Below are positions 1 through 63,263 of a DNA stretch of 63,263 nt, one piece after another. The notes beneath the pieces were generated by a model. The model was not told the origin of the DNA, searched no databases, and saw only the letters and a program-made list of their open reading frames with translations. The DNA is from a virus: the IMG/VR virus record IMGVR_UViG_3300025853_000078, positions 1 to 63,263 of that record, one strand, 5' to 3'. The first letter of the stretch is position 1. Each line of letters opens with the position of its first letter. The position numbers were made by a program, and so were the translations under genes.

Positions 1-1994
1 AAGCTACTAGTGAAGAAGAGCTTCAGAAGAGATTATCAGAATTTGAACATTATAGAAATTATACTTACCAAGATAAAAGAGAAGAGGCTGGTACTTGGAT
101 ACTAAAACATCTTTGGGAAGAACAGGGTATGAAAATGAAACTTGATAAAGGTTTCAAAGATGCTCTTATTGCAGGTGAAGAAATATATCAATGGGATATA
201 GTTGCAGGACAACCTGTATTATTAAAACATAATCCTCTTAACGTACATACGGTACGTAGTGGAGAATCTCCTTATATAGAGGATGCTGAGATTATAGTAA
301 TTGATAGCTACTATGCTCCAGGTAAAATAATAGATGAATACAACGAATACTTAACTCCTAGTGAAATAGACCAAATTGAAAAAAGGTCTTTAAATTCTAC
401 AGGTTTAGGTGAAAGCTCTTATCCAGATGCAACAATGGATCGTAGAGATATGGTTGATAACACTATTGATACTGCTATATTTGAAACAAATCTTAATGAG
501 CATTCTGCTCCATTTGATTCTAATGGTAATGTAAGAGTTACTAAAGTATATTGGAAATCAATGCGTAAGATGCAAAAGGTAAAGTATTATGATGAGTTTG
601 GTGATGAACAATCAGAACTTATGCCTGAACAGTATGTTGTAGATAAAGACAAAGGTGAGGAGTCTAAAGTTATTTGGATTAGTGAATGGTGGGAAGGACA
701 TAAAATAGCTTCTGGTAATTTATCAGAAGATGGTATATATGTAAAGATGCAGGTTAGACCTGTACAATACAGAAGAATGGAAAACCCATCTCTTTGTTAT
801 CCTGGAATAATAGGTACAATATATAATACTAATGATAATGTAGCAATGTCATTCTATGACAGAATGAAGCCTTATCAATATATGTATAATGCATTAATGT
901 ATAATGTAGAATTAGCATTATCTACTAACTGGGGAAAAATACTTAAACTAGATGTTACTCAAGTTCCTGATGGATGGGATGTAGAGAAGTGGATGAGTTA
1001 TGCTAAGTATTTAAAAATTGCCCCTATTGATCCATTTAAAGAAGGGAAGAAAGGTGCAGCATTAGGAAAGATAAGTGGAAACTTACAATCTAGTAATGCA
1101 AATCCTGTTATTGATATGTCTCAAGGTAATGCTATACAGCTTTACATTATGATGATGGAGCATATTAAACAAGAAGTTGGAGAAATAGTTGGTGTATCTA
1201 AAGCTAGAGAAGGTTCTATATCTCCTAGTTCTACATCTGGTAATGTACAAAGAGAGGTTGTTCAATCATCTCATATTACAGAATACTATTTTGCTGAACA
1301 TGCTGACGTAAAGAAAAGAGTTTTAGCAACTGGATTAGAAACAGCTAAACTTGCTTGGGGAGAATCTAAAACTAAGAAGTTACAGTTTGTTACAAATGAT
1401 ATGGCAACAAAAATGATATCTGTGGATATGGAAGATATTCGTAGTATTGATTTTGATATGCATATTAGTAATTCTAGAGATGATCAAGAATTATTAGAGA
1501 ATATGAAACAACTTGCTCACGCAGGAATACAAAATGATAAGATTACATTTAGTGAACTTATGGATATTTATAACTCTGATTCATTATCTGCAATTAGAAG
1601 AAAGATAGAAAAGGGTGAAGCTAACAAAACAGAAAGAGATCAGAAGCAGGCTGAACAAGCTGAAAGAATGCAGTCTGAACAAATACAAGCTGCAGCTCAA
1701 GAGAAAGAGAAAGAAAGAGCTCATGATTTTGATTTAGAAGTATTGAAAGGTCAAAATGCTGTTACATTAGAACAACTTAAAGCACAACTTAAAACTGTTG
1801 AAAAAGGTTTCGATGGAGATAAAGATGGAATCAGGGATGATGTAGAGATAGTTAAAACTCAGATGCAAAAAGATGCAGAATCTTTAGAGAATGAAAAAGC
1901 TCGTAATCATGAGGCATCAGAAAATGCAAAAGATAGGTATAATAAAAAAGAATTAGAAAGAATAAAGTTAAAAAACAAAGCTAAACCTAAATAG
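1..1994 (+). CDS. portal protein, 5'-truncated by window edge
   Basis: This is probably the dodecameric portal, the DNA gateway at the unique capsid vertex to which terminase and the tail barrel dock. The reading frame is already open at base 3, so the gene begins upstream of the window; the first ATG at 129 is an internal Met, and at least 663 residues are present. The middle is rich in Trp/Tyr and resembles crAss-like portals. The C-terminal 150 residues are charged and coiled-coil-like. They contain a calcium-loop-like motif, DGDKDGIRDDVE (nt about 1815-1850), reminiscent of EF-hand/dockerin loops. Identity rests on position directly before scaffold and capsid genes plus overall length and character. 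No catalytic motif is expected. The terminase gene would lie just upstream. Confidence 0.78.
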   Translation, partial: ATSEEELQKRLSEFEHYRNYTYQDKREEAGTWILKHLWEEQGMKMKLDKGFKDALIAGEEIYQWDIVAGQPVLLKHNPLNVHTVRSGESPYIEDAEIIVIDSYYAPGKIIDEYNEYLTPSEIDQIEKRSLNSTGLGESSYPDATMDRRDMVDNTIDTAIFETNLNEHSAPFDSNGNVRVTKVYWKSMRKMQKVKYYDEFGDEQSELMPEQYVVDKDKGEESKVIWISEWWEGHKIASGNLSEDGIYVKMQVRPVQYRRMENPSLCYPGIIGTIYNTNDNVAMSFYDRMKPYQYMYNALMYNVELALSTNWGKILKLDVTQVPDGWDVEKWMSYAKYLKIAPIDPFKEGKKGAALGKISGNLQSSNANPVIDMSQGNAIQLYIMMMEHIKQEVGEIVGVSKAREGSISPSSTSGNVQREVVQSSHITEYYFAEHADVKKRVLATGLETAKLAWGESKTKKLQFVTNDMATKMISVDMEDIRSIDFDMHISNSRDDQELLENMKQLAHAGIQNDKITFSELMDIYNSDSLSAIRRKIEKGEANKTERDQKQAEQAERMQSEQIQAAAQEKEKERAHDFDLEVLKGQNAVTLEQLKAQLKTVEKGFDGDKDGIRDDVEIVKTQMQKDAESLENEKARNHEASENAKDRYNKKELERIKLKNKAKPK

Positions 1995-2078
1995 GCTATA
2001 GGAGATATTATAAATAATATATATAGCTATTTGAAGTATTGCTTTTATTAATAATAATTACGTAAAATTGTATAAGAG

Positions 2079-3224
2079 ATGAAGAAAGGAGAAGACAGTC
2101 TATTCGGTGGGGTAAGTTTAGATGGTGGTAGTAAAGGTCCCGATGATGTTAAAAATGAGGTAGATGAATCATTTTTTACAGAAGAACCAACAGAAACTGG
2201 AGAAACTACAGAAGATCCTGTGGTAGAACCAACAGATACAGATACAGATGGGGGAACGCCTTCAGATGAACCAGGAGTAGATACTTCTGAATTTGAAAAA
2301 GATGTAGACACAATAAAGGATATTACTTCAAGTAGTGATCCCTCAGCAGACAATTCTTCTTCTCCGTTACAACTTGTAGCTTCAACTCTCCTTGCTGAGG
2401 GGCTCATTACTCTTGATGATGATGCTAAAGTTGAAAATGCAAAAGACCTTATAGAAGGTTGGAGAAAGAAAATGTCAGAAAGTGAATATTCAGATCTTAC
2501 TGAATCACAGAAGACTTATCTTGATGGATTAAGAAATGGGATTCCTGAAGAAGATATAAAGCAAAACTTTACTAACATTAAAGCTTTAGATAGTCTTCCA
2601 GATGGTGCAATTGATGCAGATGAGAATTTGAGAAAAACATTAATCACTGAAAACTGGATAGCAAAAGGATTATCAAAAGAAGAAGCTGAGAAAATGACTT
2701 CTAGAAGTATTGACTTAGGTGAAGATATAGATGATGCTAAATCAGCATTTACTTCTTTAAGAGAGATAGAGACTAATAGAGTAGCTAAAGAATTAGAATC
2801 TATTAAGAAACAAAAAGAAGAAGATGATAAAAAGAATGCTGAAAAGTTATCAGCGTTAAAAGAAAATATTTTAAACAAGGAAGAATTTATTCCTAACATT
2901 AAAATAAACTCTACAACTAAAGAAAAGATATTTAACAATATGACTAAGGTTGTAGGTTATGATGATAAAGGTAATGGTATAAATGCTCTTACTCAAGCTA
3001 GATTAAAAGATCCGGAAAAGTTTGAGATGATGGAATCATATTTTTATACTATAACAAAAGGATTTACAGATTTTAGTAAATTAACTAATTCAGCTAAAAC
3101 ATCAGCTGTTGAAGAATTAGATAGTAAATTAAAAAGTAATCAATCTGGTGGTGGAATACCAAAAGAAATACGAAGTTCATCAGCTAATGGATTAGCTGCA
3201 GCTTTAAAAAATTATAAAAGTTAA
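2079..3224 (+). CDS. probable capsid scaffolding / head assembly protein
   Basis: This is a 381-residue, highly charged, mostly helical protein between portal and major capsid genes, the usual place for a scaffold. The N-terminal 80 residues are very acidic and rich in Thr, Ser, Pro and Gly, hence likely disordered. Residues about 90-290 are Lys/Glu-rich helix, including a long stretch around 215-255 that should form a coiled coil. The C-terminus is basic, with a Gly-rich linker (QSGGGIPKE), as in scaffolds that bind the coat protein. No protease motif is visible. Family membership is inferred from context and composition; an internal head protein is the alternative. Confidence 0.55.
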   Translation: MKKGEDSLFGGVSLDGGSKGPDDVKNEVDESFFTEEPTETGETTEDPVVEPTDTDTDGGTPSDEPGVDTSEFEKDVDTIKDITSSSDPSADNSSSPLQLVASTLLAEGLITLDDDAKVENAKDLIEGWRKKMSESEYSDLTESQKTYLDGLRNGIPEEDIKQNFTNIKALDSLPDGAIDADENLRKTLITENWIAKGLSKEEAEKMTSRSIDLGEDIDDAKSAFTSLREIETNRVAKELESIKKQKEEDDKKNAEKLSALKENILNKEEFIPNIKINSTTKEKIFNNMTKVVGYDDKGNGINALTQARLKDPEKFEMMESYFYTITKGFTDFSKLTNSAKTSAVEELDSKLKSNQSGGGIPKEIRSSSANGLAAALKNYKS

Positions 3225-3254
3225 AAAATTACAAACTCAATAAATAAATAAATA

Positions 3255-4721
3255 ATGGCAAAAATAAGTGAATTACAAATGACAGATGCAACTTCTTGGA
3301 AGGGGTTGACAACTGAGAATCACTTGGGAGCTATCTGGGCATTAAGTCCACAGAAAGCTAACGATATTGTTACTAAAATTCAACAAAACTATTTTGGTAA
3401 TGATATAGATTCAATTTTAAATAAATTCCCTGTGAAGGAATTTGAAGATGATAGGGATTATTACTGGGAACTAGAATCTCAATTAATTGATAACTTACCT
3501 GTAGTAGAAGTACGAGTAGATGGTACAGCTGTTACTGCAGCATCTCAAGCTGGTATTGGGTTCTCTGAATTTGATATGGTATTCCCTAAAGATTGGTTTT
3601 CAAATAGAGAACTTATCGTAGGTGAGCAAAATGAATTATATCCAATTAGAATTAAATCTAATGGTAGATCTGAGGGTGTTAATACAGTATATACTTGTGA
3701 ATTAATGACAGGTACTGCTACTGATTTCATTCCTTTTGAAGAAATTTCAGGTGGTCAATTATTCTCTAGAGAATTTGCTCCAGTTGAAAGAACAATGTCT
3801 GAAGGTGGTAGACAAATTAAACACAAGTCTCATATCACTATGAGAAATGCATTCTCTCAAATTAGAATTGAGAAAGCTACTCCAGGTAACTTATCAGGAA
3901 AGAAAATGGGAACATTTATCTTAGATGATAAAGGGAATAAGCATAGAATGTGGCAACAGTATGAGTCTTTCATGTTTGACATGGAGTTCAGACAAGATAT
4001 TAGCAGATTGTTAATGTTTGGAACTTCTAACAGAACTGAGAATGGTGATTACATGCAAAAAGGTGAATCAGGATATTCTATCGTACAAGGTTCAGGATTA
4101 AGAGAGCAGTGTGAAGCTTCTAATACAACTTTATACACTACTTTTGATATCAACTCTTTATCTAAAAGACTTTTAGATTTATCTGAAGGTAAATTAGGAT
4201 ATGATGAAAGAAACTTTGTAGCTTCTACAGGTGAACGTGGTGCATTCCAATTTCATCAAGCTTTAGAGGATCATTCTCAATTATTTACTCCTTCAAGAGA
4301 AACTATGAGAATTGGTGCAGCATCTGCTGACTATGCTAACAAAGGTATGTCATATGGTGGACAGTTTGTTGAATATATTGGACCTAACATGACTAAGTTT
4401 AACTTATCAGTTGATTCTATTTATGACAACAGACATAGAAACAAAGTTGCTCATCCAGATGGTGGTGTTACTGAATCATACAGATATGATATCTATGATA
4501 TAGGAACAACTAATGGTGAAGCAAACATTAGAAAAGTAAAACCTGCAGGTATGGATATTATCCATAAATACATTCCAGGTTTACGTAATCCTTTCTCTCC
4601 AGATGGTGAAATTGCACCAATGGGAACTGCTAAGGATGCATGGGAAGAGCATAAATTCTACTGTGGTGGAGTTATGGTAACTGACCCAACTAAAACTGCT
4701 CACTTTATCTATAACGGATAA
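3255..4721 (+). CDS. major capsid protein (HK97-fold, crAss-like)
   Basis: This 488-residue protein has the length of Crassvirales major capsid proteins (about 490) and sits in the conserved place after the scaffold. It would form the icosahedral shell. Features typical of the family include a mixed alpha/beta composition without long disordered tracts and a helical N-arm (residues 1-60). A central stretch (about 190-260) has conserved-looking aromatic and arginine residues, including MWQQYESFMFDMEFRQDI. Start ATG is preceded by an A/T-only leader (aataaataaataATG) without a Shine-Dalgarno, as in highly expressed Bacteroidota genes. It is followed at once by a strong intrinsic terminator, consistent with a very abundant transcript. 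Confidence 0.85.
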   Translation: MAKISELQMTDATSWKGLTTENHLGAIWALSPQKANDIVTKIQQNYFGNDIDSILNKFPVKEFEDDRDYYWELESQLIDNLPVVEVRVDGTAVTAASQAGIGFSEFDMVFPKDWFSNRELIVGEQNELYPIRIKSNGRSEGVNTVYTCELMTGTATDFIPFEEISGGQLFSREFAPVERTMSEGGRQIKHKSHITMRNAFSQIRIEKATPGNLSGKKMGTFILDDKGNKHRMWQQYESFMFDMEFRQDISRLLMFGTSNRTENGDYMQKGESGYSIVQGSGLREQCEASNTTLYTTFDINSLSKRLLDLSEGKLGYDERNFVASTGERGAFQFHQALEDHSQLFTPSRETMRIGAASADYANKGMSYGGQFVEYIGPNMTKFNLSVDSIYDNRHRNKVAHPDGGVTESYRYDIYDIGTTNGEANIRKVKPAGMDIIHKYIPGLRNPFSPDGEIAPMGTAKDAWEEHKFYCGGVMVTDPTKTAHFIYNG

Positions 4722-4734
4722 TCAAGCATAAACT

Positions 4735-4766
4735 AAAAAGGTAGCTCCTTCGGGAGTTACCCTTTT
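4735..4766 (+). terminator. intrinsic terminator after the capsid gene
   Basis: A 9-bp stem GGTAGCTCC / GGAGTTACC (one G-T wobble) closes a UUCG tetraloop and is flanked by AAAAA on the left and CTTTT on the right. It lies 14 bases after the capsid stop codon and ends or attenuates the head transcript. The T tract is short (four), so read-through into the next genes is likely. Confidence 0.85.
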
Positions 4767-4794
4767 ATATTTTTAATAATTAATTTTTGGAGAA

Positions 4795-5715
4795 ATGGAA
4801 GAAGAAAACAAAAATGAAGCTGTAAACACAGTTGAAAGAACAGAAGTAAAAAAAGAATTTACACTACCTAATAAAAAAGTAACTGTTAGATTAGTAGACA
4901 GAGCAAGAGGTGTAGTGAAAGATAAAGATCATGTTATGTATAACATGTTACCAGGAACAGATTTTGAAGTCTGCCCTAAACACATTAAAGGGACATCTAA
5001 TATAGATTGTCCTCTTAATAAAGAGGAAATAGAGTTCTTTGAAAGTAAAGTAAAGTCTGGGATGACATTTGAGGTAGGTGATTTATCTCCTTATGCTCCC
5101 AAGGCAAGTAATTTTTGGTATAGTAAAAGAGCTAAGATTCTTTTAACCAATAGAGACTTAGAATTAGATTTATCTAAAGCTATTGATTACTTAAAGTATA
5201 AAATACTATTAAGTAATACTAATATTGTAGCTCCTAGTGCAGCTGATGAATTTAAAAAGAAAAGTTATGTATTTGTTATTACATCTGATGATGAACAACA
5301 AAAGAAAACTATCTCTAAAGGTGATGAAAAGAAAAGAGCTTGGAAGATTGCTACTAGATTAGAAGATGACATAGAAGGAATGATTGATTACCTTAATGTA
5401 ATTGGTAAAAGAGTATCAGAAAATTCTAAGAGATCTTTCTTAATATCAGAAATTGATAAACAAGTAGAAACTAATATTAAGGAGTTCTTGAGTACATTAG
5501 AAGATCCTCAGTATGAAACAAAAGTATTATTAACTAAATCATTACAAAATAAATCTGTAATTAGAGATGGACATAAATACTTTTTAGCTAGTGGTGATGA
5601 ATTAGTTATGAGAGGTGATCTTAATAACTTATCAGGAGCACTTAACTTCTTAGAAGCTGATGAGAATCAAGATATAAGATTAATGTTAGAAGCTAAACTA
5701 ATAAAAAATAAATAA
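4795..5715 (+). CDS. conserved virion-region protein, unknown function
   Basis: This 306-residue hydrophilic protein follows the capsid terminator. The N-terminal 25 residues are acidic and disordered. Residues 25-110 look beta-rich (KVTVRLVDRARGVV). The remainder is helical, with many Lys/Glu pairs. Four Cys/His-containing spots (VCPKHIKG, DCPLN) are too sparse to call a zinc finger. Genes at this place in crAss-like phages encode conserved head-associated or assembly proteins. I recognise no domain; a head accessory role is inference from position only. Confidence 0.5.
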   Translation: MEEENKNEAVNTVERTEVKKEFTLPNKKVTVRLVDRARGVVKDKDHVMYNMLPGTDFEVCPKHIKGTSNIDCPLNKEEIEFFESKVKSGMTFEVGDLSPYAPKASNFWYSKRAKILLTNRDLELDLSKAIDYLKYKILLSNTNIVAPSAADEFKKKSYVFVITSDDEQQKKTISKGDEKKRAWKIATRLEDDIEGMIDYLNVIGKRVSENSKRSFLISEIDKQVETNIKEFLSTLEDPQYETKVLLTKSLQNKSVIRDGHKYFLASGDELVMRGDLNNLSGALNFLEADENQDIRLMLEAKLIKNK

Positions 5716-5718
5716 TAA

Positions 5719-6426
5719 ATGAATGCTAATGAAATGTCATATGAGTTTGATGTCATCTACGATAAAGTAGCTAGTGCAGAAAGTCCAGGATATACAGATA
5801 AAGAAAAATCTATATTCTTGAGTAAAGCACAAGAAATACTTACTAAGAGATATCAACCTGCTGAGTTTACTGAACGTAGACGAAGAGACTTTGCTAATAT
5901 AACAAAGACTGTTGACATTACTTCTGCTTCTACTACTCAAGATACAGGAAAGCCTAATGGAACAAGATATGACTTACCTACGGATTTTATGTATGCTGAA
6001 TCAGAAGAAGCTACTATCACAAGTTCTAATAGTTGTTTTAATAACACTAGAATACCTGTGGATGTTAAAAGAGAAGCTGAGTATACAACTCAAATTAAAA
6101 ACCCATTCAAAAAACCTATGGTAAATGGAGGAATCCATGACTGTGCTTGGAGAATGGATTACAATGATAATACAAATGGTATTAAAAGAGTAGATCTTAT
6201 AACAGATGGAACTTTTAGTATTGGTACTTATCATTTAACATATGCTAAAAAACCTGTAGATATTGTTCCCTTTACTGGGGACAATACTACTACAGCTCAA
6301 GTAGATTGTGAATTAAATGATACCATTCATAGAGAGCTTGTAGAAGTAGCAGTAAGGATAGCTTCTGGAGTAACAACTCCTCAAGAGTATCAAATTAAAT
6401 TAAACGAAGAAAAAATTAATAATTAA
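5719..6426 (+). CDS. head-tail connector / ring protein candidate
   Basis: This 235-residue protein starts three bases after the previous stop. Its N-terminal half is helical (MSYEFDVIYDKVAS, then an amphipathic helix containing KSIFLSKAQEILTKRYQ). Its C-terminal half alternates beta strands (RYDLPTDFMYAESEE, ITDGTFSIGTYHLTYAKKP), ending in a short helix. This helix-then-beta plan and its size fit the adaptor/ring proteins stacked under the portal in podovirus-like crAss virions. It resembles the plan of the 259-residue protein at 21948, which is also a ring candidate. The assignment to a specific ring is not possible from sequence alone. Confidence 0.55.
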   Translation: MNANEMSYEFDVIYDKVASAESPGYTDKEKSIFLSKAQEILTKRYQPAEFTERRRRDFANITKTVDITSASTTQDTGKPNGTRYDLPTDFMYAESEEATITSSNSCFNNTRIPVDVKREAEYTTQIKNPFKKPMVNGGIHDCAWRMDYNDNTNGIKRVDLITDGTFSIGTYHLTYAKKPVDIVPFTGDNTTTAQVDCELNDTIHRELVEVAVRIASGVTTPQEYQIKLNEEKINN

Positions 6427-6431
6427 AGACA

Positions 6432-7148
6432 ATGGCAAATATAGATGTAGCTAAAAAAAGAGCTAAAGACCTTATAAACATAAAAAACACTGATGATTCA
6501 ATGCCTTTACATGGTATTCATTTAAAAGAATCTATAGTAAACCCGTTAACAGATGGAACTTCTGATAATATGAAAGTATCAGCTTTAAGTGCAGATACTA
6601 TAAATGAAACTACTGCAGGTAATGGTGTAGTTGTGGATGGCGTGACTATAAAAGATGGTGCGGTAACAAGTACTGGAGTTAATTCTGCTGTAGGTGGAAC
6701 AACTATCTCCACTAATGTAGTTGAATATACTACTGAAGTAACATTGTCTACTACAGAAATTGTAGGAACAAGTGCTGGTAGTTTAGGTCATGCAGGTGGG
6801 GCAATATTAGTTCCAGCGGCTGGAGCAGGAACAGCATTACAATTTGTAAATGCAGTATTAGTTTATGACTATGATACAGCAGCTTATACAGGAGGTGCAG
6901 GAGATAATTTAGTTGTAAATATAGGTTCTGGAGGAGCACAGGTTCCTGTTTCAGGAGCTATAGCAACTACTGATTTAATTACTAAAGCAGGAGACACTGT
7001 TATTAATCTTAGTTCATTAACTAATGATTATGTAATGGCAGTAAATTCTCCTATAAATATGACAGCTACTGAGGTAACTCAACCAGGTACTGCAGCAGGA
7101 GAAATTAGAGTTAATGTGACACATAGAGTTGTAACACTAGGCTTATAA
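6432..7148 (+). CDS. head-fibre / tail-fibre protein with beta-sandwich C-terminus
   Basis: This 238-residue protein has a short helical N-terminus (residues 1-35, probable attachment region). A fibre-like repetitive stretch follows (INETTAGNGVVVDGVTIKDG and similar), then a C-terminal domain of about 140 residues rich in Ala, Gly, Thr and Val. That domain shares a pattern with the C-terminus of the 345-residue protein at 9814: an initial T.TEI/T.AQI strand, then 'iPA.GagtaLqf / iPAqGtnKLIev', then 'YDTAAYtgG / YSTAAYAAGG'. Such C-terminal heads trimerise and bind glycans in gut-phage fibres. The position between a connector gene and an abundant structural gene suggests a head fibre. Function is inferred. 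Confidence 0.5.
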   Translation: MANIDVAKKRAKDLINIKNTDDSMPLHGIHLKESIVNPLTDGTSDNMKVSALSADTINETTAGNGVVVDGVTIKDGAVTSTGVNSAVGGTTISTNVVEYTTEVTLSTTEIVGTSAGSLGHAGGAILVPAAGAGTALQFVNAVLVYDYDTAAYTGGAGDNLVVNIGSGGAQVPVSGAIATTDLITKAGDTVINLSSLTNDYVMAVNSPINMTATEVTQPGTAAGEIRVNVTHRVVTLGL

Positions 7149-7196
7149 AATAAGTAAACAAAGTAAATTATATATATTAATTAAAACAATAATAAA

Positions 7197-8543
7197 ATGG
7201 CAAATTTTAGTCAAAATGATCATCAGATGATCTTAGTTGGAAAGGATGTAGCAATTACTGCTTCTCCGGGATCACCAAATGGATTAGCTGATGGGGAAAT
7301 AAGATGTTTCACACCAGGTGGTACAGTAATAGCAGAAGGAACAATAGCTAACGATGAGTTCGTAGTAGTATTAGGTAGAGGTTCTAATGATACTCCATTG
7401 GTTTCTCCAAAAATTAAAAAAGACTGGGTAAAGAGAATCTCTAAAAAAGATTACACTGCACCTACAGCTCAATTAGATTATGTTGGTTATAATGGAACTA
7501 GCGGATCTATCGTAACAAATAACAATACAGTATATAGAGCAAGTATTGCTTTAGAAGAAAGTCCAACAACTAATCATGGTGGTGTATACATAAAAGATAT
7601 GGTGTATTCATCTGATTCTTCTGCTACTCAAGCTGAGATAGCTATAGGTTTAGCTGGATCTGGTGTTGGTAACTTCAGCAGAGAATATGATAAATCTATA
7701 TCATTCAAAGCAATTTGTAACTCAGCAGTTACAGCTGCTAATGATTTTGTTAATAACATAACTGTTGTTAATGGATCAAAAGTAGTTAGTGTTGCAACTG
7801 CTATTACATGGGGTGCTGGAGCAACAACTTTAGCTATTGGAGATTTCGTAAGAATGGGATCTAATGGTGCTGGTACAGCATTAACTGATGATGTTTATAA
7901 GGTTACTGCAGTAGATACAACAAACTTAAATTTCACAGTGGATAGACCAGTACAAATTACAAGTCAAGTTTTAACTGCTGCAAGTTCAGATGCTGAAGTA
8001 ATTGCTGCCGCTACAGGAGCCGCTGCAGACTGGGGTGTTTCTTTAACAGGATTAACTTTAGATTTCAAATTAGGTAAAATTGATAACGCTGTTGCAAAAT
8101 GGAATTTATCTTTAGATGCTGACTCTTTTGGAGCAACTACTTTGACTAACTCTACTACTGCAACTCCAGGATCTGGAAGTTATAACCAAGTAGCTGAATT
8201 AGAGCATTTCTTAAATGGTAACAATGGTGAGAACTTCAGAACTGGAGAACCTAACATTTATAGCTATACTAAAATGGCTCAATCTTCTGAAACTTATGAC
8301 TTAATTGTTATTGAGTTTGAGAAAGGTAGAACTGATAGTTTAGGTTATGTAAATAGTCCACAATCTCTTATAATTGCAGTACCTGCAGCTGATACAAACG
8401 GTGCTTGGTACGAAGGTTCTTCTGGAACAGCTGATGATACAACTGATGTATTAGAAGATTTATTAGAGGGTGTACCAGCGTACACTACTCAAAATAACTT
8501 TGATGGTTCAGCTTTAACTACAGATGATCTAATTGCTGGATAG
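7197..8543 (+). CDS. abundant virion structural protein, unknown (448 residues)
   Basis: This 448-residue protein is rich in Ala, Thr, Gly, Ser and Asp, with almost no Cys and no signal or membrane segment, typical of a self-assembling extracellular structure. Residues 1-90 look like a beta domain. The centre (about 160-270) resembles an inserted beta-sandwich, with strands such as VVNGSKVVSVATAITWG. The C-terminal third returns to mixed alpha/beta. It carries its own strong terminator, as the capsid gene does, which argues for high copy number. Candidates are a head auxiliary protein or a repeated tail component. I recognise no named family. Confidence 0.5.
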   Translation: MANFSQNDHQMILVGKDVAITASPGSPNGLADGEIRCFTPGGTVIAEGTIANDEFVVVLGRGSNDTPLVSPKIKKDWVKRISKKDYTAPTAQLDYVGYNGTSGSIVTNNNTVYRASIALEESPTTNHGGVYIKDMVYSSDSSATQAEIAIGLAGSGVGNFSREYDKSISFKAICNSAVTAANDFVNNITVVNGSKVVSVATAITWGAGATTLAIGDFVRMGSNGAGTALTDDVYKVTAVDTTNLNFTVDRPVQITSQVLTAASSDAEVIAAATGAAADWGVSLTGLTLDFKLGKIDNAVAKWNLSLDADSFGATTLTNSTTATPGSGSYNQVAELEHFLNGNNGENFRTGEPNIYSYTKMAQSSETYDLIVIEFEKGRTDSLGYVNSPQSLIIAVPAADTNGAWYEGSSGTADDTTDVLEDLLEGVPAYTTQNNFDGSALTTDDLIAG

Positions 8544-8566
8544 TAAATAGTTTTTAACAAAACCAT

Positions 8567-8609
8567 AAAAGGGGAGAGTGTAAGCTTAGCTTCCTCTCCC
8601 TTTTTTTTT
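8567..8609 (+). terminator. strong intrinsic terminator with two-tier stem
   Basis: GGGAGAG pairs with CTCTCCC, enclosing a second small hairpin AAGC-TTA-GCTT, flanked by AAAA on the left and nine T residues on the right. It lies 24 bases after the stop of the 448-residue structural gene. It is one of the strongest-looking terminators in the window. Confidence 0.9.
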
Positions 8610-8631
8610 AATTAATAAAACTATTTAACTC

Positions 8632-9189
8632 ATGGCTATAGCACCAACATTATCAGCTTGTTTCAAAGAAAACAATACCTTATTACAGATTACAGATACT
8701 ACAGGAGCTTATTCTGCAGGTAATACAGGTGGATATGGTTCACCTAATGATGCTAGTACAGATATTACTTCTGCTACTATACTCATTACTTTTCCTGATC
8801 TAACTACTCAAACAGTAGATGTAACTACAGAGATTAATGCTCAAGTAGTAACAGGTAACTATGTATTTACAGATATTACACCTACCAGCACTGCTGATGG
8901 AGTGTATTCCTTTTTATATACAGTAGTGTCTCCATCAGGAACAGTTACTACAACATTACATAAACTTTTTTTAGGTAAAGTTAGATGCTGTTTAGATAAA
9001 TTAGCTAAAGACTTACCAGATAAGTTATGTAGTGAATGTGATACGAATGCTTTTATAGATAGACTTTTGTTTGCAGAAGGATTATATAAAGGCTTATTAA
9101 GCTTAGGAGGATGCTACAACTTAGCAGGAATAAGCAAATTATTAACCAAACTTCAAGCTCTTTGTGACTTTGAAGATTGTAATTGTTAA
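8632..9189 (+). CDS. cysteine-rich tail appendage protein
   Basis: This 185-residue protein begins the tail-appendage cluster. Residues 1-115 form an Ig-like, beta-rich domain full of Thr (TSATILITFPDLTTQTVDVT, then a YSFLYTVVSPSG strand). Residues 116-185 switch to a helical segment with eight cysteines (KVRCCLDK, KLCSECD, GGCYNL, ALCDFEDCNC), giving nine in all. The Cys-rich helical tail resembles the whole of the 86-residue protein at 10854, suggesting a shared docking or cross-linking module. Function in receptor binding or fibre attachment is inferred from the neighbourhood. Confidence 0.5.
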   Translation: MAIAPTLSACFKENNTLLQITDTTGAYSAGNTGGYGSPNDASTDITSATILITFPDLTTQTVDVTTEINAQVVTGNYVFTDITPTSTADGVYSFLYTVVSPSGTVTTTLHKLFLGKVRCCLDKLAKDLPDKLCSECDTNAFIDRLLFAEGLYKGLLSLGGCYNLAGISKLLTKLQALCDFEDCNC

Positions 9190-9195
9190 AAAAAT

Positions 9196-9807
9196 ATGTG
9201 TGATACTTGTCAATCATGTAGTTGTGATAACGTAACCTTACCAGTAGTGACTGGACCTACAGGGGCAACAGGAGCCACAGGCTCTGCTGGCTCTAATGGG
9301 ACTGACGGAGTTGCAGTACTACATAACGATACAACTCAAAGTACAACTAGTTCAACTAGTATAGCATTGTTCTCATCAACAAAAGCCTATACTATGCCTT
9401 CTAATACTTTGAGCACAAATGGTAGTAAGATTATTCTTACTGCTACCTTTAGTACAACTGGAGCAGGAGTAGATGGTATTTCTAATGCCTATATTTATTT
9501 AGCAGGTTCTAGCTTTACATCAAAGCTTCCACCTTACCAAATAAATCATAACTCTTCTGACTTACAGTTTTATTTAAAGATTAGATTAGAAATTACCAGA
9601 GAAAGTACTACTACGTTAGCTATTGTCTCTGACAGTTATATATGCACTAGCGATGGTGCAACTTTAGATCACTATCATTTTCAAGAAGATGAAACAGTTG
9701 CTGATGTTTCAGCAAACTCTCTTTTAATAGAATGTAGAGGTAAAACAGGAGGTACTATTACTACTTTTAACTGTGACCAATTAACTATTGACCACTTAAT
9801 AAAATAA
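9196..9807 (+). CDS. tail fibre protein with collagen-like stretch
   Basis: This 203-residue protein opens with a cysteine cluster (MCDTCQSCSCDN). A short collagen-like Gly-X-Y tract follows at residues about 20-38 (GPTGATGATGSAGSNGTDG), then a C-terminal beta-rich domain of about 160 residues. Gly-X-Y tracts make trimeric stalks in phage fibres, and the C-terminal domain would be the knob. The cysteines may bind metal or cross-link the three chains at the base. It sits seven bases after its neighbour, within a co-transcribed appendage cluster. Receptor specificity cannot be read from sequence. Confidence 0.6.
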   Translation: MCDTCQSCSCDNVTLPVVTGPTGATGATGSAGSNGTDGVAVLHNDTTQSTTSSTSIALFSSTKAYTMPSNTLSTNGSKIILTATFSTTGAGVDGISNAYIYLAGSSFTSKLPPYQINHNSSDLQFYLKIRLEITRESTTTLAIVSDSYICTSDGATLDHYHFQEDETVADVSANSLLIECRGKTGGTITTFNCDQLTIDHLIK

Positions 9808-9813
9808 TAACTT

Positions 9814-10851
9814 ATGGCAAATAATTTTAATACAAGTACTATAGTTCCTGTAGCAGGAGGCGGTACTTATGCAGTAGATATAGATAGTGGAGTACAACAT
9901 GTAGTTATTAGACCTGCAGGAGCTATTACGTTATCTGCAGATGTTAGTGTAACTGTAAGTGGTACACCTCGACTAAATCAATATATTAAATTCATGTATG
10001 CTGGTACTATTACTAGTAATACAACTTCAGGGTTTACTGTAAACATTTTTGGTACAGCTCTTACAGATAACCAAGCTTTATATGAAGCAGAAATAAGAGC
10101 TATCTACAATGGTTCTGCATGGGAAATGCATATCTGTTCAGATGAACAGGCAGGTAATGTCCCTATAGATGGAGGTACTATTGGAGCAGGTACAATACCT
10201 GGTTCAGCTTTAGCAGATGATGCAGTAGGGCTTACTCAAATGGCAGACATTACTAGGGGTAGTTTAATTGTAGGAGAAGCATCAGATGCACCTACTTACT
10301 TAGATGTTTCAGGAAGTGCTAAAATACTAATGGGTGACGGTACAGACTTAACCTCAGTAGCAATGTCAGGAGATGTGACTATTAACTCTTCAGGAGTTAC
10401 AGAAATAGGAGCAGGAAAAATAACTGATGCAATGTTAGCAAATACTCCTCAAAGTTATTCTGTTGCCAATGTTACTATTACGTCTGCCCAGATATTGGCA
10501 GGATGTACAACAGTAGGTGGTACGGCTATTTCAGTAATACCAGCTCAAGGGACAAATAAACTAATAGAAGTTATTAGTTGTACAGGATATGCTAATTACA
10601 GTACAGCAGCTTATGCTGCAGGAGGAGTAATAGAACTTACAATGGGTGATGGTGGAACTACGATAGCTTCAGCTTCAGCAGCATTATTAACTACTGCTGC
10701 AGTAGGAACTGAACAATTTGCTTTAGATACTCCATTATTAACTTCTGGATTAAATACTGCAATTTTCTTTGATAATGCGACTGCAACATTTACTACTGGA
10801 GGATATGATTTAAGATTAAGTATTATTTATAGAGTAATAGATTTTAGTTAA
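9814..10851 (+). CDS. tail fibre protein, trimeric adhesin-like
   Basis: This 345-residue protein has an N-terminal beta domain (residues 1-110, strands such as GTYAVDIDSGVQHVVIRPAG). A repetitive fibre shaft follows (110-210, with PIDGGTIGAGTIPGSALADD, then DGTDLTSVAMSGDVTINSSG), the sort of repeat that forms triple beta-helical stalks. The C-terminal head of about 130 residues matches in pattern that of the 238-residue protein at 6432. No enzyme motif is present. Probably a receptor-binding or baseplate fibre; the host target is unknown. Confidence 0.6.
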   Translation: MANNFNTSTIVPVAGGGTYAVDIDSGVQHVVIRPAGAITLSADVSVTVSGTPRLNQYIKFMYAGTITSNTTSGFTVNIFGTALTDNQALYEAEIRAIYNGSAWEMHICSDEQAGNVPIDGGTIGAGTIPGSALADDAVGLTQMADITRGSLIVGEASDAPTYLDVSGSAKILMGDGTDLTSVAMSGDVTINSSGVTEIGAGKITDAMLANTPQSYSVANVTITSAQILAGCTTVGGTAISVIPAQGTNKLIEVISCTGYANYSTAAYAAGGVIELTMGDGGTTIASASAALLTTAAVGTEQFALDTPLLTSGLNTAIFFDNATATFTTGGYDLRLSIIYRVIDFS

Positions 10852-10853
10852 TT

Positions 10854-11114
10854 ATGGCAGATATGACTTCAGCTTGTGTGCTCAAGCATAGACAATTATT
10901 AACATGCAGAAGAGGTACTCTTGCAGTAACTATTTCTGATAAATTATCAATAGGTTCAGATGCATCCTGCTGGATACATAAAGCAAAACTTGTAGATTTA
11001 ATGATGCAAGCTATATGCTCTTATGATGCAGATGCTACTTTGAACTGTTTAACTAATGCACAAGTATGTAAACTAATTAATAGTTGTTACAGCTTGTTAC
11101 CTAAAGAATGTTAA
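10854..11114 (+). CDS. small cysteine-rich helical protein
   Basis: This 86-residue protein starts two bases after the fibre gene's stop codon. It has eight cysteines spread through predicted helices (ACVLKHRQ, LLTCRRG, ASCWIHK, AICSYD, LNCLT, VCKLINSCYS, KEC). There is no signal peptide or membrane segment. The helical Cys pattern parallels the C-terminal part of the 185-residue protein at 8632. It may be a small adaptor that clips fibres together; I know no family. Confidence 0.5.
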   Translation: MADMTSACVLKHRQLLTCRRGTLAVTISDKLSIGSDASCWIHKAKLVDLMMQAICSYDADATLNCLTNAQVCKLINSCYSLLPKEC

Positions 11115-11115
11115 A

Positions 11116-11577
11116 ATGGGAAATAATAGAAAACCAGGAAATAAAAATATAATTAAAAGTAACTTAAAGACTTCTGATAGAATATCTTTAATTTACAATG
11201 ATGAAGAGGTAGAAATGTCTTTAGTAGATTTTAATACTTATCTAAATTCAAGTGATAATAAAGGGTATGCAGTATATTCAGCATTATTAACTCAATCAGG
11301 TATAGGTGCTCCTACTACCAAGATATTGGAAAATACTTTAGGAGGAACTCCAACTTTCGGGTATACATCAGATGGGACATATACAATTACTTTGACAGGA
11401 GCTTTTACTGCAGATAAAACATTTATCCTTATGGGGAATGTTGATCCATTTACTGTAGTAAGTGCTGTTAGAACAGATGTTGATACATTAACTATAAAAA
11501 CATATAATACAGGAGCAGGTTCATTAGCTAATGCTAAAATGACAGATACTCCTATTGAAATAAGAGTTTATAATTAA
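11116..11577 (+). CDS. tail appendage protein, beta-rich C-terminus
   Basis: This 153-residue protein has a basic, polar N-terminus (residues 1-45) followed by a small beta-sandwich. The beta region contains a LENTLGGTPTFGYTSDGTYT strand-turn-strand and a GAFTADKTFILMG segment. This 'NTLGG...G.Y.it..gaFt..KT' pattern is common in appendage proteins of gut Bacteroidota phages, but I know no function for it. It lies one base after the upstream stop, so translation is coupled. Confidence 0.5.
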   Translation: MGNNRKPGNKNIIKSNLKTSDRISLIYNDEEVEMSLVDFNTYLNSSDNKGYAVYSALLTQSGIGAPTTKILENTLGGTPTFGYTSDGTYTITLTGAFTADKTFILMGNVDPFTVVSAVRTDVDTLTIKTYNTGAGSLANAKMTDTPIEIRVYN

Positions 11578-11589
11578 AAATAAATAATA

Positions 11590-11889
11590 ATGGCAAAAAC
11601 AGATACAGAGACAACTAACAAAAGGTTGCAAGAACTAATGAGTAAATCCCTAACAGGAGCTTTGCCTTTAGTTATAACAGATACAAATGCTAATACAGGA
11701 ATAAATGCTTATGCAATTTACGCTATCTCTGATGCTACATTTACAACTTTAAATGTAATAGCTGAAGGAGATGACCTATCTACTCAGACTTTAAGTGCTG
11801 GACATATTTGGTACGTACCTATTAACGGTACTGTAACATTAGCAGGTGGAGCAGTAATAGTATACCAACACGAAGTATCAGGTAATTAA
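11590..11889 (+). CDS. small beta-rich tail protein
   Basis: This 99-residue protein has a helical N-terminal third (TNKRLQELMSKSL) and then six or so beta strands. They include an aromatic strand (GHIWYVPINGTVTLAGG) typical of small phage 'decoration' or fibre-tip domains. No cysteine, signal or membrane segment is present. It is part of the same tightly spaced cluster. No family recognised. Confidence 0.45.
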   Translation: MAKTDTETTNKRLQELMSKSLTGALPLVITDTNANTGINAYAIYAISDATFTTLNVIAEGDDLSTQTLSAGHIWYVPINGTVTLAGGAVIVYQHEVSGN

Positions 11890-11907
11890 TAACTAAACAA
11901 GTAGAGA

Positions 11908-12525
11908 ATGTTTGGATTAGGATTAGGACAAGTTAGCATGGGTTCTGGAGGAGGCTCTGGAATAGCATATCAAAGACCTTTATTAACAGGGCAAACTACA
12001 TCATATAGAACAGGGGATGATGCATGGCAATTAGCTAATGGTACTTACGATTATACTCCTCCTGTATATCCTATTAGCTATGCTCAATTAGATACATTTA
12101 CTACACTAATTAGCAATAATGCATTTGGCAATAAAAATAGATTTACTGATGAAAATGGGTTACAAGTTTACGGGAGCAATTATATAATAGACCACTACAC
12201 AGGGTTAGGTTGGGCTACAGGTAGGGGTTTTGGTAATTGGGATTTAATGATAGATAACGCTTTACTTATTACGGTATTAGGTTATTCAGATTTTAGACTT
12301 GCTAATACTTCTGAAATGGAAAGCATACACAACTCACAATCAGCAGGATTTAATTATGCCCCTTTTAATACTAAGTGGACGCCCGATGCTAATTCGTTTC
12401 ACAGTTCAACAACTAACGTAAGAGTAGCAACCGAAAATTATAAAAGCAATAGAGATGAAAGGGGGATTGCTTCGGCTAAAACTTTGGGGGCTTTTGGTGT
12501 AAGAGTTAGGAATCATTATACATAA
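11908..12525 (+). CDS. DUF1566/Lcl-type adhesin domain protein
   Basis: This 205-residue protein has a Gly-rich N-terminus and then a recognisable DUF1566 (Lcl C-terminal) pattern. The elements, in order, are: a LLTGQTTSYRTGDDAWQLANG opening (shown here as two overlapping motifs, TGQTTSYRTGDD and DDAWQLANGTYDY); a FTDENG turn; a DHYTGLGWA motif; a WDLMIDNA helix; and a GYSDFRLANTSEM motif corresponding to the family's 'dWRLPt..EL'. In Legionella Lcl this domain binds glycosaminoglycan-like polymers. Here it would be a tail-tip carbohydrate adhesin. The family call is from motif memory; the ligand is unknown. A collagen-like fibre gene lies 2 kb upstream. Confidence 0.6.
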   Translation: MFGLGLGQVSMGSGGGSGIAYQRPLLTGQTTSYRTGDDAWQLANGTYDYTPPVYPISYAQLDTFTTLISNNAFGNKNRFTDENGLQVYGSNYIIDHYTGLGWATGRGFGNWDLMIDNALLITVLGYSDFRLANTSEMESIHNSQSAGFNYAPFNTKWTPDANSFHSSTTNVRVATENYKSNRDERGIASAKTLGAFGVRVRNHYT

Positions 12526-12530
12526 ACAAT

Positions 12531-12830
12531 ATGAAAGCAAAAGGAATAATAAAAATAACAGAGGAATTAACTTTAACTAATCCTTCAGCAGAAGTTGAAG
12601 GTATTAGATATAGTTGGAATGGAGATAATAAGATTTATTTTGAGTTTATCTTTACAGAAGATAATAGTTCTTTAAGAAATTCTAGAACATTTGAAATTAC
12701 TAATACAGGTGGAGGATATTTATCTGGAGAAGATATTTGGAATAAACTAATAGAAATTCCAGCATTAAAGAAATTTGATACTGTAGAAAATAAAACTTGG
12801 ATTCAAAAATTTATTGGATTCTTTAAATAA
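12531..12830 (+). CDS. small unknown tail-cluster protein
   Basis: This 99-residue protein starts five bases after the adhesin gene. It appears to have a beta-rich first half (GIIKITEELTLTNPSAEV, then NKIYFEFIFTED) and a helical, lysine-rich end (TWIQKFIGFFK). There is no membrane segment. It may be a partner or chaperone of the neighbouring adhesin, since fibres often have one, but that is only inference from position. Confidence 0.4.
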   Translation: MKAKGIIKITEELTLTNPSAEVEGIRYSWNGDNKIYFEFIFTEDNSSLRNSRTFEITNTGGGYLSGEDIWNKLIEIPALKKFDTVENKTWIQKFIGFFK

Positions 12831-12838
12831 TATTAACT

Positions 12839-14536
12839 ATGTTTCCTTACTTAGGATTAGGTTTAAATAGATATAGAGGAAGCATCTCTGATGGTGTTTT
12901 TAATAATCATTCTTTATTATTAGATGGCTCTGCTGAATTTATAGATGCGGATAATGTGTTAACTCCTTTATCTTCTACTACACAAGGTACTATTATAGTT
13001 AGAATTAACGTATTAGCACTGTCAGGTAATCACTCTATTGTAACTTTCGGGGACACTAATGCAAGTGAAGATATATTTTTCTTTATCAATTCTTCTGGTC
13101 AATTAAATGCTTTGGCAAGAACTGGTGGTTTTGCAGACTGGCAATTAAGAACTGATGAAGCTGTAATAATTACTGATACTTGGATAACTGTTGGATTAAC
13201 ACAAGACGGAACTAGCCCTAAATTATGGATAGATGGTGCTGAAGCTGCTTCAACATTTGTAGTACAGTCTGATAAAACAACCTGGTTTAATGATTTGTCT
13301 GGGCTAGATAACGGTAGAATAGGTGCTCATAATAAAAATAGTGCTGGAAACATCTTTCTTCTTAATGCTTATATAGGGGATACTATATTTACAAGTGATG
13401 CTAAGAATGCAGCAACTATGTTAGACATACATAACGGAGGTGTAGCTAAAGATGAAAGTGGATTATCTAACCTAGTTGGCTACTATAGAATGGGGGATGC
13501 TGCAGGAGATAATTGGAATAGTGATGCGGCTAATGAATGGACATTTAAAAATAGTGGTTCAAGCTTAGACATAACTACTTCAGGATGTGAAGAAGCAGAT
13601 GTTGTAGAAAATGTACCTTTTAATCAAATAAGTGCCTCTTCTGTATTTGAAAACAGTATTACATATACTCCAGGAACATATTATAATATAAAGAGTACAA
13701 CAAGTCAATTTTCATTCACGACAACTGCAACTACATTCTCTATAAAAGGAGAGCCTGTTGGAACTAGAGATGATATAGCAATTCTAATAAACGGGGTTTA
13801 TAGTCAAACTGTAGCTATTACAGAAGGTGTTTGGTCTAAAGTGACTGTTGCTGGTGGTAGTAAAGTTGTAACATTAGTAGAACCTAGGGTATCAGGAACT
13901 GCTTTCTCAACTTGTACTTTATCAGGATTACAGGTAGACCCTTCATTATATACTAGAACTAATCCATCTAATGTAGCTGAAAGGTTTGTATTCCTAGGTG
14001 ATTCTATTGCACAAGGTGCTTTAGGTACAAATGAATTTACTGATGGGTATGCTCAACTATTTAAATATACTGATAGTAAAAATGTTAGTATAATAGGATA
14101 CGCAGGGGCAGCTTTAAAACAATTGGCTGAAGCTTCTTTAGATAGAGCTGAAACAGTTAGTTGGGTTACAGACGCATTCAGTGATACTACAACTACAAAG
14201 AAATTAGTAATTGGATTATCTACTAATGATCACGACTTAGGAAGAACTGCCGCTAACATAACAACTTGGGGAGGAGATTTATTGGACGATATAAATACTG
14301 CTGATTCAAGTATACAAATATTCGTATTAGGACCAACAACTAAATCTACAGAGGATTCTCTATTAGACGATTATAGAACTGCTCTTAGTGATTTATGTAC
14401 AGCAAGAGCTTATTGTACTTATATAGAACTTAAAACAGTATTAACATACCCAGGGGCTGACTTTGGGGATACAATTCACCCTAGTACAGCAGGACATGTA
14501 AAAATACATGACTTTATTGATGGGACAATATTATAA
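12839..14536 (+). CDS. tail protein with LamG-like lectin and SGNH esterase domains
   Basis: This 565-residue protein is likely to deacetylate a surface polysaccharide during adsorption. Residues about 20-200 form a LamG/concanavalin-like domain (NNHSLLLDGSAEFIDADN, a TIIVRINVLALSG strand, and a WITVGLTQDGTSPKLWIDG strand). A smaller beta domain spans about 255-375. Residues 380-565 are an SGNH/GDSL hydrolase: block I GDSIAQG with nucleophile Ser389, block II GYAGAA, block III GLSTND with Asn463, and block V GDTIHPSTAGH with Asp544 and His547. All four signature blocks are intact, so activity is plausible. It lies among fibre genes with no signal peptide, so it should act on the virion. Confidence 0.75.
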   Translation: MFPYLGLGLNRYRGSISDGVFNNHSLLLDGSAEFIDADNVLTPLSSTTQGTIIVRINVLALSGNHSIVTFGDTNASEDIFFFINSSGQLNALARTGGFADWQLRTDEAVIITDTWITVGLTQDGTSPKLWIDGAEAASTFVVQSDKTTWFNDLSGLDNGRIGAHNKNSAGNIFLLNAYIGDTIFTSDAKNAATMLDIHNGGVAKDESGLSNLVGYYRMGDAAGDNWNSDAANEWTFKNSGSSLDITTSGCEEADVVENVPFNQISASSVFENSITYTPGTYYNIKSTTSQFSFTTTATTFSIKGEPVGTRDDIAILINGVYSQTVAITEGVWSKVTVAGGSKVVTLVEPRVSGTAFSTCTLSGLQVDPSLYTRTNPSNVAERFVFLGDSIAQGALGTNEFTDGYAQLFKYTDSKNVSIIGYAGAALKQLAEASLDRAETVSWVTDAFSDTTTTKKLVIGLSTNDHDLGRTAANITTWGGDLLDDINTADSSIQIFVLGPTTKSTEDSLLDDYRTALSDLCTARAYCTYIELKTVLTYPGADFGDTIHPSTAGHVKIHDFIDGTIL

Positions 14537-14539
14537 AAG

Positions 14540-14809
14540 ATGCAACAACAAATAAACAAACTATCAGAACAAATAGCTGAGATAGAGAAACATCAGATTA
14601 ATCAGAGTAAAGACATCACTATTATAAAACATGCTATAACTGGTAGTGACTTAAACCCTAATGGGGTAATAGAAAGGTTAGATAAGTTAGAAAGCTTTGC
14701 TTCAAAAGCTAAGAAGCATGGATATATAGTAGCAGGAATATTAATAGCATTCTCAGCATTAAAAGCAGGATGGGATAATATAATTGACTGGATAACTCAT
14801 ATAGTATAA
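14540..14809 (+). CDS. small membrane protein, XhlA/holin-like
   Basis: This 89-residue protein has an N-terminal coiled coil (INKLSEQIAEIEKHQ) and one C-terminal membrane segment (about 62-82, YIVAGILIAFSALKAG). Coiled coil followed by a single C-terminal membrane span is the plan of XhlA-type lysis accessory proteins. It overlaps the next gene by one base (TAATG) and opens what appears to be the lysis cassette (14.5-16.7 kb). Holin function is inferred. Confidence 0.5.
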   Translation: MQQQINKLSEQIAEIEKHQINQSKDITIIKHAITGSDLNPNGVIERLDKLESFASKAKKHGYIVAGILIAFSALKAGWDNIIDWITHIV

Positions 14810-15291
14810 TGGGAAATAAAAGTGAAATAGTAAATAACTTTTTAAATACTCTTCAAGGTAAGATTATTGGTGCAATATGTGGTATACTAGTTTTAACATT
14901 AGTAACCAAATATGAAGCTATAGTAGAGACTTTTGACAAAGGAACTGTTATTGAAAGACAAGAAGAAACTAAATCTGACATTATGGAGATAATGAGTCAG
15001 GAAGCATTTTTTGACAGTTTAATGGTAACTAAGCCTATGGTAAAATATAGAGCTAAACAAACAGTTATATTAACTAAACAGATGCTTAATAGTAAAGATT
15101 CTAACAGAGTAAAGTTTTCAGCTAGATTATCCCAAGCTACAGGAATGACTTTAGAAGCGTTAGTGGATACATTAGCTGTTATGGTTAATGAAAGAAGAAT
15201 ACACAAAATGCCTTTACAGAGATGGAAAGAGCAGGATTTAATATTATTAATAAAGAGGCACTCATATAGAGCACCTACAGAGTTTAATTAA
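14809..15291 (+). CDS. membrane-anchored protein in lysis cassette, spanin-like candidate
   Basis: This 160-residue protein has one N-terminal membrane segment (residues about 16-33, KIIGAICGILVLTLVTKY) followed by a 125-residue, mainly helical, basic domain. An N-terminal anchor with a long periplasmic helical region is the plan of an inner-membrane spanin or lysis regulator. Translation is coupled to the upstream gene by a one-base overlap. The C-terminal domain (QATGMTLEALVDTLAVM, RHSYRAPTEFN) is not a family I recognise. Confidence 0.45.
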   Translation: MGNKSEIVNNFLNTLQGKIIGAICGILVLTLVTKYEAIVETFDKGTVIERQEETKSDIMEIMSQEAFFDSLMVTKPMVKYRAKQTVILTKQMLNSKDSNRVKFSARLSQATGMTLEALVDTLAVMVNERRIHKMPLQRWKEQDLILLIKRHSYRAPTEFN

Positions 15292-15293
15292 TT

Positions 15294-15773
15294 ATGAAAA
15301 TAGAAGTAAAAAGATTTGCAGATAATGGAGACACCACATTGGGAATCCTTTACATCAATGGGGTATTTGAATGCTTCACAGTTGAGGATGAGGAAAGAGA
15401 CATTAAAAAGAAAGGGGAGACTAGAGTTCCTAATGGTACTTATAAAGTGGGTATAAGAAACTCAGGAGGTTTTCATACTAGATATAAAGCTAAATATGGT
15501 AGTATGCATAAAGGAATGTTATGTATATATAATGAAAAAAATTGGATACTAAAGAATAATGGAATGGTATTTCAGTATATCCTTATTCATACAGGAAATA
15601 CAGATGAACATACGGCAGGATGTTTACTAGTAAATGATGCTGTAAGTGGTAAAACCTTTACAGGAAGTTCTAGTAGAGATGCTTATAAAAATATGTATCC
15701 TAAAATAATAAAAGCTTTAGAAAACAACGAAACAGTATCTATTACGTATACTGATATAGAAACAGGTAAATAA
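15294..15773 (+). CDS. DUF5675 family protein, probable lysis or cell-wall protein
   Basis: This 159-residue protein matches the DUF5675 plan. It begins with a strand that introduces 'T.G.lyi.g.f.CfTvEDeeR' (TTLGILYINGVFECFTVEDE), then a VPNGTYKV strand. It ends with an IHTGNTDEHTAGCLLV motif, which places His, Asn, His and Cys in an arrangement reminiscent of L,D-transpeptidase folds. The family is frequent next to holins in phages of Bacteroidota, so a peptidoglycan-related role is likely, but catalysis has not been shown to my knowledge. No signal peptide is present, so export would need a holin. Confidence 0.62.
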   Translation: MKIEVKRFADNGDTTLGILYINGVFECFTVEDEERDIKKKGETRVPNGTYKVGIRNSGGFHTRYKAKYGSMHKGMLCIYNEKNWILKNNGMVFQYILIHTGNTDEHTAGCLLVNDAVSGKTFTGSSSRDAYKNMYPKIIKALENNETVSITYTDIETGK

Positions 15774-15781
15774 TTATAAAG

Positions 15782-15985
15782 ATGACAAATACAGTAAAGA
15801 AAGTAACAAGCAATTACATGAAGCCTACTCCAAAGAAATGGAGAAAATTAGGTGATGCATTATTAGGAATGAGTTTATTCATAACAGGTACTGCAGTATA
15901 TAATGATGTAGATTGGTTAGTATATACCTCAGCAGCTATTGGTGTGATAGGTAAGTTTTTAACTAATTTCTTTTCAGAAGAATAA
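15782..15985 (+). CDS. small holin-like membrane protein
   Basis: This 67-residue protein has a basic N-terminal tail (KKVTSNYMKPTPKKWRK) and two hydrophobic segments (GDALLGMSLFITGTAVY and LVYTSAAIGVIGKFLTNFF) separated by an Asp-Trp turn. A small two-span protein directly after a DUF5675 gene is a good holin candidate. Its stop is adjacent to the next ATG (TAAATG). Confidence 0.55.
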   Translation: MTNTVKKVTSNYMKPTPKKWRKLGDALLGMSLFITGTAVYNDVDWLVYTSAAIGVIGKFLTNFFSEE

Positions 15986-16690
15986 ATGGATTTAAGGAGT
16001 ACATATAGAAATGCTTATGCATTGCTTTTAACAATGATAGTTATAATACTATTATCTGCTAGGGCATGTTCTCCTGGAGGATTCTTTGGTGGTACTGCTG
16101 TGGTAGGAAAAGATTCTACTTATGTTAAGACTGTTGAGGTATTTAAGAATGTGATTGACACAACTTATACTGACAGTATTATAACATGGTATCATCAACA
16201 TCCTATACAAGTGCCTGAGTATATTTATAGAAATAGACCTGACGGTACAGATACAGACTTTTCTGATATAATAGATATGATTAATGAATTAGATTCTATT
16301 AATGATAGTACAGAGATATTTACTTATGGAGCTAAGGATAGTGTGCTTAACTATATGATATATGTAAGAAGTAGAGTTAAACCTGTAAGTGTATGGTTGG
16401 AATATGATGTTCCTTCACTTACTATAAAGGACTCTACTTATCAAAAAGATTCTACTCATACTAAAGAAGAGATTAAAGTCTCTGAAAAAGTAAGAGTAAA
16501 CCAAGTTTACTTAGGATCAGAAGCTATAGTATATCCTAGTTTCAAAGGTGGTTTTGTATCTGCAGACTTTATAAGTAATAAGGGATGGCAAGTAGAAGTT
16601 GGGGTAGGCTATGGTGATTTTGGAAATGGTGTAGTACCTATGGGAAAGATAGGTTTTAAAAAATTAATTAGTTTTAGAAAAAAGAAATGA
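15986..16690 (+). CDS. membrane/lipoprotein-like lysis cassette protein
   Basis: This 234-residue protein has an N-terminal hydrophobic segment (residues about 9-26) ending in a Cys at about 28 (LSARAC), a weak lipobox-like site. The middle is rich in Asp, Ser, Thr and Tyr. The C-terminal 50 residues look like beta strands of an outer-membrane-associated domain (KGWQVEVGVGYGDFG), followed by a basic tail. An envelope-spanning protein at the end of a lysis cassette suggests a spanin analogue, but the lipobox is not canonical. It overlaps the next gene by four bases (ATGA). Confidence 0.45.
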   Translation: MDLRSTYRNAYALLLTMIVIILLSARACSPGGFFGGTAVVGKDSTYVKTVEVFKNVIDTTYTDSIITWYHQHPIQVPEYIYRNRPDGTDTDFSDIIDMINELDSINDSTEIFTYGAKDSVLNYMIYVRSRVKPVSVWLEYDVPSLTIKDSTYQKDSTHTKEEIKVSEKVRVNQVYLGSEAIVYPSFKGGFVSADFISNKGWQVEVGVGYGDFGNGVVPMGKIGFKKLISFRKKK

Positions 16691-17001
16691 GTACATTTAC
16701 ACAGTTTAATCCAGGTACTGTCTTAGAAATAAGACAAATCCACAATAAGGCTCAGGCAACTGAGAATAAAATTTATTGGGGTAGAGCTGCAGATGGTTCT
16801 GTACATAAATATAGAGGTACTCACGAAGGTAGATTAAAAGATGAAACTGAATTAATACAAGCTGAAGATGATATACTTGTTAATGATGCAGGTATTAAAT
16901 CTAATAAAGGTGAAATAGATAACAATGCAGAAGACATAAAAGCTTTAGATGAAAAGAAAGCTGATAAGTGTTATGCACTTGCAATGAGTATTATATTATG
17001 A
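16687..17001 (+). CDS. short fibre protein with coiled-coil stalk
   Basis: This 104-residue protein has a compact N-terminal region (residues 1-50, FNPGTVLEIRQIHNKAQ, then KIYWGRAADGSVHKYRG) that could be an attachment or tip domain. It continues into a heptad-like helix (EDDILVNDAGIKSNKGEID, then NNAEDIKALDEKKADK), a trimeric coiled-coil stalk pattern. It resumes the fibre cluster after the lysis genes. Start overlaps the upstream stop (ATGA), as does its own stop with the next start. Confidence 0.5.
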   Translation: MSTFTQFNPGTVLEIRQIHNKAQATENKIYWGRAADGSVHKYRGTHEGRLKDETELIQAEDDILVNDAGIKSNKGEIDNNAEDIKALDEKKADKCYALAMSIIL

Positions 17002-17366
17002 ATAAAATAATATTAGATAAGGAAAAATATACGTTTGATGCTTCAGCTCAAACTATTACTTTTACAGAGGTAATACCTTTACAACATATATTGTTAGTTA
17101 CTAATATTACTGATAATACTATTATATACAACTTTGCTTGTGATGGATTTGGGGGAACTATCTCTTCTTTAGTACTAACTTTAGAGTATGATACTACTTC
17201 AATGAGTGATTCAGATGAATTATCTATCATAGTTTATACAGAAGAGTTAGCTACAGATACTGAACAAACAAAGTTATTAGAAGCTATTTCATTACAGACT
17301 CAGTGCTTAAATGAAATATTAAATGAAATAAAAATGTCTAATGTTTTTATAAAAGCATTAGCTTAA
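16998..17366 (+). CDS. beta-rich tail appendage protein
   Basis: I place the start at 16998 (ATGAATAAA), where ATGA overlaps the upstream stop, rather than at an ATG 30 bases earlier inside the preceding gene; this gives 122 residues. The first 80 residues form a small beta-sandwich (YTFDASAQTITFTEVIPLQ, then LLVTNITDNTIIYNFACDG). The last 35 are helical (TKLLEAISLQTQCLNEILNEI), a likely oligomerisation helix. No family recognised; the neighbourhood indicates a tail fibre subunit. Confidence 0.5.
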   Translation: MNKIILDKEKYTFDASAQTITFTEVIPLQHILLVTNITDNTIIYNFACDGFGGTISSLVLTLEYDTTSMSDSDELSIIVYTEELATDTEQTKLLEAISLQTQCLNEILNEIKMSNVFIKALA

Positions 17367-17376
17367 ATTAATTAAT

Positions 17377-17967
17377 ATGAGTGAAATGAAGATAAAAGAT
17401 GGTAGCGGTAAAAATAAACTTGCTATTGTAGATAGTACCCAGAGGCTTTATACAAGGTCTGTATCTGAAGATGAATGGAAAGAAGCTACTATTAATGGTG
17501 ACCATTATGCAGTAACATCTGGAGCTATTACTTTAACTAGTGCTAACCTTAGTGCAATGTTATACTTTAAAAACAATGAAGAGGAAGACTTACTTATTGA
17601 TAGAATAGTCTTTAATTCAGATGATTCTACTGGAGGAACAGTAGACCAATTTGTTTTTACTATGGTAAAAAACCCTGATGGTCTTGGTTCTGGTAGTGGT
17701 AATGATGCTACCATTGTTAATACAAACTTTGCTTCTCCTAAGACATTAGATATTATTAGTGAAAAAGGACAAGAAGCTGCTACTGTAACTAATGGTACTA
17801 CAATAGCAGGATGGAGAATTGAAAATCCTACTAGAATGAGAGTTGTTAATGTTAGACTTATTATGCCAAAAGGTTCAAGTATAGCTTTTACAGTTACACC
17901 ACCAGCTAGTAATACCTCTATGGTAGCTGTTGTTGCGTGTAATGTTCACAAAATAAAAACATTATAA
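17377..17967 (+). CDS. tail appendage protein, paralogue 1
   Basis: This 196-residue all-beta protein starts with KIKDGSGKNKLAIVDSTQRL, has no Cys-rich region, and ends with a hydrophobic strand pair (TSMVAVVACNVHKIKTL). Its order of features parallels the next gene product: the DGSG/DGTG opening, an 'iL.lKN' strand (MLYFKNNEEEDLLIDRIVF), a VNTNFAS / VNVNFSS motif and a late strand before a short end. The two are probably a tandem duplication forming related subunits of one appendage. Function unknown. Confidence 0.5.
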   Translation: MSEMKIKDGSGKNKLAIVDSTQRLYTRSVSEDEWKEATINGDHYAVTSGAITLTSANLSAMLYFKNNEEEDLLIDRIVFNSDDSTGGTVDQFVFTMVKNPDGLGSGSGNDATIVNTNFASPKTLDIISEKGQEAATVTNGTTIAGWRIENPTRMRVVNVRLIMPKGSSIAFTVTPPASNTSMVAVVACNVHKIKTL

Positions 17968-17968
17968 T

Positions 17969-18568
17969 ATGGCTTTAGAATTTGAAATAGTTGACGGTAC
18001 AGGAGTAAATGGTTCTGCAAAAGTTAATGATAAAAATGAATTACAGGTAAGGGCTACCAACCATCCTATACAGCACGTTATCTCAGAAAGAGATGGGCAG
18101 GCTTATCAAGTGGTGGGGGACTTTGCTTCAGTAAATAATAGTACTCATACTATATTACACTTAAAGAATACTAGTACTACTAAGAATATGTACATTACTT
18201 ATATTAGAGTACAAACAGTAGATTTAGCAGGTGGTACTACTTTACCTTCAGCTAATACTTATTGGCAAGTAGGAACAGGGACCACATATAGTTCTGGGGG
18301 TACTGCAGTTACACCAGTAAATGTAAACTTTTCTAGTGCTAACCAAGCTTCCGCTACTGCTTATGATAACAATCCCACATTAGGAGGGAGTTTTACTGAG
18401 ACAGATAGATACTATGTACAGTCAGAGGCTGATGCTGTAACCTATAGAAAAGAAGCTGTAATGATATTAGGACCTAATGACACTATAGATGTTAGATTAA
18501 TTAGTGACCACACATCAGGGACTGCTTACGCTAGAATAAGTTTCTTTTATGAAAATGCTGATGATTAA
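17969..18568 (+). CDS. tail appendage protein, paralogue 2
   Basis: This 199-residue all-beta protein starts one base after its paralogue. Shared landmarks are the EIVDGTGVNGSAKVNDKNEL opening, a strand with HLKNTSTTKNMYITYIRV, a VNVNFSSA motif and a DTIDVRLISDH strand near the end. Divergence is high, so duplication is old, or the two belong to a larger family in related phages. It probably forms part of the host-contact structure. Confidence 0.5.
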   Translation: MALEFEIVDGTGVNGSAKVNDKNELQVRATNHPIQHVISERDGQAYQVVGDFASVNNSTHTILHLKNTSTTKNMYITYIRVQTVDLAGGTTLPSANTYWQVGTGTTYSSGGTAVTPVNVNFSSANQASATAYDNNPTLGGSFTETDRYYVQSEADAVTYRKEAVMILGPNDTIDVRLISDHTSGTAYARISFFYENADD

Positions 18569-18577
18569 TAAATAATT

Positions 18578-19675
18578 ATGCCAACTAGAGTTAAAATACA
18601 AGGAGGTACATCTCATAAACCTGCAGATGTAAAAAATACTAAAGAGTTTGGTAACGGGCTTAAAGTATTTACATATACTGGTGAAAGACTATATGACAGA
18701 AGTGCTTTCTTCACTAATGAGACATACGGTTCTGATATGAACCAAGATGCTTCTACAGGAGGTACTCCAGATAGAGTTCATAATGGTATTGATACTATAT
18801 TATGGACAGCTTCTGCAATTGCAGGTACTTGGACTTTTAATGACCCTGCTCAAGCACATATTAGTGCCCAAAGTATTGGTGCTACAGCCACCGTTAATAA
18901 CGATGTTGCTCAAATAGCTAAAGGCTCTAATTTAACTATAGCTAACTATGTATCTTTGACTGGCTGGATATATATTACAGGATGGAGTACTTCAGGTACA
19001 AAGCAAGTTAATGTGGTAGGATGGGATACAGGTACTGCAGCAGCAGTAAGTAGTTCAGTTAATATTGGTAACTATGTTGATACTACAACCCTAAATACTT
19101 GGCAAAAATTTACTATTCCTTTTGCAGACTTTGGATTCACTTCGACTACATTAGATGCAATTAGAATTACTACAGTGGATATAGGAGCAGGACCCCCTCC
19201 TAATTACTATTTAGATGACATACAGTTTGAACAAACAGGAGGTTCTATTATATATGAAGCAGGACCACAGCCAGGAGAAGTATGGGAGGTTAATAACATC
19301 AATGTGGTATTTGCCGATGCTTATGCTGGTACTGTTACTAATGGAACTATGCCTAGCATACCTTATGATGGTTTTTTAGGAGTATCTACTTTAACTAGTG
19401 GAATAGTATTTAAAGTAACTCAAGGAGGACAGAGTTTAGGTAGTTCTACTTATACTGACTTTATAGATATAATGTCCATGGCTGAAAGAGTAACCTATCA
19501 ATCAGGAAGTGATGGTACTAATACTTGGGTAAGAGTTGATATAGAATATCCTAACCATTTTAGATTGGAAGGAAAGAATAGAGATAAATTAGAAGTAACA
19601 ATTAACGATGATTTGACGGGATTATTACACTTTAGGTCTAATGTTAATTACTCTAAATTTATTGATATAGAATAA
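18578..19675 (+). CDS. tail protein with carbohydrate-binding-like jelly roll
   Basis: In this 365-residue protein, residues about 70-220 look like a galactose-binding / CBM jelly roll. The signs are an aromatic first strand (TILWTASAIAGTWTF), LTGWIYITGW, a NTWQKFTIPFADFGF edge strand and the typical closing strand NYYLDDIQFEQ. The N-terminal 60 residues share the short basic opening of the two preceding proteins (RVKIQGGTSHKPADV). The C-terminal 120 residues form another beta domain. It is the last gene of the fibre cluster. Glycan binding is inferred from fold-like pattern only. Confidence 0.5.
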   Translation: MPTRVKIQGGTSHKPADVKNTKEFGNGLKVFTYTGERLYDRSAFFTNETYGSDMNQDASTGGTPDRVHNGIDTILWTASAIAGTWTFNDPAQAHISAQSIGATATVNNDVAQIAKGSNLTIANYVSLTGWIYITGWSTSGTKQVNVVGWDTGTAAAVSSSVNIGNYVDTTTLNTWQKFTIPFADFGFTSTTLDAIRITTVDIGAGPPPNYYLDDIQFEQTGGSIIYEAGPQPGEVWEVNNINVVFADAYAGTVTNGTMPSIPYDGFLGVSTLTSGIVFKVTQGGQSLGSSTYTDFIDIMSMAERVTYQSGSDGTNTWVRVDIEYPNHFRLEGKNRDKLEVTINDDLTGLLHFRSNVNYSKFIDIE

Positions 19676-19690
19676 AAAGTTGCTAAAAAA

Positions 19691-19722
19691 TTTGGAAGTA
19701 ATAAATAACTTTCGTATGTTTG
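19691..19722 (+). promoter_or_regulatory. Bacteroides-type promoter (-33 TTTG, -7 TAnnTTTG)
   Basis: TTTG at 19691-19694 is followed, after exactly 20 bases, by TATGTTTG at 19715-19722. This matches the Bacteroides primary sigma consensus (TTTG, about 20 bases, TAnnTTTG). A transcript should start near 19729. The same pair with the same spacing occurs at 27303. It points to transcription by host RNA polymerase. Confidence 0.65.
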
Positions 19723-19728
19723 CTAAGA

Positions 19729-19797
19729 TTTTGATTTTAAACATGTTTTTAGAGAGTCTAGGCAAATATTCCAAATAGGGACCTAGACTCTTTTTTT
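19729..19797 (+). ncRNA. candidate short RNA or attenuated leader (about 70 nt)
   Basis: The region between a well-formed promoter and an intrinsic terminator holds no ORF, so a transcript of about 70 nt is predicted. Either it is a free-standing phage small RNA, or it is a leader in which most transcripts stop before the exonuclease gene at 19817. The 5' part is U-rich and unstructured; the 3' half is the terminator stem. Ends are estimated. Confidence 0.4.
19751..19797 (+). terminator. intrinsic terminator in the leader of the exonuclease gene
   Basis: GAGTCTAGG (19754-19762) pairs perfectly with CCTAGACTC (19782-19790), extendable by A-T pairs, and is followed by seven T residues. The loop is 19 nt. 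It also ends the fibre-cluster transcript whose last stop codon is at 19675. Confidence 0.88.
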
Positions 19798-19816
19798 ATT
19801 AACCAATAAATATATT

Positions 19817-20737
19817 ATGAGTAGAGAAGACTTAATAAATAAATTTTTAAATAATAGAAGTTATTTAAAAAATGGTGCTAATTATTTAGCTTCCATATGG
19901 AATGTGGATCCTAATGAAGTAAGGATAGCTAGAAAGAAAACTAAATTAATATTACTAGAAAAAGAAGTTGATGAAGATTCAGATAAAGAATTTAGAAGAA
20001 TGTTCTTTGATATTGAAACTAGTTATAATGTAATAGCTGATTTCTCTTGTGGGTATAATAAATCAATTGGACCTCATCAAATATTAAGAGAAAGAGGTAT
20101 AATATGTATCTGTTGGAAATGGGAAGGAGAAGATAAAGTTCATTATCTTAAATGGGATGACAACCAATGTGATAAAAAGATGCTTATTGAATTTACTAAA
20201 GAACTTGAAAAAGCAGATGAAGCTATAGGTCATAATGGAGATAAATTTGATTTAAGATGGTTAAGAGGAAGAGCTATAATACATCAAGTGCCTTTTCCAA
20301 CTTATGTTAAGTCACTAGATACATTGAAAAAAGTTAGATCAGCAGGATACTTTAATTCTAATAAGTTAGATTACTTAGCTAAGATCTTATTAGGATATGG
20401 TAAAGTAGATACTGGGGGATTTCAATTATGGGTAGACATCTGTGAAAAGAAATGTAAAACTGCCATGCATAAAATGATTACTTATTGTAAGAATGATGTA
20501 GTAATATTAGAGGAAGTATTTGAAAAACTTAGTCCTTACATTACACATAATACACATGTAGGTGCGGCAAAAGGAAATAATAAGCATAGCTGTAAAGCTT
20601 GCGGAAGTGATAACATATCATTTAAAAAGAATGTATTTACTCAAACAGGTAACATACAGAAATTAGTAGAATGTACAGATTGTGGAACAGATTTCAAATT
20701 ATCTAATGCTGTCTGGAAGAAATATTTAAAAAGTTAA
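19817..20737 (+). CDS. DEDDy 3'-5' exonuclease with C-terminal zinc ribbon
   Basis: This 306-residue RNase H-fold exonuclease has a complete active site. Exo I is FFDIET (Asp65, Glu67), Exo II is GHNGDKFDLRWL (Asp145), and Exo III is YCKND (Tyr223, Asp227), which makes it the DEDDy class of DNA polymerase proofreading domains. Residues 259-289 form a four-cysteine zinc ribbon (CKACG and CTDCG; Cys259, 262, 286, 289). No polymerase domain is attached. It lies between tail fibre and ring genes on the late strand, not with the replication genes. It may trim nucleic acid during packaging or entry, or be a late-expressed repair enzyme; the sequence does not decide. Confidence 0.8.
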   Translation: MSREDLINKFLNNRSYLKNGANYLASIWNVDPNEVRIARKKTKLILLEKEVDEDSDKEFRRMFFDIETSYNVIADFSCGYNKSIGPHQILRERGIICICWKWEGEDKVHYLKWDDNQCDKKMLIEFTKELEKADEAIGHNGDKFDLRWLRGRAIIHQVPFPTYVKSLDTLKKVRSAGYFNSNKLDYLAKILLGYGKVDTGGFQLWVDICEKKCKTAMHKMITYCKNDVVILEEVFEKLSPYITHNTHVGAAKGNNKHSCKACGSDNISFKKNVFTQTGNIQKLVECTDCGTDFKLSNAVWKKYLKS

Positions 20738-20741
20738 ATAG

Positions 20742-21434
20742 ATGACTGAAAATGAAGCAGTATTTAATATACTAAGCAAAATAAAACCTTATCTAGAAGA
20801 TGATAGTGATATCTCTCCTAGAGAGGTTTCTTTTAAATTAGCTAACCAAAGAGCCTTGCTTCTTAGGAATGAGCTAAATAGAAATAGAAGTATTGATCCA
20901 GATATCATCCAAGATTTAGGATGTGTGGCTATGGAATTAGCTGACCCTGCAGAGTGTTGTGATGTATCAACTGGATGTAAGGTTCTTAGAACTGTTTTAG
21001 AGATACCTACAACAATTGAACTTTATAATGATATAACACTAACTAGAATTGGACCAGTAGATAAAACTAAGAAAGAGTTCAGTAGAACAACTCTAAGCGG
21101 TGCAAAATGGGTGGGTAATGGAAAGTATACAAAAAATGAGATATACGCTTACACGGCAAATAACAGGGTTTATTTAGTGTCTAATACTGACAACCATAAG
21201 TTCATAGAGAATATTAACATTAGGGGAGTATTTGAAAATCCTGCGGATGTAATACCTTTTACAAACTGTTCAACTGGTTCTAGTTGTTATTCTGCTGATG
21301 ATAAATATCCATTAAAAGCTTGGATGTATAATTACATTGAAGGACAAGTAGTAAAAGAATATGTTCAACTATATAATCTACCTGCTGATATATTAAATGA
21401 TGGTGGAGATAATACTGTAACTAAACAAAGCTAA
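20742..21434 (+). CDS. tail-barrel ring / connector protein candidate
   Basis: This 230-residue protein starts four bases after the exonuclease. It has a helical N-terminus (residues 1-75, including LANQRALLLRNELNRNRSID and a 'DPDIIQDLGCVAMEL' helix), then a beta-rich body (TKNEIYAYTANNRVYLVS). The first of three consecutive genes before the muzzle protein, it fits one of the ring proteins of the crAss tail barrel. Four Cys at about 77-89 (ADPAECCDVSTGCK) are unusual. Which ring it forms cannot be decided here. Confidence 0.55.
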   Translation: MTENEAVFNILSKIKPYLEDDSDISPREVSFKLANQRALLLRNELNRNRSIDPDIIQDLGCVAMELADPAECCDVSTGCKVLRTVLEIPTTIELYNDITLTRIGPVDKTKKEFSRTTLSGAKWVGNGKYTKNEIYAYTANNRVYLVSNTDNHKFIENINIRGVFENPADVIPFTNCSTGSSCYSADDKYPLKAWMYNYIEGQVVKEYVQLYNLPADILNDGGDNTVTKQS

Positions 21435-21955
21435 TGGCTGTTAGAAGTAAAAATAGAGGTATATACAAATCAGACTATGGTATAATAGATATGTATAGAC
21501 ATTACAGAAATACTCAAAAAAATAAAGGTATTGAGCCTGTAGACATATCTACTTATAGAAAAATTATTAAATCATATAATATACAAATATGTGATTATAT
21601 AGTTAAGGAGTCTGGGGAATTAAGACTACCACATAGATTGGGGTATTTAAGAATACGGAAGTTTAAAACTAAATTAAAGCTTGATCATAATGGTCAGCTT
21701 ATTACTAGACATTTACAACCCAATTGGAAAGCTACCAATAAGCTATGGGAAGAAAATGAAAATGCTAAAAAAGAAAAGAAAATAGTTTGGCATACAAATA
21801 AACATACCAATGGTTATTATTATAAATGGTACTGGGATAAAAGAGCTTGTAACATTACTAATCATACTGTATACTCTTTAGTGATGAGCAGAGACAATAA
21901 AAGAAATATAGCTCGTACTATTAATGAAAATGAAAATATAGATTATTATGAATAA
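21434..21955 (+). CDS. basic conserved tail-region protein
   Basis: This 173-residue, strongly basic protein is rich in Lys, Arg, Tyr, Asn and Trp (IYKSDYGIIDMYRHYRN, then KLPHRLGYLRIRKFKTKL-like stretch at 70-85, and YYKWYWDKRACNITNH). It overlaps the upstream gene by one base and the downstream gene by eight. Its charge suggests contact with DNA in the barrel or a transcription/assembly role. Homologues at this position are common in crAss-like phages, to my recollection, but without known function. Confidence 0.5.
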   Translation: MAVRSKNRGIYKSDYGIIDMYRHYRNTQKNKGIEPVDISTYRKIIKSYNIQICDYIVKESGELRLPHRLGYLRIRKFKTKLKLDHNGQLITRHLQPNWKATNKLWEENENAKKEKKIVWHTNKHTNGYYYKWYWDKRACNITNHTVYSLVMSRDNKRNIARTINENENIDYYE

Positions 21956-22727
21956 TGGCAAATACATAAAAATGGACAGAGTTATTGAAAACGTATATAG
22001 AGATTACGGGTTTGATAACTTAGATTGGATACATTGTGTAGAATGGATTGGCGAGTGCTTAGATTTAATAGGTGCTCCTTTGACGTATATAAAGAAAGCT
22101 ACAGATGGTAATGAAAAGTTAGGTCATCAATCACCTGTTGTAATAGAAGATAATAGAGGTAAGATACCTTGTGATTTACACCAAGTTATTCAGATATTCA
22201 AAAAAGAAAATGGATATTATCATCCAATGAGAACATCTACTGATACTACTCATATATCATATTTTTGTAATGGTAAATCTTCTGATATAAATAGAGATAG
22301 TGAATATACTTATACTTTAAATGATAATTTTATATTTACAAATTTTGATGAAGGTGAATTAGTTATAGAATATATGGCTAATCCAACAGATGAAAATGGT
22401 TATCCTATGATACCTGACAACATTAAATATATTAAAGCTTGTCAAGCTTATATAGGAGATAAGATATTATTCAAAAAAGAAATTAAAGGTGTAGATATTA
22501 AACCTAGAGTAGTATTAAAGATTGAGCAAGATTTAGCTTGGTACACAGGTGCAGCAGATGCATCAGCTAGAATACCTACTATAGATGAAATGGAAAGTTG
22601 GAAAAATAACTTTATGAAATTAATACCTAATGTTAATTCACATGCTGGAGCATTCAGAAGTGATGGACAAATGGAAAGAAGGTTTAATGCATCTAACACT
22701 AATGGTAATAATAACAATAGAAGATAA
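21948..22727 (+). CDS. tail-barrel ring / connector protein candidate
   Basis: This 259-residue protein has an N-terminal helical segment (RVIENVYRDYGFDNLDW, then WIGECLDLIG) and a beta body that includes FIFTNFDEGELVIEYMANPT, the typical closing strand of podovirus adaptor domains. A C-terminal helix (MESWKNNFMKLIP) and a disordered Asn-rich tail (SNTNGNNNNRR) follow. Gene order directly before the muzzle gene and overlapping starts support membership of the tail barrel. Confidence 0.6.
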   Translation: MNNGKYIKMDRVIENVYRDYGFDNLDWIHCVEWIGECLDLIGAPLTYIKKATDGNEKLGHQSPVVIEDNRGKIPCDLHQVIQIFKKENGYYHPMRTSTDTTHISYFCNGKSSDINRDSEYTYTLNDNFIFTNFDEGELVIEYMANPTDENGYPMIPDNIKYIKACQAYIGDKILFKKEIKGVDIKPRVVLKIEQDLAWYTGAADASARIPTIDEMESWKNNFMKLIPNVNSHAGAFRSDGQMERRFNASNTNGNNNNRR

Positions 22728-25700
22728 TGGCTAAAAAGAAGTATACATTTATTGGAGGTATGGATCAGGACACCTCTAAATCTAAAAGAGGTGATACTAA
22801 ATACTATAAAGGTACCAACATCAAAGTTCTTACTGAAGAAGGATTATCTTCCGGTAACATTGAGAATGAAGATGGTAACTTATTATCTTTTGACCTACCT
22901 GATACTTTAGGATTCTGGAAGATTAGATTTGATAATCCTGAAAATCCTGATTATGGAAAATTATCTATTACTTATAATTCTACTATATATAGCACAGGAA
23001 ATGTTAATAGTATAGAGGATTTATATGCAGCTATGCTTATAGCTTTATCTAATTTAGCTACTACTGACTATAAGTTAATTAGAAATGGAGAGTTTATATA
23101 TTTAATCCCATTAACTTCTGCTATATCTACTATAGTAGGAGATACTACTGTAGGTAATGATGGATTAAGTACTAACACAGGAACTTATGAGGTAGAACCT
23201 CAAACTGATTTAAGGATAATAGGATGGACTACTCTTAGAGATGAAGTAATAGTATTTTCTACTAATGAAACATCAGCGACTCCAAATTCTGCAGGACAGA
23301 TATGGAAGTTTAGTTATGATCCTATAACAAAGATAATTAATAACATAGGTGCTAACAGTACTCTGACCTTAGCTGATCATCTTATTTATAATAATAAGTT
23401 GAATTTCTCTACTCATTGGCATATAGGTACAGAGGCTGTTGGACACTATGAAAATTCAAAGACAGGAAGAGTTTATTGGACTGATGAATACAATAACCTG
23501 AGAACCATCAACGCTTTGGACCCAAACCTATTAGGTTTTTCTCCTGGCGACCTTGATATTAATTCTCAGCTTGATATGAGCATTCCTATATTAGACCGTG
23601 TGTCTTCAAATGGTTCATTACCAGATGGAGCCACGGTTCAATATTCATATAGACTATTTAATGTTGGTGGAGGAAGTACAGTTTTCTCACCTGTAACTAA
23701 TCCTATTCCTTTAGGGAAATTTGACCCTACATCTAACTCTGCAGGTAATAGACCTTTTGAAGCGGATGGGGATACAACATCTTCAGGAAATAAATCTGTT
23801 ACATATAATATAAGTAACATTGATACTTCTTATAATTATATTGAACATATTGCTGTTGTGAGAGTTGGAAGTGCTACAAGCATATATAAATTTGATGAAG
23901 AGGCAGTTCCTTCTGATGGTAATCTAGAAGTTATACATACTGATAAAGGAGATGATATTCCTATTACTCCTGAAGAATTTGCATTCTTAACTAGGACATT
24001 TAAGAGATGTAAGACTATTACTATAAAAGATAAAAGACTTATAGCTGCTAACTTAGATACTTTAGATACTACTGTTGATGGATGGGATTCAAGAGCTTAT
24101 AGATTTAATAGCTCTTATCAAGCATTACTGAATGATAAAGAATTAAGTCCTATTACTCTAGATAACTCAGGAGCTAATACTCCTGCGTATGCTTCAGTAC
24201 CAGAAGAACATGATGTTATTAATCCTTATAATAAAGAACCTCATTTAGATTCTAATGATAATGTGAATACTGCTAACCAGTATAAATTTCAAGAAGACGG
24301 TGTTACTTTAGGTGGTAGTGGACTAAATGTATCTTATAAATTTGTGACTGAGGAAGTGTCTTTAAAAGCTACTGTATCAGGTGCAGGTAGTTCTGGGTAT
24401 TCAGTTGATGGTAACTATAATACAATACATTATAATAGATTTAATGCAGCTCCATATAATAATTCTGGATATGTTTCATTAAATGGAGAAGATAGAGTTG
24501 CTCCAGGAGAATATCAAAGTTTCTTATCCCCTGCAATGGTTAATACTTTTAAAGGATATGCTAGAGGTGAAACTTACAGAATGGGAATAGTATTCTATGA
24601 CCTTACAGGAAATCCTTATAATGTTAAATGGATAGGAGATATTAAAGTACCTGAAGCTACAGAAAAAGTAAGTGGTAATTATCCTTATAGTGTAACAGGA
24701 GATAATATATCTGATAGTAATTTATATGACGGAAACTATCCTATCAAAGGAAAATCTATTGGAGTAGAATTTACTGTTGATGTATCTGATTTATTAGGTA
24801 AAGTATCTGGATATGAAATTGTTAGAGTAGAAAGAAAAACTCAAGATAGAAGTAGATTAGGTACTGGTATTATGACTAACTTTGGTTTAACTAATGGTAC
24901 TTATGGTGGAAGAAGAAGTTTTGCAAAAACAGGTGGTATTTATGCATCAAATAAAATTCCATTATTATATACAGCAACAGGTTTCCAAGATACTGACCAA
25001 ATAAATGTAGCTTCAACAGGAACTAAAGCAACTGCTATAATAAATGATGCTCCCGTATTTTTTAATACTGGTGGATTAAGAACAATGGCAATCATATCTC
25101 CTAATAGCATACTAAGAAGGGATAGTGGATATTCTTATAAGTCTGGAGACACTGTAAGAACTCTTGGATTCTATAGAGATATGTATGAAGCAGGTACGTT
25201 GTACCAGAAAAGAAATGCTAATGATTTTAATGGAGATGCTGACAAACTTGTAGCAGGATATAATATTCTAGGAAGAGCTTGGAATACTTCTGATGCTTGT
25301 CAAGAATCCAGAGAAATAACTCAAGAGGAGCAAATGGGAATGGCTGATGTGATTAGTTCAGGATGGAATGGACCTGCTGGATTAGGTGTAACTCATTTTG
25401 CTAACTGCTCTCCTGCTACTACAGGAGAGGATGATCCTGCTGGTGTAGGAGGACAAAAACAAGTTATAGATATTAATGATAGGTTTGAGTATTACTCTGC
25501 AAGTAATTCATTAGCACCTTGGATTTCAAGCAGTAATCCACTACAAACAATTGCTAATGCAGGAGCTTATACTCCTAAAGCAGATACTACTCCAATTAAC
25601 TCTTATTGGTGGAGAGAAATTAGTTATGATAGAACCTTAGCTAATCAATATGGTGGTGATACCTACGAAGCTAGATCAGGAAATGAATATATTTCTACAG

Positions 25701-27253
25701 GTACTTATGAACAATTAAAAGAATATTATAATAGTTCTAGAACTATAACAGCTTATGGAGGTGATGTATTTGTTACTATGTTCCATTATCAGTTTTATGA
25801 AACTAATTATACTAGTTTAAATAAAGGTAACTTCGGTGTTAATGATTATAAGTATCACTTAGGATTTGCAATGCCTTGTGAATCTCCTATTAACTGTGAT
25901 TACTTAGACTCAGGACACTATGCAGATAAATCTGATACTGATTGGTTGAAAGGTTCTAATAGTTGTAGTGATAGTAGTAACGGTAGTACTTGTGTAGGAG
26001 AAGCTGTATACTCTTTAGGAGACCATTATAGATATGATAATAATGTAAAGAAAATATTTTATCCGCCTGACTTTATAGATAATCTAGTAGAAGAACATCC
26101 CCATAGAATATGGGCATCTGAAACTAAATTAGATGGTGAATTATTAGATAGTTGGAGAGTATGGTTAGTTAATAACTATACAGAAGTAGAGGGACAATAT
26201 GGTGAGATTAATAAAATTACTACTATTAAGGATAGATTTTTATTCTATCAAGACAGAGCATTTGGTACAGCATCTATTAATGATAGATCTGTAATTAATG
26301 ATGAAAATGGTGTAGCTTTAACAGTAGGTAGTGGTGGTATATTAGATGACTACGGATACATATCAAGAAACACAGGTACTAAACATAAATTCTCAGTGGT
26401 TCCTAGTGGAGCTGCTGTACATCACTTTGATGGAATATTAAAGAAATGGATGCAGTACACTGGAGGAGCAATGCCTCTTAGTGATGTTAAAGGATTGCAT
26501 TCTCATTTCTTAGGGTACAATAGTTCTCTATTAAGTAGTGATAGAATATTAAATGGTGCAGGTATACACGGTGTATTTGATAGAGTTAGAAATAAAGTTT
26601 ACATGACATTCTTAGGAGCTAAACAAGTTATTCAAGCTGGTGGAGATATATCATTAGATAGTGTAGAAAACTTCACTATATGCTTTAATGAAGCTATACA
26701 AGCTTATGAAAGCTTCTCAAGTTGTGCACCATCATTATGGTTAGAAACAGATGGTAAGCTACTTACCGTTGCTAGACAAGATGAAACTAGTTCTGTTATT
26801 CTACCTGGTGGTGATGCTGATTTATCATTTGTAGATCCAAGAAATAAAGGATACCTACATTATGAAGGTGAGAAGAATAATTACTATGGTATAGTATATC
26901 CTTCTACTTTAGAGATTATACTTAATCCTGCTCAAGATTTATCAACTGTATTTGATTCAATAGAATATAAAGGTGAAATGTTTATAAATGATATAGACCA
27001 ATCAACATTAACACTAGATACTATTCAAGCAGTTAATGATCATCAAGATTCTGGAGTAATCAATTTAACAGTTGGAAACAATGTAATAAGAAAGCTTAGA
27101 AGCTGGAGAACTAATATACCTAGGGATACGTATACTAATAACCCTAGGATGCGTGATTACTTTATTAAATTAGTACTTACTCATACTCCTGATAATAATG
27201 AAAGAATGGTATTACATGATATAATACTTAATTTTAGACCATCACCTAACTAA
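22727..27253 (+). CDS. large tail muzzle / DNA-stabilisation protein
   Basis: This 1,508-residue protein has an N-terminus (TFIGGMDQDTSKSKRGDTKY, then YKGTNIKVLTEEG) that follows the pattern of podovirus tail-hub/DNA-stabilisation proteins: a GG-M-D.D motif, then a tyrosine and an asparagine-led strand. The body is almost entirely beta, as expected for the beta-propeller and stacked domains of the crAss muzzle closing the tail end. A Cys-bearing insertion lies at residues about 1060-1105 (INCDYLD, NSCSDSSNGSTC). It is the last gene before a fresh promoter. The match is to architecture and order, not to an enzyme motif. Confidence 0.62.
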   Translation: MAKKKYTFIGGMDQDTSKSKRGDTKYYKGTNIKVLTEEGLSSGNIENEDGNLLSFDLPDTLGFWKIRFDNPENPDYGKLSITYNSTIYSTGNVNSIEDLYAAMLIALSNLATTDYKLIRNGEFIYLIPLTSAISTIVGDTTVGNDGLSTNTGTYEVEPQTDLRIIGWTTLRDEVIVFSTNETSATPNSAGQIWKFSYDPITKIINNIGANSTLTLADHLIYNNKLNFSTHWHIGTEAVGHYENSKTGRVYWTDEYNNLRTINALDPNLLGFSPGDLDINSQLDMSIPILDRVSSNGSLPDGATVQYSYRLFNVGGGSTVFSPVTNPIPLGKFDPTSNSAGNRPFEADGDTTSSGNKSVTYNISNIDTSYNYIEHIAVVRVGSATSIYKFDEEAVPSDGNLEVIHTDKGDDIPITPEEFAFLTRTFKRCKTITIKDKRLIAANLDTLDTTVDGWDSRAYRFNSSYQALLNDKELSPITLDNSGANTPAYASVPEEHDVINPYNKEPHLDSNDNVNTANQYKFQEDGVTLGGSGLNVSYKFVTEEVSLKATVSGAGSSGYSVDGNYNTIHYNRFNAAPYNNSGYVSLNGEDRVAPGEYQSFLSPAMVNTFKGYARGETYRMGIVFYDLTGNPYNVKWIGDIKVPEATEKVSGNYPYSVTGDNISDSNLYDGNYPIKGKSIGVEFTVDVSDLLGKVSGYEIVRVERKTQDRSRLGTGIMTNFGLTNGTYGGRRSFAKTGGIYASNKIPLLYTATGFQDTDQINVASTGTKATAIINDAPVFFNTGGLRTMAIISPNSILRRDSGYSYKSGDTVRTLGFYRDMYEAGTLYQKRNANDFNGDADKLVAGYNILGRAWNTSDACQESREITQEEQMGMADVISSGWNGPAGLGVTHFANCSPATTGEDDPAGVGGQKQVIDINDRFEYYSASNSLAPWISSSNPLQTIANAGAYTPKADTTPINSYWWREISYDRTLANQYGGDTYEARSGNEYISTGTYEQLKEYYNSSRTITAYGGDVFVTMFHYQFYETNYTSLNKGNFGVNDYKYHLGFAMPCESPINCDYLDSGHYADKSDTDWLKGSNSCSDSSNGSTCVGEAVYSLGDHYRYDNNVKKIFYPPDFIDNLVEEHPHRIWASETKLDGELLDSWRVWLVNNYTEVEGQYGEINKITTIKDRFLFYQDRAFGTASINDRSVINDENGVALTVGSGGILDDYGYISRNTGTKHKFSVVPSGAAVHHFDGILKKWMQYTGGAMPLSDVKGLHSHFLGYNSSLLSSDRILNGAGIHGVFDRVRNKVYMTFLGAKQVIQAGGDISLDSVENFTICFNEAIQAYESFSSCAPSLWLETDGKLLTVARQDETSSVILPGGDADLSFVDPRNKGYLHYEGEKNNYYGIVYPSTLEIILNPAQDLSTVFDSIEYKGEMFINDIDQSTLTLDTIQAVNDHQDSGVINLTVGNNVIRKLRSWRTNIPRDTYTNNPRMRDYFIKLVLTHTPDNNERMVLHDIILNFRPSPN

Positions 27254-27302
27254 ATTGGTGAATGAATATAACTATATTAATTAATAACAATACTTAAAAA
27301 TA

Positions 27303-27334
27303 TTTGTAAGTGTGCGTAACCTACAGTATTTTTG
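27303..27334 (+). promoter_or_regulatory. Bacteroides-type promoter of the cargo/RNA polymerase operon
   Basis: TTTG at 27303-27306 and TATTTTTG at 27327-27334 are separated by 20 bases, matching the Bacteroides -33/-7 consensus. The predicted start (about 27341) is only about 12 bases from the ATG at 27353. This would drive the 25-kb block to 52789 from host RNA polymerase. The remaining bases of the gap 27254-27352 hold nothing else recognisable. Confidence 0.65.
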
Positions 27335-27352
27335 TAAATTAACTCAATAAAC

Positions 27353-29920
27353 ATGGCAAAGAAAAAATCAATTAACCTTTCTGAACTACTTAAAAATTAT
27401 AGTATTAAAGATGATGTTACTCAAAACCCTAATAAATATGTAATTGGAGGTCAATTACATGCTCCGCAGGGAGGTTATCAAGGAGTTCAGGGTGCTCCTT
27501 TAGCTGGAGCTAGTTCAGGAAGTGGAGGTCCTGGAGTAGGAGCTTATGCTGCTGGAGCTAATATGGCATTAGACATGATTCCTTCAGATGCGGGAAAGAC
27601 TACTATAAATGCACAAGGGGTAGCACAACAAGAAGGGTTAGATACAGGAGATTATATGAAAGGAGTAGGACAAGGTGCTGCTAGTGGAGCTGCAACTGGA
27701 GCTGCATTCGGACCTTGGGGTGCTGCTATTGGAGGGGTTGTTGGAGGAGTAGGGGGATTCTTTTCTTCTAAATCTCAAGATAATGCTATCGATGCTAATA
27801 ATGCTGCTCAGAAACAACAACAGGCTCAAATGGCTAATGGAGGAGAGCTTACTCAATATAATGGTAACACTCACGCTAATGGTGGTATACCAATTGGACA
27901 AGGTGCTGAAGTTGAAGATAAAGAAACAAGATGGGAAGATTATATTTTTAGTGAAAGATTAAAAATCCCAGGGAAGAAATATAGTTTTGCTGATGCTTCT
28001 AAAAAGATAGAAGCTAAATATAGTAAAAGAAAAAATGACTCTTACGATAAAAAAGCTAAGGAAAGAGAGATGAAATCTCTTATGGCTATGCAAGAATCTG
28101 AAAGAGAAAGAATGGATTTAGACCATCAGAATAAAATGAAAGAGACTTTTGCAGCAGGTGGTGATATGAAATATCCTGATGGTGGAGAACTTCCAATTAA
28201 CCCTGATGGAACTTCAAATATTAACCCTTTAAGTTGGAATCAAGTTGCTGCTACTCCTAATGCAGCTCCCAATGCCCCAATGGTTCAGGGAAGTCAACCA
28301 GGTACACCAACTCAATTAAATGAGAAAGATGTAGCAGCAGCTTATGCTGCTCAAGGTAACACTTCTCCTACTTCTATAGGAATGTCAGGAAACTATGGAA
28401 ATGATATAAATGTTACTCCTCAGGATACAGTAACTGCTACTGATATTCAAAGTGGTCAAATAGGAAACTATGCTCCTACTGCAGGAATGGCTCAAATTCA
28501 AAAATGGGGAAATCAAGTAACTAAAAATATTCCAGATAGACAAGGTATAGATGGTAATGTTATTCCTGGAGGAATACAAGTACCTTCTGCTATGGCAAAT
28601 AGACGAGCTGAAAATAATAAATATTTAAGCATGTTTCAAAAGAATACTATACAAAGAGCTGCTGATGCTTATGCTGCTCAAGGAGAAGGGTATGAAGCTT
28701 ATAAAGGTTTTGTTCCTGGACAACCTCTTCCTGATGACGTAGCATTATCTCCAGAACAGTTAGCTGCATTGTATTCAGATAAACCTGAAAAATTAGGAAA
28801 GTATCATAATTTAATGGAAGAGCAGTTTGCTATAAATGATATTTTAGGAATATCTAACGATGGATTTTTTGGTCCAAAAGAATTAGCAAGAGAAGGTGAA
28901 GGATTGAAATATAAAGTAAGAGAGCAAATGTGGGGACCTAGACATGCTAATTATGATTGGAGTAATCCAGAACGACAAGTGAATTATGCTAAAGATAGAG
29001 TAACTAATCCAGGAGTTAGAGCTTATGGTGGAGAAATCAATCCTTCTACCGGAAGAGTAATGGCTGAGTATGGATTAACTCCAGAACAATTATTATTAGC
29101 ATCCCGAGCTGCTAGTGCTAAAAATGAATCTACGCCACAGCAATTTGCAAATTTAAATAATCTTTCTATCAATGTTCCTAATCAACAAGGGTTTGGTACA
29201 AGTGAAGGAGGCTTTGGTGAAATGGGACAGGGATTTCAATCAGGATTAAATATTCCAAATATAGCATCACAAATTAATAATAATACTAATGGTGGGTTAG
29301 CCAATGAAAATGATTATAATGTAGGTGTTCCAGAAAAGAAAGGTACAGGACTAAGAGACTTAGGAGTGTTATTAGGACAGAACTTAGGTAACATTAATAA
29401 TATAATACAAGGAGCTAAAGGTGCAGAACAAGTTGAATTAGGAAGTATTAATCCTGCTAAAGTGAGTTATAAGGCAGCCATAGCTAATGCTAATAGTGCA
29501 TATGACTCTGCAGCTAATATTGCTAGAGAAAACATTAGAAAGAATGCTACAAGTTCTGGACAAGCATTAAGTAACCTTATTGCTCAGAATACTTCTCTTA
29601 CTAAAGATAGAGCTGCACAAATAGCATCTATAAATGAAAGACAGCAAAATACAAATGCTCAAGCACAAGCTCAAGCTGATCAAACAAACTTACAGATGAG
29701 AGCTAGAGAAGAGGACCTTAATCAAAGAGGTGACGCTGCTTCACAACAAGCAATGGCTGCAGGACTTACTGGAATAGGTTCATCAATAGCTGGTTTTAAT
29801 AAAGATGCTAAGGCTAATAAAATGCAAGATCAATACATTCAGAATCTACTTAATACAGGTCAATACGCAATAGACCCTAAGACTAAGCAGATTATATTTC
29901 TAGGAAACAAAACAGTTTAA
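27353..29920 (+). CDS. virion cargo/ejection protein with glycine zipper
   Basis: This 855-residue protein has a Gly/Ala-rich hydrophobic segment at about 103-138 (GAASGAATGAAFGPWGAAIG, then GVVGGVGGFF) with small-residue spacing typical of membrane-inserting glycine zippers. Next comes a motif seen in cargo proteins of gut phages (NTHANGGIPIG, then GAEVEDKETRW, then YIFSERL). Similar GG-led short motifs recur (ANGGEL, AAGGDM, DGGEL, AYGGEI). The C-terminal 250 residues are Gln/Asn/Ala-rich helices. It probably travels in the capsid or tail and helps form the DNA conduit across the envelope, by analogy with podovirus ejection proteins. That role is inferred. Confidence 0.55.
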   Translation: MAKKKSINLSELLKNYSIKDDVTQNPNKYVIGGQLHAPQGGYQGVQGAPLAGASSGSGGPGVGAYAAGANMALDMIPSDAGKTTINAQGVAQQEGLDTGDYMKGVGQGAASGAATGAAFGPWGAAIGGVVGGVGGFFSSKSQDNAIDANNAAQKQQQAQMANGGELTQYNGNTHANGGIPIGQGAEVEDKETRWEDYIFSERLKIPGKKYSFADASKKIEAKYSKRKNDSYDKKAKEREMKSLMAMQESERERMDLDHQNKMKETFAAGGDMKYPDGGELPINPDGTSNINPLSWNQVAATPNAAPNAPMVQGSQPGTPTQLNEKDVAAAYAAQGNTSPTSIGMSGNYGNDINVTPQDTVTATDIQSGQIGNYAPTAGMAQIQKWGNQVTKNIPDRQGIDGNVIPGGIQVPSAMANRRAENNKYLSMFQKNTIQRAADAYAAQGEGYEAYKGFVPGQPLPDDVALSPEQLAALYSDKPEKLGKYHNLMEEQFAINDILGISNDGFFGPKELAREGEGLKYKVREQMWGPRHANYDWSNPERQVNYAKDRVTNPGVRAYGGEINPSTGRVMAEYGLTPEQLLLASRAASAKNESTPQQFANLNNLSINVPNQQGFGTSEGGFGEMGQGFQSGLNIPNIASQINNNTNGGLANENDYNVGVPEKKGTGLRDLGVLLGQNLGNINNIIQGAKGAEQVELGSINPAKVSYKAAIANANSAYDSAANIARENIRKNATSSGQALSNLIAQNTSLTKDRAAQIASINERQQNTNAQAQAQADQTNLQMRAREEDLNQRGDAASQQAMAAGLTGIGSSIAGFNKDAKANKMQDQYIQNLLNTGQYAIDPKTKQIIFLGNKTV

Positions 29921-29921
29921 T

Positions 29922-31994
29922 ATGGCAATATCAAGATACTACGGAGCAAAACCTCAAGAGTATGTTTCTCAATTCGTACCTGAGAATTTAGCTCTAATGC
30001 AAAATGCTTTAAATCAAAGACAACAATCTGCAGATAAAACTGCGGATGAAATGGGTTTATATGAAGATGCTTTACTTAATGAAAAAGCATTAAAAAAATA
30101 TGACACAGAGCAATTAGAAAATATACGTTCAGAGTTAGAAGATTTTACTAGTTCTATGAGTAAAAAAGATTTATCTCTTCCTCAAAATGCAAGAGAAGTA
30201 TCTGCATATATGAAAAAGCTTAATAATGATCCTAGACTTCAGAAGATTAGACAAGGTGTAGCCTCAAAAGATAAGTATGATAAAATAATAGAGGAATATA
30301 AAAAAGATGGAAAGGGATTAAAATATGCTTATGAGAATGATGAATTTATTAGATCATTCACAGATTACATGAATCAAGAAGGAGATGATAAAAAGTTTGC
30401 AATTGACTTCATAGGTGGAAAAGAAACAATACAAGCAGGAGTTGATATGTATGCTGATAAAGAAAAACACTTTAAAAATATAAGTGCTTCAGGAAGAGAG
30501 ACTCTTGATAAGATATCAGATGGAGATATTACTAGATATTTTAAAGAAGGAGCTACAGGAAAATCTTATGATAAAATATTAGAAGTAGCTAACTCTGAAT
30601 TTGATGATTATCAAAGATCTCCTGGTGGACAACAAATGTTAAGATGGATTGATACTTATAAACCTGATTTAAAAACTAATGAAGAGAAATCTTTGTATAT
30701 GTTTAAAGACTTCTTAGAGACAGGAAAGAAACAAGTAGGAATGAAGTATACTACTAATAAAGATGTTGCTCTTAATCAATTAGCTAAAGAAAGAGAAACA
30801 AAGCAAGCAGAGAAAGCATATGCTCTTACTCAGAAAGGTAAGACACAAGGGTATTTCGGAGAATATAATAACATAGATGATTTTAATAGTAAAATAAGAT
30901 CATTAAAAAATTCAAAAAACCCAGCAGATATTAAACAAGCTGAATACATGGAAGCTCAGAAAGAGTACATGCAAGGTGAGTTTGCTAAAACATTAACTGG
31001 TAAAGATAAGTTAATGGCTGAAGTTACCTCTGATCAGATTATTAAAATGCCACAAGTACTACCTCAGCTACTAAAAGAACTAAGTATAGCTGCTCAAACA
31101 AGAGCTGAAGAATATACACACTTTGGTAATCCAAAAAATGCCACTCCATTCAGAATGCTGGCTGAATATGATGTTGATAATGCATCTCCAGAACTCCAAA
31201 AGAGAATGATGGAGACATATAAGAAACATTTTGATATTGAGAAGTATGCTAAAAAAGCATATGCTAAATTAATTGATGTAGACATAGATGATTACAATGA
31301 GAAAAGAGATAGTTATATAACAAAAGGTGAGATATTTGAATCTACAGATATCATACTAGGAGCTTCATCAGGTAGTAATTCTACTAGAACTAATGTAGCT
31401 AATCAATTACAAACTTCTCTGAACAATATAAATTATAATATATTACAAGGTGATGCAGAGATGGATTTGTCAACCATTGCTCCTAATATAAATAAAGAAT
31501 CCATACATTTAACTAGAGGTGTAAATGGAATGGAATTAGCATTTACTTATAAAGATGTAGATGGTATTGATCAAACTACTATTGTTCAACCAAAAGGAAT
31601 GGGTGAATATTACCAAGCAACTACAGATGACTTATATAGAAATTTATCTGGAGGAGATGATGAATTATACAAAGAATTAAGAGATATTCACATAACAGCA
31701 TCGTTAAAACCTGTTACTAAGAATAGCACATTATCTCAAAAAGAAGATGTTATAAATAAGGCATTAGAATTAACTTCCATTAATACTGGAAATGAGCTTA
31801 TTGTAAATAAAATATCTGATAAATTAAATAATAAATATAAGAACTATTCAAATATAAATATTATAAGATCAGAAAATGGGGTAGAGTTAGTAGGAACTAA
31901 ATGGGATGTTGATGGTAACACTGCTAGTATAGTTCTATCTAAAGGAGAGGATGTTCCAGAATTACTTTACGATATAATTAATAAAAAATATTAA
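29922..31994 (+). CDS. helical virion cargo protein
   Basis: This 690-residue, highly charged, mostly helical protein has an N-terminus (ISRYYGAKPQEYVSQFVPEN, then LMQNALNQRQQSADKTADEM) typical of internal virion proteins that line the tail lumen. No membrane segment, cysteine cluster or catalytic motif is visible. The C-terminal 150 residues look alpha/beta. It starts one base after the previous stop and ends directly against the next ATG (TAAATG), so the cargo genes are translated as a coupled series. Confidence 0.55.
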   Translation: MAISRYYGAKPQEYVSQFVPENLALMQNALNQRQQSADKTADEMGLYEDALLNEKALKKYDTEQLENIRSELEDFTSSMSKKDLSLPQNAREVSAYMKKLNNDPRLQKIRQGVASKDKYDKIIEEYKKDGKGLKYAYENDEFIRSFTDYMNQEGDDKKFAIDFIGGKETIQAGVDMYADKEKHFKNISASGRETLDKISDGDITRYFKEGATGKSYDKILEVANSEFDDYQRSPGGQQMLRWIDTYKPDLKTNEEKSLYMFKDFLETGKKQVGMKYTTNKDVALNQLAKERETKQAEKAYALTQKGKTQGYFGEYNNIDDFNSKIRSLKNSKNPADIKQAEYMEAQKEYMQGEFAKTLTGKDKLMAEVTSDQIIKMPQVLPQLLKELSIAAQTRAEEYTHFGNPKNATPFRMLAEYDVDNASPELQKRMMETYKKHFDIEKYAKKAYAKLIDVDIDDYNEKRDSYITKGEIFESTDIILGASSGSNSTRTNVANQLQTSLNNINYNILQGDAEMDLSTIAPNINKESIHLTRGVNGMELAFTYKDVDGIDQTTIVQPKGMGEYYQATTDDLYRNLSGGDDELYKELRDIHITASLKPVTKNSTLSQKEDVINKALELTSINTGNELIVNKISDKLNNKYKNYSNINIIRSENGVELVGTKWDVDGNTASIVLSKGEDVPELLYDIINKKY

Positions 31995-34900
31995 ATGGCT
32001 AAAGATTTATTGAATCAAGATGGATTAGATCCTAATTCAGATTATACTAGTTTTGCAAGAAAAAGACTAGAAAAGAAAAGAAGACTATCTCCTAAATATT
32101 CAAATCTTCAATCTACAGAAAAATTAGGATTAGATCACTTATCAGATTACGAAGATTACTTAGATTTATCTAAAACAAATGTTTATACACAGGATGTAAA
32201 TAAACTAAGAGCTCAAGGACAAGGTGGTTTAGAACAAGCATTTAATGCAGTTGTAGGAGGTATAGGAATGGGTTTAGCTACTGCCGTAGAAGACTTGTCT
32301 TATATAGCAGATTTTGATAACCATGTCAAAGCTATGCAAGGATTAGACACTAACGAGAAGAACTGGTTAGCTGAAACAATGGGTGGACTAAAAGAGAATA
32401 TTCGTGAGGGTATGCCTATATACAGAGAGAATCCTTCTGAAGTTTTTGATTGGTCTGACCCAGCATTCTACTGGGATTCAATGAGAGGTATTATAGATAG
32501 TGCCGTAGGTTTTGGTTTACCTGGAGGAGTAGTTTCAAAAGGAGTAAGTGCAGTAGGTAAAGGGGTACTTGCTATGTCAAAGGCTGTGAAAAATACTAAG
32601 AAAGCTTCAAATTTCATAGAGGGTAGTAAGAATGCAAAAAGATTTGATACCTATATGTCAAGTCTAATTAAGAATCAACCAGTAATGCAAGGAGCTAATT
32701 CTTTAGGTGCAGGTTATGTTCAGAACTATGCTGAAGGAAAGATTATGGCTCTTGAAACATATGATGAAACTGAAAAAGAATTATTAGAATTAAGAGAACT
32801 AGGAGAGTTAAATTTATCAGATGATGAAATAAAAAAGGTTGCTGGAGATGCAGCTGATAGAATGCTATTATATAATAAAGCTTTCATACTTACTGATGCA
32901 TTTGGACTACATGGTCTAATGAAAGGTGTAGGAACTACTCGTAATATTATTAAACAAAGAGGGTTTAAAAATAGATTTAAAAACTTTAAAGATAATATAA
33001 CTGGTTTAAATTCTGATAACCTTATAGTACAAGGTGCTAAAGAATCTGTAGAAGAGATTGGTCAGAGTTCATTACAAAAAGAAAGTTCATATAGAGCTAA
33101 AAAAGATGCTGGAGTAGATGTATCTGGATATGACGAAGATGTATTAGCTAGACTAGCAGACTTTGCCTCTAGAGATGAGGCATTACTTGAGGGTATGATG
33201 GGATTCTTTGGTGGTGGACCTCAACGTATATTATCAGAAGCTATGTCTGGAAGATATACAAAATCAGGTAGAGAGGCTTATGATAAATCATTCAGTGATC
33301 AACAAGTTGCTATTGCAGAAAGTGCTTCATTTGTAGAAGGTACTAGTGAAAATTTTATAAAGAAAAAAGAACTCGCAGCTAAATATGAAGCTAAAGGAGA
33401 GACTGAATTAGCTAGAGCTGTAGAATATTCTACATTTGCTGCAGAGGCAATTAAACATTTTGCTAATGGTACTACAGGAGTGTTTGAAGAAGACTTACAG
33501 AGAATTGCTAGTGGAGAGGTTACAGAAGAAGAGAAGGCTGCTTGGGGAGATAACCATCAGAAAAAAGCACAATTATTTTTAGATGAATTATCAAATTTAG
33601 AAAAGGAATGGATTAGAAATTCTAATAGGGGTAATGTTAGTCAAGTTGTAAGTAACTATGCAATGAAAGAGACTAACTCAAAAATAATAAAATCCTTTGA
33701 GAATAAAAGAGCTCAAGCATTAGAAAATTTACAAGAGGTTATAAATGATATTACTAAGGCTTATAAACCAACAATTAAAGATGAATCTGGAAAAGTTACT
33801 CCTTTTACATTTGATATTGAAAATTTAAAATCTAACCCATATAAAGGTAAAGGTTTAAAGAGTGCATCTGCTCAATATAATATGATGCTTAATCGTATTA
33901 AAGATAATTCAGATTATAAAGAATATTTAGATTTAGATAATAAATTAAATAATAATTTTTATGATCCAGCAAGTGGTAAGGTTAGACCTGGATTATATAA
34001 AAGAAAAGAAAAATTAAATAATGAGTATAATAAATCTAAAACTCCTGAAGCAGAAAAAGAATTTATAAAAAAACAACAAGAGTTATCTAAAAATGCAGCT
34101 AAAGCAATGGATGATGCTGCAAAAGAAGCAACAGTTCAAGAAGATTTAGTAAGTAAAGGTAATAAGTATACTGATAAAAATGGTTCAGAATGGATAGTAG
34201 ATGATATAACAGAGGATGGAAAATATAAAATAAAAAAAGCTGTTAATCCTAAATCTACAACATTATTAACTCAAGAGCAATTTGACAATAAGTTTAAAAA
34301 TGAAAGTGGTCAATACTCAACTAAGGTATCAAAAGAAAAGGCTGAGAAATATAAAACAGAAAAGGCTACTACTAAACAACAAAGGAAAGATAAAGAACCT
34401 TCAACTTCTGCAAAAACAAGTGAAGAAAAAAAGGTTAATAAAACTCCAGGTGATCCAAAAGAAATATTTAACTATGGTGTTACAAATAAAGAGAAGGATA
34501 CTGGAGATGATGCTACTGCAAAATTAGTAGATGAGAATAGATTTAAAAGTAGAAATCCACTATCTTTAGCGTGGTTATCATCTAGTAATAGAGAGGAAAG
34601 TGAAAAAGGAAATACTGGAAATATAGATATTACAGATTATTTAGAACAAAAAAATATAGATGTAGTAGGTAAAAAGGTTACTATAGAAGTTGGTTTGCCA
34701 GATGTTAAAGATACTGAATCTGATTATTATAAAGAACAATTAGATTTATATAATAGTTTTCAAAATAGAAATGAACTATCTGAAGAAGATAAAAAAGAAT
34801 TATTAGAAAAACTTATACATAACGGAACTATTTCTGTAACTTTGTTAGATGAGAATGGTAAGCCTATTGAAAAAGAAGGTACTCCAATTAAGTTATTTTT

Positions 34901-37250
34901 ACATACTCCTACATTCATAAAGGGTGATAGTGATTATAAAAATTCAATGACATCTAATAGAAAAGATATATTAGAAAGATTAATGAAAGGTGAAGTTGTA
35001 ACAAGTGAAGTTGTAGATAAATCAAATGGTAGTATACAAAATGGAAATACTTTAAATCCTATTCAAAATATTCTTTTTGATACTGATAATAAAGATATAA
35101 GTCTTTCTGTTAGACACTCTAATGGTAACTTTGCAGTAGGTATGGATGAAGATGGGAATTTAACATATGACGATGATTTAGGTTTATATGAAAGCTCATC
35201 ATCCCCAAAAGGAGCAATATTTGCTAAGGTTAAAACAGCTAATGGTGAATCGTTTCCATTAAGATTATTTGTAGATAATATAAATAAGTATGAAGCTGAA
35301 CTTATATATATGATATATAATAAGATCATAGGTGGAACTAACCCTTCATTACAACTTAGCAATGAAAAATTATCTGATATAGTTGATTATTTAAATACAG
35401 TAAAAGAAACAGCTACAAATAGAGAGGATAAAGCAGCAGTAAATAGAGTTACTGAAATATTAGGATTATTACCAAATAAAAAAGATTCTTCATTAGTGGA
35501 CTTGTTAAACTTTTTAGTATATGAAGGTAAACCTGAAGATGGTAATACTAAGAACCCAACTAAATATCCATTATACTCTGAGAACTTTAAAGTACATTTT
35601 GGTAAAATGTCAATGGGTAAAAAACATACTCCAGTAGTTAAAGAACAATTTATTAATTGGTTACTTGAAAATAAGATTAGGAATGTTGATTTTAAAAGAA
35701 TAAATGATATAAAATATAAAAATCATTTATTAAATAACAATATGTTAAAATCAAATGCAATAATTGGAGATGAAGGTCCTGTATTTGCACAACCTACTAT
35801 CACTATTAAACAAACTAATTCTTCAAGTACATCAGGAAAGTTTAATAAAAACACAGGTCAGATGAATCCAGGTAAAGAGTTTTTTGAAAGTGAGGGAACA
35901 ACAGTTGAAGAATTTGGTGGAGCTACTGATAAGACTGATTTAGATGTAATTAAAAATGAATTAACTTCAAATCCAAAAGGACTAAGGTTGGTAGAAACTG
36001 AAGATTCTAGATACTATTTAGATAAAGATGGTAATAGATATTTAGGAATGTCTAATATTGTAAATAAATCTGATTTTAAAGATGACGAAGGTAGATACAG
36101 TGGAGCTTCTCCAATTGGAAAAACTATTGATAGAATATTAAGAGATTTCTTTTCTGGTAAAAAAATAACATATACAGATAATATAAAAGAAAGATTGAGT
36201 AAAAAAGCTTTTGATGAGTTGATTACAACAATTACTAATTTCAAAAATACTTTCAAAGATGAAAATGGAAGTTTAGATCATATAGAATTTTTAACAGAAG
36301 GTCTTTTTATATCTAACTATAATATAAAAGCTGAACAAAAAGATATTGATAATGCTGTGTCTTCAGAGAAAGATAGAAAAAAATCTTATGGATTAGCTAC
36401 AGAATTAGATATGGTAATAATAAATAGGAAAACAGGTGCTGTTGATTTAGTAGATTTTAAAACAGTACGATTGGATCCTAATAATAAATATTCAAATACT
36501 GTAAGTAAAAAAATAAATAAATCTTGGAATGGTAAACTTTCAGATAAAGAGGGATATTCCAAACAACAAAATGCAAGTAGAGAAATTTTAAAATTAAATA
36601 CAGGTATTAAATTTGACTCTATGAGTTTACTTCCTATACAAGTTTGGTATCCAGATTTTGGACAAAAAACATTAATGGCAAAAATAGTAAATTTAGAAAA
36701 ATTAGAAACTCTACCAATCTCTAGTATATTCCCTAGTTCTTATTCTAAGCAAATTAAAAAGCTACCAGATAGTAAGTCAAAAAAACAACCAGCACAACAA
36801 AGTAGTGAGGTTGAGAAAGTTCTTGTAGATAAATCTACATTAAAAGATGGAGATGTTGTTTATGATAAAGTAGGTACTAAGTTTATTTATAGAGGAGTAA
36901 GACAAGAAGGAAAAACAGGAGCTGGTTCTCCTAGATTGGAGAGAACAGATGGCAGTGGTGAAATTGCTATACCTGGAATAAACATAAAATTATATACTCA
37001 ACCAACACAACAAACTAGTGAAGTTGAAAATGTAAAAATACCTCAATTAAAAATAGGTAAAGAAGATTTGGATAATTATATAGCTGAGTTAAAAGCTGAT
37101 ATAATGTATCCTGTTTCAAATGAGGATATAGATATTCATTCTCAATTATTACATGATAGCTACGCACAACTAATAGAAATGTATTCTCCACAAGAAGCAT
37201 TAGAATTAGCAAAAAATACATTTTTAGAAACTTTAAAAAATTGTTTATAA
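31995..37250 (+). CDS. giant virion protein with PD-(D/E)XK nuclease domain
   Basis: In this 1,751-residue protein, residues about 70-185 contain amphipathic Gly-rich segments (FNAVVGGIGMGLATAVEDL, and SAVGFGLPGGVVSKGVSAVG) suited to membrane interaction during ejection. A long charged helical region spans 450-900. Residues about 1335-1590 carry a RecB/Cas4-like PD-(D/E)XK nuclease. Its catalytic residues are Asp1472 (ATELDMVII), the Asp1487-x-Lys1489 pair (VDFKTVR) and a downstream Gln pair at 1524-1525 (SKQQNASREI), all in correct order and spacing. The last 150 residues look like a small beta domain plus helix. It precedes the RNA polymerase gene with no gap (TAAATG). Nuclease activity is predicted, its target unknown. 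Confidence 0.65.
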   Translation: MAKDLLNQDGLDPNSDYTSFARKRLEKKRRLSPKYSNLQSTEKLGLDHLSDYEDYLDLSKTNVYTQDVNKLRAQGQGGLEQAFNAVVGGIGMGLATAVEDLSYIADFDNHVKAMQGLDTNEKNWLAETMGGLKENIREGMPIYRENPSEVFDWSDPAFYWDSMRGIIDSAVGFGLPGGVVSKGVSAVGKGVLAMSKAVKNTKKASNFIEGSKNAKRFDTYMSSLIKNQPVMQGANSLGAGYVQNYAEGKIMALETYDETEKELLELRELGELNLSDDEIKKVAGDAADRMLLYNKAFILTDAFGLHGLMKGVGTTRNIIKQRGFKNRFKNFKDNITGLNSDNLIVQGAKESVEEIGQSSLQKESSYRAKKDAGVDVSGYDEDVLARLADFASRDEALLEGMMGFFGGGPQRILSEAMSGRYTKSGREAYDKSFSDQQVAIAESASFVEGTSENFIKKKELAAKYEAKGETELARAVEYSTFAAEAIKHFANGTTGVFEEDLQRIASGEVTEEEKAAWGDNHQKKAQLFLDELSNLEKEWIRNSNRGNVSQVVSNYAMKETNSKIIKSFENKRAQALENLQEVINDITKAYKPTIKDESGKVTPFTFDIENLKSNPYKGKGLKSASAQYNMMLNRIKDNSDYKEYLDLDNKLNNNFYDPASGKVRPGLYKRKEKLNNEYNKSKTPEAEKEFIKKQQELSKNAAKAMDDAAKEATVQEDLVSKGNKYTDKNGSEWIVDDITEDGKYKIKKAVNPKSTTLLTQEQFDNKFKNESGQYSTKVSKEKAEKYKTEKATTKQQRKDKEPSTSAKTSEEKKVNKTPGDPKEIFNYGVTNKEKDTGDDATAKLVDENRFKSRNPLSLAWLSSSNREESEKGNTGNIDITDYLEQKNIDVVGKKVTIEVGLPDVKDTESDYYKEQLDLYNSFQNRNELSEEDKKELLEKLIHNGTISVTLLDENGKPIEKEGTPIKLFLHTPTFIKGDSDYKNSMTSNRKDILERLMKGEVVTSEVVDKSNGSIQNGNTLNPIQNILFDTDNKDISLSVRHSNGNFAVGMDEDGNLTYDDDLGLYESSSSPKGAIFAKVKTANGESFPLRLFVDNINKYEAELIYMIYNKIIGGTNPSLQLSNEKLSDIVDYLNTVKETATNREDKAAVNRVTEILGLLPNKKDSSLVDLLNFLVYEGKPEDGNTKNPTKYPLYSENFKVHFGKMSMGKKHTPVVKEQFINWLLENKIRNVDFKRINDIKYKNHLLNNNMLKSNAIIGDEGPVFAQPTITIKQTNSSSTSGKFNKNTGQMNPGKEFFESEGTTVEEFGGATDKTDLDVIKNELTSNPKGLRLVETEDSRYYLDKDGNRYLGMSNIVNKSDFKDDEGRYSGASPIGKTIDRILRDFFSGKKITYTDNIKERLSKKAFDELITTITNFKNTFKDENGSLDHIEFLTEGLFISNYNIKAEQKDIDNAVSSEKDRKKSYGLATELDMVIINRKTGAVDLVDFKTVRLDPNNKYSNTVSKKINKSWNGKLSDKEGYSKQQNASREILKLNTGIKFDSMSLLPIQVWYPDFGQKTLMAKIVNLEKLETLPISSIFPSSYSKQIKKLPDSKSKKQPAQQSSEVEKVLVDKSTLKDGDVVYDKVGTKFIYRGVRQEGKTGAGSPRLERTDGSGEIAIPGINIKLYTQPTQQTSEVENVKIPQLKIGKEDLDNYIAELKADIMYPVSNEDIDIHSQLLHDSYAQLIEMYSPQEALELAKNTFLETLKNCL

Positions 37251-40200
37251 ATGAATTGTTTTAATTTATCAAAACCAGCAGAAAAGAAAGAATATAAAAG
37301 ACTATTACAATATTCTAATATACCAGCATTTATAAATAAAGTATTTGACTATACTAATGGTGATACAAAAGGTATAAAAAGTAAAGAGGATTTCAATAAG
37401 GTTTTAAAATCCGCTTTAGATACAGTTATAAAATCTCCTGCATTAAAAGATACTACTTCTAAATTACCACTGTCTAGATTTACATTTGAACAAAGAGAAG
37501 AGCTTGTAGATAATATAATATTTTTAACTGCATTTGATGGAGATAGTCAATCCTTAAAACCTTTGAAGAATATAAATCTTTCTTTAGAGAATGTAAAGGG
37601 ATCATTATTATCTGCTAAACAATTAGCTAATCCAGTATATCATTCTAATTATGATGAAGCATTAAAACCAGAAAATTTAGAGGTTTTAATAGATATGGCA
37701 ACAGCTAAATTAAACTCTATGGGAGTACAAGTTGATTTAGAAGAAGATCCTGACTCAAAGAATGATGGAATGAAAGAGTTTGAGGATTCATTTCTAATAG
37801 AAAATAAAACAAGAGCAAGAGCTTTTGTAAAATTACTTGTTGGTTCATTACCAAAAAAAGAGTTAGGTACTACATTAGGTATAACAAAGTTTGTACCATA
37901 TGATAAAACATTTAATGATCTTGAAGAATTATTAAGTGATTTATATATTGAGCCAGGTAAAGATGCATACGAGGTATTTAAAGATAAGATTAATTCTGCT
38001 ACTGCATATCGTCCAGAGTATATTCAATTATTAAAGTTTCTAGATAAAACTAATGACCAACATAAGATTCAATTTATCAGAGCATTTTCTACTCTTAGTA
38101 TTAATTTTTCATCTACTAGTATAGATGTTACTAAAGATAGTATGGGAGTAGAAACTTCTTATATGTCATCAGATAGTGTTACAGCTGAATCACAAATACT
38201 TTTAATATGGGAAGGAGCATTTAAAGAATATTTCATAAAAGAAGGGAAAGAACCTGAAGCAAATAACATACCAACAATAAAGGCTGCAGAAGATAGATAT
38301 AAAAATAAAATAAAAAAAGAGTTAAGAAAAAGAATAAAGAAAGGTGAGACAAAAATTACTCAAGAAGATTTTAATGATACTGTAGGAATACTAGGATTTT
38401 TAGGAATAGGAATTAAAGAGAATGCTTTAAAATTATATCTATCTGATAATAGTGATGGTAATGATTTAAAATCTTTGAATAACCTTTATACTAATGTTAT
38501 AGATAAAGTATTCTACGGTACTAGTGTTAGTACTAATGCCCTAAGTCATTTAGCTAAGAATGAAGTTAAACATGAAGATGGGTATGTAAAATCACCAATT
38601 ACTGATGAATCAGAAATAAAGGCATTAGCTTCTTATCAAGCTAAGTTTGATGAAACAATTATAACAAATGGATTTCCTGGACCAGATGGTAAAATATATC
38701 AAAGTAAATCTCAATATGATTATGCTTCTAAAGTAATAGAAGATATTAAAAATAGTAATAACTATTTAGAAAAAATAGAAGGTTCTGATTTCAATACTAA
38801 TTCAAAGTTTATTGAACAACTAAAAGATCCAAAAGTAAAAAAGAATTTTAAACTAGAACATTTCAATAGTAGAAGAAGTAAAGGTCAAGATGGTGGAAAA
38901 ACTATGAAAGACCTATCTCCTGTAGATGAATATGCAGATAGAATAGATAGAGTCTTAACTAAAGGACAATTATCTTATTTAACATTAGCTGATAAAAATA
39001 GATTGTATTTTATAAGTGGATTAACAGTATTCAAGGAAGATGCTGATAATAAAATAAAAGATAAAGATTTAGTAAGTTCTTCTAATGTATCTGAAGAAAT
39101 GGTTGATACAGTATTAGGTTATTTTGCTGATGAATTAATATCATCTAGGAGATATTTTTTGATAAATAAAATAACAACAAAAGGACAAAAGAAGAGAATA
39201 TTAACTGGTATAGAAGCTAATATGAAAACTTCAAGTGTATTGCCTGGTTTATCTTTTGGTTCAAAAGAAGGTGATGACAATGGTTTATATCATACTGATG
39301 GAACACCATTTAAAATGTCTACTAGTTATATAGAAGAGGTTGGAGATCCAAAAAATCCAGAAATAGTTATAAACCCTGGATTCTTTTCAAATAGTAATCT
39401 TAGAGATTATATTAAAAATGTATTGGAAGAAAGAATATTAGCTAGTTCTCAAAATATGTTAGATACTTTATTCACTTTTGATGAAAAAGGAATACTAGAT
39501 GAGACAGCTATATCTACAGATTTATTTAAAACATTTATAAACCCTAAAATAGCAGATAATAAAAAGCCTACTCGTAATGAAGTATTAGAAGGTATTAATG
39601 TTATGGCTACCAACTTTGTATATAAGAGTGTAGTAGGTAATGTAGAATGGTCTAAGATATTTACTGGAGATCCAAGAAAATACAAGAGCTTAGAAGATTA
39701 TATGAAGAGAACTCCTGCTACATCTGCAACAGGAGATCATTTATATATTAATGAAAAGATAGGTTCTAAAAAACATTTTAAGTTAGCTATTGCTAGTGAT
39801 GTAGATGAACACAATGCAGAAGAGTTAACTATTACTGCTAACATAGATAATATTGCACAATGGTTAGGTGTAGATAAGAATGATGAAGAACTAAACAATG
39901 TATTATCTGTATATGGTAAAAATAATAGAACGGATGCACAGGGTTGGATGACAATGGATAGGTTTAAAGATATCCTAAAAGGATTGGGAGAATGGAATCA
40001 AGAAATGGACCCAGGATTCAATAGACTTAAAAATGGAACTGAGACAGAAGAAGATATAAAGTTATTCTCAACTAAGATGACTAGTATGCAACCTAAAAAA
40101 GGAATGTACTATAGTTTAGTTGTAGATGAATGGGGGAATGCTAATCCTATATATTTGAAATATTCTACTGCTGTTCTTTTTCCAGGTATGATAAAAACAT

Positions 40201-43200
40201 CTCCTAAGTTAGCTAAGATAGCAAAAGAAATGGAAGCTCAAGGTATTGATGAACTTGTTGTTGAAGATGGTGTTAAAGTTGGTAAAATAGCTAGTACTGA
40301 TATAAATAATGATGAAATAATATTTAACCCTGTAACTTTAGAAAATAAATATTGGAAATTACAACAGGATTTACCATTTAAAGATAAAGAAACTAATGTT
40401 GGTTCTCAATTACAAAAAAATATTATAGGAGATATAGATTTATTTGCTGATTTTGGACCATATGGTACAGGAGAAGATGTATTGAGAGATATACATTCTA
40501 CAATAAGTGAATTATCTAATAGAGGATTTGATAAAGTATTAAATAAACTAGGATTAGAAAAAGAAGAAGTAGAATATGATGAAGAAACTGGTAGATGGGA
40601 GATTGACTCAAGAGCTAATTTAAATAAACTATATGATTCATTAATTGAAGAATATACTAATGATGGTGAGACAGGGGATGTCATTCAAATGCTTAAAGAA
40701 AGACAACCTCTTGATTTTATATATACTCATGGTAACACAATAATGAGTAAAGTAACTTCAATTTTTACTAAGAATGCTATACAATTAGAGCAACCAGGAG
40801 GATCAGCAATTCAAATGTCTAACTTTGGATTTGATTTAGGTGATGATAGAGGCGTAGCTAAGACCATTTCTCAATTACCAGATCATATTAAAAATGAAAT
40901 AACATGGTTACAAAAAGAAAATGAATTAACTGCTCCTACCGTTAAGACTAATCCTAAAACAGGAGAGTTAGAATTTTCAAGAGCACAAGTTGCATTACCA
41001 TATAGTGCATTAGAAAAATTATTTGGTGAAGAGTGGGAAGAATTAAAAAATCTACCTATAGATGAGCTGAGAGATAGAATTGATCCTAAAGCATTACAAG
41101 GTATAGGTTATAGAATACCTAATCAAAAACTTGCTTCTAATGATCCAATAGAGATTGTAGCTATATTACCACCAACTGCTGGTAACACTATTGTTGCATA
41201 CGCAGCTGTAACAACTAAGACAGGTTCAGATTTTGATATTGATAAGATGTATTATACAATGCGTCCTATCAAAAAGTCTAAAAAAAATGGTAAAACTTAC
41301 ATTGAAGCTGTTAAATATTTAGATAAGAATAGCACGGTTGAGGAAAGAGCAGAGTCTTTAGTTAGGAATACTTCGGAATTAGCTAGAGTTATGTCTATGT
41401 TATATGATACAGAAAGTGTTAAAAATATAATTAATGACATGAATGATTGGTATGCATTAAGAGAAACTGCATACTATAAAAAAGGATTAAAATTACAAGA
41501 AGAAGAAGATAAAATAAATAACATATTCTCACAAATAAAAGAGTTAAAAGCTAAATTAAAAAAAGCTAGTAAAAAAGAAAAAGAAAGTATAATAATAGAC
41601 ATTGCTGATTTACAATTCACGTTATCTAGGATAACTAAAGAAGAAGATATGGTAATGGAAGTTATTAATAAGTATAGAAAAGATTTAGTTACCAGTGTAT
41701 CTGAAAAAATAAAAGGTCTTTCAATTGATGAACAAAATACTAAGAAAGCATTGCAATCTCGTAGAATAGATTTGTATGACGCTATATTAACTCATCCATC
41801 ATCTTATTTAAGATTGATGTCTACAGTAGATTCTGATTGGTTAAAAGATCACATAAACATGACTCTACCTAAATCAGAATTAAAAGATTTAGAATTTTAT
41901 ACTGGTGAATTTCATATGAATGCTAGACGAGAAAACATATCTTCTAAATCAGGAGTTGGTCAAGTTGCTAACCACCAAGTAGATCATGCCATTAGTCAAT
42001 GGGCTGAGATATACTTAAACCAAGAGAATAGATTGGGGATGGGAAATACCACTAAAGAAGGAATGGTGGATTTATCAGGTAAGACAGTTACTGAGTTTGA
42101 GATTATAGCTGCATATGATAAAGATGGTAATAAAATTGAATCTAAAGATTTATCTAGTAGTAAGCCAGTTAAGTATAAAATAGAAAAAGTAATAAAAAAT
42201 AAAGTTGTAATAACAGAAGTTACATCTGCATATATGAATGCATTTGTTGATGCTGCTAAGGATAACTATATTGGTAGAGCTAACTTTAATAGATTAACTA
42301 ATAATACTGCATTCTTATTAATAAGAGCAGGAATTAGTCCTCAGTTTGTAAATGCTTTCTTATCTCAACCTATTATAAAAGAGTATGTAAAAGAGACTAT
42401 GATCAATGAAGGTCAAGCTACTCCAATTAGTTCAAAGAAACCTATTGACAAAGTATTAGATAAGTTTGGAGAAGGAGCAGTACCTAGTGAAGCATCTAAG
42501 TTATCAGATTTCAATACTTTAGATATGATGAATACAATTCTGAAGTATCAAAATTCAAAAGAAGATGTTGAATCATTAGATATGTCAGAAAGATTAGATC
42601 AGGTAGAAATATTAGAATTATTTATGCATATTGTAGAAACATCTAAGCATCTTAGAGATTCTATAATTTCTACTAAATCTGATACAGGAATAGGTAAGTC
42701 TTTATTTGATGCATACATAATTACTACTACTAGAGATAATGTTAGAAATGTTAATCTTATAGGTAACTATAATAAAAAGTTTGAAAAAGATGAGATGAAA
42801 ACAATGGCTGGGACATTTTATAAAAATGGTCCTGCAGCAGCCAATGAGATAGTAGGTAAGCAAACACTTTTAGGAACTAGTGGTATGCAAAAATACTTAC
42901 ATAACACATATAGACAATTATGGGGAGAACTTCCTAGTGACTCTAGAAAACTACGTAAGCTATATAATATGGGGGTAGGAGCATTGATATCTTATATTAG
43001 TGATTTTAGTATGACACAAGAAGAATCTGCAGCTTTTAATTCTGGTGTAAATTCAATTGCAAAAAGAATTGTAAAATTACAAAATAATGATAAATATAAA
43101 GATAACTTTTTAGCTTCAATGTTAGTTACAGATATATCATATAATGGTGATATATCATATGTTGGTATAAATAACTTTAAACCTAGGAATGCTTCAGTTA

Positions 43201-45410
43201 ATAAACAAATTTCAAATGCTTGGCAAGAGCTATATGAAGATCCAGCAACTAAACAGTTAGCAACGGATCTTGCTAAATATGCATTCCATTCTTCTGGAAC
43301 AATGGATACTGGTTCAACACTGTATAGATTAATGCCTTATAGAATAGCTCAACAATTAGGGTTGAATACTGAAACTTATAATAAAATAAGAAATGTTTTA
43401 AATATTCATGACATATCTCAATCATTAATGAATCAAGTTCTTATAAATTCTTGGTATGATACAGAATTAGTACCTAAGATACCTAATAAAAATGCTTTAC
43501 AAATAGGTAAATCTCCTGTAGGTATCATATTTAGAGTTAATGATGTTAGTAGCCCAGGTCTTAAAGTTGGAACAACAGAGAATAACCAACCAGTATTTAA
43601 ACCTTTTCTTAGAAGAACATTATCTAATAAATTAGCTACGGATAGAATTATATATGAAGATGCATTATTTAAATATGTTGGAAATATAAAAGATTCTGAA
43701 ACAGGTCGTGAATCTGGGGTATATAAAAGAGTTCCTAGATTTGGAACTAAACAAGGGATATTTAAATTATTTGAATTTACATTTAAAGATCCTAATAGAA
43801 ACTCAGTTGTTAAATATAATAAATTAAAACCTTTTATATCTACTGCAGTTAATACAGAACTTGCTAAAATACAAGGTTCATTAATAGACCCTCAACCAGT
43901 CTATATGAAATCTCAAAGAAATGTGATAAAAGAATATGGAGCATCAATAAAAGAAGATAAAGAAAATACAACTAATGGAATTGAAGAGGTAGCAGATGGT
44001 ATTAAAATTATAAATAACTCTTTAACTAGTTCTGAGGAATTAGAGATTTTTCAAATGATTAAACCTCTTCTTGAAAGTCAGGGTTCTAGATCAAACAAAG
44101 GAAAGAATGCTCCTATAATGATAGGTATGGGTCTAAGATGGGATTATAAAAGTAATAATCCAGGGAAATCTCCTATTGAAATAAAGGAAACAATTGTAAA
44201 TACACAAGGTCAAAGAAATAAATACGCTTATTATGATGTGTCTATTGATGGGGAACCTTTAGGAAAAATACCTACTAGACTTAAAGAATTAATGACAAAA
44301 GCCACAGGTATTGATTCATCTAATTATGATGGAGCAATCATTAATATTTATCCAAAAGGCGGGTTTATATCTGCACATAATGATGTAGATGAGTCTATAA
44401 CTGCTATTAACTATCCTGTTATAGTAGCGAATATAGGAGGAGCTGGAAGTTTAAGTATTGAAGGAGCTGAAAGTCAAAAAGATAGAAGAGATTACTCTAA
44501 TAAAGAATATGTAAATAAACCTTTATCATCAGGAAGCTCTTATATATTTGGTGAAGATGGTAAAAATAGAAGTGTATTTCATAGAACACTTCCTTCATCA
44601 GGTAAAGGTAATTTACCTCAATTAAACATAAAAGGTCAAATTATACCTGCAAACTCTTATAGAATTTCTGTAACATTAAGAAGAGTAAAAGATTTAGAAC
44701 AAGGTATGCCAGACTCTCCTGCTAAATCACAATTAATACAACAAACCACTAAAGATAAACTACCTTATTATGAAGGCATGATAACTTCTTTAGAAGATAA
44801 TCAAGTATTTGTATTTGGTAGTAATCCAGAAGGAAGACATGGCAAAGGAGCTGCAAAAACTGCTATGAACTTTGGAGCTATATATGGACAAGGTGAAGGT
44901 ATGCAAGGACAAAGCTATGCATTACCTACTAAAGATTTAAGAGTAAAAGAAAATAATGGGTTACGTTCTATATCTTCTGAACAAATAACTAATAGTATTT
45001 CTACTCTTTATAATATAGCTGAAGAAAATAATGAAAAAGAGTTTTTAGTTTCTGATTATTCAGGTAAAAACCTTAATGGATATACAGGGAAAGAAATGGC
45101 TGAGATGTTTGTAAATGCTGGAAAAATACCTGATAATATAATATTCAATAAAAATTTCTTACCTATGATAAATGAAGAAATTAAAAAGAAATGTCAAGGT
45201 AATGGGTCTGGTCCTAAAGCTAAAGATGGTGCTCAATTTGGATTTACTCCAGGTAGTAGATGGAAGATTATAAAAGATTTTAAAGGTAAATCTCATGATC
45301 AAGGAGGTATTGATATAAATATTTCTAAGAATGGTATTAAAATGTCAGGAAAAAATGGTAACTTTGAAGCTAAGAAGGGATGTATTATTAATTCTAAAAG
45401 TTTAAAATAA
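37251..45410 (+). CDS. virion RNA polymerase fused to AlkB-like and macro-like domains
   Basis: This 2,719-residue protein carries the signature of the crAss-like single-chain RNA polymerase, GSDFDIDKMY, with Asp1327, Asp1329 and Asp1331 as metal ligands of the beta'-type double-psi barrel. In phi14:2 this enzyme is packaged in the virion and transcribes early genes. Known members are about 2,200 residues; the surplus here is a C-terminal extension. Residues about 2250-2485 are AlkB-like 2-oxoglutarate/Fe(II) dioxygenase (HxD His2376/Asp2378, distal His2444, RxSxTxR at 2471-2477). Residues about 2515-2645 are macro-like (VFVFGSNPEGRHGKGAAKTA, then QSYALPTKDL). The last 60 residues carry a KSHDQGGI cargo motif. 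It overlaps the next gene by one base. Confidence 0.85.
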   Translation: MNCFNLSKPAEKKEYKRLLQYSNIPAFINKVFDYTNGDTKGIKSKEDFNKVLKSALDTVIKSPALKDTTSKLPLSRFTFEQREELVDNIIFLTAFDGDSQSLKPLKNINLSLENVKGSLLSAKQLANPVYHSNYDEALKPENLEVLIDMATAKLNSMGVQVDLEEDPDSKNDGMKEFEDSFLIENKTRARAFVKLLVGSLPKKELGTTLGITKFVPYDKTFNDLEELLSDLYIEPGKDAYEVFKDKINSATAYRPEYIQLLKFLDKTNDQHKIQFIRAFSTLSINFSSTSIDVTKDSMGVETSYMSSDSVTAESQILLIWEGAFKEYFIKEGKEPEANNIPTIKAAEDRYKNKIKKELRKRIKKGETKITQEDFNDTVGILGFLGIGIKENALKLYLSDNSDGNDLKSLNNLYTNVIDKVFYGTSVSTNALSHLAKNEVKHEDGYVKSPITDESEIKALASYQAKFDETIITNGFPGPDGKIYQSKSQYDYASKVIEDIKNSNNYLEKIEGSDFNTNSKFIEQLKDPKVKKNFKLEHFNSRRSKGQDGGKTMKDLSPVDEYADRIDRVLTKGQLSYLTLADKNRLYFISGLTVFKEDADNKIKDKDLVSSSNVSEEMVDTVLGYFADELISSRRYFLINKITTKGQKKRILTGIEANMKTSSVLPGLSFGSKEGDDNGLYHTDGTPFKMSTSYIEEVGDPKNPEIVINPGFFSNSNLRDYIKNVLEERILASSQNMLDTLFTFDEKGILDETAISTDLFKTFINPKIADNKKPTRNEVLEGINVMATNFVYKSVVGNVEWSKIFTGDPRKYKSLEDYMKRTPATSATGDHLYINEKIGSKKHFKLAIASDVDEHNAEELTITANIDNIAQWLGVDKNDEELNNVLSVYGKNNRTDAQGWMTMDRFKDILKGLGEWNQEMDPGFNRLKNGTETEEDIKLFSTKMTSMQPKKGMYYSLVVDEWGNANPIYLKYSTAVLFPGMIKTSPKLAKIAKEMEAQGIDELVVEDGVKVGKIASTDINNDEIIFNPVTLENKYWKLQQDLPFKDKETNVGSQLQKNIIGDIDLFADFGPYGTGEDVLRDIHSTISELSNRGFDKVLNKLGLEKEEVEYDEETGRWEIDSRANLNKLYDSLIEEYTNDGETGDVIQMLKERQPLDFIYTHGNTIMSKVTSIFTKNAIQLEQPGGSAIQMSNFGFDLGDDRGVAKTISQLPDHIKNEITWLQKENELTAPTVKTNPKTGELEFSRAQVALPYSALEKLFGEEWEELKNLPIDELRDRIDPKALQGIGYRIPNQKLASNDPIEIVAILPPTAGNTIVAYAAVTTKTGSDFDIDKMYYTMRPIKKSKKNGKTYIEAVKYLDKNSTVEERAESLVRNTSELARVMSMLYDTESVKNIINDMNDWYALRETAYYKKGLKLQEEEDKINNIFSQIKELKAKLKKASKKEKESIIIDIADLQFTLSRITKEEDMVMEVINKYRKDLVTSVSEKIKGLSIDEQNTKKALQSRRIDLYDAILTHPSSYLRLMSTVDSDWLKDHINMTLPKSELKDLEFYTGEFHMNARRENISSKSGVGQVANHQVDHAISQWAEIYLNQENRLGMGNTTKEGMVDLSGKTVTEFEIIAAYDKDGNKIESKDLSSSKPVKYKIEKVIKNKVVITEVTSAYMNAFVDAAKDNYIGRANFNRLTNNTAFLLIRAGISPQFVNAFLSQPIIKEYVKETMINEGQATPISSKKPIDKVLDKFGEGAVPSEASKLSDFNTLDMMNTILKYQNSKEDVESLDMSERLDQVEILELFMHIVETSKHLRDSIISTKSDTGIGKSLFDAYIITTTRDNVRNVNLIGNYNKKFEKDEMKTMAGTFYKNGPAAANEIVGKQTLLGTSGMQKYLHNTYRQLWGELPSDSRKLRKLYNMGVGALISYISDFSMTQEESAAFNSGVNSIAKRIVKLQNNDKYKDNFLASMLVTDISYNGDISYVGINNFKPRNASVNKQISNAWQELYEDPATKQLATDLAKYAFHSSGTMDTGSTLYRLMPYRIAQQLGLNTETYNKIRNVLNIHDISQSLMNQVLINSWYDTELVPKIPNKNALQIGKSPVGIIFRVNDVSSPGLKVGTTENNQPVFKPFLRRTLSNKLATDRIIYEDALFKYVGNIKDSETGRESGVYKRVPRFGTKQGIFKLFEFTFKDPNRNSVVKYNKLKPFISTAVNTELAKIQGSLIDPQPVYMKSQRNVIKEYGASIKEDKENTTNGIEEVADGIKIINNSLTSSEELEIFQMIKPLLESQGSRSNKGKNAPIMIGMGLRWDYKSNNPGKSPIEIKETIVNTQGQRNKYAYYDVSIDGEPLGKIPTRLKELMTKATGIDSSNYDGAIINIYPKGGFISAHNDVDESITAINYPVIVANIGGAGSLSIEGAESQKDRRDYSNKEYVNKPLSSGSSYIFGEDGKNRSVFHRTLPSSGKGNLPQLNIKGQIIPANSYRISVTLRRVKDLEQGMPDSPAKSQLIQQTTKDKLPYYEGMITSLEDNQVFVFGSNPEGRHGKGAAKTAMNFGAIYGQGEGMQGQSYALPTKDLRVKENNGLRSISSEQITNSISTLYNIAEENNEKEFLVSDYSGKNLNGYTGKEMAEMFVNAGKIPDNIIFNKNFLPMINEEIKKKCQGNGSGPKAKDGAQFGFTPGSRWKIIKDFKGKSHDQGGIDINISKNGIKMSGKNGNFEAKKGCIINSKSLK

Positions 45411-47131
45411 TGAGTAAGAATATAGAAGTAGAAGGGGGAGAAATAGCTATCCAAAATGAATCTGGAGATATAGCTATTATCCCTATTAAAGATGTAGCTA
45501 GAGTAAAGAAAATGCTTAAAAACCCAGCTGAGTTAGATGAATATATAACTGGATTACCTAAAATGGCAGATTATGCTGAAGAAGGTACTGTTGTTAACAA
45601 AGATGAAAATAATAATACAGACTCTCCTTTATTAAATGATTTTATTATTGATGTAGACAATCCAAAAGTATTAGATAAGTATGCTGCAAAATATAAAAAT
45701 ATACATAAAACAAGTAATCCTAAAAGAGATGAACAGGGGAAAGTAATACCTGGTGAATATAGTATTCCTGGATGTGTAGCAGGAGCATTAAATTGCAATA
45801 CTGATTTAGTAGCCTCTAAGTTAGGAAAGAGTCCTATAAGAAAAATGATAAATGATACAGGAGTTAGTCCTAAAGATTCTAAGTATTCTTTACCTTCTAA
45901 ACCTTTACATTCTTTACCAAAGGACTTTGCACCTAATCAATCAATAGATGCTTGGGAAATGGCTGATTTTATGGAAGGAGAAAATATAGGAACTTCTTAT
46001 TATGAAAAAGGTGAGGGTACTACTTATGATAAATATAAGACTAACCTACCTTCTGATTTAGATTATAAAAATATACCATTAGGTGCTGTAATACTACAAG
46101 GAGATGCAGAAGGGGAATATATCCCTGAAGGTGTTAAAGGAAAGGCACGGCATTTATCTACTGTTGTAGGGTTTGACAAAGATGGGGTTCCTTTAACTTA
46201 TGATTACGGAAAAATTAGAAGGGTTACAAACTCAATGCATCCTATAACTAAAGTAATTACTCCAAAAGGATATGAAAACTATAGTTATTCTAAAATGACT
46301 GATACTTATAAGAAAAAGGCATCTTCATTAGGATATAAAGAAAATGTATCCAGAGAAAAATATTCCAATCCTTCTGTAAATACTATATATAAAAGTTTAG
46401 ATGAAGTAGCAACAAGAGTAGGTGTAGATAATAATATATCTAAAAATACAATGGAGCTATTAAAAGATAGGGTTGTAGGGATAGGAGTTCAAGAAAGCAA
46501 TTTAGGTAATACAGGAGATGAGGATGTTAATGCTTTAAGAAAAGCTAAGATTGCTTTAGATAGCACAGCAATTGGAAACTCTATTTTTAAACCTCAAGCT
46601 AAAATAATAGAGTCTGTTAAAAGTTTTATAGGGAACTCTTCTAATATTAAACCTAGACAAGATTGGGAAATAGAAATTGTTGCTCATGAAAAGTCAAAAG
46701 GGGATAAAGAAAAATTTAAATCTTATTACAAACATCTTAGAGAGGCTATTCCATCACCTTCTAGTAAGTCTGTAAATTTAGAATCTTCTGTGGGTCCTTT
46801 TAGTATTAAAGACATGCCTGATTATGCTAAAAACAAATTTAATATAAATAAAGAAGATTTATATGGAATTAATAAAGGTATGCAAGAAGAGTTAAATGTA
46901 GGAGCAAAAGCTTCTTTATCCCATCTTGTAGAAAATTATAATAAACTAAAGAAGAAATATAAAAGCTCTAAATTAACAGATGAACAACTAGTAGATCTTG
47001 CTACTGTAGCATATAATAATAATAGTAAAGTAGACCATCCTTTATTTGTTAAGCATTATATAGAAAATTCAGATCTTAAAGATAACTATCTTACTAAGGT
47101 AAAAAATTATTCAAAGAAATATAAAAAATAA
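45410..47131 (+). CDS. putative two-domain cell-wall hydrolase of the virion
   Basis: In this 573-residue protein, residues 1-60 resemble the cargo motif (NIEVEGGEIAIQNESGDIAI). Residues about 115-285 have a papain-like NlpC/P60 or CHAP pattern: Cys122 in IPGCVAGA and His248 in ARHLSTVVGFDKDG, followed by TYDYG. Residues about 330-550 resemble a soluble lytic transglycosylase: Glu362 in GIGVQESNLGN, then VGPFSIKDM and a DLATVAYNNNSK motif. Together they would cleave peptide and glycan bonds for local entry through the wall. Both assignments are from weak motifs without alignment. Its start overlaps the RNA polymerase stop (TAATG). Confidence 0.5.
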   Translation: MSKNIEVEGGEIAIQNESGDIAIIPIKDVARVKKMLKNPAELDEYITGLPKMADYAEEGTVVNKDENNNTDSPLLNDFIIDVDNPKVLDKYAAKYKNIHKTSNPKRDEQGKVIPGEYSIPGCVAGALNCNTDLVASKLGKSPIRKMINDTGVSPKDSKYSLPSKPLHSLPKDFAPNQSIDAWEMADFMEGENIGTSYYEKGEGTTYDKYKTNLPSDLDYKNIPLGAVILQGDAEGEYIPEGVKGKARHLSTVVGFDKDGVPLTYDYGKIRRVTNSMHPITKVITPKGYENYSYSKMTDTYKKKASSLGYKENVSREKYSNPSVNTIYKSLDEVATRVGVDNNISKNTMELLKDRVVGIGVQESNLGNTGDEDVNALRKAKIALDSTAIGNSIFKPQAKIIESVKSFIGNSSNIKPRQDWEIEIVAHEKSKGDKEKFKSYYKHLREAIPSPSSKSVNLESSVGPFSIKDMPDYAKNKFNINKEDLYGINKGMQEELNVGAKASLSHLVENYNKLKKKYKSSKLTDEQLVDLATVAYNNNSKVDHPLFVKHYIENSDLKDNYLTKVKNYSKKYKK

Positions 47132-47137
47132 ATATAT

Positions 47138-50100
47138 ATGGCACTAACTTGTCCAAACATTAATCTTCCTGAATGGAAACAACTAGAAGCTAATCATCCA
47201 GACTTAGCTTATTTCTATTGGGATAAATATGATGGTGAAATTCCATCTGATTTATTAAAAGAAACTCCTGATGTTTTAAATAAAAAACTTAAAGAAGGAT
47301 TCCTAAAAGATTGGAATGTAGAGGTAGCAGACTATGATAGTATTAAAGATGCTTTAGGTCATGACAGCACTCAAATGATTGATCTTTTATCTAAATTCAT
47401 TGCTCTTGAAAAAGGAGAGTCTTTAGATAAATCTACAGCATTCTTTGCATTTAGAATGTTAGGTAAGCAAAACAATAAGGTTATTAGTGAGCTTAGATAT
47501 AGGGTTAATGCATGGGATAAATATAAAGAAAAATTTGATTTTTATAAAAAAGAATTGTTTAATCAAACAGGATTTATAAAAAATAGAAAGGATTGGATTA
47601 ATGCTGTTAGAGATAAAGTTATTGTAGATTATTTAGCTGAAACTATTGTAGAGTATGATAAAAATCCTATAGAATTTGAAAATGTCACTGATAGAAAATG
47701 GACTCAAGAAGATTTTACTTTCTTTGCTAAATTAGCTAGAGCTATTAGAAATTTCTTTCAGAAATTAGGAGTAATTCAGAATAGTAAAGAAGAGTCTCAA
47801 AAGATTGCTAAAAATATTGTTACTCAAATAGCTCATGAAGTATTAACACAAGAATATGATATACTTAACTATGAATTAGAAGAAGGACAAGTACAAAAAT
47901 ATTATGAAAATACTATAGCTTCTGATAAAAAAGCTAAAGAAATAGTAGAATATCATCAGGATAATGGTATGGTATTAACAGGAAGTTTAGCTTTAAGAAA
48001 AGCTGGAACTGTTTATAGAACTTTAGAAGAAAATTTACATGATTTAGACTTTGTAGTTCCTTTTGAAACTTCTGATGCTCCTGTTAATCAAGAAATATTA
48101 AGAGAAATTAAAAAGCGGCAAGGAGGTAACTTACAAGCATCAGGAAAAAAGACTTTAGAAATAATAGAAGATTTACATTGGTTTTCCAATTTTAAATCAC
48201 AATATCCTTCTTACCAATTATTACAAGGGTTCTATGGTTCAGAACACGGAAGTTACGAAAGCTTTACTGTAACAGGAGTAGTTGATGGTGAATTTTATGA
48301 AAGTAATGGTACTCATGAAGTAACTAATAATGACGGTACTACTACAAATATTAAACATGAAAAAGGAGATTGGATAGAAGGTACTGGATATATTGTTGAT
48401 CACTTTGTTAGATTAGAACCTAACCAAGAAGAACATGAAAATTATTTTAAGTTATGGAAAGAAATAATGATTGCTAAACTTAAAATGAATAGAGCAAAAG
48501 ATTTAACTGATTTTAAAAACTTTGTTCCTTTTACTAAATCTAAAGATTCTTATAATTTTTATTATAAAGATTGGGTATTCCAAACTGGAAAGAATGATAA
48601 GGCTGCTGAAAAAGAGGAAGATGTGGTTTACTATCATAAACAACCTGAATTTGCTATAACTGAAGATGAATTTAAATTAAATCTTAGACGGATTGTATAC
48701 AGAGATGTAGTTAAATCTAAAGGTTGGGTATCAAAAAATAAAAAGATACAAGGTAAAAGGGCTATTAAGCACGTTTATAAGAATGCTTCTCTTTCAGCAA
48801 TGAAAGATCCCGAAGCTAGAAGAAATGCTGTTATATATCATTATAACTCGTTATCTACTATGAATAAAAGATTTAATAATGGAGAACAACCTTTTATTAT
48901 AACAAAGCTTTCTTCAACATTTGTTACAAGTAATAATCAAAGAATAGAAATACCAAATTATACAGTTGAATTTAATGATGATTATTTAGATGTAGAATGG
49001 GAAAAGGCTAAGTCATCACAAGTAAATTTACCTTTAAATGATAAGTCAGAAGCTCAGTTAAATATTGATTTCGGAAAAGATTTTAAACAAAAAGCTACTC
49101 CAATTGATACTGGGTTTGATACAGTAGAAGATCTTAATGATAAAATTAACATATTAAAAAAGTCATTACCAATGGCTGATGTATCATTTAATGGTGACTT
49201 ATCTAAAAATGTATATGGTAGATTAATTACAAAGAAAGGTGAGAGTCCTGTAGTAGAAATTAATCCTAGATATAATAAAAGAGATACTGCAATTCACGAA
49301 TTTGGACATTTATATATTGACCTATTAGGTGGTATGAATAATAACTTCATAAAAAGAGGTAGAAGACTATTGGAGGGTTCTGATGTTGAATTTGAAGTTA
49401 CTGCTGCTTATCCAGAATTAAGTGGAGAGATGTTAGATAAAGAAATTCTTACTACTGCTACAGGTAGAGAAGGAGCTGATTTATATGATCTAAAAAAACA
49501 ATCACCATTTAAAGCATGGATTAAAATATTTCTTAATAAAATAAAATTAGCTTTAAATCTTAGAGGTAATGTAGCTTTGGAATTAGCACAACAAATGTTA
49601 AATAACAAGGTTAATAAATCACAACTAAATTCATCTTTAAATGATGTAATTCAAAACTCTAAAACTAATGGGTATGAAGAATATGCATCCAAAGAGGATA
49701 ATTTAGTTTCTGATATGGCTATCAAAATATTAGATAGAATTAAAATTCTACAATCTAAATATAAGAAAACTAATAATGAAAAGTTTAAAAAGCAAATAGA
49801 AAAATTAGTTAAAATTTTAGATACTAATAGAGATGCTAAAGGTATTATTAGATATACAGAAGAAACTATAGCTAGATCTGCTTCTATTGTTTCTCGTATG
49901 AATAAAATTAGATTAGATGATGAATCTTCACCAATTGAAAAGGCAGAAGATATTAGACAATTAGGAATATATTTAAAATCATTTTCTTTAATACCAGATG
50001 TAAAAGAGTTATATCTAGAGATTAGAAAGAATCCTAGTACTCCTGAAGAAAAAGAGTTAGTTAGATTAATGGAAAATGCTGAAACTGAAGAGAAGCTTAA

Positions 50101-52789
50101 TGCAGCAGCTATTAAAGTATTGGAAATTAATCAAGAATATTCTATATTAAGAAGAGATAATCTTACTGATATATTAGTTTCTAAGTCTAATAGAATGAGA
50201 GATTGGTATAGGGATGAATATGAAAAAGAATTTTATGCAGAAGTAGGAGGTTATTCAAATGCTAAAAAAGAATTTGGAAAAGAACTACAAGATAAAAAAC
50301 AAGATTATATAGCAGAAAAATTAGCAGAAAATTCAGATTTAATACAAAGAGCTGAAAGAAATTATATAAGAGATATACTTAAGGCAGCACCTAAAGATAT
50401 TGAAGGTGGGATATTTGCTCAATACGCTGTTGATCCTAGAAGTTTAGATGATGCTCTAATACAGACAGCTGTAGAATTATTAGATAATGCTGATTATGAG
50501 GCAATGAGGAGATTCTTAGATGAAAGAAATTCATCATTAGATGTATATGAAGAATATTATCAATGGAAAGGTAAGCCATCTGACCAAACAGTTTTATATG
50601 ATGGAATTATTGAAAAAGTAGACGGTAAAGAAACTAACCATATAGTTGGTAAATTCTTATCTTCATTTAAAGATGCTGTTAGACAATTTTACGAAGATAA
50701 TCCAGATGCAACTAAAGCAGAAATTAAAAAGTTTTATATGGATACTAAAGGGGATTATATAAATCCTCAATGGGTCCAATTAGAAAAACTTAGAGAATCC
50801 CATCCTAATGGAGATCATCCAAAATTAAGAATGTATGATTATCTTATGACTAAATTTAAGGAAAAGGATAGTATGGTTAATCCTGGTCAAAGATTAAACA
50901 TAGATGTAGATAAATACCATCCTACTTTTAAATTACCTTCTATAGAGAAAACTGCTATGGAAAGTATGTATGAACAAGGATTATTTACTTCAGTTAAGCA
51001 ATCAATAAGAAGAGGTACTAAAAGAACTACTGAGGATATAGAATTTGGAGATGTTCCAGAAATGTCTGTTAACTTTAAAAATGTACTAATTAATGAGGCT
51101 GGTAAAGAGAATCAGCACATACCTGTTTATTATAGAGGTAATATAGAAAACATTAATAAACAATCTTTTGATTTAATGGGTATTCATTTAATGGATCATC
51201 ATCAATTAATAAATTATCAAGAAAAGAATAAAGTTGGTTCTACATTAGAGTTAATGGCAGAACAAGCTGGAGAAAGAGAAGTAAATAGAAGAGAAAATGG
51301 TAAACTACTTATTAATCCTTTAGGTACAAGAGATTTAACACCTGTTCCAAAAGCAGGTATTGAGTCTAGTTCGTATAAAGCTTTGCATTCTATAATACAA
51401 GATAGATTATATGGAATATCTTCTATACCTATTGGTAACATAGGGGGCACTAATCTAAATAAAGTTGGAGATGGTTTAATGGCTTGGACAGGTCATACAC
51501 TGCTTATTATGAATAAAATGGCTGCAGGAGTAAACATATTACAAGGTAAATATCAAAACTTCTTAGAAGGTGCTGGTGGTACAATATATAATAGAAAAAA
51601 TCTAAGAGTAGCTGAAAAATTAGTAGCTAAAGATTCTGTTCATATGGGTGCTGATTGGGGTAGAAATAGACCAAAAGCAATTACTAACTTATTAATTGAA
51701 CTATTTGATGCTCAAAGTGATTTTTCAGGATTGAAATATAGATTATCTGAAGATAATAAATTAAAAAGATTAGTTAGTTCTTCAACTGGACATATACTTA
51801 ATCATGCTGGTGAGAATTATATTCAATCTACTTTAATGTATGCTATATTAGATGCAACAAAGGTTAAAGATGCAGCAGGAAATAAAATACCATTACATGA
51901 AGCATATGAAAGACAGTATAAAACTAAAGATGGGAATTGGCTATCAGAAAAAGAAAAATCCAATTTATCTGATTCTAGTATATTAACAGAAAATGTTAGA
52001 TTGGCAGTTAAAGAAGGTATAGAGATATCAAGAGATTTTGAAAAAGATATATCTAGAAAAATAAAACAAACTGTTAAAATACTTCATGGTAATTATGATT
52101 CTAACAATCAAGCTATGGCTCAAAGATATGCAGTGCTTAAATTATCATTTATGTTACGTAAATGGTTAATACCAGGAATGCAAAGAAGATGGAGAGGAGT
52201 TAAATATTCTTTTAAAGATAATGAATCTAGAACTATACATGATGTAGCATATGACCCATTACTAAATAAATCAGTAGAAGGTTATTATTCTACAACTATT
52301 AGGTTCTTATGGAATGCTAAAAAAGAACTCAAAAAATTTGAATTTGGAATAGTATCTGGACAATGGAATAATTTAACTGATGAAGAAAGAGCTAATATTA
52401 GAAAGACTATAATTGATATATCAACAATGATATCTTCTTTAGCAGCAGCTTCTTTCTTAGCTGGACTTGCAGAAGGTGTAGATGATGAGGATAAAGATGT
52501 ATATTATTCACTTGCCTACTTATTTAGAAGACATTATTCAGAATTACGTTTTTATACTTCACCAACTGAAGGAATGAAGATATTATCTTCACCAGCAGCA
52601 TCATTAAGTATGATTCAAAAAACTAGTTCTTTTATTGATCAAGCTTTTACAGCTCCAACTGAAAGATATGTTAAAGGTCCTAAAAAGGGAGATTTAAAAT
52701 TATATCATCAAGGGGCTAAATTAACTCCAGTTTTAAGTCAAACTGAAAGAAATATTAAAGATATCTATGATTGGTTAGAAAGAAATTAA
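47138..52789 (+). CDS. giant virion protein with nucleotidyltransferase and zincin domains
   Basis: This 1,883-residue protein is the last of the late block. Residues about 265-490 contain a nucleotidyltransferase-like core: Gly282-Ser283 in VLTGSLALRKAG and Asp302/Asp304 in HDLDFVVP. Residues about 690-790 contain a zincin protease core, HEFGH at 720-724, with a downstream DKEILTTA Glu as the likely third ligand. The central 900 residues are charged helix. The C-terminus has one hydrophobic stretch (MISSLAAASFLAGLAEG) and a typical tail (LTPVLSQTERNI). The zincin may mature the giant proteins or act on a host target; the nucleotidyltransferase substrate is unknown. It starts six bases after the hydrolase gene. 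Confidence 0.6.
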   Translation: MALTCPNINLPEWKQLEANHPDLAYFYWDKYDGEIPSDLLKETPDVLNKKLKEGFLKDWNVEVADYDSIKDALGHDSTQMIDLLSKFIALEKGESLDKSTAFFAFRMLGKQNNKVISELRYRVNAWDKYKEKFDFYKKELFNQTGFIKNRKDWINAVRDKVIVDYLAETIVEYDKNPIEFENVTDRKWTQEDFTFFAKLARAIRNFFQKLGVIQNSKEESQKIAKNIVTQIAHEVLTQEYDILNYELEEGQVQKYYENTIASDKKAKEIVEYHQDNGMVLTGSLALRKAGTVYRTLEENLHDLDFVVPFETSDAPVNQEILREIKKRQGGNLQASGKKTLEIIEDLHWFSNFKSQYPSYQLLQGFYGSEHGSYESFTVTGVVDGEFYESNGTHEVTNNDGTTTNIKHEKGDWIEGTGYIVDHFVRLEPNQEEHENYFKLWKEIMIAKLKMNRAKDLTDFKNFVPFTKSKDSYNFYYKDWVFQTGKNDKAAEKEEDVVYYHKQPEFAITEDEFKLNLRRIVYRDVVKSKGWVSKNKKIQGKRAIKHVYKNASLSAMKDPEARRNAVIYHYNSLSTMNKRFNNGEQPFIITKLSSTFVTSNNQRIEIPNYTVEFNDDYLDVEWEKAKSSQVNLPLNDKSEAQLNIDFGKDFKQKATPIDTGFDTVEDLNDKINILKKSLPMADVSFNGDLSKNVYGRLITKKGESPVVEINPRYNKRDTAIHEFGHLYIDLLGGMNNNFIKRGRRLLEGSDVEFEVTAAYPELSGEMLDKEILTTATGREGADLYDLKKQSPFKAWIKIFLNKIKLALNLRGNVALELAQQMLNNKVNKSQLNSSLNDVIQNSKTNGYEEYASKEDNLVSDMAIKILDRIKILQSKYKKTNNEKFKKQIEKLVKILDTNRDAKGIIRYTEETIARSASIVSRMNKIRLDDESSPIEKAEDIRQLGIYLKSFSLIPDVKELYLEIRKNPSTPEEKELVRLMENAETEEKLNAAAIKVLEINQEYSILRRDNLTDILVSKSNRMRDWYRDEYEKEFYAEVGGYSNAKKEFGKELQDKKQDYIAEKLAENSDLIQRAERNYIRDILKAAPKDIEGGIFAQYAVDPRSLDDALIQTAVELLDNADYEAMRRFLDERNSSLDVYEEYYQWKGKPSDQTVLYDGIIEKVDGKETNHIVGKFLSSFKDAVRQFYEDNPDATKAEIKKFYMDTKGDYINPQWVQLEKLRESHPNGDHPKLRMYDYLMTKFKEKDSMVNPGQRLNIDVDKYHPTFKLPSIEKTAMESMYEQGLFTSVKQSIRRGTKRTTEDIEFGDVPEMSVNFKNVLINEAGKENQHIPVYYRGNIENINKQSFDLMGIHLMDHHQLINYQEKNKVGSTLELMAEQAGEREVNRRENGKLLINPLGTRDLTPVPKAGIESSSYKALHSIIQDRLYGISSIPIGNIGGTNLNKVGDGLMAWTGHTLLIMNKMAAGVNILQGKYQNFLEGAGGTIYNRKNLRVAEKLVAKDSVHMGADWGRNRPKAITNLLIELFDAQSDFSGLKYRLSEDNKLKRLVSSSTGHILNHAGENYIQSTLMYAILDATKVKDAAGNKIPLHEAYERQYKTKDGNWLSEKEKSNLSDSSILTENVRLAVKEGIEISRDFEKDISRKIKQTVKILHGNYDSNNQAMAQRYAVLKLSFMLRKWLIPGMQRRWRGVKYSFKDNESRTIHDVAYDPLLNKSVEGYYSTTIRFLWNAKKELKKFEFGIVSGQWNNLTDEERANIRKTIIDISTMISSLAAASFLAGLAEGVDDEDKDVYYSLAYLFRRHYSELRFYTSPTEGMKILSSPAASLSMIQKTSSFIDQAFTAPTERYVKGPKKGDLKLYHQGAKLTPVLSQTERNIKDIYDWLERN

Positions 52790-52796
52790 AAAGTCT

Positions 52797-52842
52797 AAAA
52801 AAAAGAGCTAGAGCTCTAGGGTTTCCCCTAGGCTCTGCTCTT
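52797..52842 (-). terminator. strong leftward intrinsic terminator at the convergence
   Basis: Read on the - strand, AAGAGC-AGAGC-CTAGGG pairs with its complement (17 bp with two single-base bulges), loop GAAA, followed by eight T residues. It ends early transcripts arriving from the right. No T tract follows on the + strand, so it is not an efficient terminator for the late block that stops at 52789. Confidence 0.85.
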
Positions 52843-52989
52843 CCTCCAAATGAACACCACAAACAATACTAATGCTGAGAAGTTAACTATGTTAACAGTA
52901 TCACTGTTTACTAGATTAAGCTCTCTTAATAGTATAGCTATAGAACTAAATAGTATTAGTATTATAGCATATTTTATAACATATTGCAT
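52828..52989 (-). CDS. small two-span membrane protein (53 residues)
   Basis: This short ORF reads MQYVIKYAIILILFSSIAIL at the N-terminus (first membrane span), a polar middle (RELNLVNSDTVN), a second span (IVNFSALVLFVVFIW) and a basic end (RKSRA). The stop codon lies within the terminator stem, which fits the last gene of a leftward operon. No Shine-Dalgarno is visible. Two clean membrane spans with a positive C-terminus are unlikely by chance. Function unknown; a superinfection-exclusion or envelope role is possible but unsupported. Confidence 0.55.
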   Translation of the reverse strand: MQYVIKYAIILILFSSIAILLRELNLVNSDTVNIVNFSALVLFVVFIWRKSRA

Positions 52990-52992
52990 AGC

Positions 52993-53109
52993 TTAGAGGT
53001 GTTGGTTAATCTTAATATTAAATAAGAGTGTAGGTCTTTGTTGAAAAATATAGTATTCATAATTATACAAATCTCTATGGGTGATCTTTGCCCCCAAATT
53101 TTTAACCAT
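52993..53109 (-). CDS. doubtful 38-residue ORF
   Basis: An open frame of 38 codons ends three bases before the start of the 53-residue membrane protein gene. Its start codon falls within an inverted-repeat arm (CTCTATGG / CCATAGAG), and there is no Shine-Dalgarno, so it may be chance within a structured RNA. The product would start MVKNLGAKITHRDL. Listed because the tight spacing to the next ORF is operon-like. Confidence 0.2.
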   Translation of the reverse strand: MVKNLGAKITHRDLYNYEYYIFQQRPTLLFNIKINQHL

Positions 53110-53156
53110 AGAGGGTTGTTTATAAAAAATTGATTAATTATTGCCTACACTCTTTT
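53022..53156. repeat. nested inverted-repeat element at the convergence
   Basis: Outer arms GAGTGTAGG (53026-53034) and CCTACACTC (53144-53152) extend by A-T pairs into AATAA/TTTATT. Inner arms CTCTATGG (53073-53080) and CCATAGAG (53106-53113) sit near the centre, around a C-rich loop (GCCCCC). On the + strand the outer stem is followed by TTTTATTT, so it could stop late transcripts that pass 52789. On either strand it would fold into a long rod. The gap 52790-53158 is otherwise occupied by the leftward terminator and small ORFs. Confidence 0.6.
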
Positions 53157-53158
53157 AT

Positions 53159-53821
53159 TTATAATGTTGTTTCTTTTAATATTATAGATAATAATCTTGT
53201 TGCTTCTGCTTGAGATTCATCTCTTATTTTATGTAATTCTAATATTTTTAAATATTTATTATCACCTAAAAATCCAGATTTAATAATTTTGTATCTATCC
53301 TCATAATCTTTATATCCTTTAATTGATACTAATGCATTTTCTCTAAGATTATGATATACTGTTTGCCTAGCCCTGCAATCTAAGAATTTATAAAGTCTTA
53401 TCATATTACTGTCAGGTCTATTTTTACCATATTCCTGCTTGTCAGTTCTTATAGTAGGATATTTAATTATTAATACATTACAAAATATTAATCTAGCTAA
53501 TGGGTCATAATTAGGTTTATTTTTACTTATACATGGATCTAAATTAAGAGTTATCATTATTTCTCTAAGATTCTTCATATCCTCATCAATCTCATATACA
53601 ACTTCTGGAGTTTTTTCAAGTTTTGCTTCTTTAACAAAGTTATCCCAACCACCAAATTGTTTCAATATTGTATATGGAGTACCTAACTTGGCTTTAACAA
53701 ATTCTGTTTGTAAAGGAATTTTACCAGAAGTTTGTCTAAGAACTTTAAGTTTCATTATATATTCAGATTTTATCGGGGATACTTTTCTACTTTTTTTAAC
53801 TTTTTCTGTGTACTTTTTCAT
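53159..53821 (-). CDS. DNA-binding protein with HNH-associated-type repeat
   Basis: I choose the start at 53821 (MKKYTEK), because AAGGAAG lies seven bases before it; a longer frame exists upstream but lacks such a site. The product is 220 residues. Residues about 28-68 follow the homing-endonuclease-associated repeat pattern (G.IP....F.....GTP.tIl..FGgWdnFv.ea.L; here GKIPLQTEF, then TPYTILKQFGGWDNF). No HNH catalytic residues are present. The rest is helical and basic. It probably binds DNA as a phage regulator; the target is unknown. Confidence 0.5.
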   Translation of the reverse strand: MKKYTEKVKKSRKVSPIKSEYIMKLKVLRQTSGKIPLQTEFVKAKLGTPYTILKQFGGWDNFVKEAKLEKTPEVVYEIDEDMKNLREIMITLNLDPCISKNKPNYDPLARLIFCNVLIIKYPTIRTDKQEYGKNRPDSNMIRLYKFLDCRARQTVYHNLRENALVSIKGYKDYEDRYKIIKSGFLGDNKYLKILELHKIRDESQAEATRLLSIILKETTL

Positions 53822-53838
53822 AATTAGTCTTCCTTGTT

Positions 53839-54021
53839 TTATTTTACTCCAATATAATGATGGTCTTGTAACCAAGAATTTCCATCTTTATCTCTAACAA
53901 TAAAATCATATTGTCTTTTATGTTTTTCTAATTCCTTTTCAGTTTTAGTTAATGATATAGGGTTTATTATTACATCTACGTTTTTTATTTTATCATAATG
54001 CGTTGCTTCCCAATTACTCAT
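53839..54021 (-). CDS. small unknown early protein (60 residues)
   Basis: The start at 54021 (MSNWEATHYD) is preferred over one 66 bases upstream: AAGAGG precedes it at good distance, and ATGAGTAA overlaps the stop of the neighbouring 47-residue ORF. The product is charged, with a helix (TKTEKELEKHKRQYDFIV) and a short C-terminal beta hairpin (DGNSWLQDHHYIG). No family recognised. Confidence 0.5.
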   Translation of the reverse strand: MSNWEATHYDKIKNVDVIINPISLTKTEKELEKHKRQYDFIVRDKDGNSWLQDHHYIGVK

Positions 54022-54157
54022 AATTAATCCTCTTATTTTTGCTTTTAAACTTTTTATATCCACCTTTTTCATAGTACCAAGTATCAATAGACTCTACTGC
54101 CACTCTAATTACTACAAATGATATAAGCATAATCATTGTAATTAATATTATCTCCAT
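54014..54157 (-). CDS. small single-span membrane protein (47 residues)
   Basis: This gene is supported by a consensus Shine-Dalgarno AAGGAGG eight bases before its ATG. The product has an N-terminal membrane span (MEIILITMIMLISFVVIRVA) followed by a Tyr/Lys-rich, strongly basic tail (WYYEKGGYKKFKSKNKR). It overlaps the next gene by eight bases. Topology would put the basic tail in the cytoplasm. Function unknown. Confidence 0.65.
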   Translation of the reverse strand: MEIILITMIMLISFVVIRVAVESIDTWYYEKGGYKKFKSKNKRINYE

Positions 54158-54159
54158 AA

Positions 54160-54405
54160 TTAATCCTCCTTATTTATTAAATCAACATTTTCATAAGCTT
54201 CAATCCAAACAGTAGCACCACAACTAAGAGGTTTGTCTGGAGAATAAATTACTTTTGCAGCTTCTTCTCCATCTTTACCATATATTATAGCTTCGTGAGC
54301 ATAATTATTAGACTTATAAGTTTTACAAGTTAAAACAGGCTCAGTAATTCCATTCTTTTTATTAGACTTGATTTTATGTTGATTAACATGAATTATTTTC
54401 TTCAT
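54160..54405 (-). CDS. conserved small phage protein, unknown function
   Basis: This 81-residue beta-rich protein has a recognisable pattern that I have seen in many tailed phages: an IIHVNQHKIKSNKK opening, a PVLTCKTYKSNNYAHEAII strand and VIYSPDKPLSCGATVWIEA near the end. No function is known to me. Its ATG directly follows the stop of the glycosylase gene (TAAATG), so translation is by re-initiation. Confidence 0.65.
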   Translation of the reverse strand: MKKIIHVNQHKIKSNKKNGITEPVLTCKTYKSNNYAHEAIIYGKDGEEAAKVIYSPDKPLSCGATVWIEAYENVDLINKED

Positions 54406-55098
54406 TTACCATTTTATTATATAGTTTTCTGGGTTTTCATCAATCCCTTTAGCTATTTCTGTTAAACATTCATTAATTTTAGTGAAAGGTTTACTTTTCA
54501 ACCATTCTTTATTTTTAGGATGTGGAGATTTAATAACTAAATTACTTTTATACTTATTAAATATTTTACTATATTCATATGCTTGTTCTCCACAACATAA
54601 GTATACAATACCTACCTTCTCTTCAGATAACTTTTCAAATAAGTGTTTAGTAAATTTTCTCCATTGTTTTATATGTGAATTAGGTTTACCTTCTTCTATA
54701 GTTAATGTTGTATTTAATAATAACACTCCTTGTTTAGCCCAATCCTTTAATGAATAATCAAATAATAAATCTAAACCTGCTATATCATTTTCATATTCCT
54801 TATGAATATTTACCATATCTACAGGTATAGGACCACCACCTCCATAAGCTAATGCTAAACCAGTGGCTTGATTAACTTTTGGATAAGGTTCTCTACTGAT
54901 AATTACAACTTTTAAAGTATCTAATGGACACTCTCTGAAGGCTCTGAAGATGTCTTCTTTGTCTGGGAATACTCTTGTATCAAAAGAGCTTCTTCTATCC
55001 TTTAAAAACCTTCCTAGACGTTTAAAATAGTCAGATTGAATACAATCTTTCATTAAGTTATACCAATCCTCTCCCATTTGTTTTTTCAATTCACTCAT
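54406..55098 (-). CDS. uracil-DNA glycosylase family protein, altered active site
   Basis: This 230-residue protein has the family-1 uracil-DNA glycosylase fold, which excises uracil from DNA. Motif A reads SREPYP (residues 68-73) where cellular enzymes have GQDPYH. The catalytic Asp is replaced by Glu70, and His by Pro, the latter as in poxvirus D4. The downstream NQATGLALAYG, GVLLLNTTLT (Asn129) and SPHP (His193, corresponding to the HPSP motif) are kept. It may be a slow glycosylase, a binding protein for uracil DNA or a non-catalytic processivity factor as D4 is. It overlaps its neighbour by eight bases. Confidence 0.75.
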   Translation of the reverse strand: MSELKKQMGEDWYNLMKDCIQSDYFKRLGRFLKDRRSSFDTRVFPDKEDIFRAFRECPLDTLKVVIISREPYPKVNQATGLALAYGGGGPIPVDMVNIHKEYENDIAGLDLLFDYSLKDWAKQGVLLLNTTLTIEEGKPNSHIKQWRKFTKHLFEKLSEEKVGIVYLCCGEQAYEYSKIFNKYKSNLVIKSPHPKNKEWLKSKPFTKINECLTEIAKGIDENPENYIIKW

Positions 55099-55282
55099 CT
55101 TCCTTATATATAACTTTTTTTATTTCATAATGAAGGATTCCCATACCTTCCATATGTTCTTTTATACTCCTCTTTAAACTATCAAGTGAATTTCTTTCTG
55201 AAAAGATTGTTTTGAAACCTTGACTATCTTTAAAGTAAGCACCGTATCCTCTAAATGATTTTTCAATTTTTACTATAATCAA
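55091..55282 (-). CDS. small HicB-like protein
   Basis: This 63-residue protein starts with TTG at 55282, supported by AAGGAGG five bases upstream, one of the best Shine-Dalgarno sites in the window. The pattern (VKIEKSFRGYGAYFKDSQGF, then a LDSLKRSIKEHM helix) resembles the beta-strand/helix core of HicB antitoxins, in which a 'gY.A.fpDl.G..t' stretch precedes a helix. No HicA partner is visible, so an antitoxin role is unsupported; the fold is suggestive only. Confidence 0.4.
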   Translation of the reverse strand: MIIVKIEKSFRGYGAYFKDSQGFKTIFSERNSLDSLKRSIKEHMEGMGILHYEIKKVIYKEDE

Positions 55283-55297
55283 AATTTCCTCCTTTTT

Positions 55298-55561
55298 TTA
55301 TAAGTCCATTGGTCTACACCAGCGTTCAAATTTATAATTAGGTATCTCAACATCTGTTGTTTCATACCCATCTCTTTTATATGCTTTCATAGTAACATTA
55401 TCAACCCACTGCATCTGTCTTTCTCCATCAACTTCTATCCAAGCCCACTTCTTATTGCATATAGGTTTTGGTTCAGGGCTTGGTTCTATACCAAAAAGAT
55501 ACTTTTCTTGTTGAGCTGCATATTCTTCCATATATTTCTTTTCTTCTTTACTTACCCACAT
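55298..55561 (-). CDS. unknown early protein (87 residues)
   Basis: This small charged protein is rich in Trp, Tyr and Glu. Its N-terminal half is helical (KEEKKYMEEYAAQQEKY). The middle has proline repeats (EPSPEPKPIC), and the C-terminal half is beta-rich (WAWIEVDGERQMQWV). It follows the stop of the upstream gene by two bases, so it is probably co-translated with it. No family recognised. Confidence 0.45.
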   Translation of the reverse strand: MWVSKEEKKYMEEYAAQQEKYLFGIEPSPEPKPICNKKWAWIEVDGERQMQWVDNVTMKAYKRDGYETTDVEIPNYKFERWCRPMDL

Positions 55562-55563
55562 AT

Positions 55564-55917
55564 CTAATCTGTTTTTTCGGTATTATCAATAAATTTTCTA
55601 AGATAGTCTATAGGGTTATCACATATAACCATTTGCATTAAATGTAGTTCAACATCGTGATAATAACTATTATCATATACTTGCCCTGTTAATGGTTTTG
55701 GTTTAAGCCCTGTAAAAAAAGCTTTAGCAAAGTCGTGAGAGAATAATAGATTATAACAATCATACGTATCAAGCATAGCCCAACTATCCTTTCTAACATC
55801 ATCAAACATAACATCACCCACCATTCTGTTAAAGGTGTAGTAATTCACATCCTTTGTTTTAAGACCATTATCTATAGCTATCTCAATAGCTTTCTGTAGT
55901 ACTTCTTTATCTGTCAT
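55564..55917 (-). CDS. conserved phage hypothetical protein (117 residues)
   Basis: This helical protein has an N-terminal helix (EVLQKAIEIAIDNG) and a motif found in many phage hypothetical proteins of this size (YNLLFSHDFAKAFFTG). It overlaps the previous gene by 11 bases. The motif is familiar from phages of many hosts without an assigned role. No metal site or membrane segment is seen. Confidence 0.55.
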   Translation of the reverse strand: MTDKEVLQKAIEIAIDNGLKTKDVNYYTFNRMVGDVMFDDVRKDSWAMLDTYDCYNLLFSHDFAKAFFTGLKPKPLTGQVYDNSYYHDVELHLMQMVICDNPIDYLRKFIDNTEKTD

Positions 55918-56404
55918 TTTTAACCTTTTTTAATTCTGATTCTTTAATTTTTTTAATTTCACAATCAACTAATACTTTAACCATCCAACAACCTTCCTCA
56001 TAATCAAGCTCTCTACAAACATACTCTCCTTTGATTGAAGAAATAAATATCAACATTCCACTTGTATCTTTACCAAGATGTTTATCCAATGTATCTAGTT
56101 CCCACTCAACCTTGTCCCCCTTCTTGAACTTAGCTTTTTGCTTGCCTATCTCTAAGTCTAATAGTTTTCTGTCAATCTTCTTTTGCTTATCTTTAACTCC
56201 ATTTAAAAACATTTTCCTTTTAGACTCTTCTGACTCTATTTTTTGACAGGTTTCTTTTGCGTATTTAACTGTAAAGTTCTCCTGTATCATTATCTCAACA
56301 TCTCCTCTCGTGAGCTGTTTGTTTTTATTACTTCCTATAACTACAGTAAACATAATGTTTATAAATATACTTACTCCTGTTAGAATTACTAATATTGTTA
56401 TCAT
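55907..56404 (-). CDS. membrane-anchored protein with cytosolic beta domain
   Basis: This 165-residue protein has one N-terminal membrane segment (ILVILTGVSIFINIMFTVVIG), a long Lys/Glu coiled-coil-like stalk (residues 30-90) and a C-terminal SH3-like region beginning KFKKGDKVEWELDTL. No Shine-Dalgarno precedes it. The plan suggests a protein held at the inner membrane; function unknown. Confidence 0.5.
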   Translation of the reverse strand: MITILVILTGVSIFINIMFTVVIGSNKNKQLTRGDVEIMIQENFTVKYAKETCQKIESEESKRKMFLNGVKDKQKKIDRKLLDLEIGKQKAKFKKGDKVEWELDTLDKHLGKDTSGMLIFISSIKGEYVCRELDYEEGCWMVKVLVDCEIKKIKESELKKVKNDR

Positions 56405-56410
56405 GATTTC

Positions 56411-56641
56411 TTATTTTTTAATTTTATAACTTTGTGATCTATATTCATTAACTTTATTAAGAATTTCATCTCTAGTATAAATACCTTCATCAAAACTTAC
56501 TCTTAGGTTAGCTGTAGTATCACTATATCTTACTTCAAGATTTTTTATCTTTGGAAATTCATATTTAATTATATCATATAAAATATTTTCAGTTTTTGTA
56601 ACAAAATCTTTTTTCATATATTCTTCTATTTCATCTTTCAT
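56411..56641 (-). CDS. small unknown early protein (76 residues)
   Basis: The start is fixed by AAGGAGG seven bases before ATG; that site is part of the codons of the upstream gene's end, so the two overlap by four bases (ATGA). The product is helix-strand-strand-helix, charged (KKDFVTKTENILYDIIKYE, then LEVRYSDTTANLRVSFD). The pattern looks like a compact alpha/beta fold. No family recognised. Confidence 0.5.
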   Translation of the reverse strand: MKDEIEEYMKKDFVTKTENILYDIIKYEFPKIKNLEVRYSDTTANLRVSFDEGIYTRDEILNKVNEYRSQSYKIKK

Positions 56642-56835
56642 GACATATCCTCCTTATAACATTCTCTACAGAATAAAAGTGTCTTACCTTCAATCTTAGC
56701 AGGTTTTAAATACTCCTTAAACTCCTTGCTTCCACATTCATCACATTTAACACCTGTTTGTTCAAGCATTTGATGATACATTTCTTCATTTAATTGATTG
56801 AGTCTTTCTGCGTTATTTTCTTCATCTGTTATCAT
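56638..56835 (-). CDS. small zinc-ribbon protein
   Basis: I choose the ATG at 56835 (MITDEENN), giving 65 residues, because the earlier ATG falls just beside a hairpin arm in the intergenic element. An acidic helix (NAERLNQLNEEMYHQM) is followed by a four-cysteine site, CDECG, then CRECY at about 26 residues' distance, a DksA/TraR-like or rubredoxin-like zinc ribbon. It could bind RNA polymerase or nucleic acid; this is inference from the fold type. Confidence 0.55.
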   Translation of the reverse strand: MITDEENNAERLNQLNEEMYHQMLEQTGVKCDECGSKEFKEYLKPAKIEGKTLLFCRECYKEDMS

Positions 56836-56852
56836 AATTTTAAATGTAATTA

Positions 56853-56941
56853 AAGAGAGGTGCAATTGAGTTTTTATGCTACATTAGGTTTCTCCCTTTC
56901 AGGCGCATTAGCGAGATTTTGCTATTCTATCTTCCTCTCTT
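56853..56941. repeat. intergenic hairpin element
   Basis: AAGAGAGG (56853-56860) pairs with CCTCTCTT (56934-56941) around a loop of 73 bases that contains no ORF. A smaller GCTA / TAGC pairing lies inside. It fills the gap between the 290-residue gene and the zinc-ribbon gene, read leftward as a leader or processing site. It does not fit a tRNA (no T-arm). Confidence 0.5.
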
Positions 56942-56950
56942 ATAAAATTT

Positions 56951-57823
56951 TTATTCTTTATCTTCTTCTAATCTAGCAATTTCTAAGCTTGATTCAGAAG
57001 CTATTTCTATATCCCCTGTATAAACCTCTTCATCTTCATTAGGAATACTATACAATTCTAAATCTTCTTTTTTAATATCTACTGTTATATCATTACCTAA
57101 AACATTTTTTAATTCTTCTATTTGTTTATCAGTTTTATATAATATACCATAGGTAGAAGTTTCAGGAATATCTTCTTCACTAACCATAGCTGGATTTATA
57201 GAAAATTTTAATATCTTTTTCTTGTAATCATCTGTAAATTTAGAATACTTACCTTTTTTGAATAATTCATAATTATACATATCATTTTTTGTCATTTTAA
57301 ATACATATAATACATGATGATCATCAACATCTATTCTTCTTTCATATAAATCATGTTTAAATAATTTATCTTCAAATTTAGCAAATGTTAAATCACCTGA
57401 ATACCTATATAATACGTATATATTATTCAAGTATCCTTCTTCCTTAGTTCCAACATAACAATTAACAAAATGGGAACCAAACTTCATACTTGTTTGAGTT
57501 TCATTTGTTAACCTTATCATTGGTAATATCCATCTACTAGCTTTTGTTAGCTTAGTAGAATATAAAGCATACATATGTTTACGTCTACTTCTCTTAATTA
57601 TCTTAACTTTAAATGGTCTTGTATATTTATCAAATAGTCTAAGTGGTATAACATCTCCGGTATATATGACTAAATCATCTATTTTTAAACCTATTATGTT
57701 TCCATCACTATCTAATTTTTCTCTAACATCACTAAGAGTATGATGTTTAACAAAGACCTCTCTAGAACTTATGCTGGTGAACGTCAATTTATCACCACTT
57801 TCCAACTCCACTTTTGTCTCCAT
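56951..57823 (-). CDS. unknown early protein (290 residues)
   Basis: This 290-residue protein is probably beta-rich in the first 60 residues (METKVELESGDKLTFTSISS, then LKIDDLVIYTGDVIPL). A basic central part (KVKIIKRSRRKHMYALYS) and a strongly acidic C-terminus (NEDEEVYTGDIEIA, LEEDKE) follow. No catalytic motif or membrane segment is visible. It lies between the flap endonuclease and a hairpin element, with no Shine-Dalgarno. Possibly a nucleic-acid-binding early protein, but no family recognised. Confidence 0.5.
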   Translation of the reverse strand: METKVELESGDKLTFTSISSREVFVKHHTLSDVREKLDSDGNIIGLKIDDLVIYTGDVIPLRLFDKYTRPFKVKIIKRSRRKHMYALYSTKLTKASRWILPMIRLTNETQTSMKFGSHFVNCYVGTKEEGYLNNIYVLYRYSGDLTFAKFEDKLFKHDLYERRIDVDDHHVLYVFKMTKNDMYNYELFKKGKYSKFTDDYKKKILKFSINPAMVSEEDIPETSTYGILYKTDKQIEELKNVLGNDITVDIKKEDLELYSIPNEDEEVYTGDIEIASESSLEIARLEEDKE

Positions 57824-57836
57824 ATTATTTATTTAA

Positions 57837-58646
57837 TTAATCCCAAGAAGATATTTCTACATCCTCTTCTTTATCTTTTTTATATTCTAATATCTCAGGT
57901 ATTTCTGGAATATATCCAATTTCTCTAAGCATATCTTCATCAGTTTTTAATAAGTATATAAGTTTAAATGCCTCAGCAAATCTACTAATACCGTCTACTA
58001 ATCCATACTTACTAGTATAGTTGCTTAATATTACTTCTTCTGGTTTCATTGTACCATCTGCAATTATTTCACATTCTAATATTCTAGTAGCTTTAGCAGG
58101 ACCAACTCCTTCTATTCCACTAATACCATCTGTACTATCACCCATTAATAATTGAGTAAATAAAAAGTTTTTTGCTTCAGCTTTAGAAGTTTCTATAAAT
58201 CCTTTTGACTTATAAGTTCCTTTACTTTCCATTTGATAGTTATAATGTCTACCTGGACATTGTTTTAACACATCCTTATCAGGACTACATACAATAGTGT
58301 GAAATAAGTTATTATTTGATAACCAAGCCACACAATCATCTGCTTCTAACTTAGGTATATATATAGCTCCATATTTATCTATTAGATATGCTTTAACAGC
58401 ATTAAACCATTGAGCTTTTTTCTTATCTTTCCTACTACCTTTATAGTCTTTAGTGTATGCTCTATCATATCTAAAACACCCACTAGGAGTTAAAAAAGCA
58501 ATGTATTTATTACTACCTGTTTCTTTAAAAATTCTTTCCATTCTCTCATCTATACCTTCTAATGCTTCTATTAAAGTTTCCTTAAATGCTTCATAGTATA
58601 TTAATGAATCAGCATCTATTAGAAGTATATTATCTTTCTCTCTCAT
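57837..58646 (-). CDS. 5'-3' exonuclease / flap endonuclease
   Basis: This 269-residue FEN/PIN-fold nuclease removes flaps and RNA primers at the replication fork. All signature acidic sites are present in order: IDADSLIY, KDYKGSRKDK (arch region), KLEADDCVAWL, CSPDKDV and MGDSTDGISGIEGVGPAKA, the last being the metal-binding Asp pair plus helix-3-turn-helix DNA clamp. Length fits phage T5/T7-type enzymes without a polymerase domain. It is downstream of the long structured gap 58664-58828, which would form its 5' leader. Confidence 0.88.
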   Translation of the reverse strand: MREKDNILLIDADSLIYYEAFKETLIEALEGIDERMERIFKETGSNKYIAFLTPSGCFRYDRAYTKDYKGSRKDKKKAQWFNAVKAYLIDKYGAIYIPKLEADDCVAWLSNNNLFHTIVCSPDKDVLKQCPGRHYNYQMESKGTYKSKGFIETSKAEAKNFLFTQLLMGDSTDGISGIEGVGPAKATRILECEIIADGTMKPEEVILSNYTSKYGLVDGISRFAEAFKLIYLLKTDEDMLREIGYIPEIPEILEYKKDKEEDVEISSWD

Positions 58647-58663
58647 ATTTTTAATTTTTAATA

Positions 58664-58721
58664 GTAAAGTAAAGGTGAGCTAAACTAACACACTAACACA
58701 TAAAACTCACCTAAACTTTAC
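58664..58721. repeat. leader hairpin with tandem 8-bp repeat
   Basis: GTAAAG-AGGTGAG arms (58664-58669, 58673-58679) pair with CTCACCT (58706-58712) and CTTTAC (58716-58721), leaving a 3-nt internal loop. The apical loop holds a perfect tandem repeat of CTAACACA (58685-58700). It lies just upstream of the flap endonuclease start in the leftward direction. It could be a protein-binding or RNA-stability element. Confidence 0.6.
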
Positions 58722-58724
58722 ATT

Positions 58725-58828
58725 AATAATAGTATCCGGCTTTCTGATTTATTGATAATTATCATCTCTCTCGTCAGAGTTTTTTCCCACGCATCCGGTT
58801 TTATTACATGCTGGCTTCAACTATTATT
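58725..58828. repeat. rod-like nested inverted-repeat element
   Basis: Arms nest concentrically: AATAATAGT/ACTATTATT (58725-58733 with 58820-58828), CCGG/CCGG (58736 and 58795), TCTGA/TCAGA (58743 and 58774) and the palindrome TGATAATTATCA (58753-58764). One side carries an unpaired TTTTTTCCCACGCA stretch. The right arm abuts the stop codon of the DUF932 gene. No ORF longer than 15 codons is present, so the gap 58647-58828 is non-coding. A regulatory RNA, origin-like hairpin or RNase site are options. Confidence 0.6.
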
Positions 58829-59704
58829 TTAATATTCTAATGCTTCAGCAAACTTAATTGTCTGCTTTTCTTTTTTTCCAAAGTCCCCAAATAATAAATC
58901 TGTATCTGATTTATCTCTCTTGTTAGAAAAATAATGAGTAGTCATATTATGTAACCCAAATCCATTTTCTCCTAACTCTGAACTTTCTTCAGACCAAGAT
59001 CCTAATAATCCTTCTATTATATTGGTTTTTCTAGAACTCATTTCTTCATTCTCTTTACCATAATGCACATCTTTAACTTCTTCCGGAGTAACTTTTGTCC
59101 AACCACTTAATAAGTCATATACATTATCTATATTTACTGGAATGTCAGCTAATCTTTCTAATCTACGTAAATGAGCTTCTTGATTAATAGAAAACATTTC
59201 TAATGCTACTTTAAACTCATCTAGCATTTCATCTAATTTATAAGAATGGTTTACACTAAAATGAACATCTGTAGATGTAAACATATTACTACATCTATAT
59301 AATGTACCATTACCACCTATTGATAGTTTTGTAGAACCATCTCTAGAATCAAATAATATAATATGGTTAGCAAATTCATGTCCTAATAAATTAAATTTCT
59401 TATCTGTTTGTTTAAATGCAGATAGCACTTTTCTACCACCTTTATGTGTTGCATAATGGGCTAATTCTAATCCTAATGTATCTCCTATCTTTTCAGTAAG
59501 AGCCATAAATTCGTGATTATTAAATAACCTATATTTAGGAGACATATATGATAGTACCTCTTCAGTTTTATTGTTTACTAAAGCTACTTTTTTATAATCT
59601 TTATTATACCAACCCAATGAACCTGTTAGATCAGGAGATTGTATATAAATATCTCTTTTTTCTACTTCATAATCTAAAGTACTTGTATATTCACTTTTAC
59701 TCAT
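58829..59704 (-). CDS. DUF932 family protein
   Basis: This 291-residue protein fits DUF932 (phage/plasmid-related protein). Features are a YMSPKYRLFNNHEFM motif near residue 52 (family 'kYrvv.n.e'), a HKGGRKVLSAFKQT strand, a central IGGNGTLYRCSNMF motif with the conserved Arg-Cys-Ser-Asn, and a following HSYKLDEMLDEF helix. The family is widespread in phages and plasmids and sits near replication and recombination genes, but its biochemical role is unknown to me. No Shine-Dalgarno precedes it. Confidence 0.7.
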   Translation of the reverse strand: MSKSEYTSTLDYEVEKRDIYIQSPDLTGSLGWYNKDYKKVALVNNKTEEVLSYMSPKYRLFNNHEFMALTEKIGDTLGLELAHYATHKGGRKVLSAFKQTDKKFNLLGHEFANHIILFDSRDGSTKLSIGGNGTLYRCSNMFTSTDVHFSVNHSYKLDEMLDEFKVALEMFSINQEAHLRRLERLADIPVNIDNVYDLLSGWTKVTPEEVKDVHYGKENEEMSSRKTNIIEGLLGSWSEESSELGENGFGLHNMTTHYFSNKRDKSDTDLLFGDFGKKEKQTIKFAEALEY

Positions 59705-59716
59705 ATTAATTTTATT

Positions 59717-59959
59717 TTAAATTTCTATTTCATCTATTTCATTTATATATAATTCAGTAAATTGATCATCAACCTCTTTTATTTCATTATATATTTTATG
59801 AATAGCATCTCTAGCAGAAGGGTGACAATTTAATATTAATCTTTTTGCTGCTTCTACTGCCATTTCTAGATTATATCTTATTGTTGATTTACTCCAATTA
59901 AATACTTCTTCACCAAAGCATTCTACGAGTTCATCAGTTAATTCTTTATTATATATCAT
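59717..59959 (-). CDS. small unknown early protein (80 residues)
   Basis: I take the ATG at 59959 (MIYNKELTDE), which comes five bases after the stop of the prim-pol gene, in place of a TTG eight codons upstream that would overlap it. The product is wholly helical and acidic (LAMEAAKRLILN-like central helix, then an acidic EIDEIEI end), with one Cys-His pair (NCHPSARD). No family recognised. Confidence 0.5.
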   Translation of the reverse strand: MIYNKELTDELVECFGEEVFNWSKSTIRYNLEMAVEAAKRLILNCHPSARDAIHKIYNEIKEVDDQFTELYINEIDEIEI

Positions 59960-59963
59960 ATTT

Positions 59964-60410
59964 TTATTTATTATTAAATCCAAATAATTTTTCTAGCCAT
60001 TTATTTAAATTATCAGAACTATTATTAATATCTTTTATCATGTCTCTAACATCTGATTTAGGATACCAAACAACATAACCTTTATGTGTTCTAAGGTCTA
60101 TACCTAAATTACTAGACTTATTAGCTAATACATCATTACCACTATATTTAATCCAATAATGCATACCATTATTTTTAGTTGTATAGTGTAATGTTTGAGA
60201 TAATTCATATTTTAAATTATCAGGTATATTGTCAAAACCATCTATATCACCATGTCTATCAACATCTATAATTACATACCCTTCTGAGGGGGTAACAGCT
60301 AAAGAAAATCCTTCAGGTGTTTCCCCTTCAAAAAATGTATTATCTGGAAGCATTCCCCATTTAATAATAGGTTTTTTACCTCTTACTAAGAATGACTTCA
60401 AAATATCCAC
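59964..60410 (-). CDS. standalone prim-pol (AEP) N-terminal-type domain
   Basis: This 148-residue protein has the bifunctional primase-polymerase N-terminal domain pattern: GKKPIIKWGML, the DxD metal site (IIDVDRHGD, Asp49 and Asp51), TKNNGMHYWIKY with His84, and GIDLRTHKGYVVWYP with Asp105. It would make primers for DNA replication. Full prim-pol proteins carry a helicase or further C-terminal part; here the chain ends soon after the last motif. No ATG fits: GTG at 60410 or a TTG three codons later (GGGAGG eight bases ahead) are the likely starts. Confidence 0.72.
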   Translation of the reverse strand: MDILKSFLVRGKKPIIKWGMLPDNTFFEGETPEGFSLAVTPSEGYVIIDVDRHGDIDGFDNIPDNLKYELSQTLHYTTKNNGMHYWIKYSGNDVLANKSSNLGIDLRTHKGYVVWYPKSDVRDMIKDINNSSDNLNKWLEKLFGFNNK

Positions 60411-60658
60411 CTCCCTTTAGCATCAGGTGTAGTCCAATATTTTTCATAATTGTTATCTTTTGCATATTCAAAGACTCTTTGTAGTTCCTCATATCCATCA
60501 TTTGTCATTATAGGCATTTCATTATATAAATCATCAAATAATTCAAGCCCTATATGTAATGCATAACCAGATATTACAGTACAATTAGAATTTAATCCGC
60601 TACCTTCACTAGAGAAGCCTAATCTATTATCATCTATAAATTTTTGTATTTTATTCAT
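60398..60658 (-). CDS. small unknown early protein (86 residues)
   Basis: This mostly helical protein (QKFIDDNRLGFSSEGSGLN, then YEELQRVFEYAKDNNYEKYW) overlaps the prim-pol gene by 13 bases, so the two are translationally coupled. Possibly a small partner of the primase, but no domain is recognisable. A Ser/Gly loop and a 'NCTVISGYALHIG' segment are the only other features. Confidence 0.45.
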   Translation of the reverse strand: MNKIQKFIDDNRLGFSSEGSGLNSNCTVISGYALHIGLELFDDLYNEMPIMTNDGYEELQRVFEYAKDNNYEKYWTTPDAKGRWIF

Positions 60659-60665
60659 ATCTATT

Positions 60666-60860
60666 TTATTTTATATTATTATAAGGATTTTCTGCTATCC
60701 AATCTTGTATTACTTTCTTCATTTCTGTTTCATCTAGGTTTAATTCAGCAAAATCATCTCTGCTACCAATTCTCGCCCATATTTCAGATACACTTCCTAC
60801 TAATCCACCTGTGGTAGGATCTTGTAGGGATTTTAATAATTCATCTATACTTAGTGCCAT
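60666..60860 (-). CDS. small unknown early protein (64 residues)
   Basis: This small acidic helical protein (SIDELLKSLQDPTTGGLVGS, then NLDETEMKKVIQDWIAENP) starts one base after the stop of the nucleotidyltransferase gene. There is no membrane segment, cysteine or basic DNA-binding patch. No family recognised. Confidence 0.45.
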   Translation of the reverse strand: MALSIDELLKSLQDPTTGGLVGSVSEIWARIGSRDDFAELNLDETEMKKVIQDWIAENPYNNIK

Positions 60861-60861
60861 A

Positions 60862-61617
60862 TTATATTTCTTTAATTTTAATTTTTAATAATTCTATTTC
60901 TTCATCTGTGATACTATGATCTTTCAACCATACTTCACATATCTGTCTAACAATCTTAGTATTATCTTTTTTAATTTTTAAATTCTCTGTATAGTTATTA
61001 GAATTAAATATATTATCAAACTCTTGTATCCTATCAATTAACTCCATGTATTTCAAAATAACTGAATCAGTATCATAACCTCTTCTATAATATTTAAAAC
61101 ATCTTTCTAATTGTCTAAGAACTCTACTTATCTCCCACACTTCATTGCTGTAAAATGCTGTATTCCATCTATTCCAGGTAGCTATTTTAGTACCTGGATT
61201 TTCTGATAGATCTAATATTTTACCACTTGCTATATCGTAACCTCTAGCAACTATATCTAAATCAAAACTTGATAATACTGAGAATATATCTTTACCTTTC
61301 TTCTTTAATATTATGTTTACCGGAACACATGTGTTGTAAGTAAACTTAATTGTTATTAATCCAAATTTATAAAAATCACTATCCTGTAATCTAAACTTAT
61401 CAGCCTTCCATTTTTCTAATGGGTCTAATATAGTAAACATAGGATCATGATGCATAGCATAAAATATCTCTGTAAAAGATTTTTCATTGTATAAAAATAC
61501 ATCTAAATCTTGATTTTCATCTGGAAAATAATCTAATAAATAAGAACCCGTTATACATCCTTTAATATCTTTCTGGGACTTAACCCATTCCATTGCATTA
61601 TCTAAATTCTCTTTCAT
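60862..61617 (-). CDS. nucleotidyltransferase-fold protein
   Basis: This 251-residue protein is of the nucleotidyltransferase superfamily. Its core is GCITGSYLLDYF (Gly24-Ser25) followed by NQDLDVFLY, giving Asp37 and Asp39. A later acidic pair sits in SSFDLDIVARGYD (Asp119, Asp121). The C-terminal half is helical. The family transfers nucleotides to proteins, RNA or small molecules; the substrate here is unknown. A similar GS...DLD core occurs in the giant virion protein ending at 52789. Its gene lies downstream of a strong terminator. Confidence 0.6.
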   Translation of the reverse strand: MKENLDNAMEWVKSQKDIKGCITGSYLLDYFPDENQDLDVFLYNEKSFTEIFYAMHHDPMFTILDPLEKWKADKFRLQDSDFYKFGLITIKFTYNTCVPVNIILKKKGKDIFSVLSSFDLDIVARGYDIASGKILDLSENPGTKIATWNRWNTAFYSNEVWEISRVLRQLERCFKYYRRGYDTDSVILKYMELIDRIQEFDNIFNSNNYTENLKIKKDNTKIVRQICEVWLKDHSITDEEIELLKIKIKEI

Positions 61618-61629
61618 ATAGTTATAATT

Positions 61630-61658
61630 AAAAAAGGGGAAGAAAAATCCTCCCCTTT
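61630..61658 (-). terminator. intrinsic terminator after the 163-residue gene
   Basis: On the - strand AAAGGGGAGGA pairs with TCTTCCCCTTT (11 bp, one G-T wobble), loop TTTT, followed by a run of T. It lies ten bases after the stop codon at 61669. Together with the gene being short and isolated this marks an abundant early transcript. Confidence 0.9.
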
Positions 61659-61668
61659 AAATTTGTTA

Positions 61669-62160
61669 TTAATCTAAATTATCAATCATTGAGCTAACTG
61701 CTGCAACAACTTCTTTCATTGTGTAAATTTTATTCAATTTACTAATTTTAGGATTGAAGAATAAACCAAATGTTTCAAATTCATTGATAATAGAAAACTG
61801 TTGTAAGAATTTATTAATTTTCTCTGTATTATCTTTTTCTGTTTCAAAGTTTAAGAAAGCTAATGCTTCTTCTTTTAAAGCTTCTGTTGTTGGACGCTTA
61901 ACTTTTTTAGGTCCTTTTACAAATTCAATTGTTTCTTTTTCAGATAATTGTTTCATTACTTGAGCTTTTAACTCATTAATATCATCTGCTTTTTTACCTT
62001 TAAAGTCTTTACCTTTTGCTAAATTTGCTAATGTTACAACATACTCAGCATGTTTTTGAGCTACTTCAAACTCTACATTAGAAACTGGACTACCATCTTT
62101 AGAAGTTATATAACCTCCATTTTCTAATGTTACTTCACCTTTTTTTAAAAATGTACTCAT
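61669..62160 (-). CDS. probable abundant early protein, unknown function
   Basis: This 163-residue protein has a short beta N-terminus (LKKGEVTLENGGYITSKDGS) and then a mostly helical, Lys/Glu-rich body. There is no Cys and only limited Trp/Pro. A basic linker (KGPKKVKRPTTEALKEEAL) could touch nucleic acid. It has its own terminator and an A/T-only leader, features otherwise seen for the capsid and the 448-residue virion protein, so high expression is likely. A single-strand-binding or histone-like function is possible but not supported by motif. Confidence 0.55.
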   Translation of the reverse strand: MSTFLKKGEVTLENGGYITSKDGSPVSNVEFEVAQKHAEYVVTLANLAKGKDFKGKKADDINELKAQVMKQLSEKETIEFVKGPKKVKRPTTEALKEEALAFLNFETEKDNTEKINKFLQQFSIINEFETFGLFFNPKISKLNKIYTMKEVVAAVSSMIDNLD

Positions 62161-62194
62161 AAATTTTTATTTATTTATTTAATTAATTAATTAC

Positions 62195-63232
62195 TTATTT
62201 TAAATATTTCACCCAATCTTTTATATGTTCAGTATTATCAGGTGTAAACCATCTTGCATAGCCTGCAGTTCTTATAATACATCCTTTATGTGATGTTGAA
62301 TCAGTATGAAAAGATATTAAATTTTCTACTTTCCATTGACATAATTCTTTACCATCTTCATTAGAAATAGATCTTGTTTTTCTATTAAACTTATTCCCCC
62401 AAGCTCTTCCTGGTTCATCATTATCTCCAAATACTATTGCAGTATTATAATGCCTTGTATCAGCAGTTAATAATCTTTTAAAATATACTTGATCATTGTC
62501 CATACCATTTTCATTATAAATAGTATTAACATCTAAATTATTTATATCTTCATATGAATATAAAGTAGATTTTGAACCAGTAATCATTAAGTCAGCATAA
62601 AATGTTTCTGCTAAATTCTTAGCTAATGTTAAACATGTTGATGATACTGCTCTAGGTATACTTCCTGATATATCTATTATTATAAGATTTTTAGCAGGTG
62701 GTTTTAAATCAATCCCTCCATACATACCTTCTAATTTCTTATTATACATATTCTCATTATATACAGCAAAATTATGTATGTTAGTGTGAACTGCCTCTTC
62801 TATTTCAGATAACCATATGGGAAATATATTTAAATTTTTCAATGATTCTATATCTACATATGCAGAAGCATCTTTAACATATTCATCAAATGAACCCCCA
62901 TCAGTAGATATAGATGCACAATCTTCTATTTTAAAATCATCACTTATAGTTCCTTCTGTACTCCATTCTATATATGCTGGATTACCTCCAAATGATATAT
63001 CAGATATGTCAAATCCATTTTCTCTTAATATAGCTTTAAAATCAAAAGGATATCCACTATCTATAGCTGCTTTATATAATACTTCATATTCTAGCAGTCT
63101 AATCATGTTATTCTTTATCTTATTATCACCAAATATAAAAGGTATCCCTATGGGTATCTCTTTAATTTTTTCCCTATCTGTAATAAAATACACTGTAGGT
63201 ATTGTTAATCTTTTACTTTTTAATAATTCCAT
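62195..63232 (-). CDS. VWA-domain protein
   Basis: In this 345-residue protein, residues about 180-300 form a von Willebrand A-type domain. Its metal-ion site is DISGS (Asp187, Ser189, Ser191), preceded by a hydrophobic strand (KNLIII) and followed by a helix (CLTLAKNLAETFYADLMITG). VWA proteins in phages usually pair with an AAA+ MoxR-type ATPase encoded upstream; any partner would be beyond the right edge of the window. The N-terminal half (residues 1-175) is not recognised. The remaining 31 bases to the window end are A/T-rich leader. Confidence 0.65.
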   Translation of the reverse strand: MELLKSKRLTIPTVYFITDREKIKEIPIGIPFIFGDNKIKNNMIRLLEYEVLYKAAIDSGYPFDFKAILRENGFDISDISFGGNPAYIEWSTEGTISDDFKIEDCASISTDGGSFDEYVKDASAYVDIESLKNLNIFPIWLSEIEEAVHTNIHNFAVYNENMYNKKLEGMYGGIDLKPPAKNLIIIDISGSIPRAVSSTCLTLAKNLAETFYADLMITGSKSTLYSYEDINNLDVNTIYNENGMDNDQVYFKRLLTADTRHYNTAIVFGDNDEPGRAWGNKFNRKTRSISNEDGKELCQWKVENLISFHTDSTSHKGCIIRTAGYARWFTPDNTEHIKDWVKYLK

Positions 63233-63263
63233 TGTTTTTTATTTTATATTTTATTAATGATAA

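Follow-up and report, generated by a model that had tools for sequence, protein, structure and literature searches.

AlkB-like dioxygenase and predicted macrodomain-fold modules fused to virion RNA polymerases of crAss-like phages

A polymerase chain with a C-terminal extension

The window, that is, the whole 63,263-nucleotide stretch of viral DNA analysed here (IMG/VR record IMGVR_UViG_3300025853_000078), carries at positions 37,251-45,410 a single open frame of 2719 amino acids, running from ATG to stop, in which we find in this order a virion RNA polymerase (vRNAP), an AlkB dioxygenase, an A1S_2505-family domain and a tail of 70 amino acids. The crAss-type polymerase part covers residues 1-2200 (37,251-43,850, plus strand) and was recognised by phmmer in the PDB through the vRNAP of phage phi14:2 (6vr4, E 2.7e-100, query residues 169-1912) and by blastp through the vRNAPs of 70 or more viral contigs. 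Its catalytic motif, DFDID, lies at residues 1327-1331 (41,229-41,243, plus strand), as an earlier sequence-only reading had noted, so that the chain has both the homology to the phi14:2 RNA polymerase and the DxDxD motif that characterise crAss-type vRNAPs. In the closest polymerase relative, L006, the chain stops after 2196 amino acids and its blastp alignment reaches window residue 2247, which makes everything beyond that point an extension. The same sequence-only reading had placed dioxygenase and polymerase in one frame, and indeed no frameshift separates them. The sole frame break was found in the contig IMGVR 3300006810_000035 (L005), 99.97% identical to the window, where a homopolymer of six A (around L005 position 11,310) replaces the seven A of the window (around 41,560) and disrupts the reading frame within the polymerase part, near residue 1440 and not at the AlkB junction. 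This difference is probably an assembly error in one of the two contigs.

Upstream of the polymerase and on the same strand are the genes of the crAss muzzle protein (22,727-27,253, plus strand; PF25731, 465 bits) and of a homologue of crAss cargo protein 1 (27,353-29,920, plus strand; PF25725, 43 bits), which identify the region as a Crassvirales virion block. Two further giant open reading frames of this block, at 47,138-52,789 (1883 aa) and 31,995-37,250 (1751 aa), gave no informative family match. The tail of the polymerase chain (residues 2650-2719; 45,198-45,407, plus strand) contains an HDQGGI motif and resembles a stretch in the vRNAP of contig L048 (E 2e-10), with a related motif in cargo protein 1 of the window. 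Short motifs of this HxxGGI / EVE(G)GE type occur three times in the block: in cargo protein 1 (HANGGIPIGQGAEVE, window 27,872), at the polymerase end (HDQGGIDINI, 45,294) and at the beginning of the following gene (EVEGGEIAIQ, 45,428). They are possibly a signal for cargo targeting or processing.

The AlkB-like 2OG-Fe(II) dioxygenase domain occupies residues 2246-2480 (43,986-44,690, plus strand). When residues 2240-2485 were scanned alone, the family PF13532 (2OG-FeII_Oxy_2) matched with 54.0 bits against a cut-off of 31.2 (E 3e-14), and the residues H2376, D2378, H2444, R2471 and R2477 are all present. A dioxygenase core previously proposed at 2376-2477 therefore had the right motif and ligands but the wrong extent, the domain reaching from about 2246 to 2480. 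An AlphaFold2 model built from an alignment with 23 relatives (pLDDT 85.9, pTM 0.87) retrieved E. coli AlkB structures as its top 23 Foldseek matches in the PDB (E 5e-11 to 2e-9; for 2fdk, E 5e-11 and a TM of 0.76 by target), and next rice ALKBH1 and human ALKBH5. With the model for the alkylated DNA repair protein AlkB equivalog (TIGR00568), the window scored 21.7 bits, below the required 231; judged by its sequence, the domain is a member of the AlkB superfamily and not an orthologue of bacterial AlkB.

A comparison of 24 different AlkB sequences showed that the positions of H2376, D2378, H2444, R2471, T2475 and R2477 are invariant in all of them, and loss of the iron ligands (H, D, H) in relatives, which would speak against a dioxygenase, was not seen. 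Likewise invariant are D2380 and E2381 of the HNDVDE motif. The corresponding motif of E. coli AlkB is HQDKDE, so that both share the Asp and Glu after HxD. On the other hand, the Asn position of RxNxTxR is Ser or Thr across the 24 sequences, which counts against a dealkylase. Pairwise dN/dS values between close AlkB relatives range from 0.08 to 0.32 and, together with the invariant residues, they indicate purifying selection as for a working enzyme; from sequence, the domain looks functional.

The A1S_2505-family domain follows at residues 2510-2645 (44,778-45,185, plus strand). Its stretch GSNPEGRHGKGAA (2523-2535) forms the core of the matches to NCBIfam NF049995 (A1S_2505_Nterm, phage non-structural protein; 112.9 bits against a cut-off of 45, residues 2500-2650) and to phrog_2072, which scored 111 bits on the same stretch. 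Like those of the polymerase and the AlkB domain, these scores lie well outside what chance would give. A structural model of the domain (pLDDT 88) matched mostly macrodomains in Foldseek (probability 1.00, TM about 0.6, E 2.6e-4 to 6e-3), the best one being the macrodomain of Venezuelan equine encephalitis virus with ADP-ribose (E 2.6e-4), and TARG1 was aligned with a TM of 0.62-0.63 and an rmsd of 3.8. Sequence profiles gave neither a Pfam macro match nor a macrodomain in the A1S profile search of the PDB, which returned nothing meaningful, and the informative comparison is that of folds. With moderate strength, the models thus point to a macro fold. Altogether, profile searches (PF13532, NF049995) and predicted AlkB and macro folds bear out the two enzyme-like cores that had been noticed in the extension from the letters alone, the macro-like one at the level of moderate fold scores. 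PhicrAss001 gp50, considered as another carrier of the A1S domain, was absent among the matches listed (40 of 418 records).

Recurrence and exchange of the modules

Starting from the AlkB domain, searches found 28 other viral contigs, and 34 loci when the alignment was used as query (the near-identical L005 included). The family is present in 33 viral contigs besides the window; these include near-duplicates, without which some 28 distinct contigs remain (29 different AlkB rows when the window is counted). In 31 of the 34 open reading frames a polymerase core (230-443 bits with an iterated core profile) lies in the same frame as AlkB, the exceptions being two frames cut by contig ends and the homopolymer frameshift of the 99.97% identical contig. 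The core profile was built from AlkB-free and AlkB-bearing loci, so that its E-values come from a profile partly made of the same sequences; many of the cores had already been found by blastp with the window polymerase alone. A phmmer search with the long polymerase query missed the cores of AlkB-bearing contigs, and a PF13532 scan of the records from which 79 loci came, most of them found through their polymerases, detected the family solely in the 99.97% identical contig. The other fusions were reached only from the AlkB side because their polymerases are too diverged. The crAss muzzle family was found in 23 of 36 records, comprising the 34 with AlkB and the AlkB-negative polymerase relatives L006 and L007. 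A tblastn search of the sequenced-phage collection gave no AlkB match at E 0.01, and two weak partial matches in bacterial MAGs of the genome_contigs set (31-35%, about 50 aa) were not used.

The modules that accompany AlkB in these chains vary. An A1S domain was found in four AlkB records besides the window (L129, L133, L139 and L144), NADAR in another four (L142 and L151 above the family cut-off, L135 and L137 below it) and an SF1 helicase in L130, L136, L142 and L151, while single chains carry RNase H (L134:10502-11641), a circularly permuted YpsA SLOG domain (L150:10706-11398) or DUF7831 (L138:8297-18289). A1S and NADAR occur together in no AlkB record among those searched. Judged by sequence family, all the companions of known family concern nucleic acids or ADP-ribose/NAD. 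Moreover, A1S is also fused, at very different positions, into polymerase chains without AlkB (L084, L085, L086, L087, L002, L003 and L018); the A1S-bearing polymerases include those of frurule, cr112_1, cr116_1 and cr50_1 as well as L002, L003 and L018. Kolpuevirus 'frurule' has Bacteroides cellulosilyticus as its recorded host. Outside phages, the AlkB model matched by fold a protein of Pithovirus LCDPAC02 annotated with a NADAR domain (BFVD A0A481YQG8, 1058 aa), which, if the predicted fold is right, may join AlkB and NADAR in one chain.

A survey for AlkB on other polymerases thus extended the initial observation to more than 30 viral contigs, in company with nucleic-acid and ADP-ribose modules. 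In the papers searched, crAss-like, RNA polymerase and AlkB co-occur in none, and the fusion is undescribed there. It has the appearance of a recurrent toolkit that would reach the cell before phage genes are switched on.

The histories of module and polymerase differ. The window AlkB shares 66-71% identity with those of L156 and L129, the polymerase cores of the same chains only 22-23%, whereas the window core is 48-49% identical to those of the AlkB-free L006 and L007. Accordingly, window, L129 and L156 are grouped in the AlkB tree (support 100/100). In the polymerase tree the window falls together with L006 and L007 (support 100), and the presence of AlkB has to change state at least five times along it. 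A polymerase topology constrained to unite window, L129 and L156 was rejected (AU p 3e-43); the trio had been chosen on its AlkB identities and not on the polymerase tree. The contrast in identities and the rejected clade indicate that the module moves between polymerases. It is also dispensable, as L006 and L007, closest to the window by polymerase, lack it. Positions change as well: AlkB precedes the core in L138 and follows it in the other chains, and A1S lies at residue 73 in cr112_1, 973 in cr116_1, 1896 in frurule and 4022 in cr50_1, while in other polymerase chains it adjoins AlkB on one side or the other.

Possible roles of the extension

The crAss polymerase travels in the virion, is translocated into the host and transcribes the early genes, as summarised for phi14:2 (PMC7886860). 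In this line, PhicrAss001 virions contain RNA-polymerase-associated cargo proteins of 150-277 kDa, for which ejection via partial unfolding has been proposed (PMC10172136). Our preferred reading, to which we give an even chance, is that a crAss vRNAP has acquired a payload at its C terminus, consisting of a nucleobase dealkylase of the AlkB type and a macrodomain-fold (A1S_2505) domain, and that this payload, once ejected, works as a template-clearing kit tethered to the enzyme that is first to read the genome. For the fused chain we infer ejection, catalysis, substrate and coupling to transcription as follows. By homology with phi14:2 and PhicrAss001, the whole chain would be packed in the capsid, ejected with the DNA and refolded inside the cell. 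The polymerase would then start early transcription while the tethered AlkB, using 2-oxoglutarate and oxygen, removes alkyl groups, methyl among them, from bases in the DNA as it enters or in the first transcripts, and the macrodomain may handle ADP-ribose adducts or signals.

Packaged DNA is not repairable in the capsid, and N1-methyladenine and N3-methylcytosine block polymerases. A tethered dealkylase would therefore act just where the first transcript forms, on strands opened by the polymerase, and modules that remove ADP-ribose, helicases and RNase H would likewise fit a role in keeping template and transcript clear. Against this template-clearing reading counts the oxygen requirement of AlkB; against tethering, that cleavage of the polymerase by a protease could let the modules act separately. 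More tentatively, we propose a set of interchangeable tools (AlkB; macro, NADAR or SLOG; SF1 helicase; RNase H) covalently tethered to the ejected vRNAPs of crAss-like phages for the transcription-coupled reversal of base damage and of host-imposed ADP-ribose or methyl marks before phage gene expression, a counterpart of the RNA-virus replicases that bear AlkB and macro domains.

The same anatomy is compatible with counter-defence, and sequence does not separate it from template clearing. Here the ejected AlkB and macro or NADAR modules would reverse host-imposed marks before phage genes are on, for example ADP-ribosylation of the DarT type on phage DNA or RNA, immune signals based on ADP-ribose, or protective host methyl marks. 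We regard this reading as rather unlikely. A macro-fold or NADAR module stands alongside AlkB in at least seven, and up to nine, polymerase chains; NADARs take ADP-ribose off guanosine in DNA and RNA and have been proposed to protect phages from host ADP-ribosyltransferases (PMC11125620, PMC11833690), and a jumbo-phage AlkB has been proposed to reset methyl marks (PMC7824862). However, the toxicity of DarT1 was not rescued by a phage NADAR in the cited test (PMC11125620), ADP-ribose is no AlkB substrate, PADLOC gave no family matches, and an ADP-ribose role for A1S is predicted from its fold.

The modules could also sit on the polymerase merely to be packaged, being later released or acting elsewhere, on host tRNA, protein or a metabolite, with no link to transcription. 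Such a passive ride would accommodate their variable positions (A1S at residue 73 in cr112_1, 973 in cr116_1 and 1896 in frurule, and the N-terminal AlkB of L138) as well as the peptidase processing proposed for multidomain proteins of the polyvalent kind (PMC5512222). We consider it improbable, as those companions that can be assigned to a family work on nucleic acid or ADP-ribose/NAD and none is structural. Neutral capture of domains with no function would explain the patchy distribution, with at least five state changes on the polymerase tree and close relatives that lack AlkB, but catalytic residues invariant in 24 sequences and dN/dS values of 0.08-0.32 make it very improbable.

If the template-clearing reading is true, a repair or demodification enzyme would be part of the phage protein that is first to meet the genome in the cell, and this in an order of phages that is common to gut and environment. 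This opens the question of whether packaged genomes are damaged or host-marked at entry and the vRNAP is equipped to undo it, for which the A1S-bearing polymerase of frurule is an immediate laboratory handle.

Comparison with known systems

The window polymerase and the phi14:2 vRNAP are homologous single-chain, double-barrel enzymes with the DFDID motif, encoded in a virion gene block. The 6vr4 chain has 2194 aa, whereas that of the window is about 480 residues longer and carries the AlkB and macro-fold domains; the record L012, with a polymerase frame of 2184 aa, gave no match to PF13532 or NF049995. By profile score (NF049995, phrog_2072) the window domain belongs to the A1S_2505 family, whose members are often small stand-alone phage proteins (frames of 122 and 145 aa, for example), while the window copy is inside a virion polymerase. 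The crAss genomics paper describes large multidomain transcription proteins, some with a PDDEXK nuclease, and the words AlkB, macro and NADAR are absent from its text.

Polyvalent proteins (PMC5512222) are also large and multidomain, are believed to be injected alongside the DNA of the phage or plasmid, and mix nucleic-acid, ADP-ribose and peptidase functions. Like them, the window chain combines several disparate enzymatic domains (polymerase, AlkB and A1S), and by homology with virion cargo proteins it would be injected with the DNA. A text search of that paper for AlkB, dioxygenase, NADAR and crAss found none of these terms.

In plant RNA viruses (Flexiviridae, Ampelovirus and others), AlkB is likewise fused to the viral polymerase chain, in the replicase polyprotein, where its place varies and its descent differs from that of the polymerase (PMC544882); A1pp/macro domains are also present in the replicase set studied there. 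Foldseek searches of viral models returned such AlkB-bearing replicases, along with the NADAR-named Pithovirus protein with an AlkB fold. The plant virus replicase, however, is an RNA-dependent polymerase made in the infected cell, whereas the window encodes the DNA-dependent enzyme of a DNA phage that is expected to be pre-packed, and the presence of AlkB in both is likely a convergence. The nearest described relatives of the fusion are therefore the AlkB-bearing replicases of plant RNA viruses and the polyvalent proteins, and the parallel with RNA-virus replicases that bear AlkB and macro domains suggests a shared solution.
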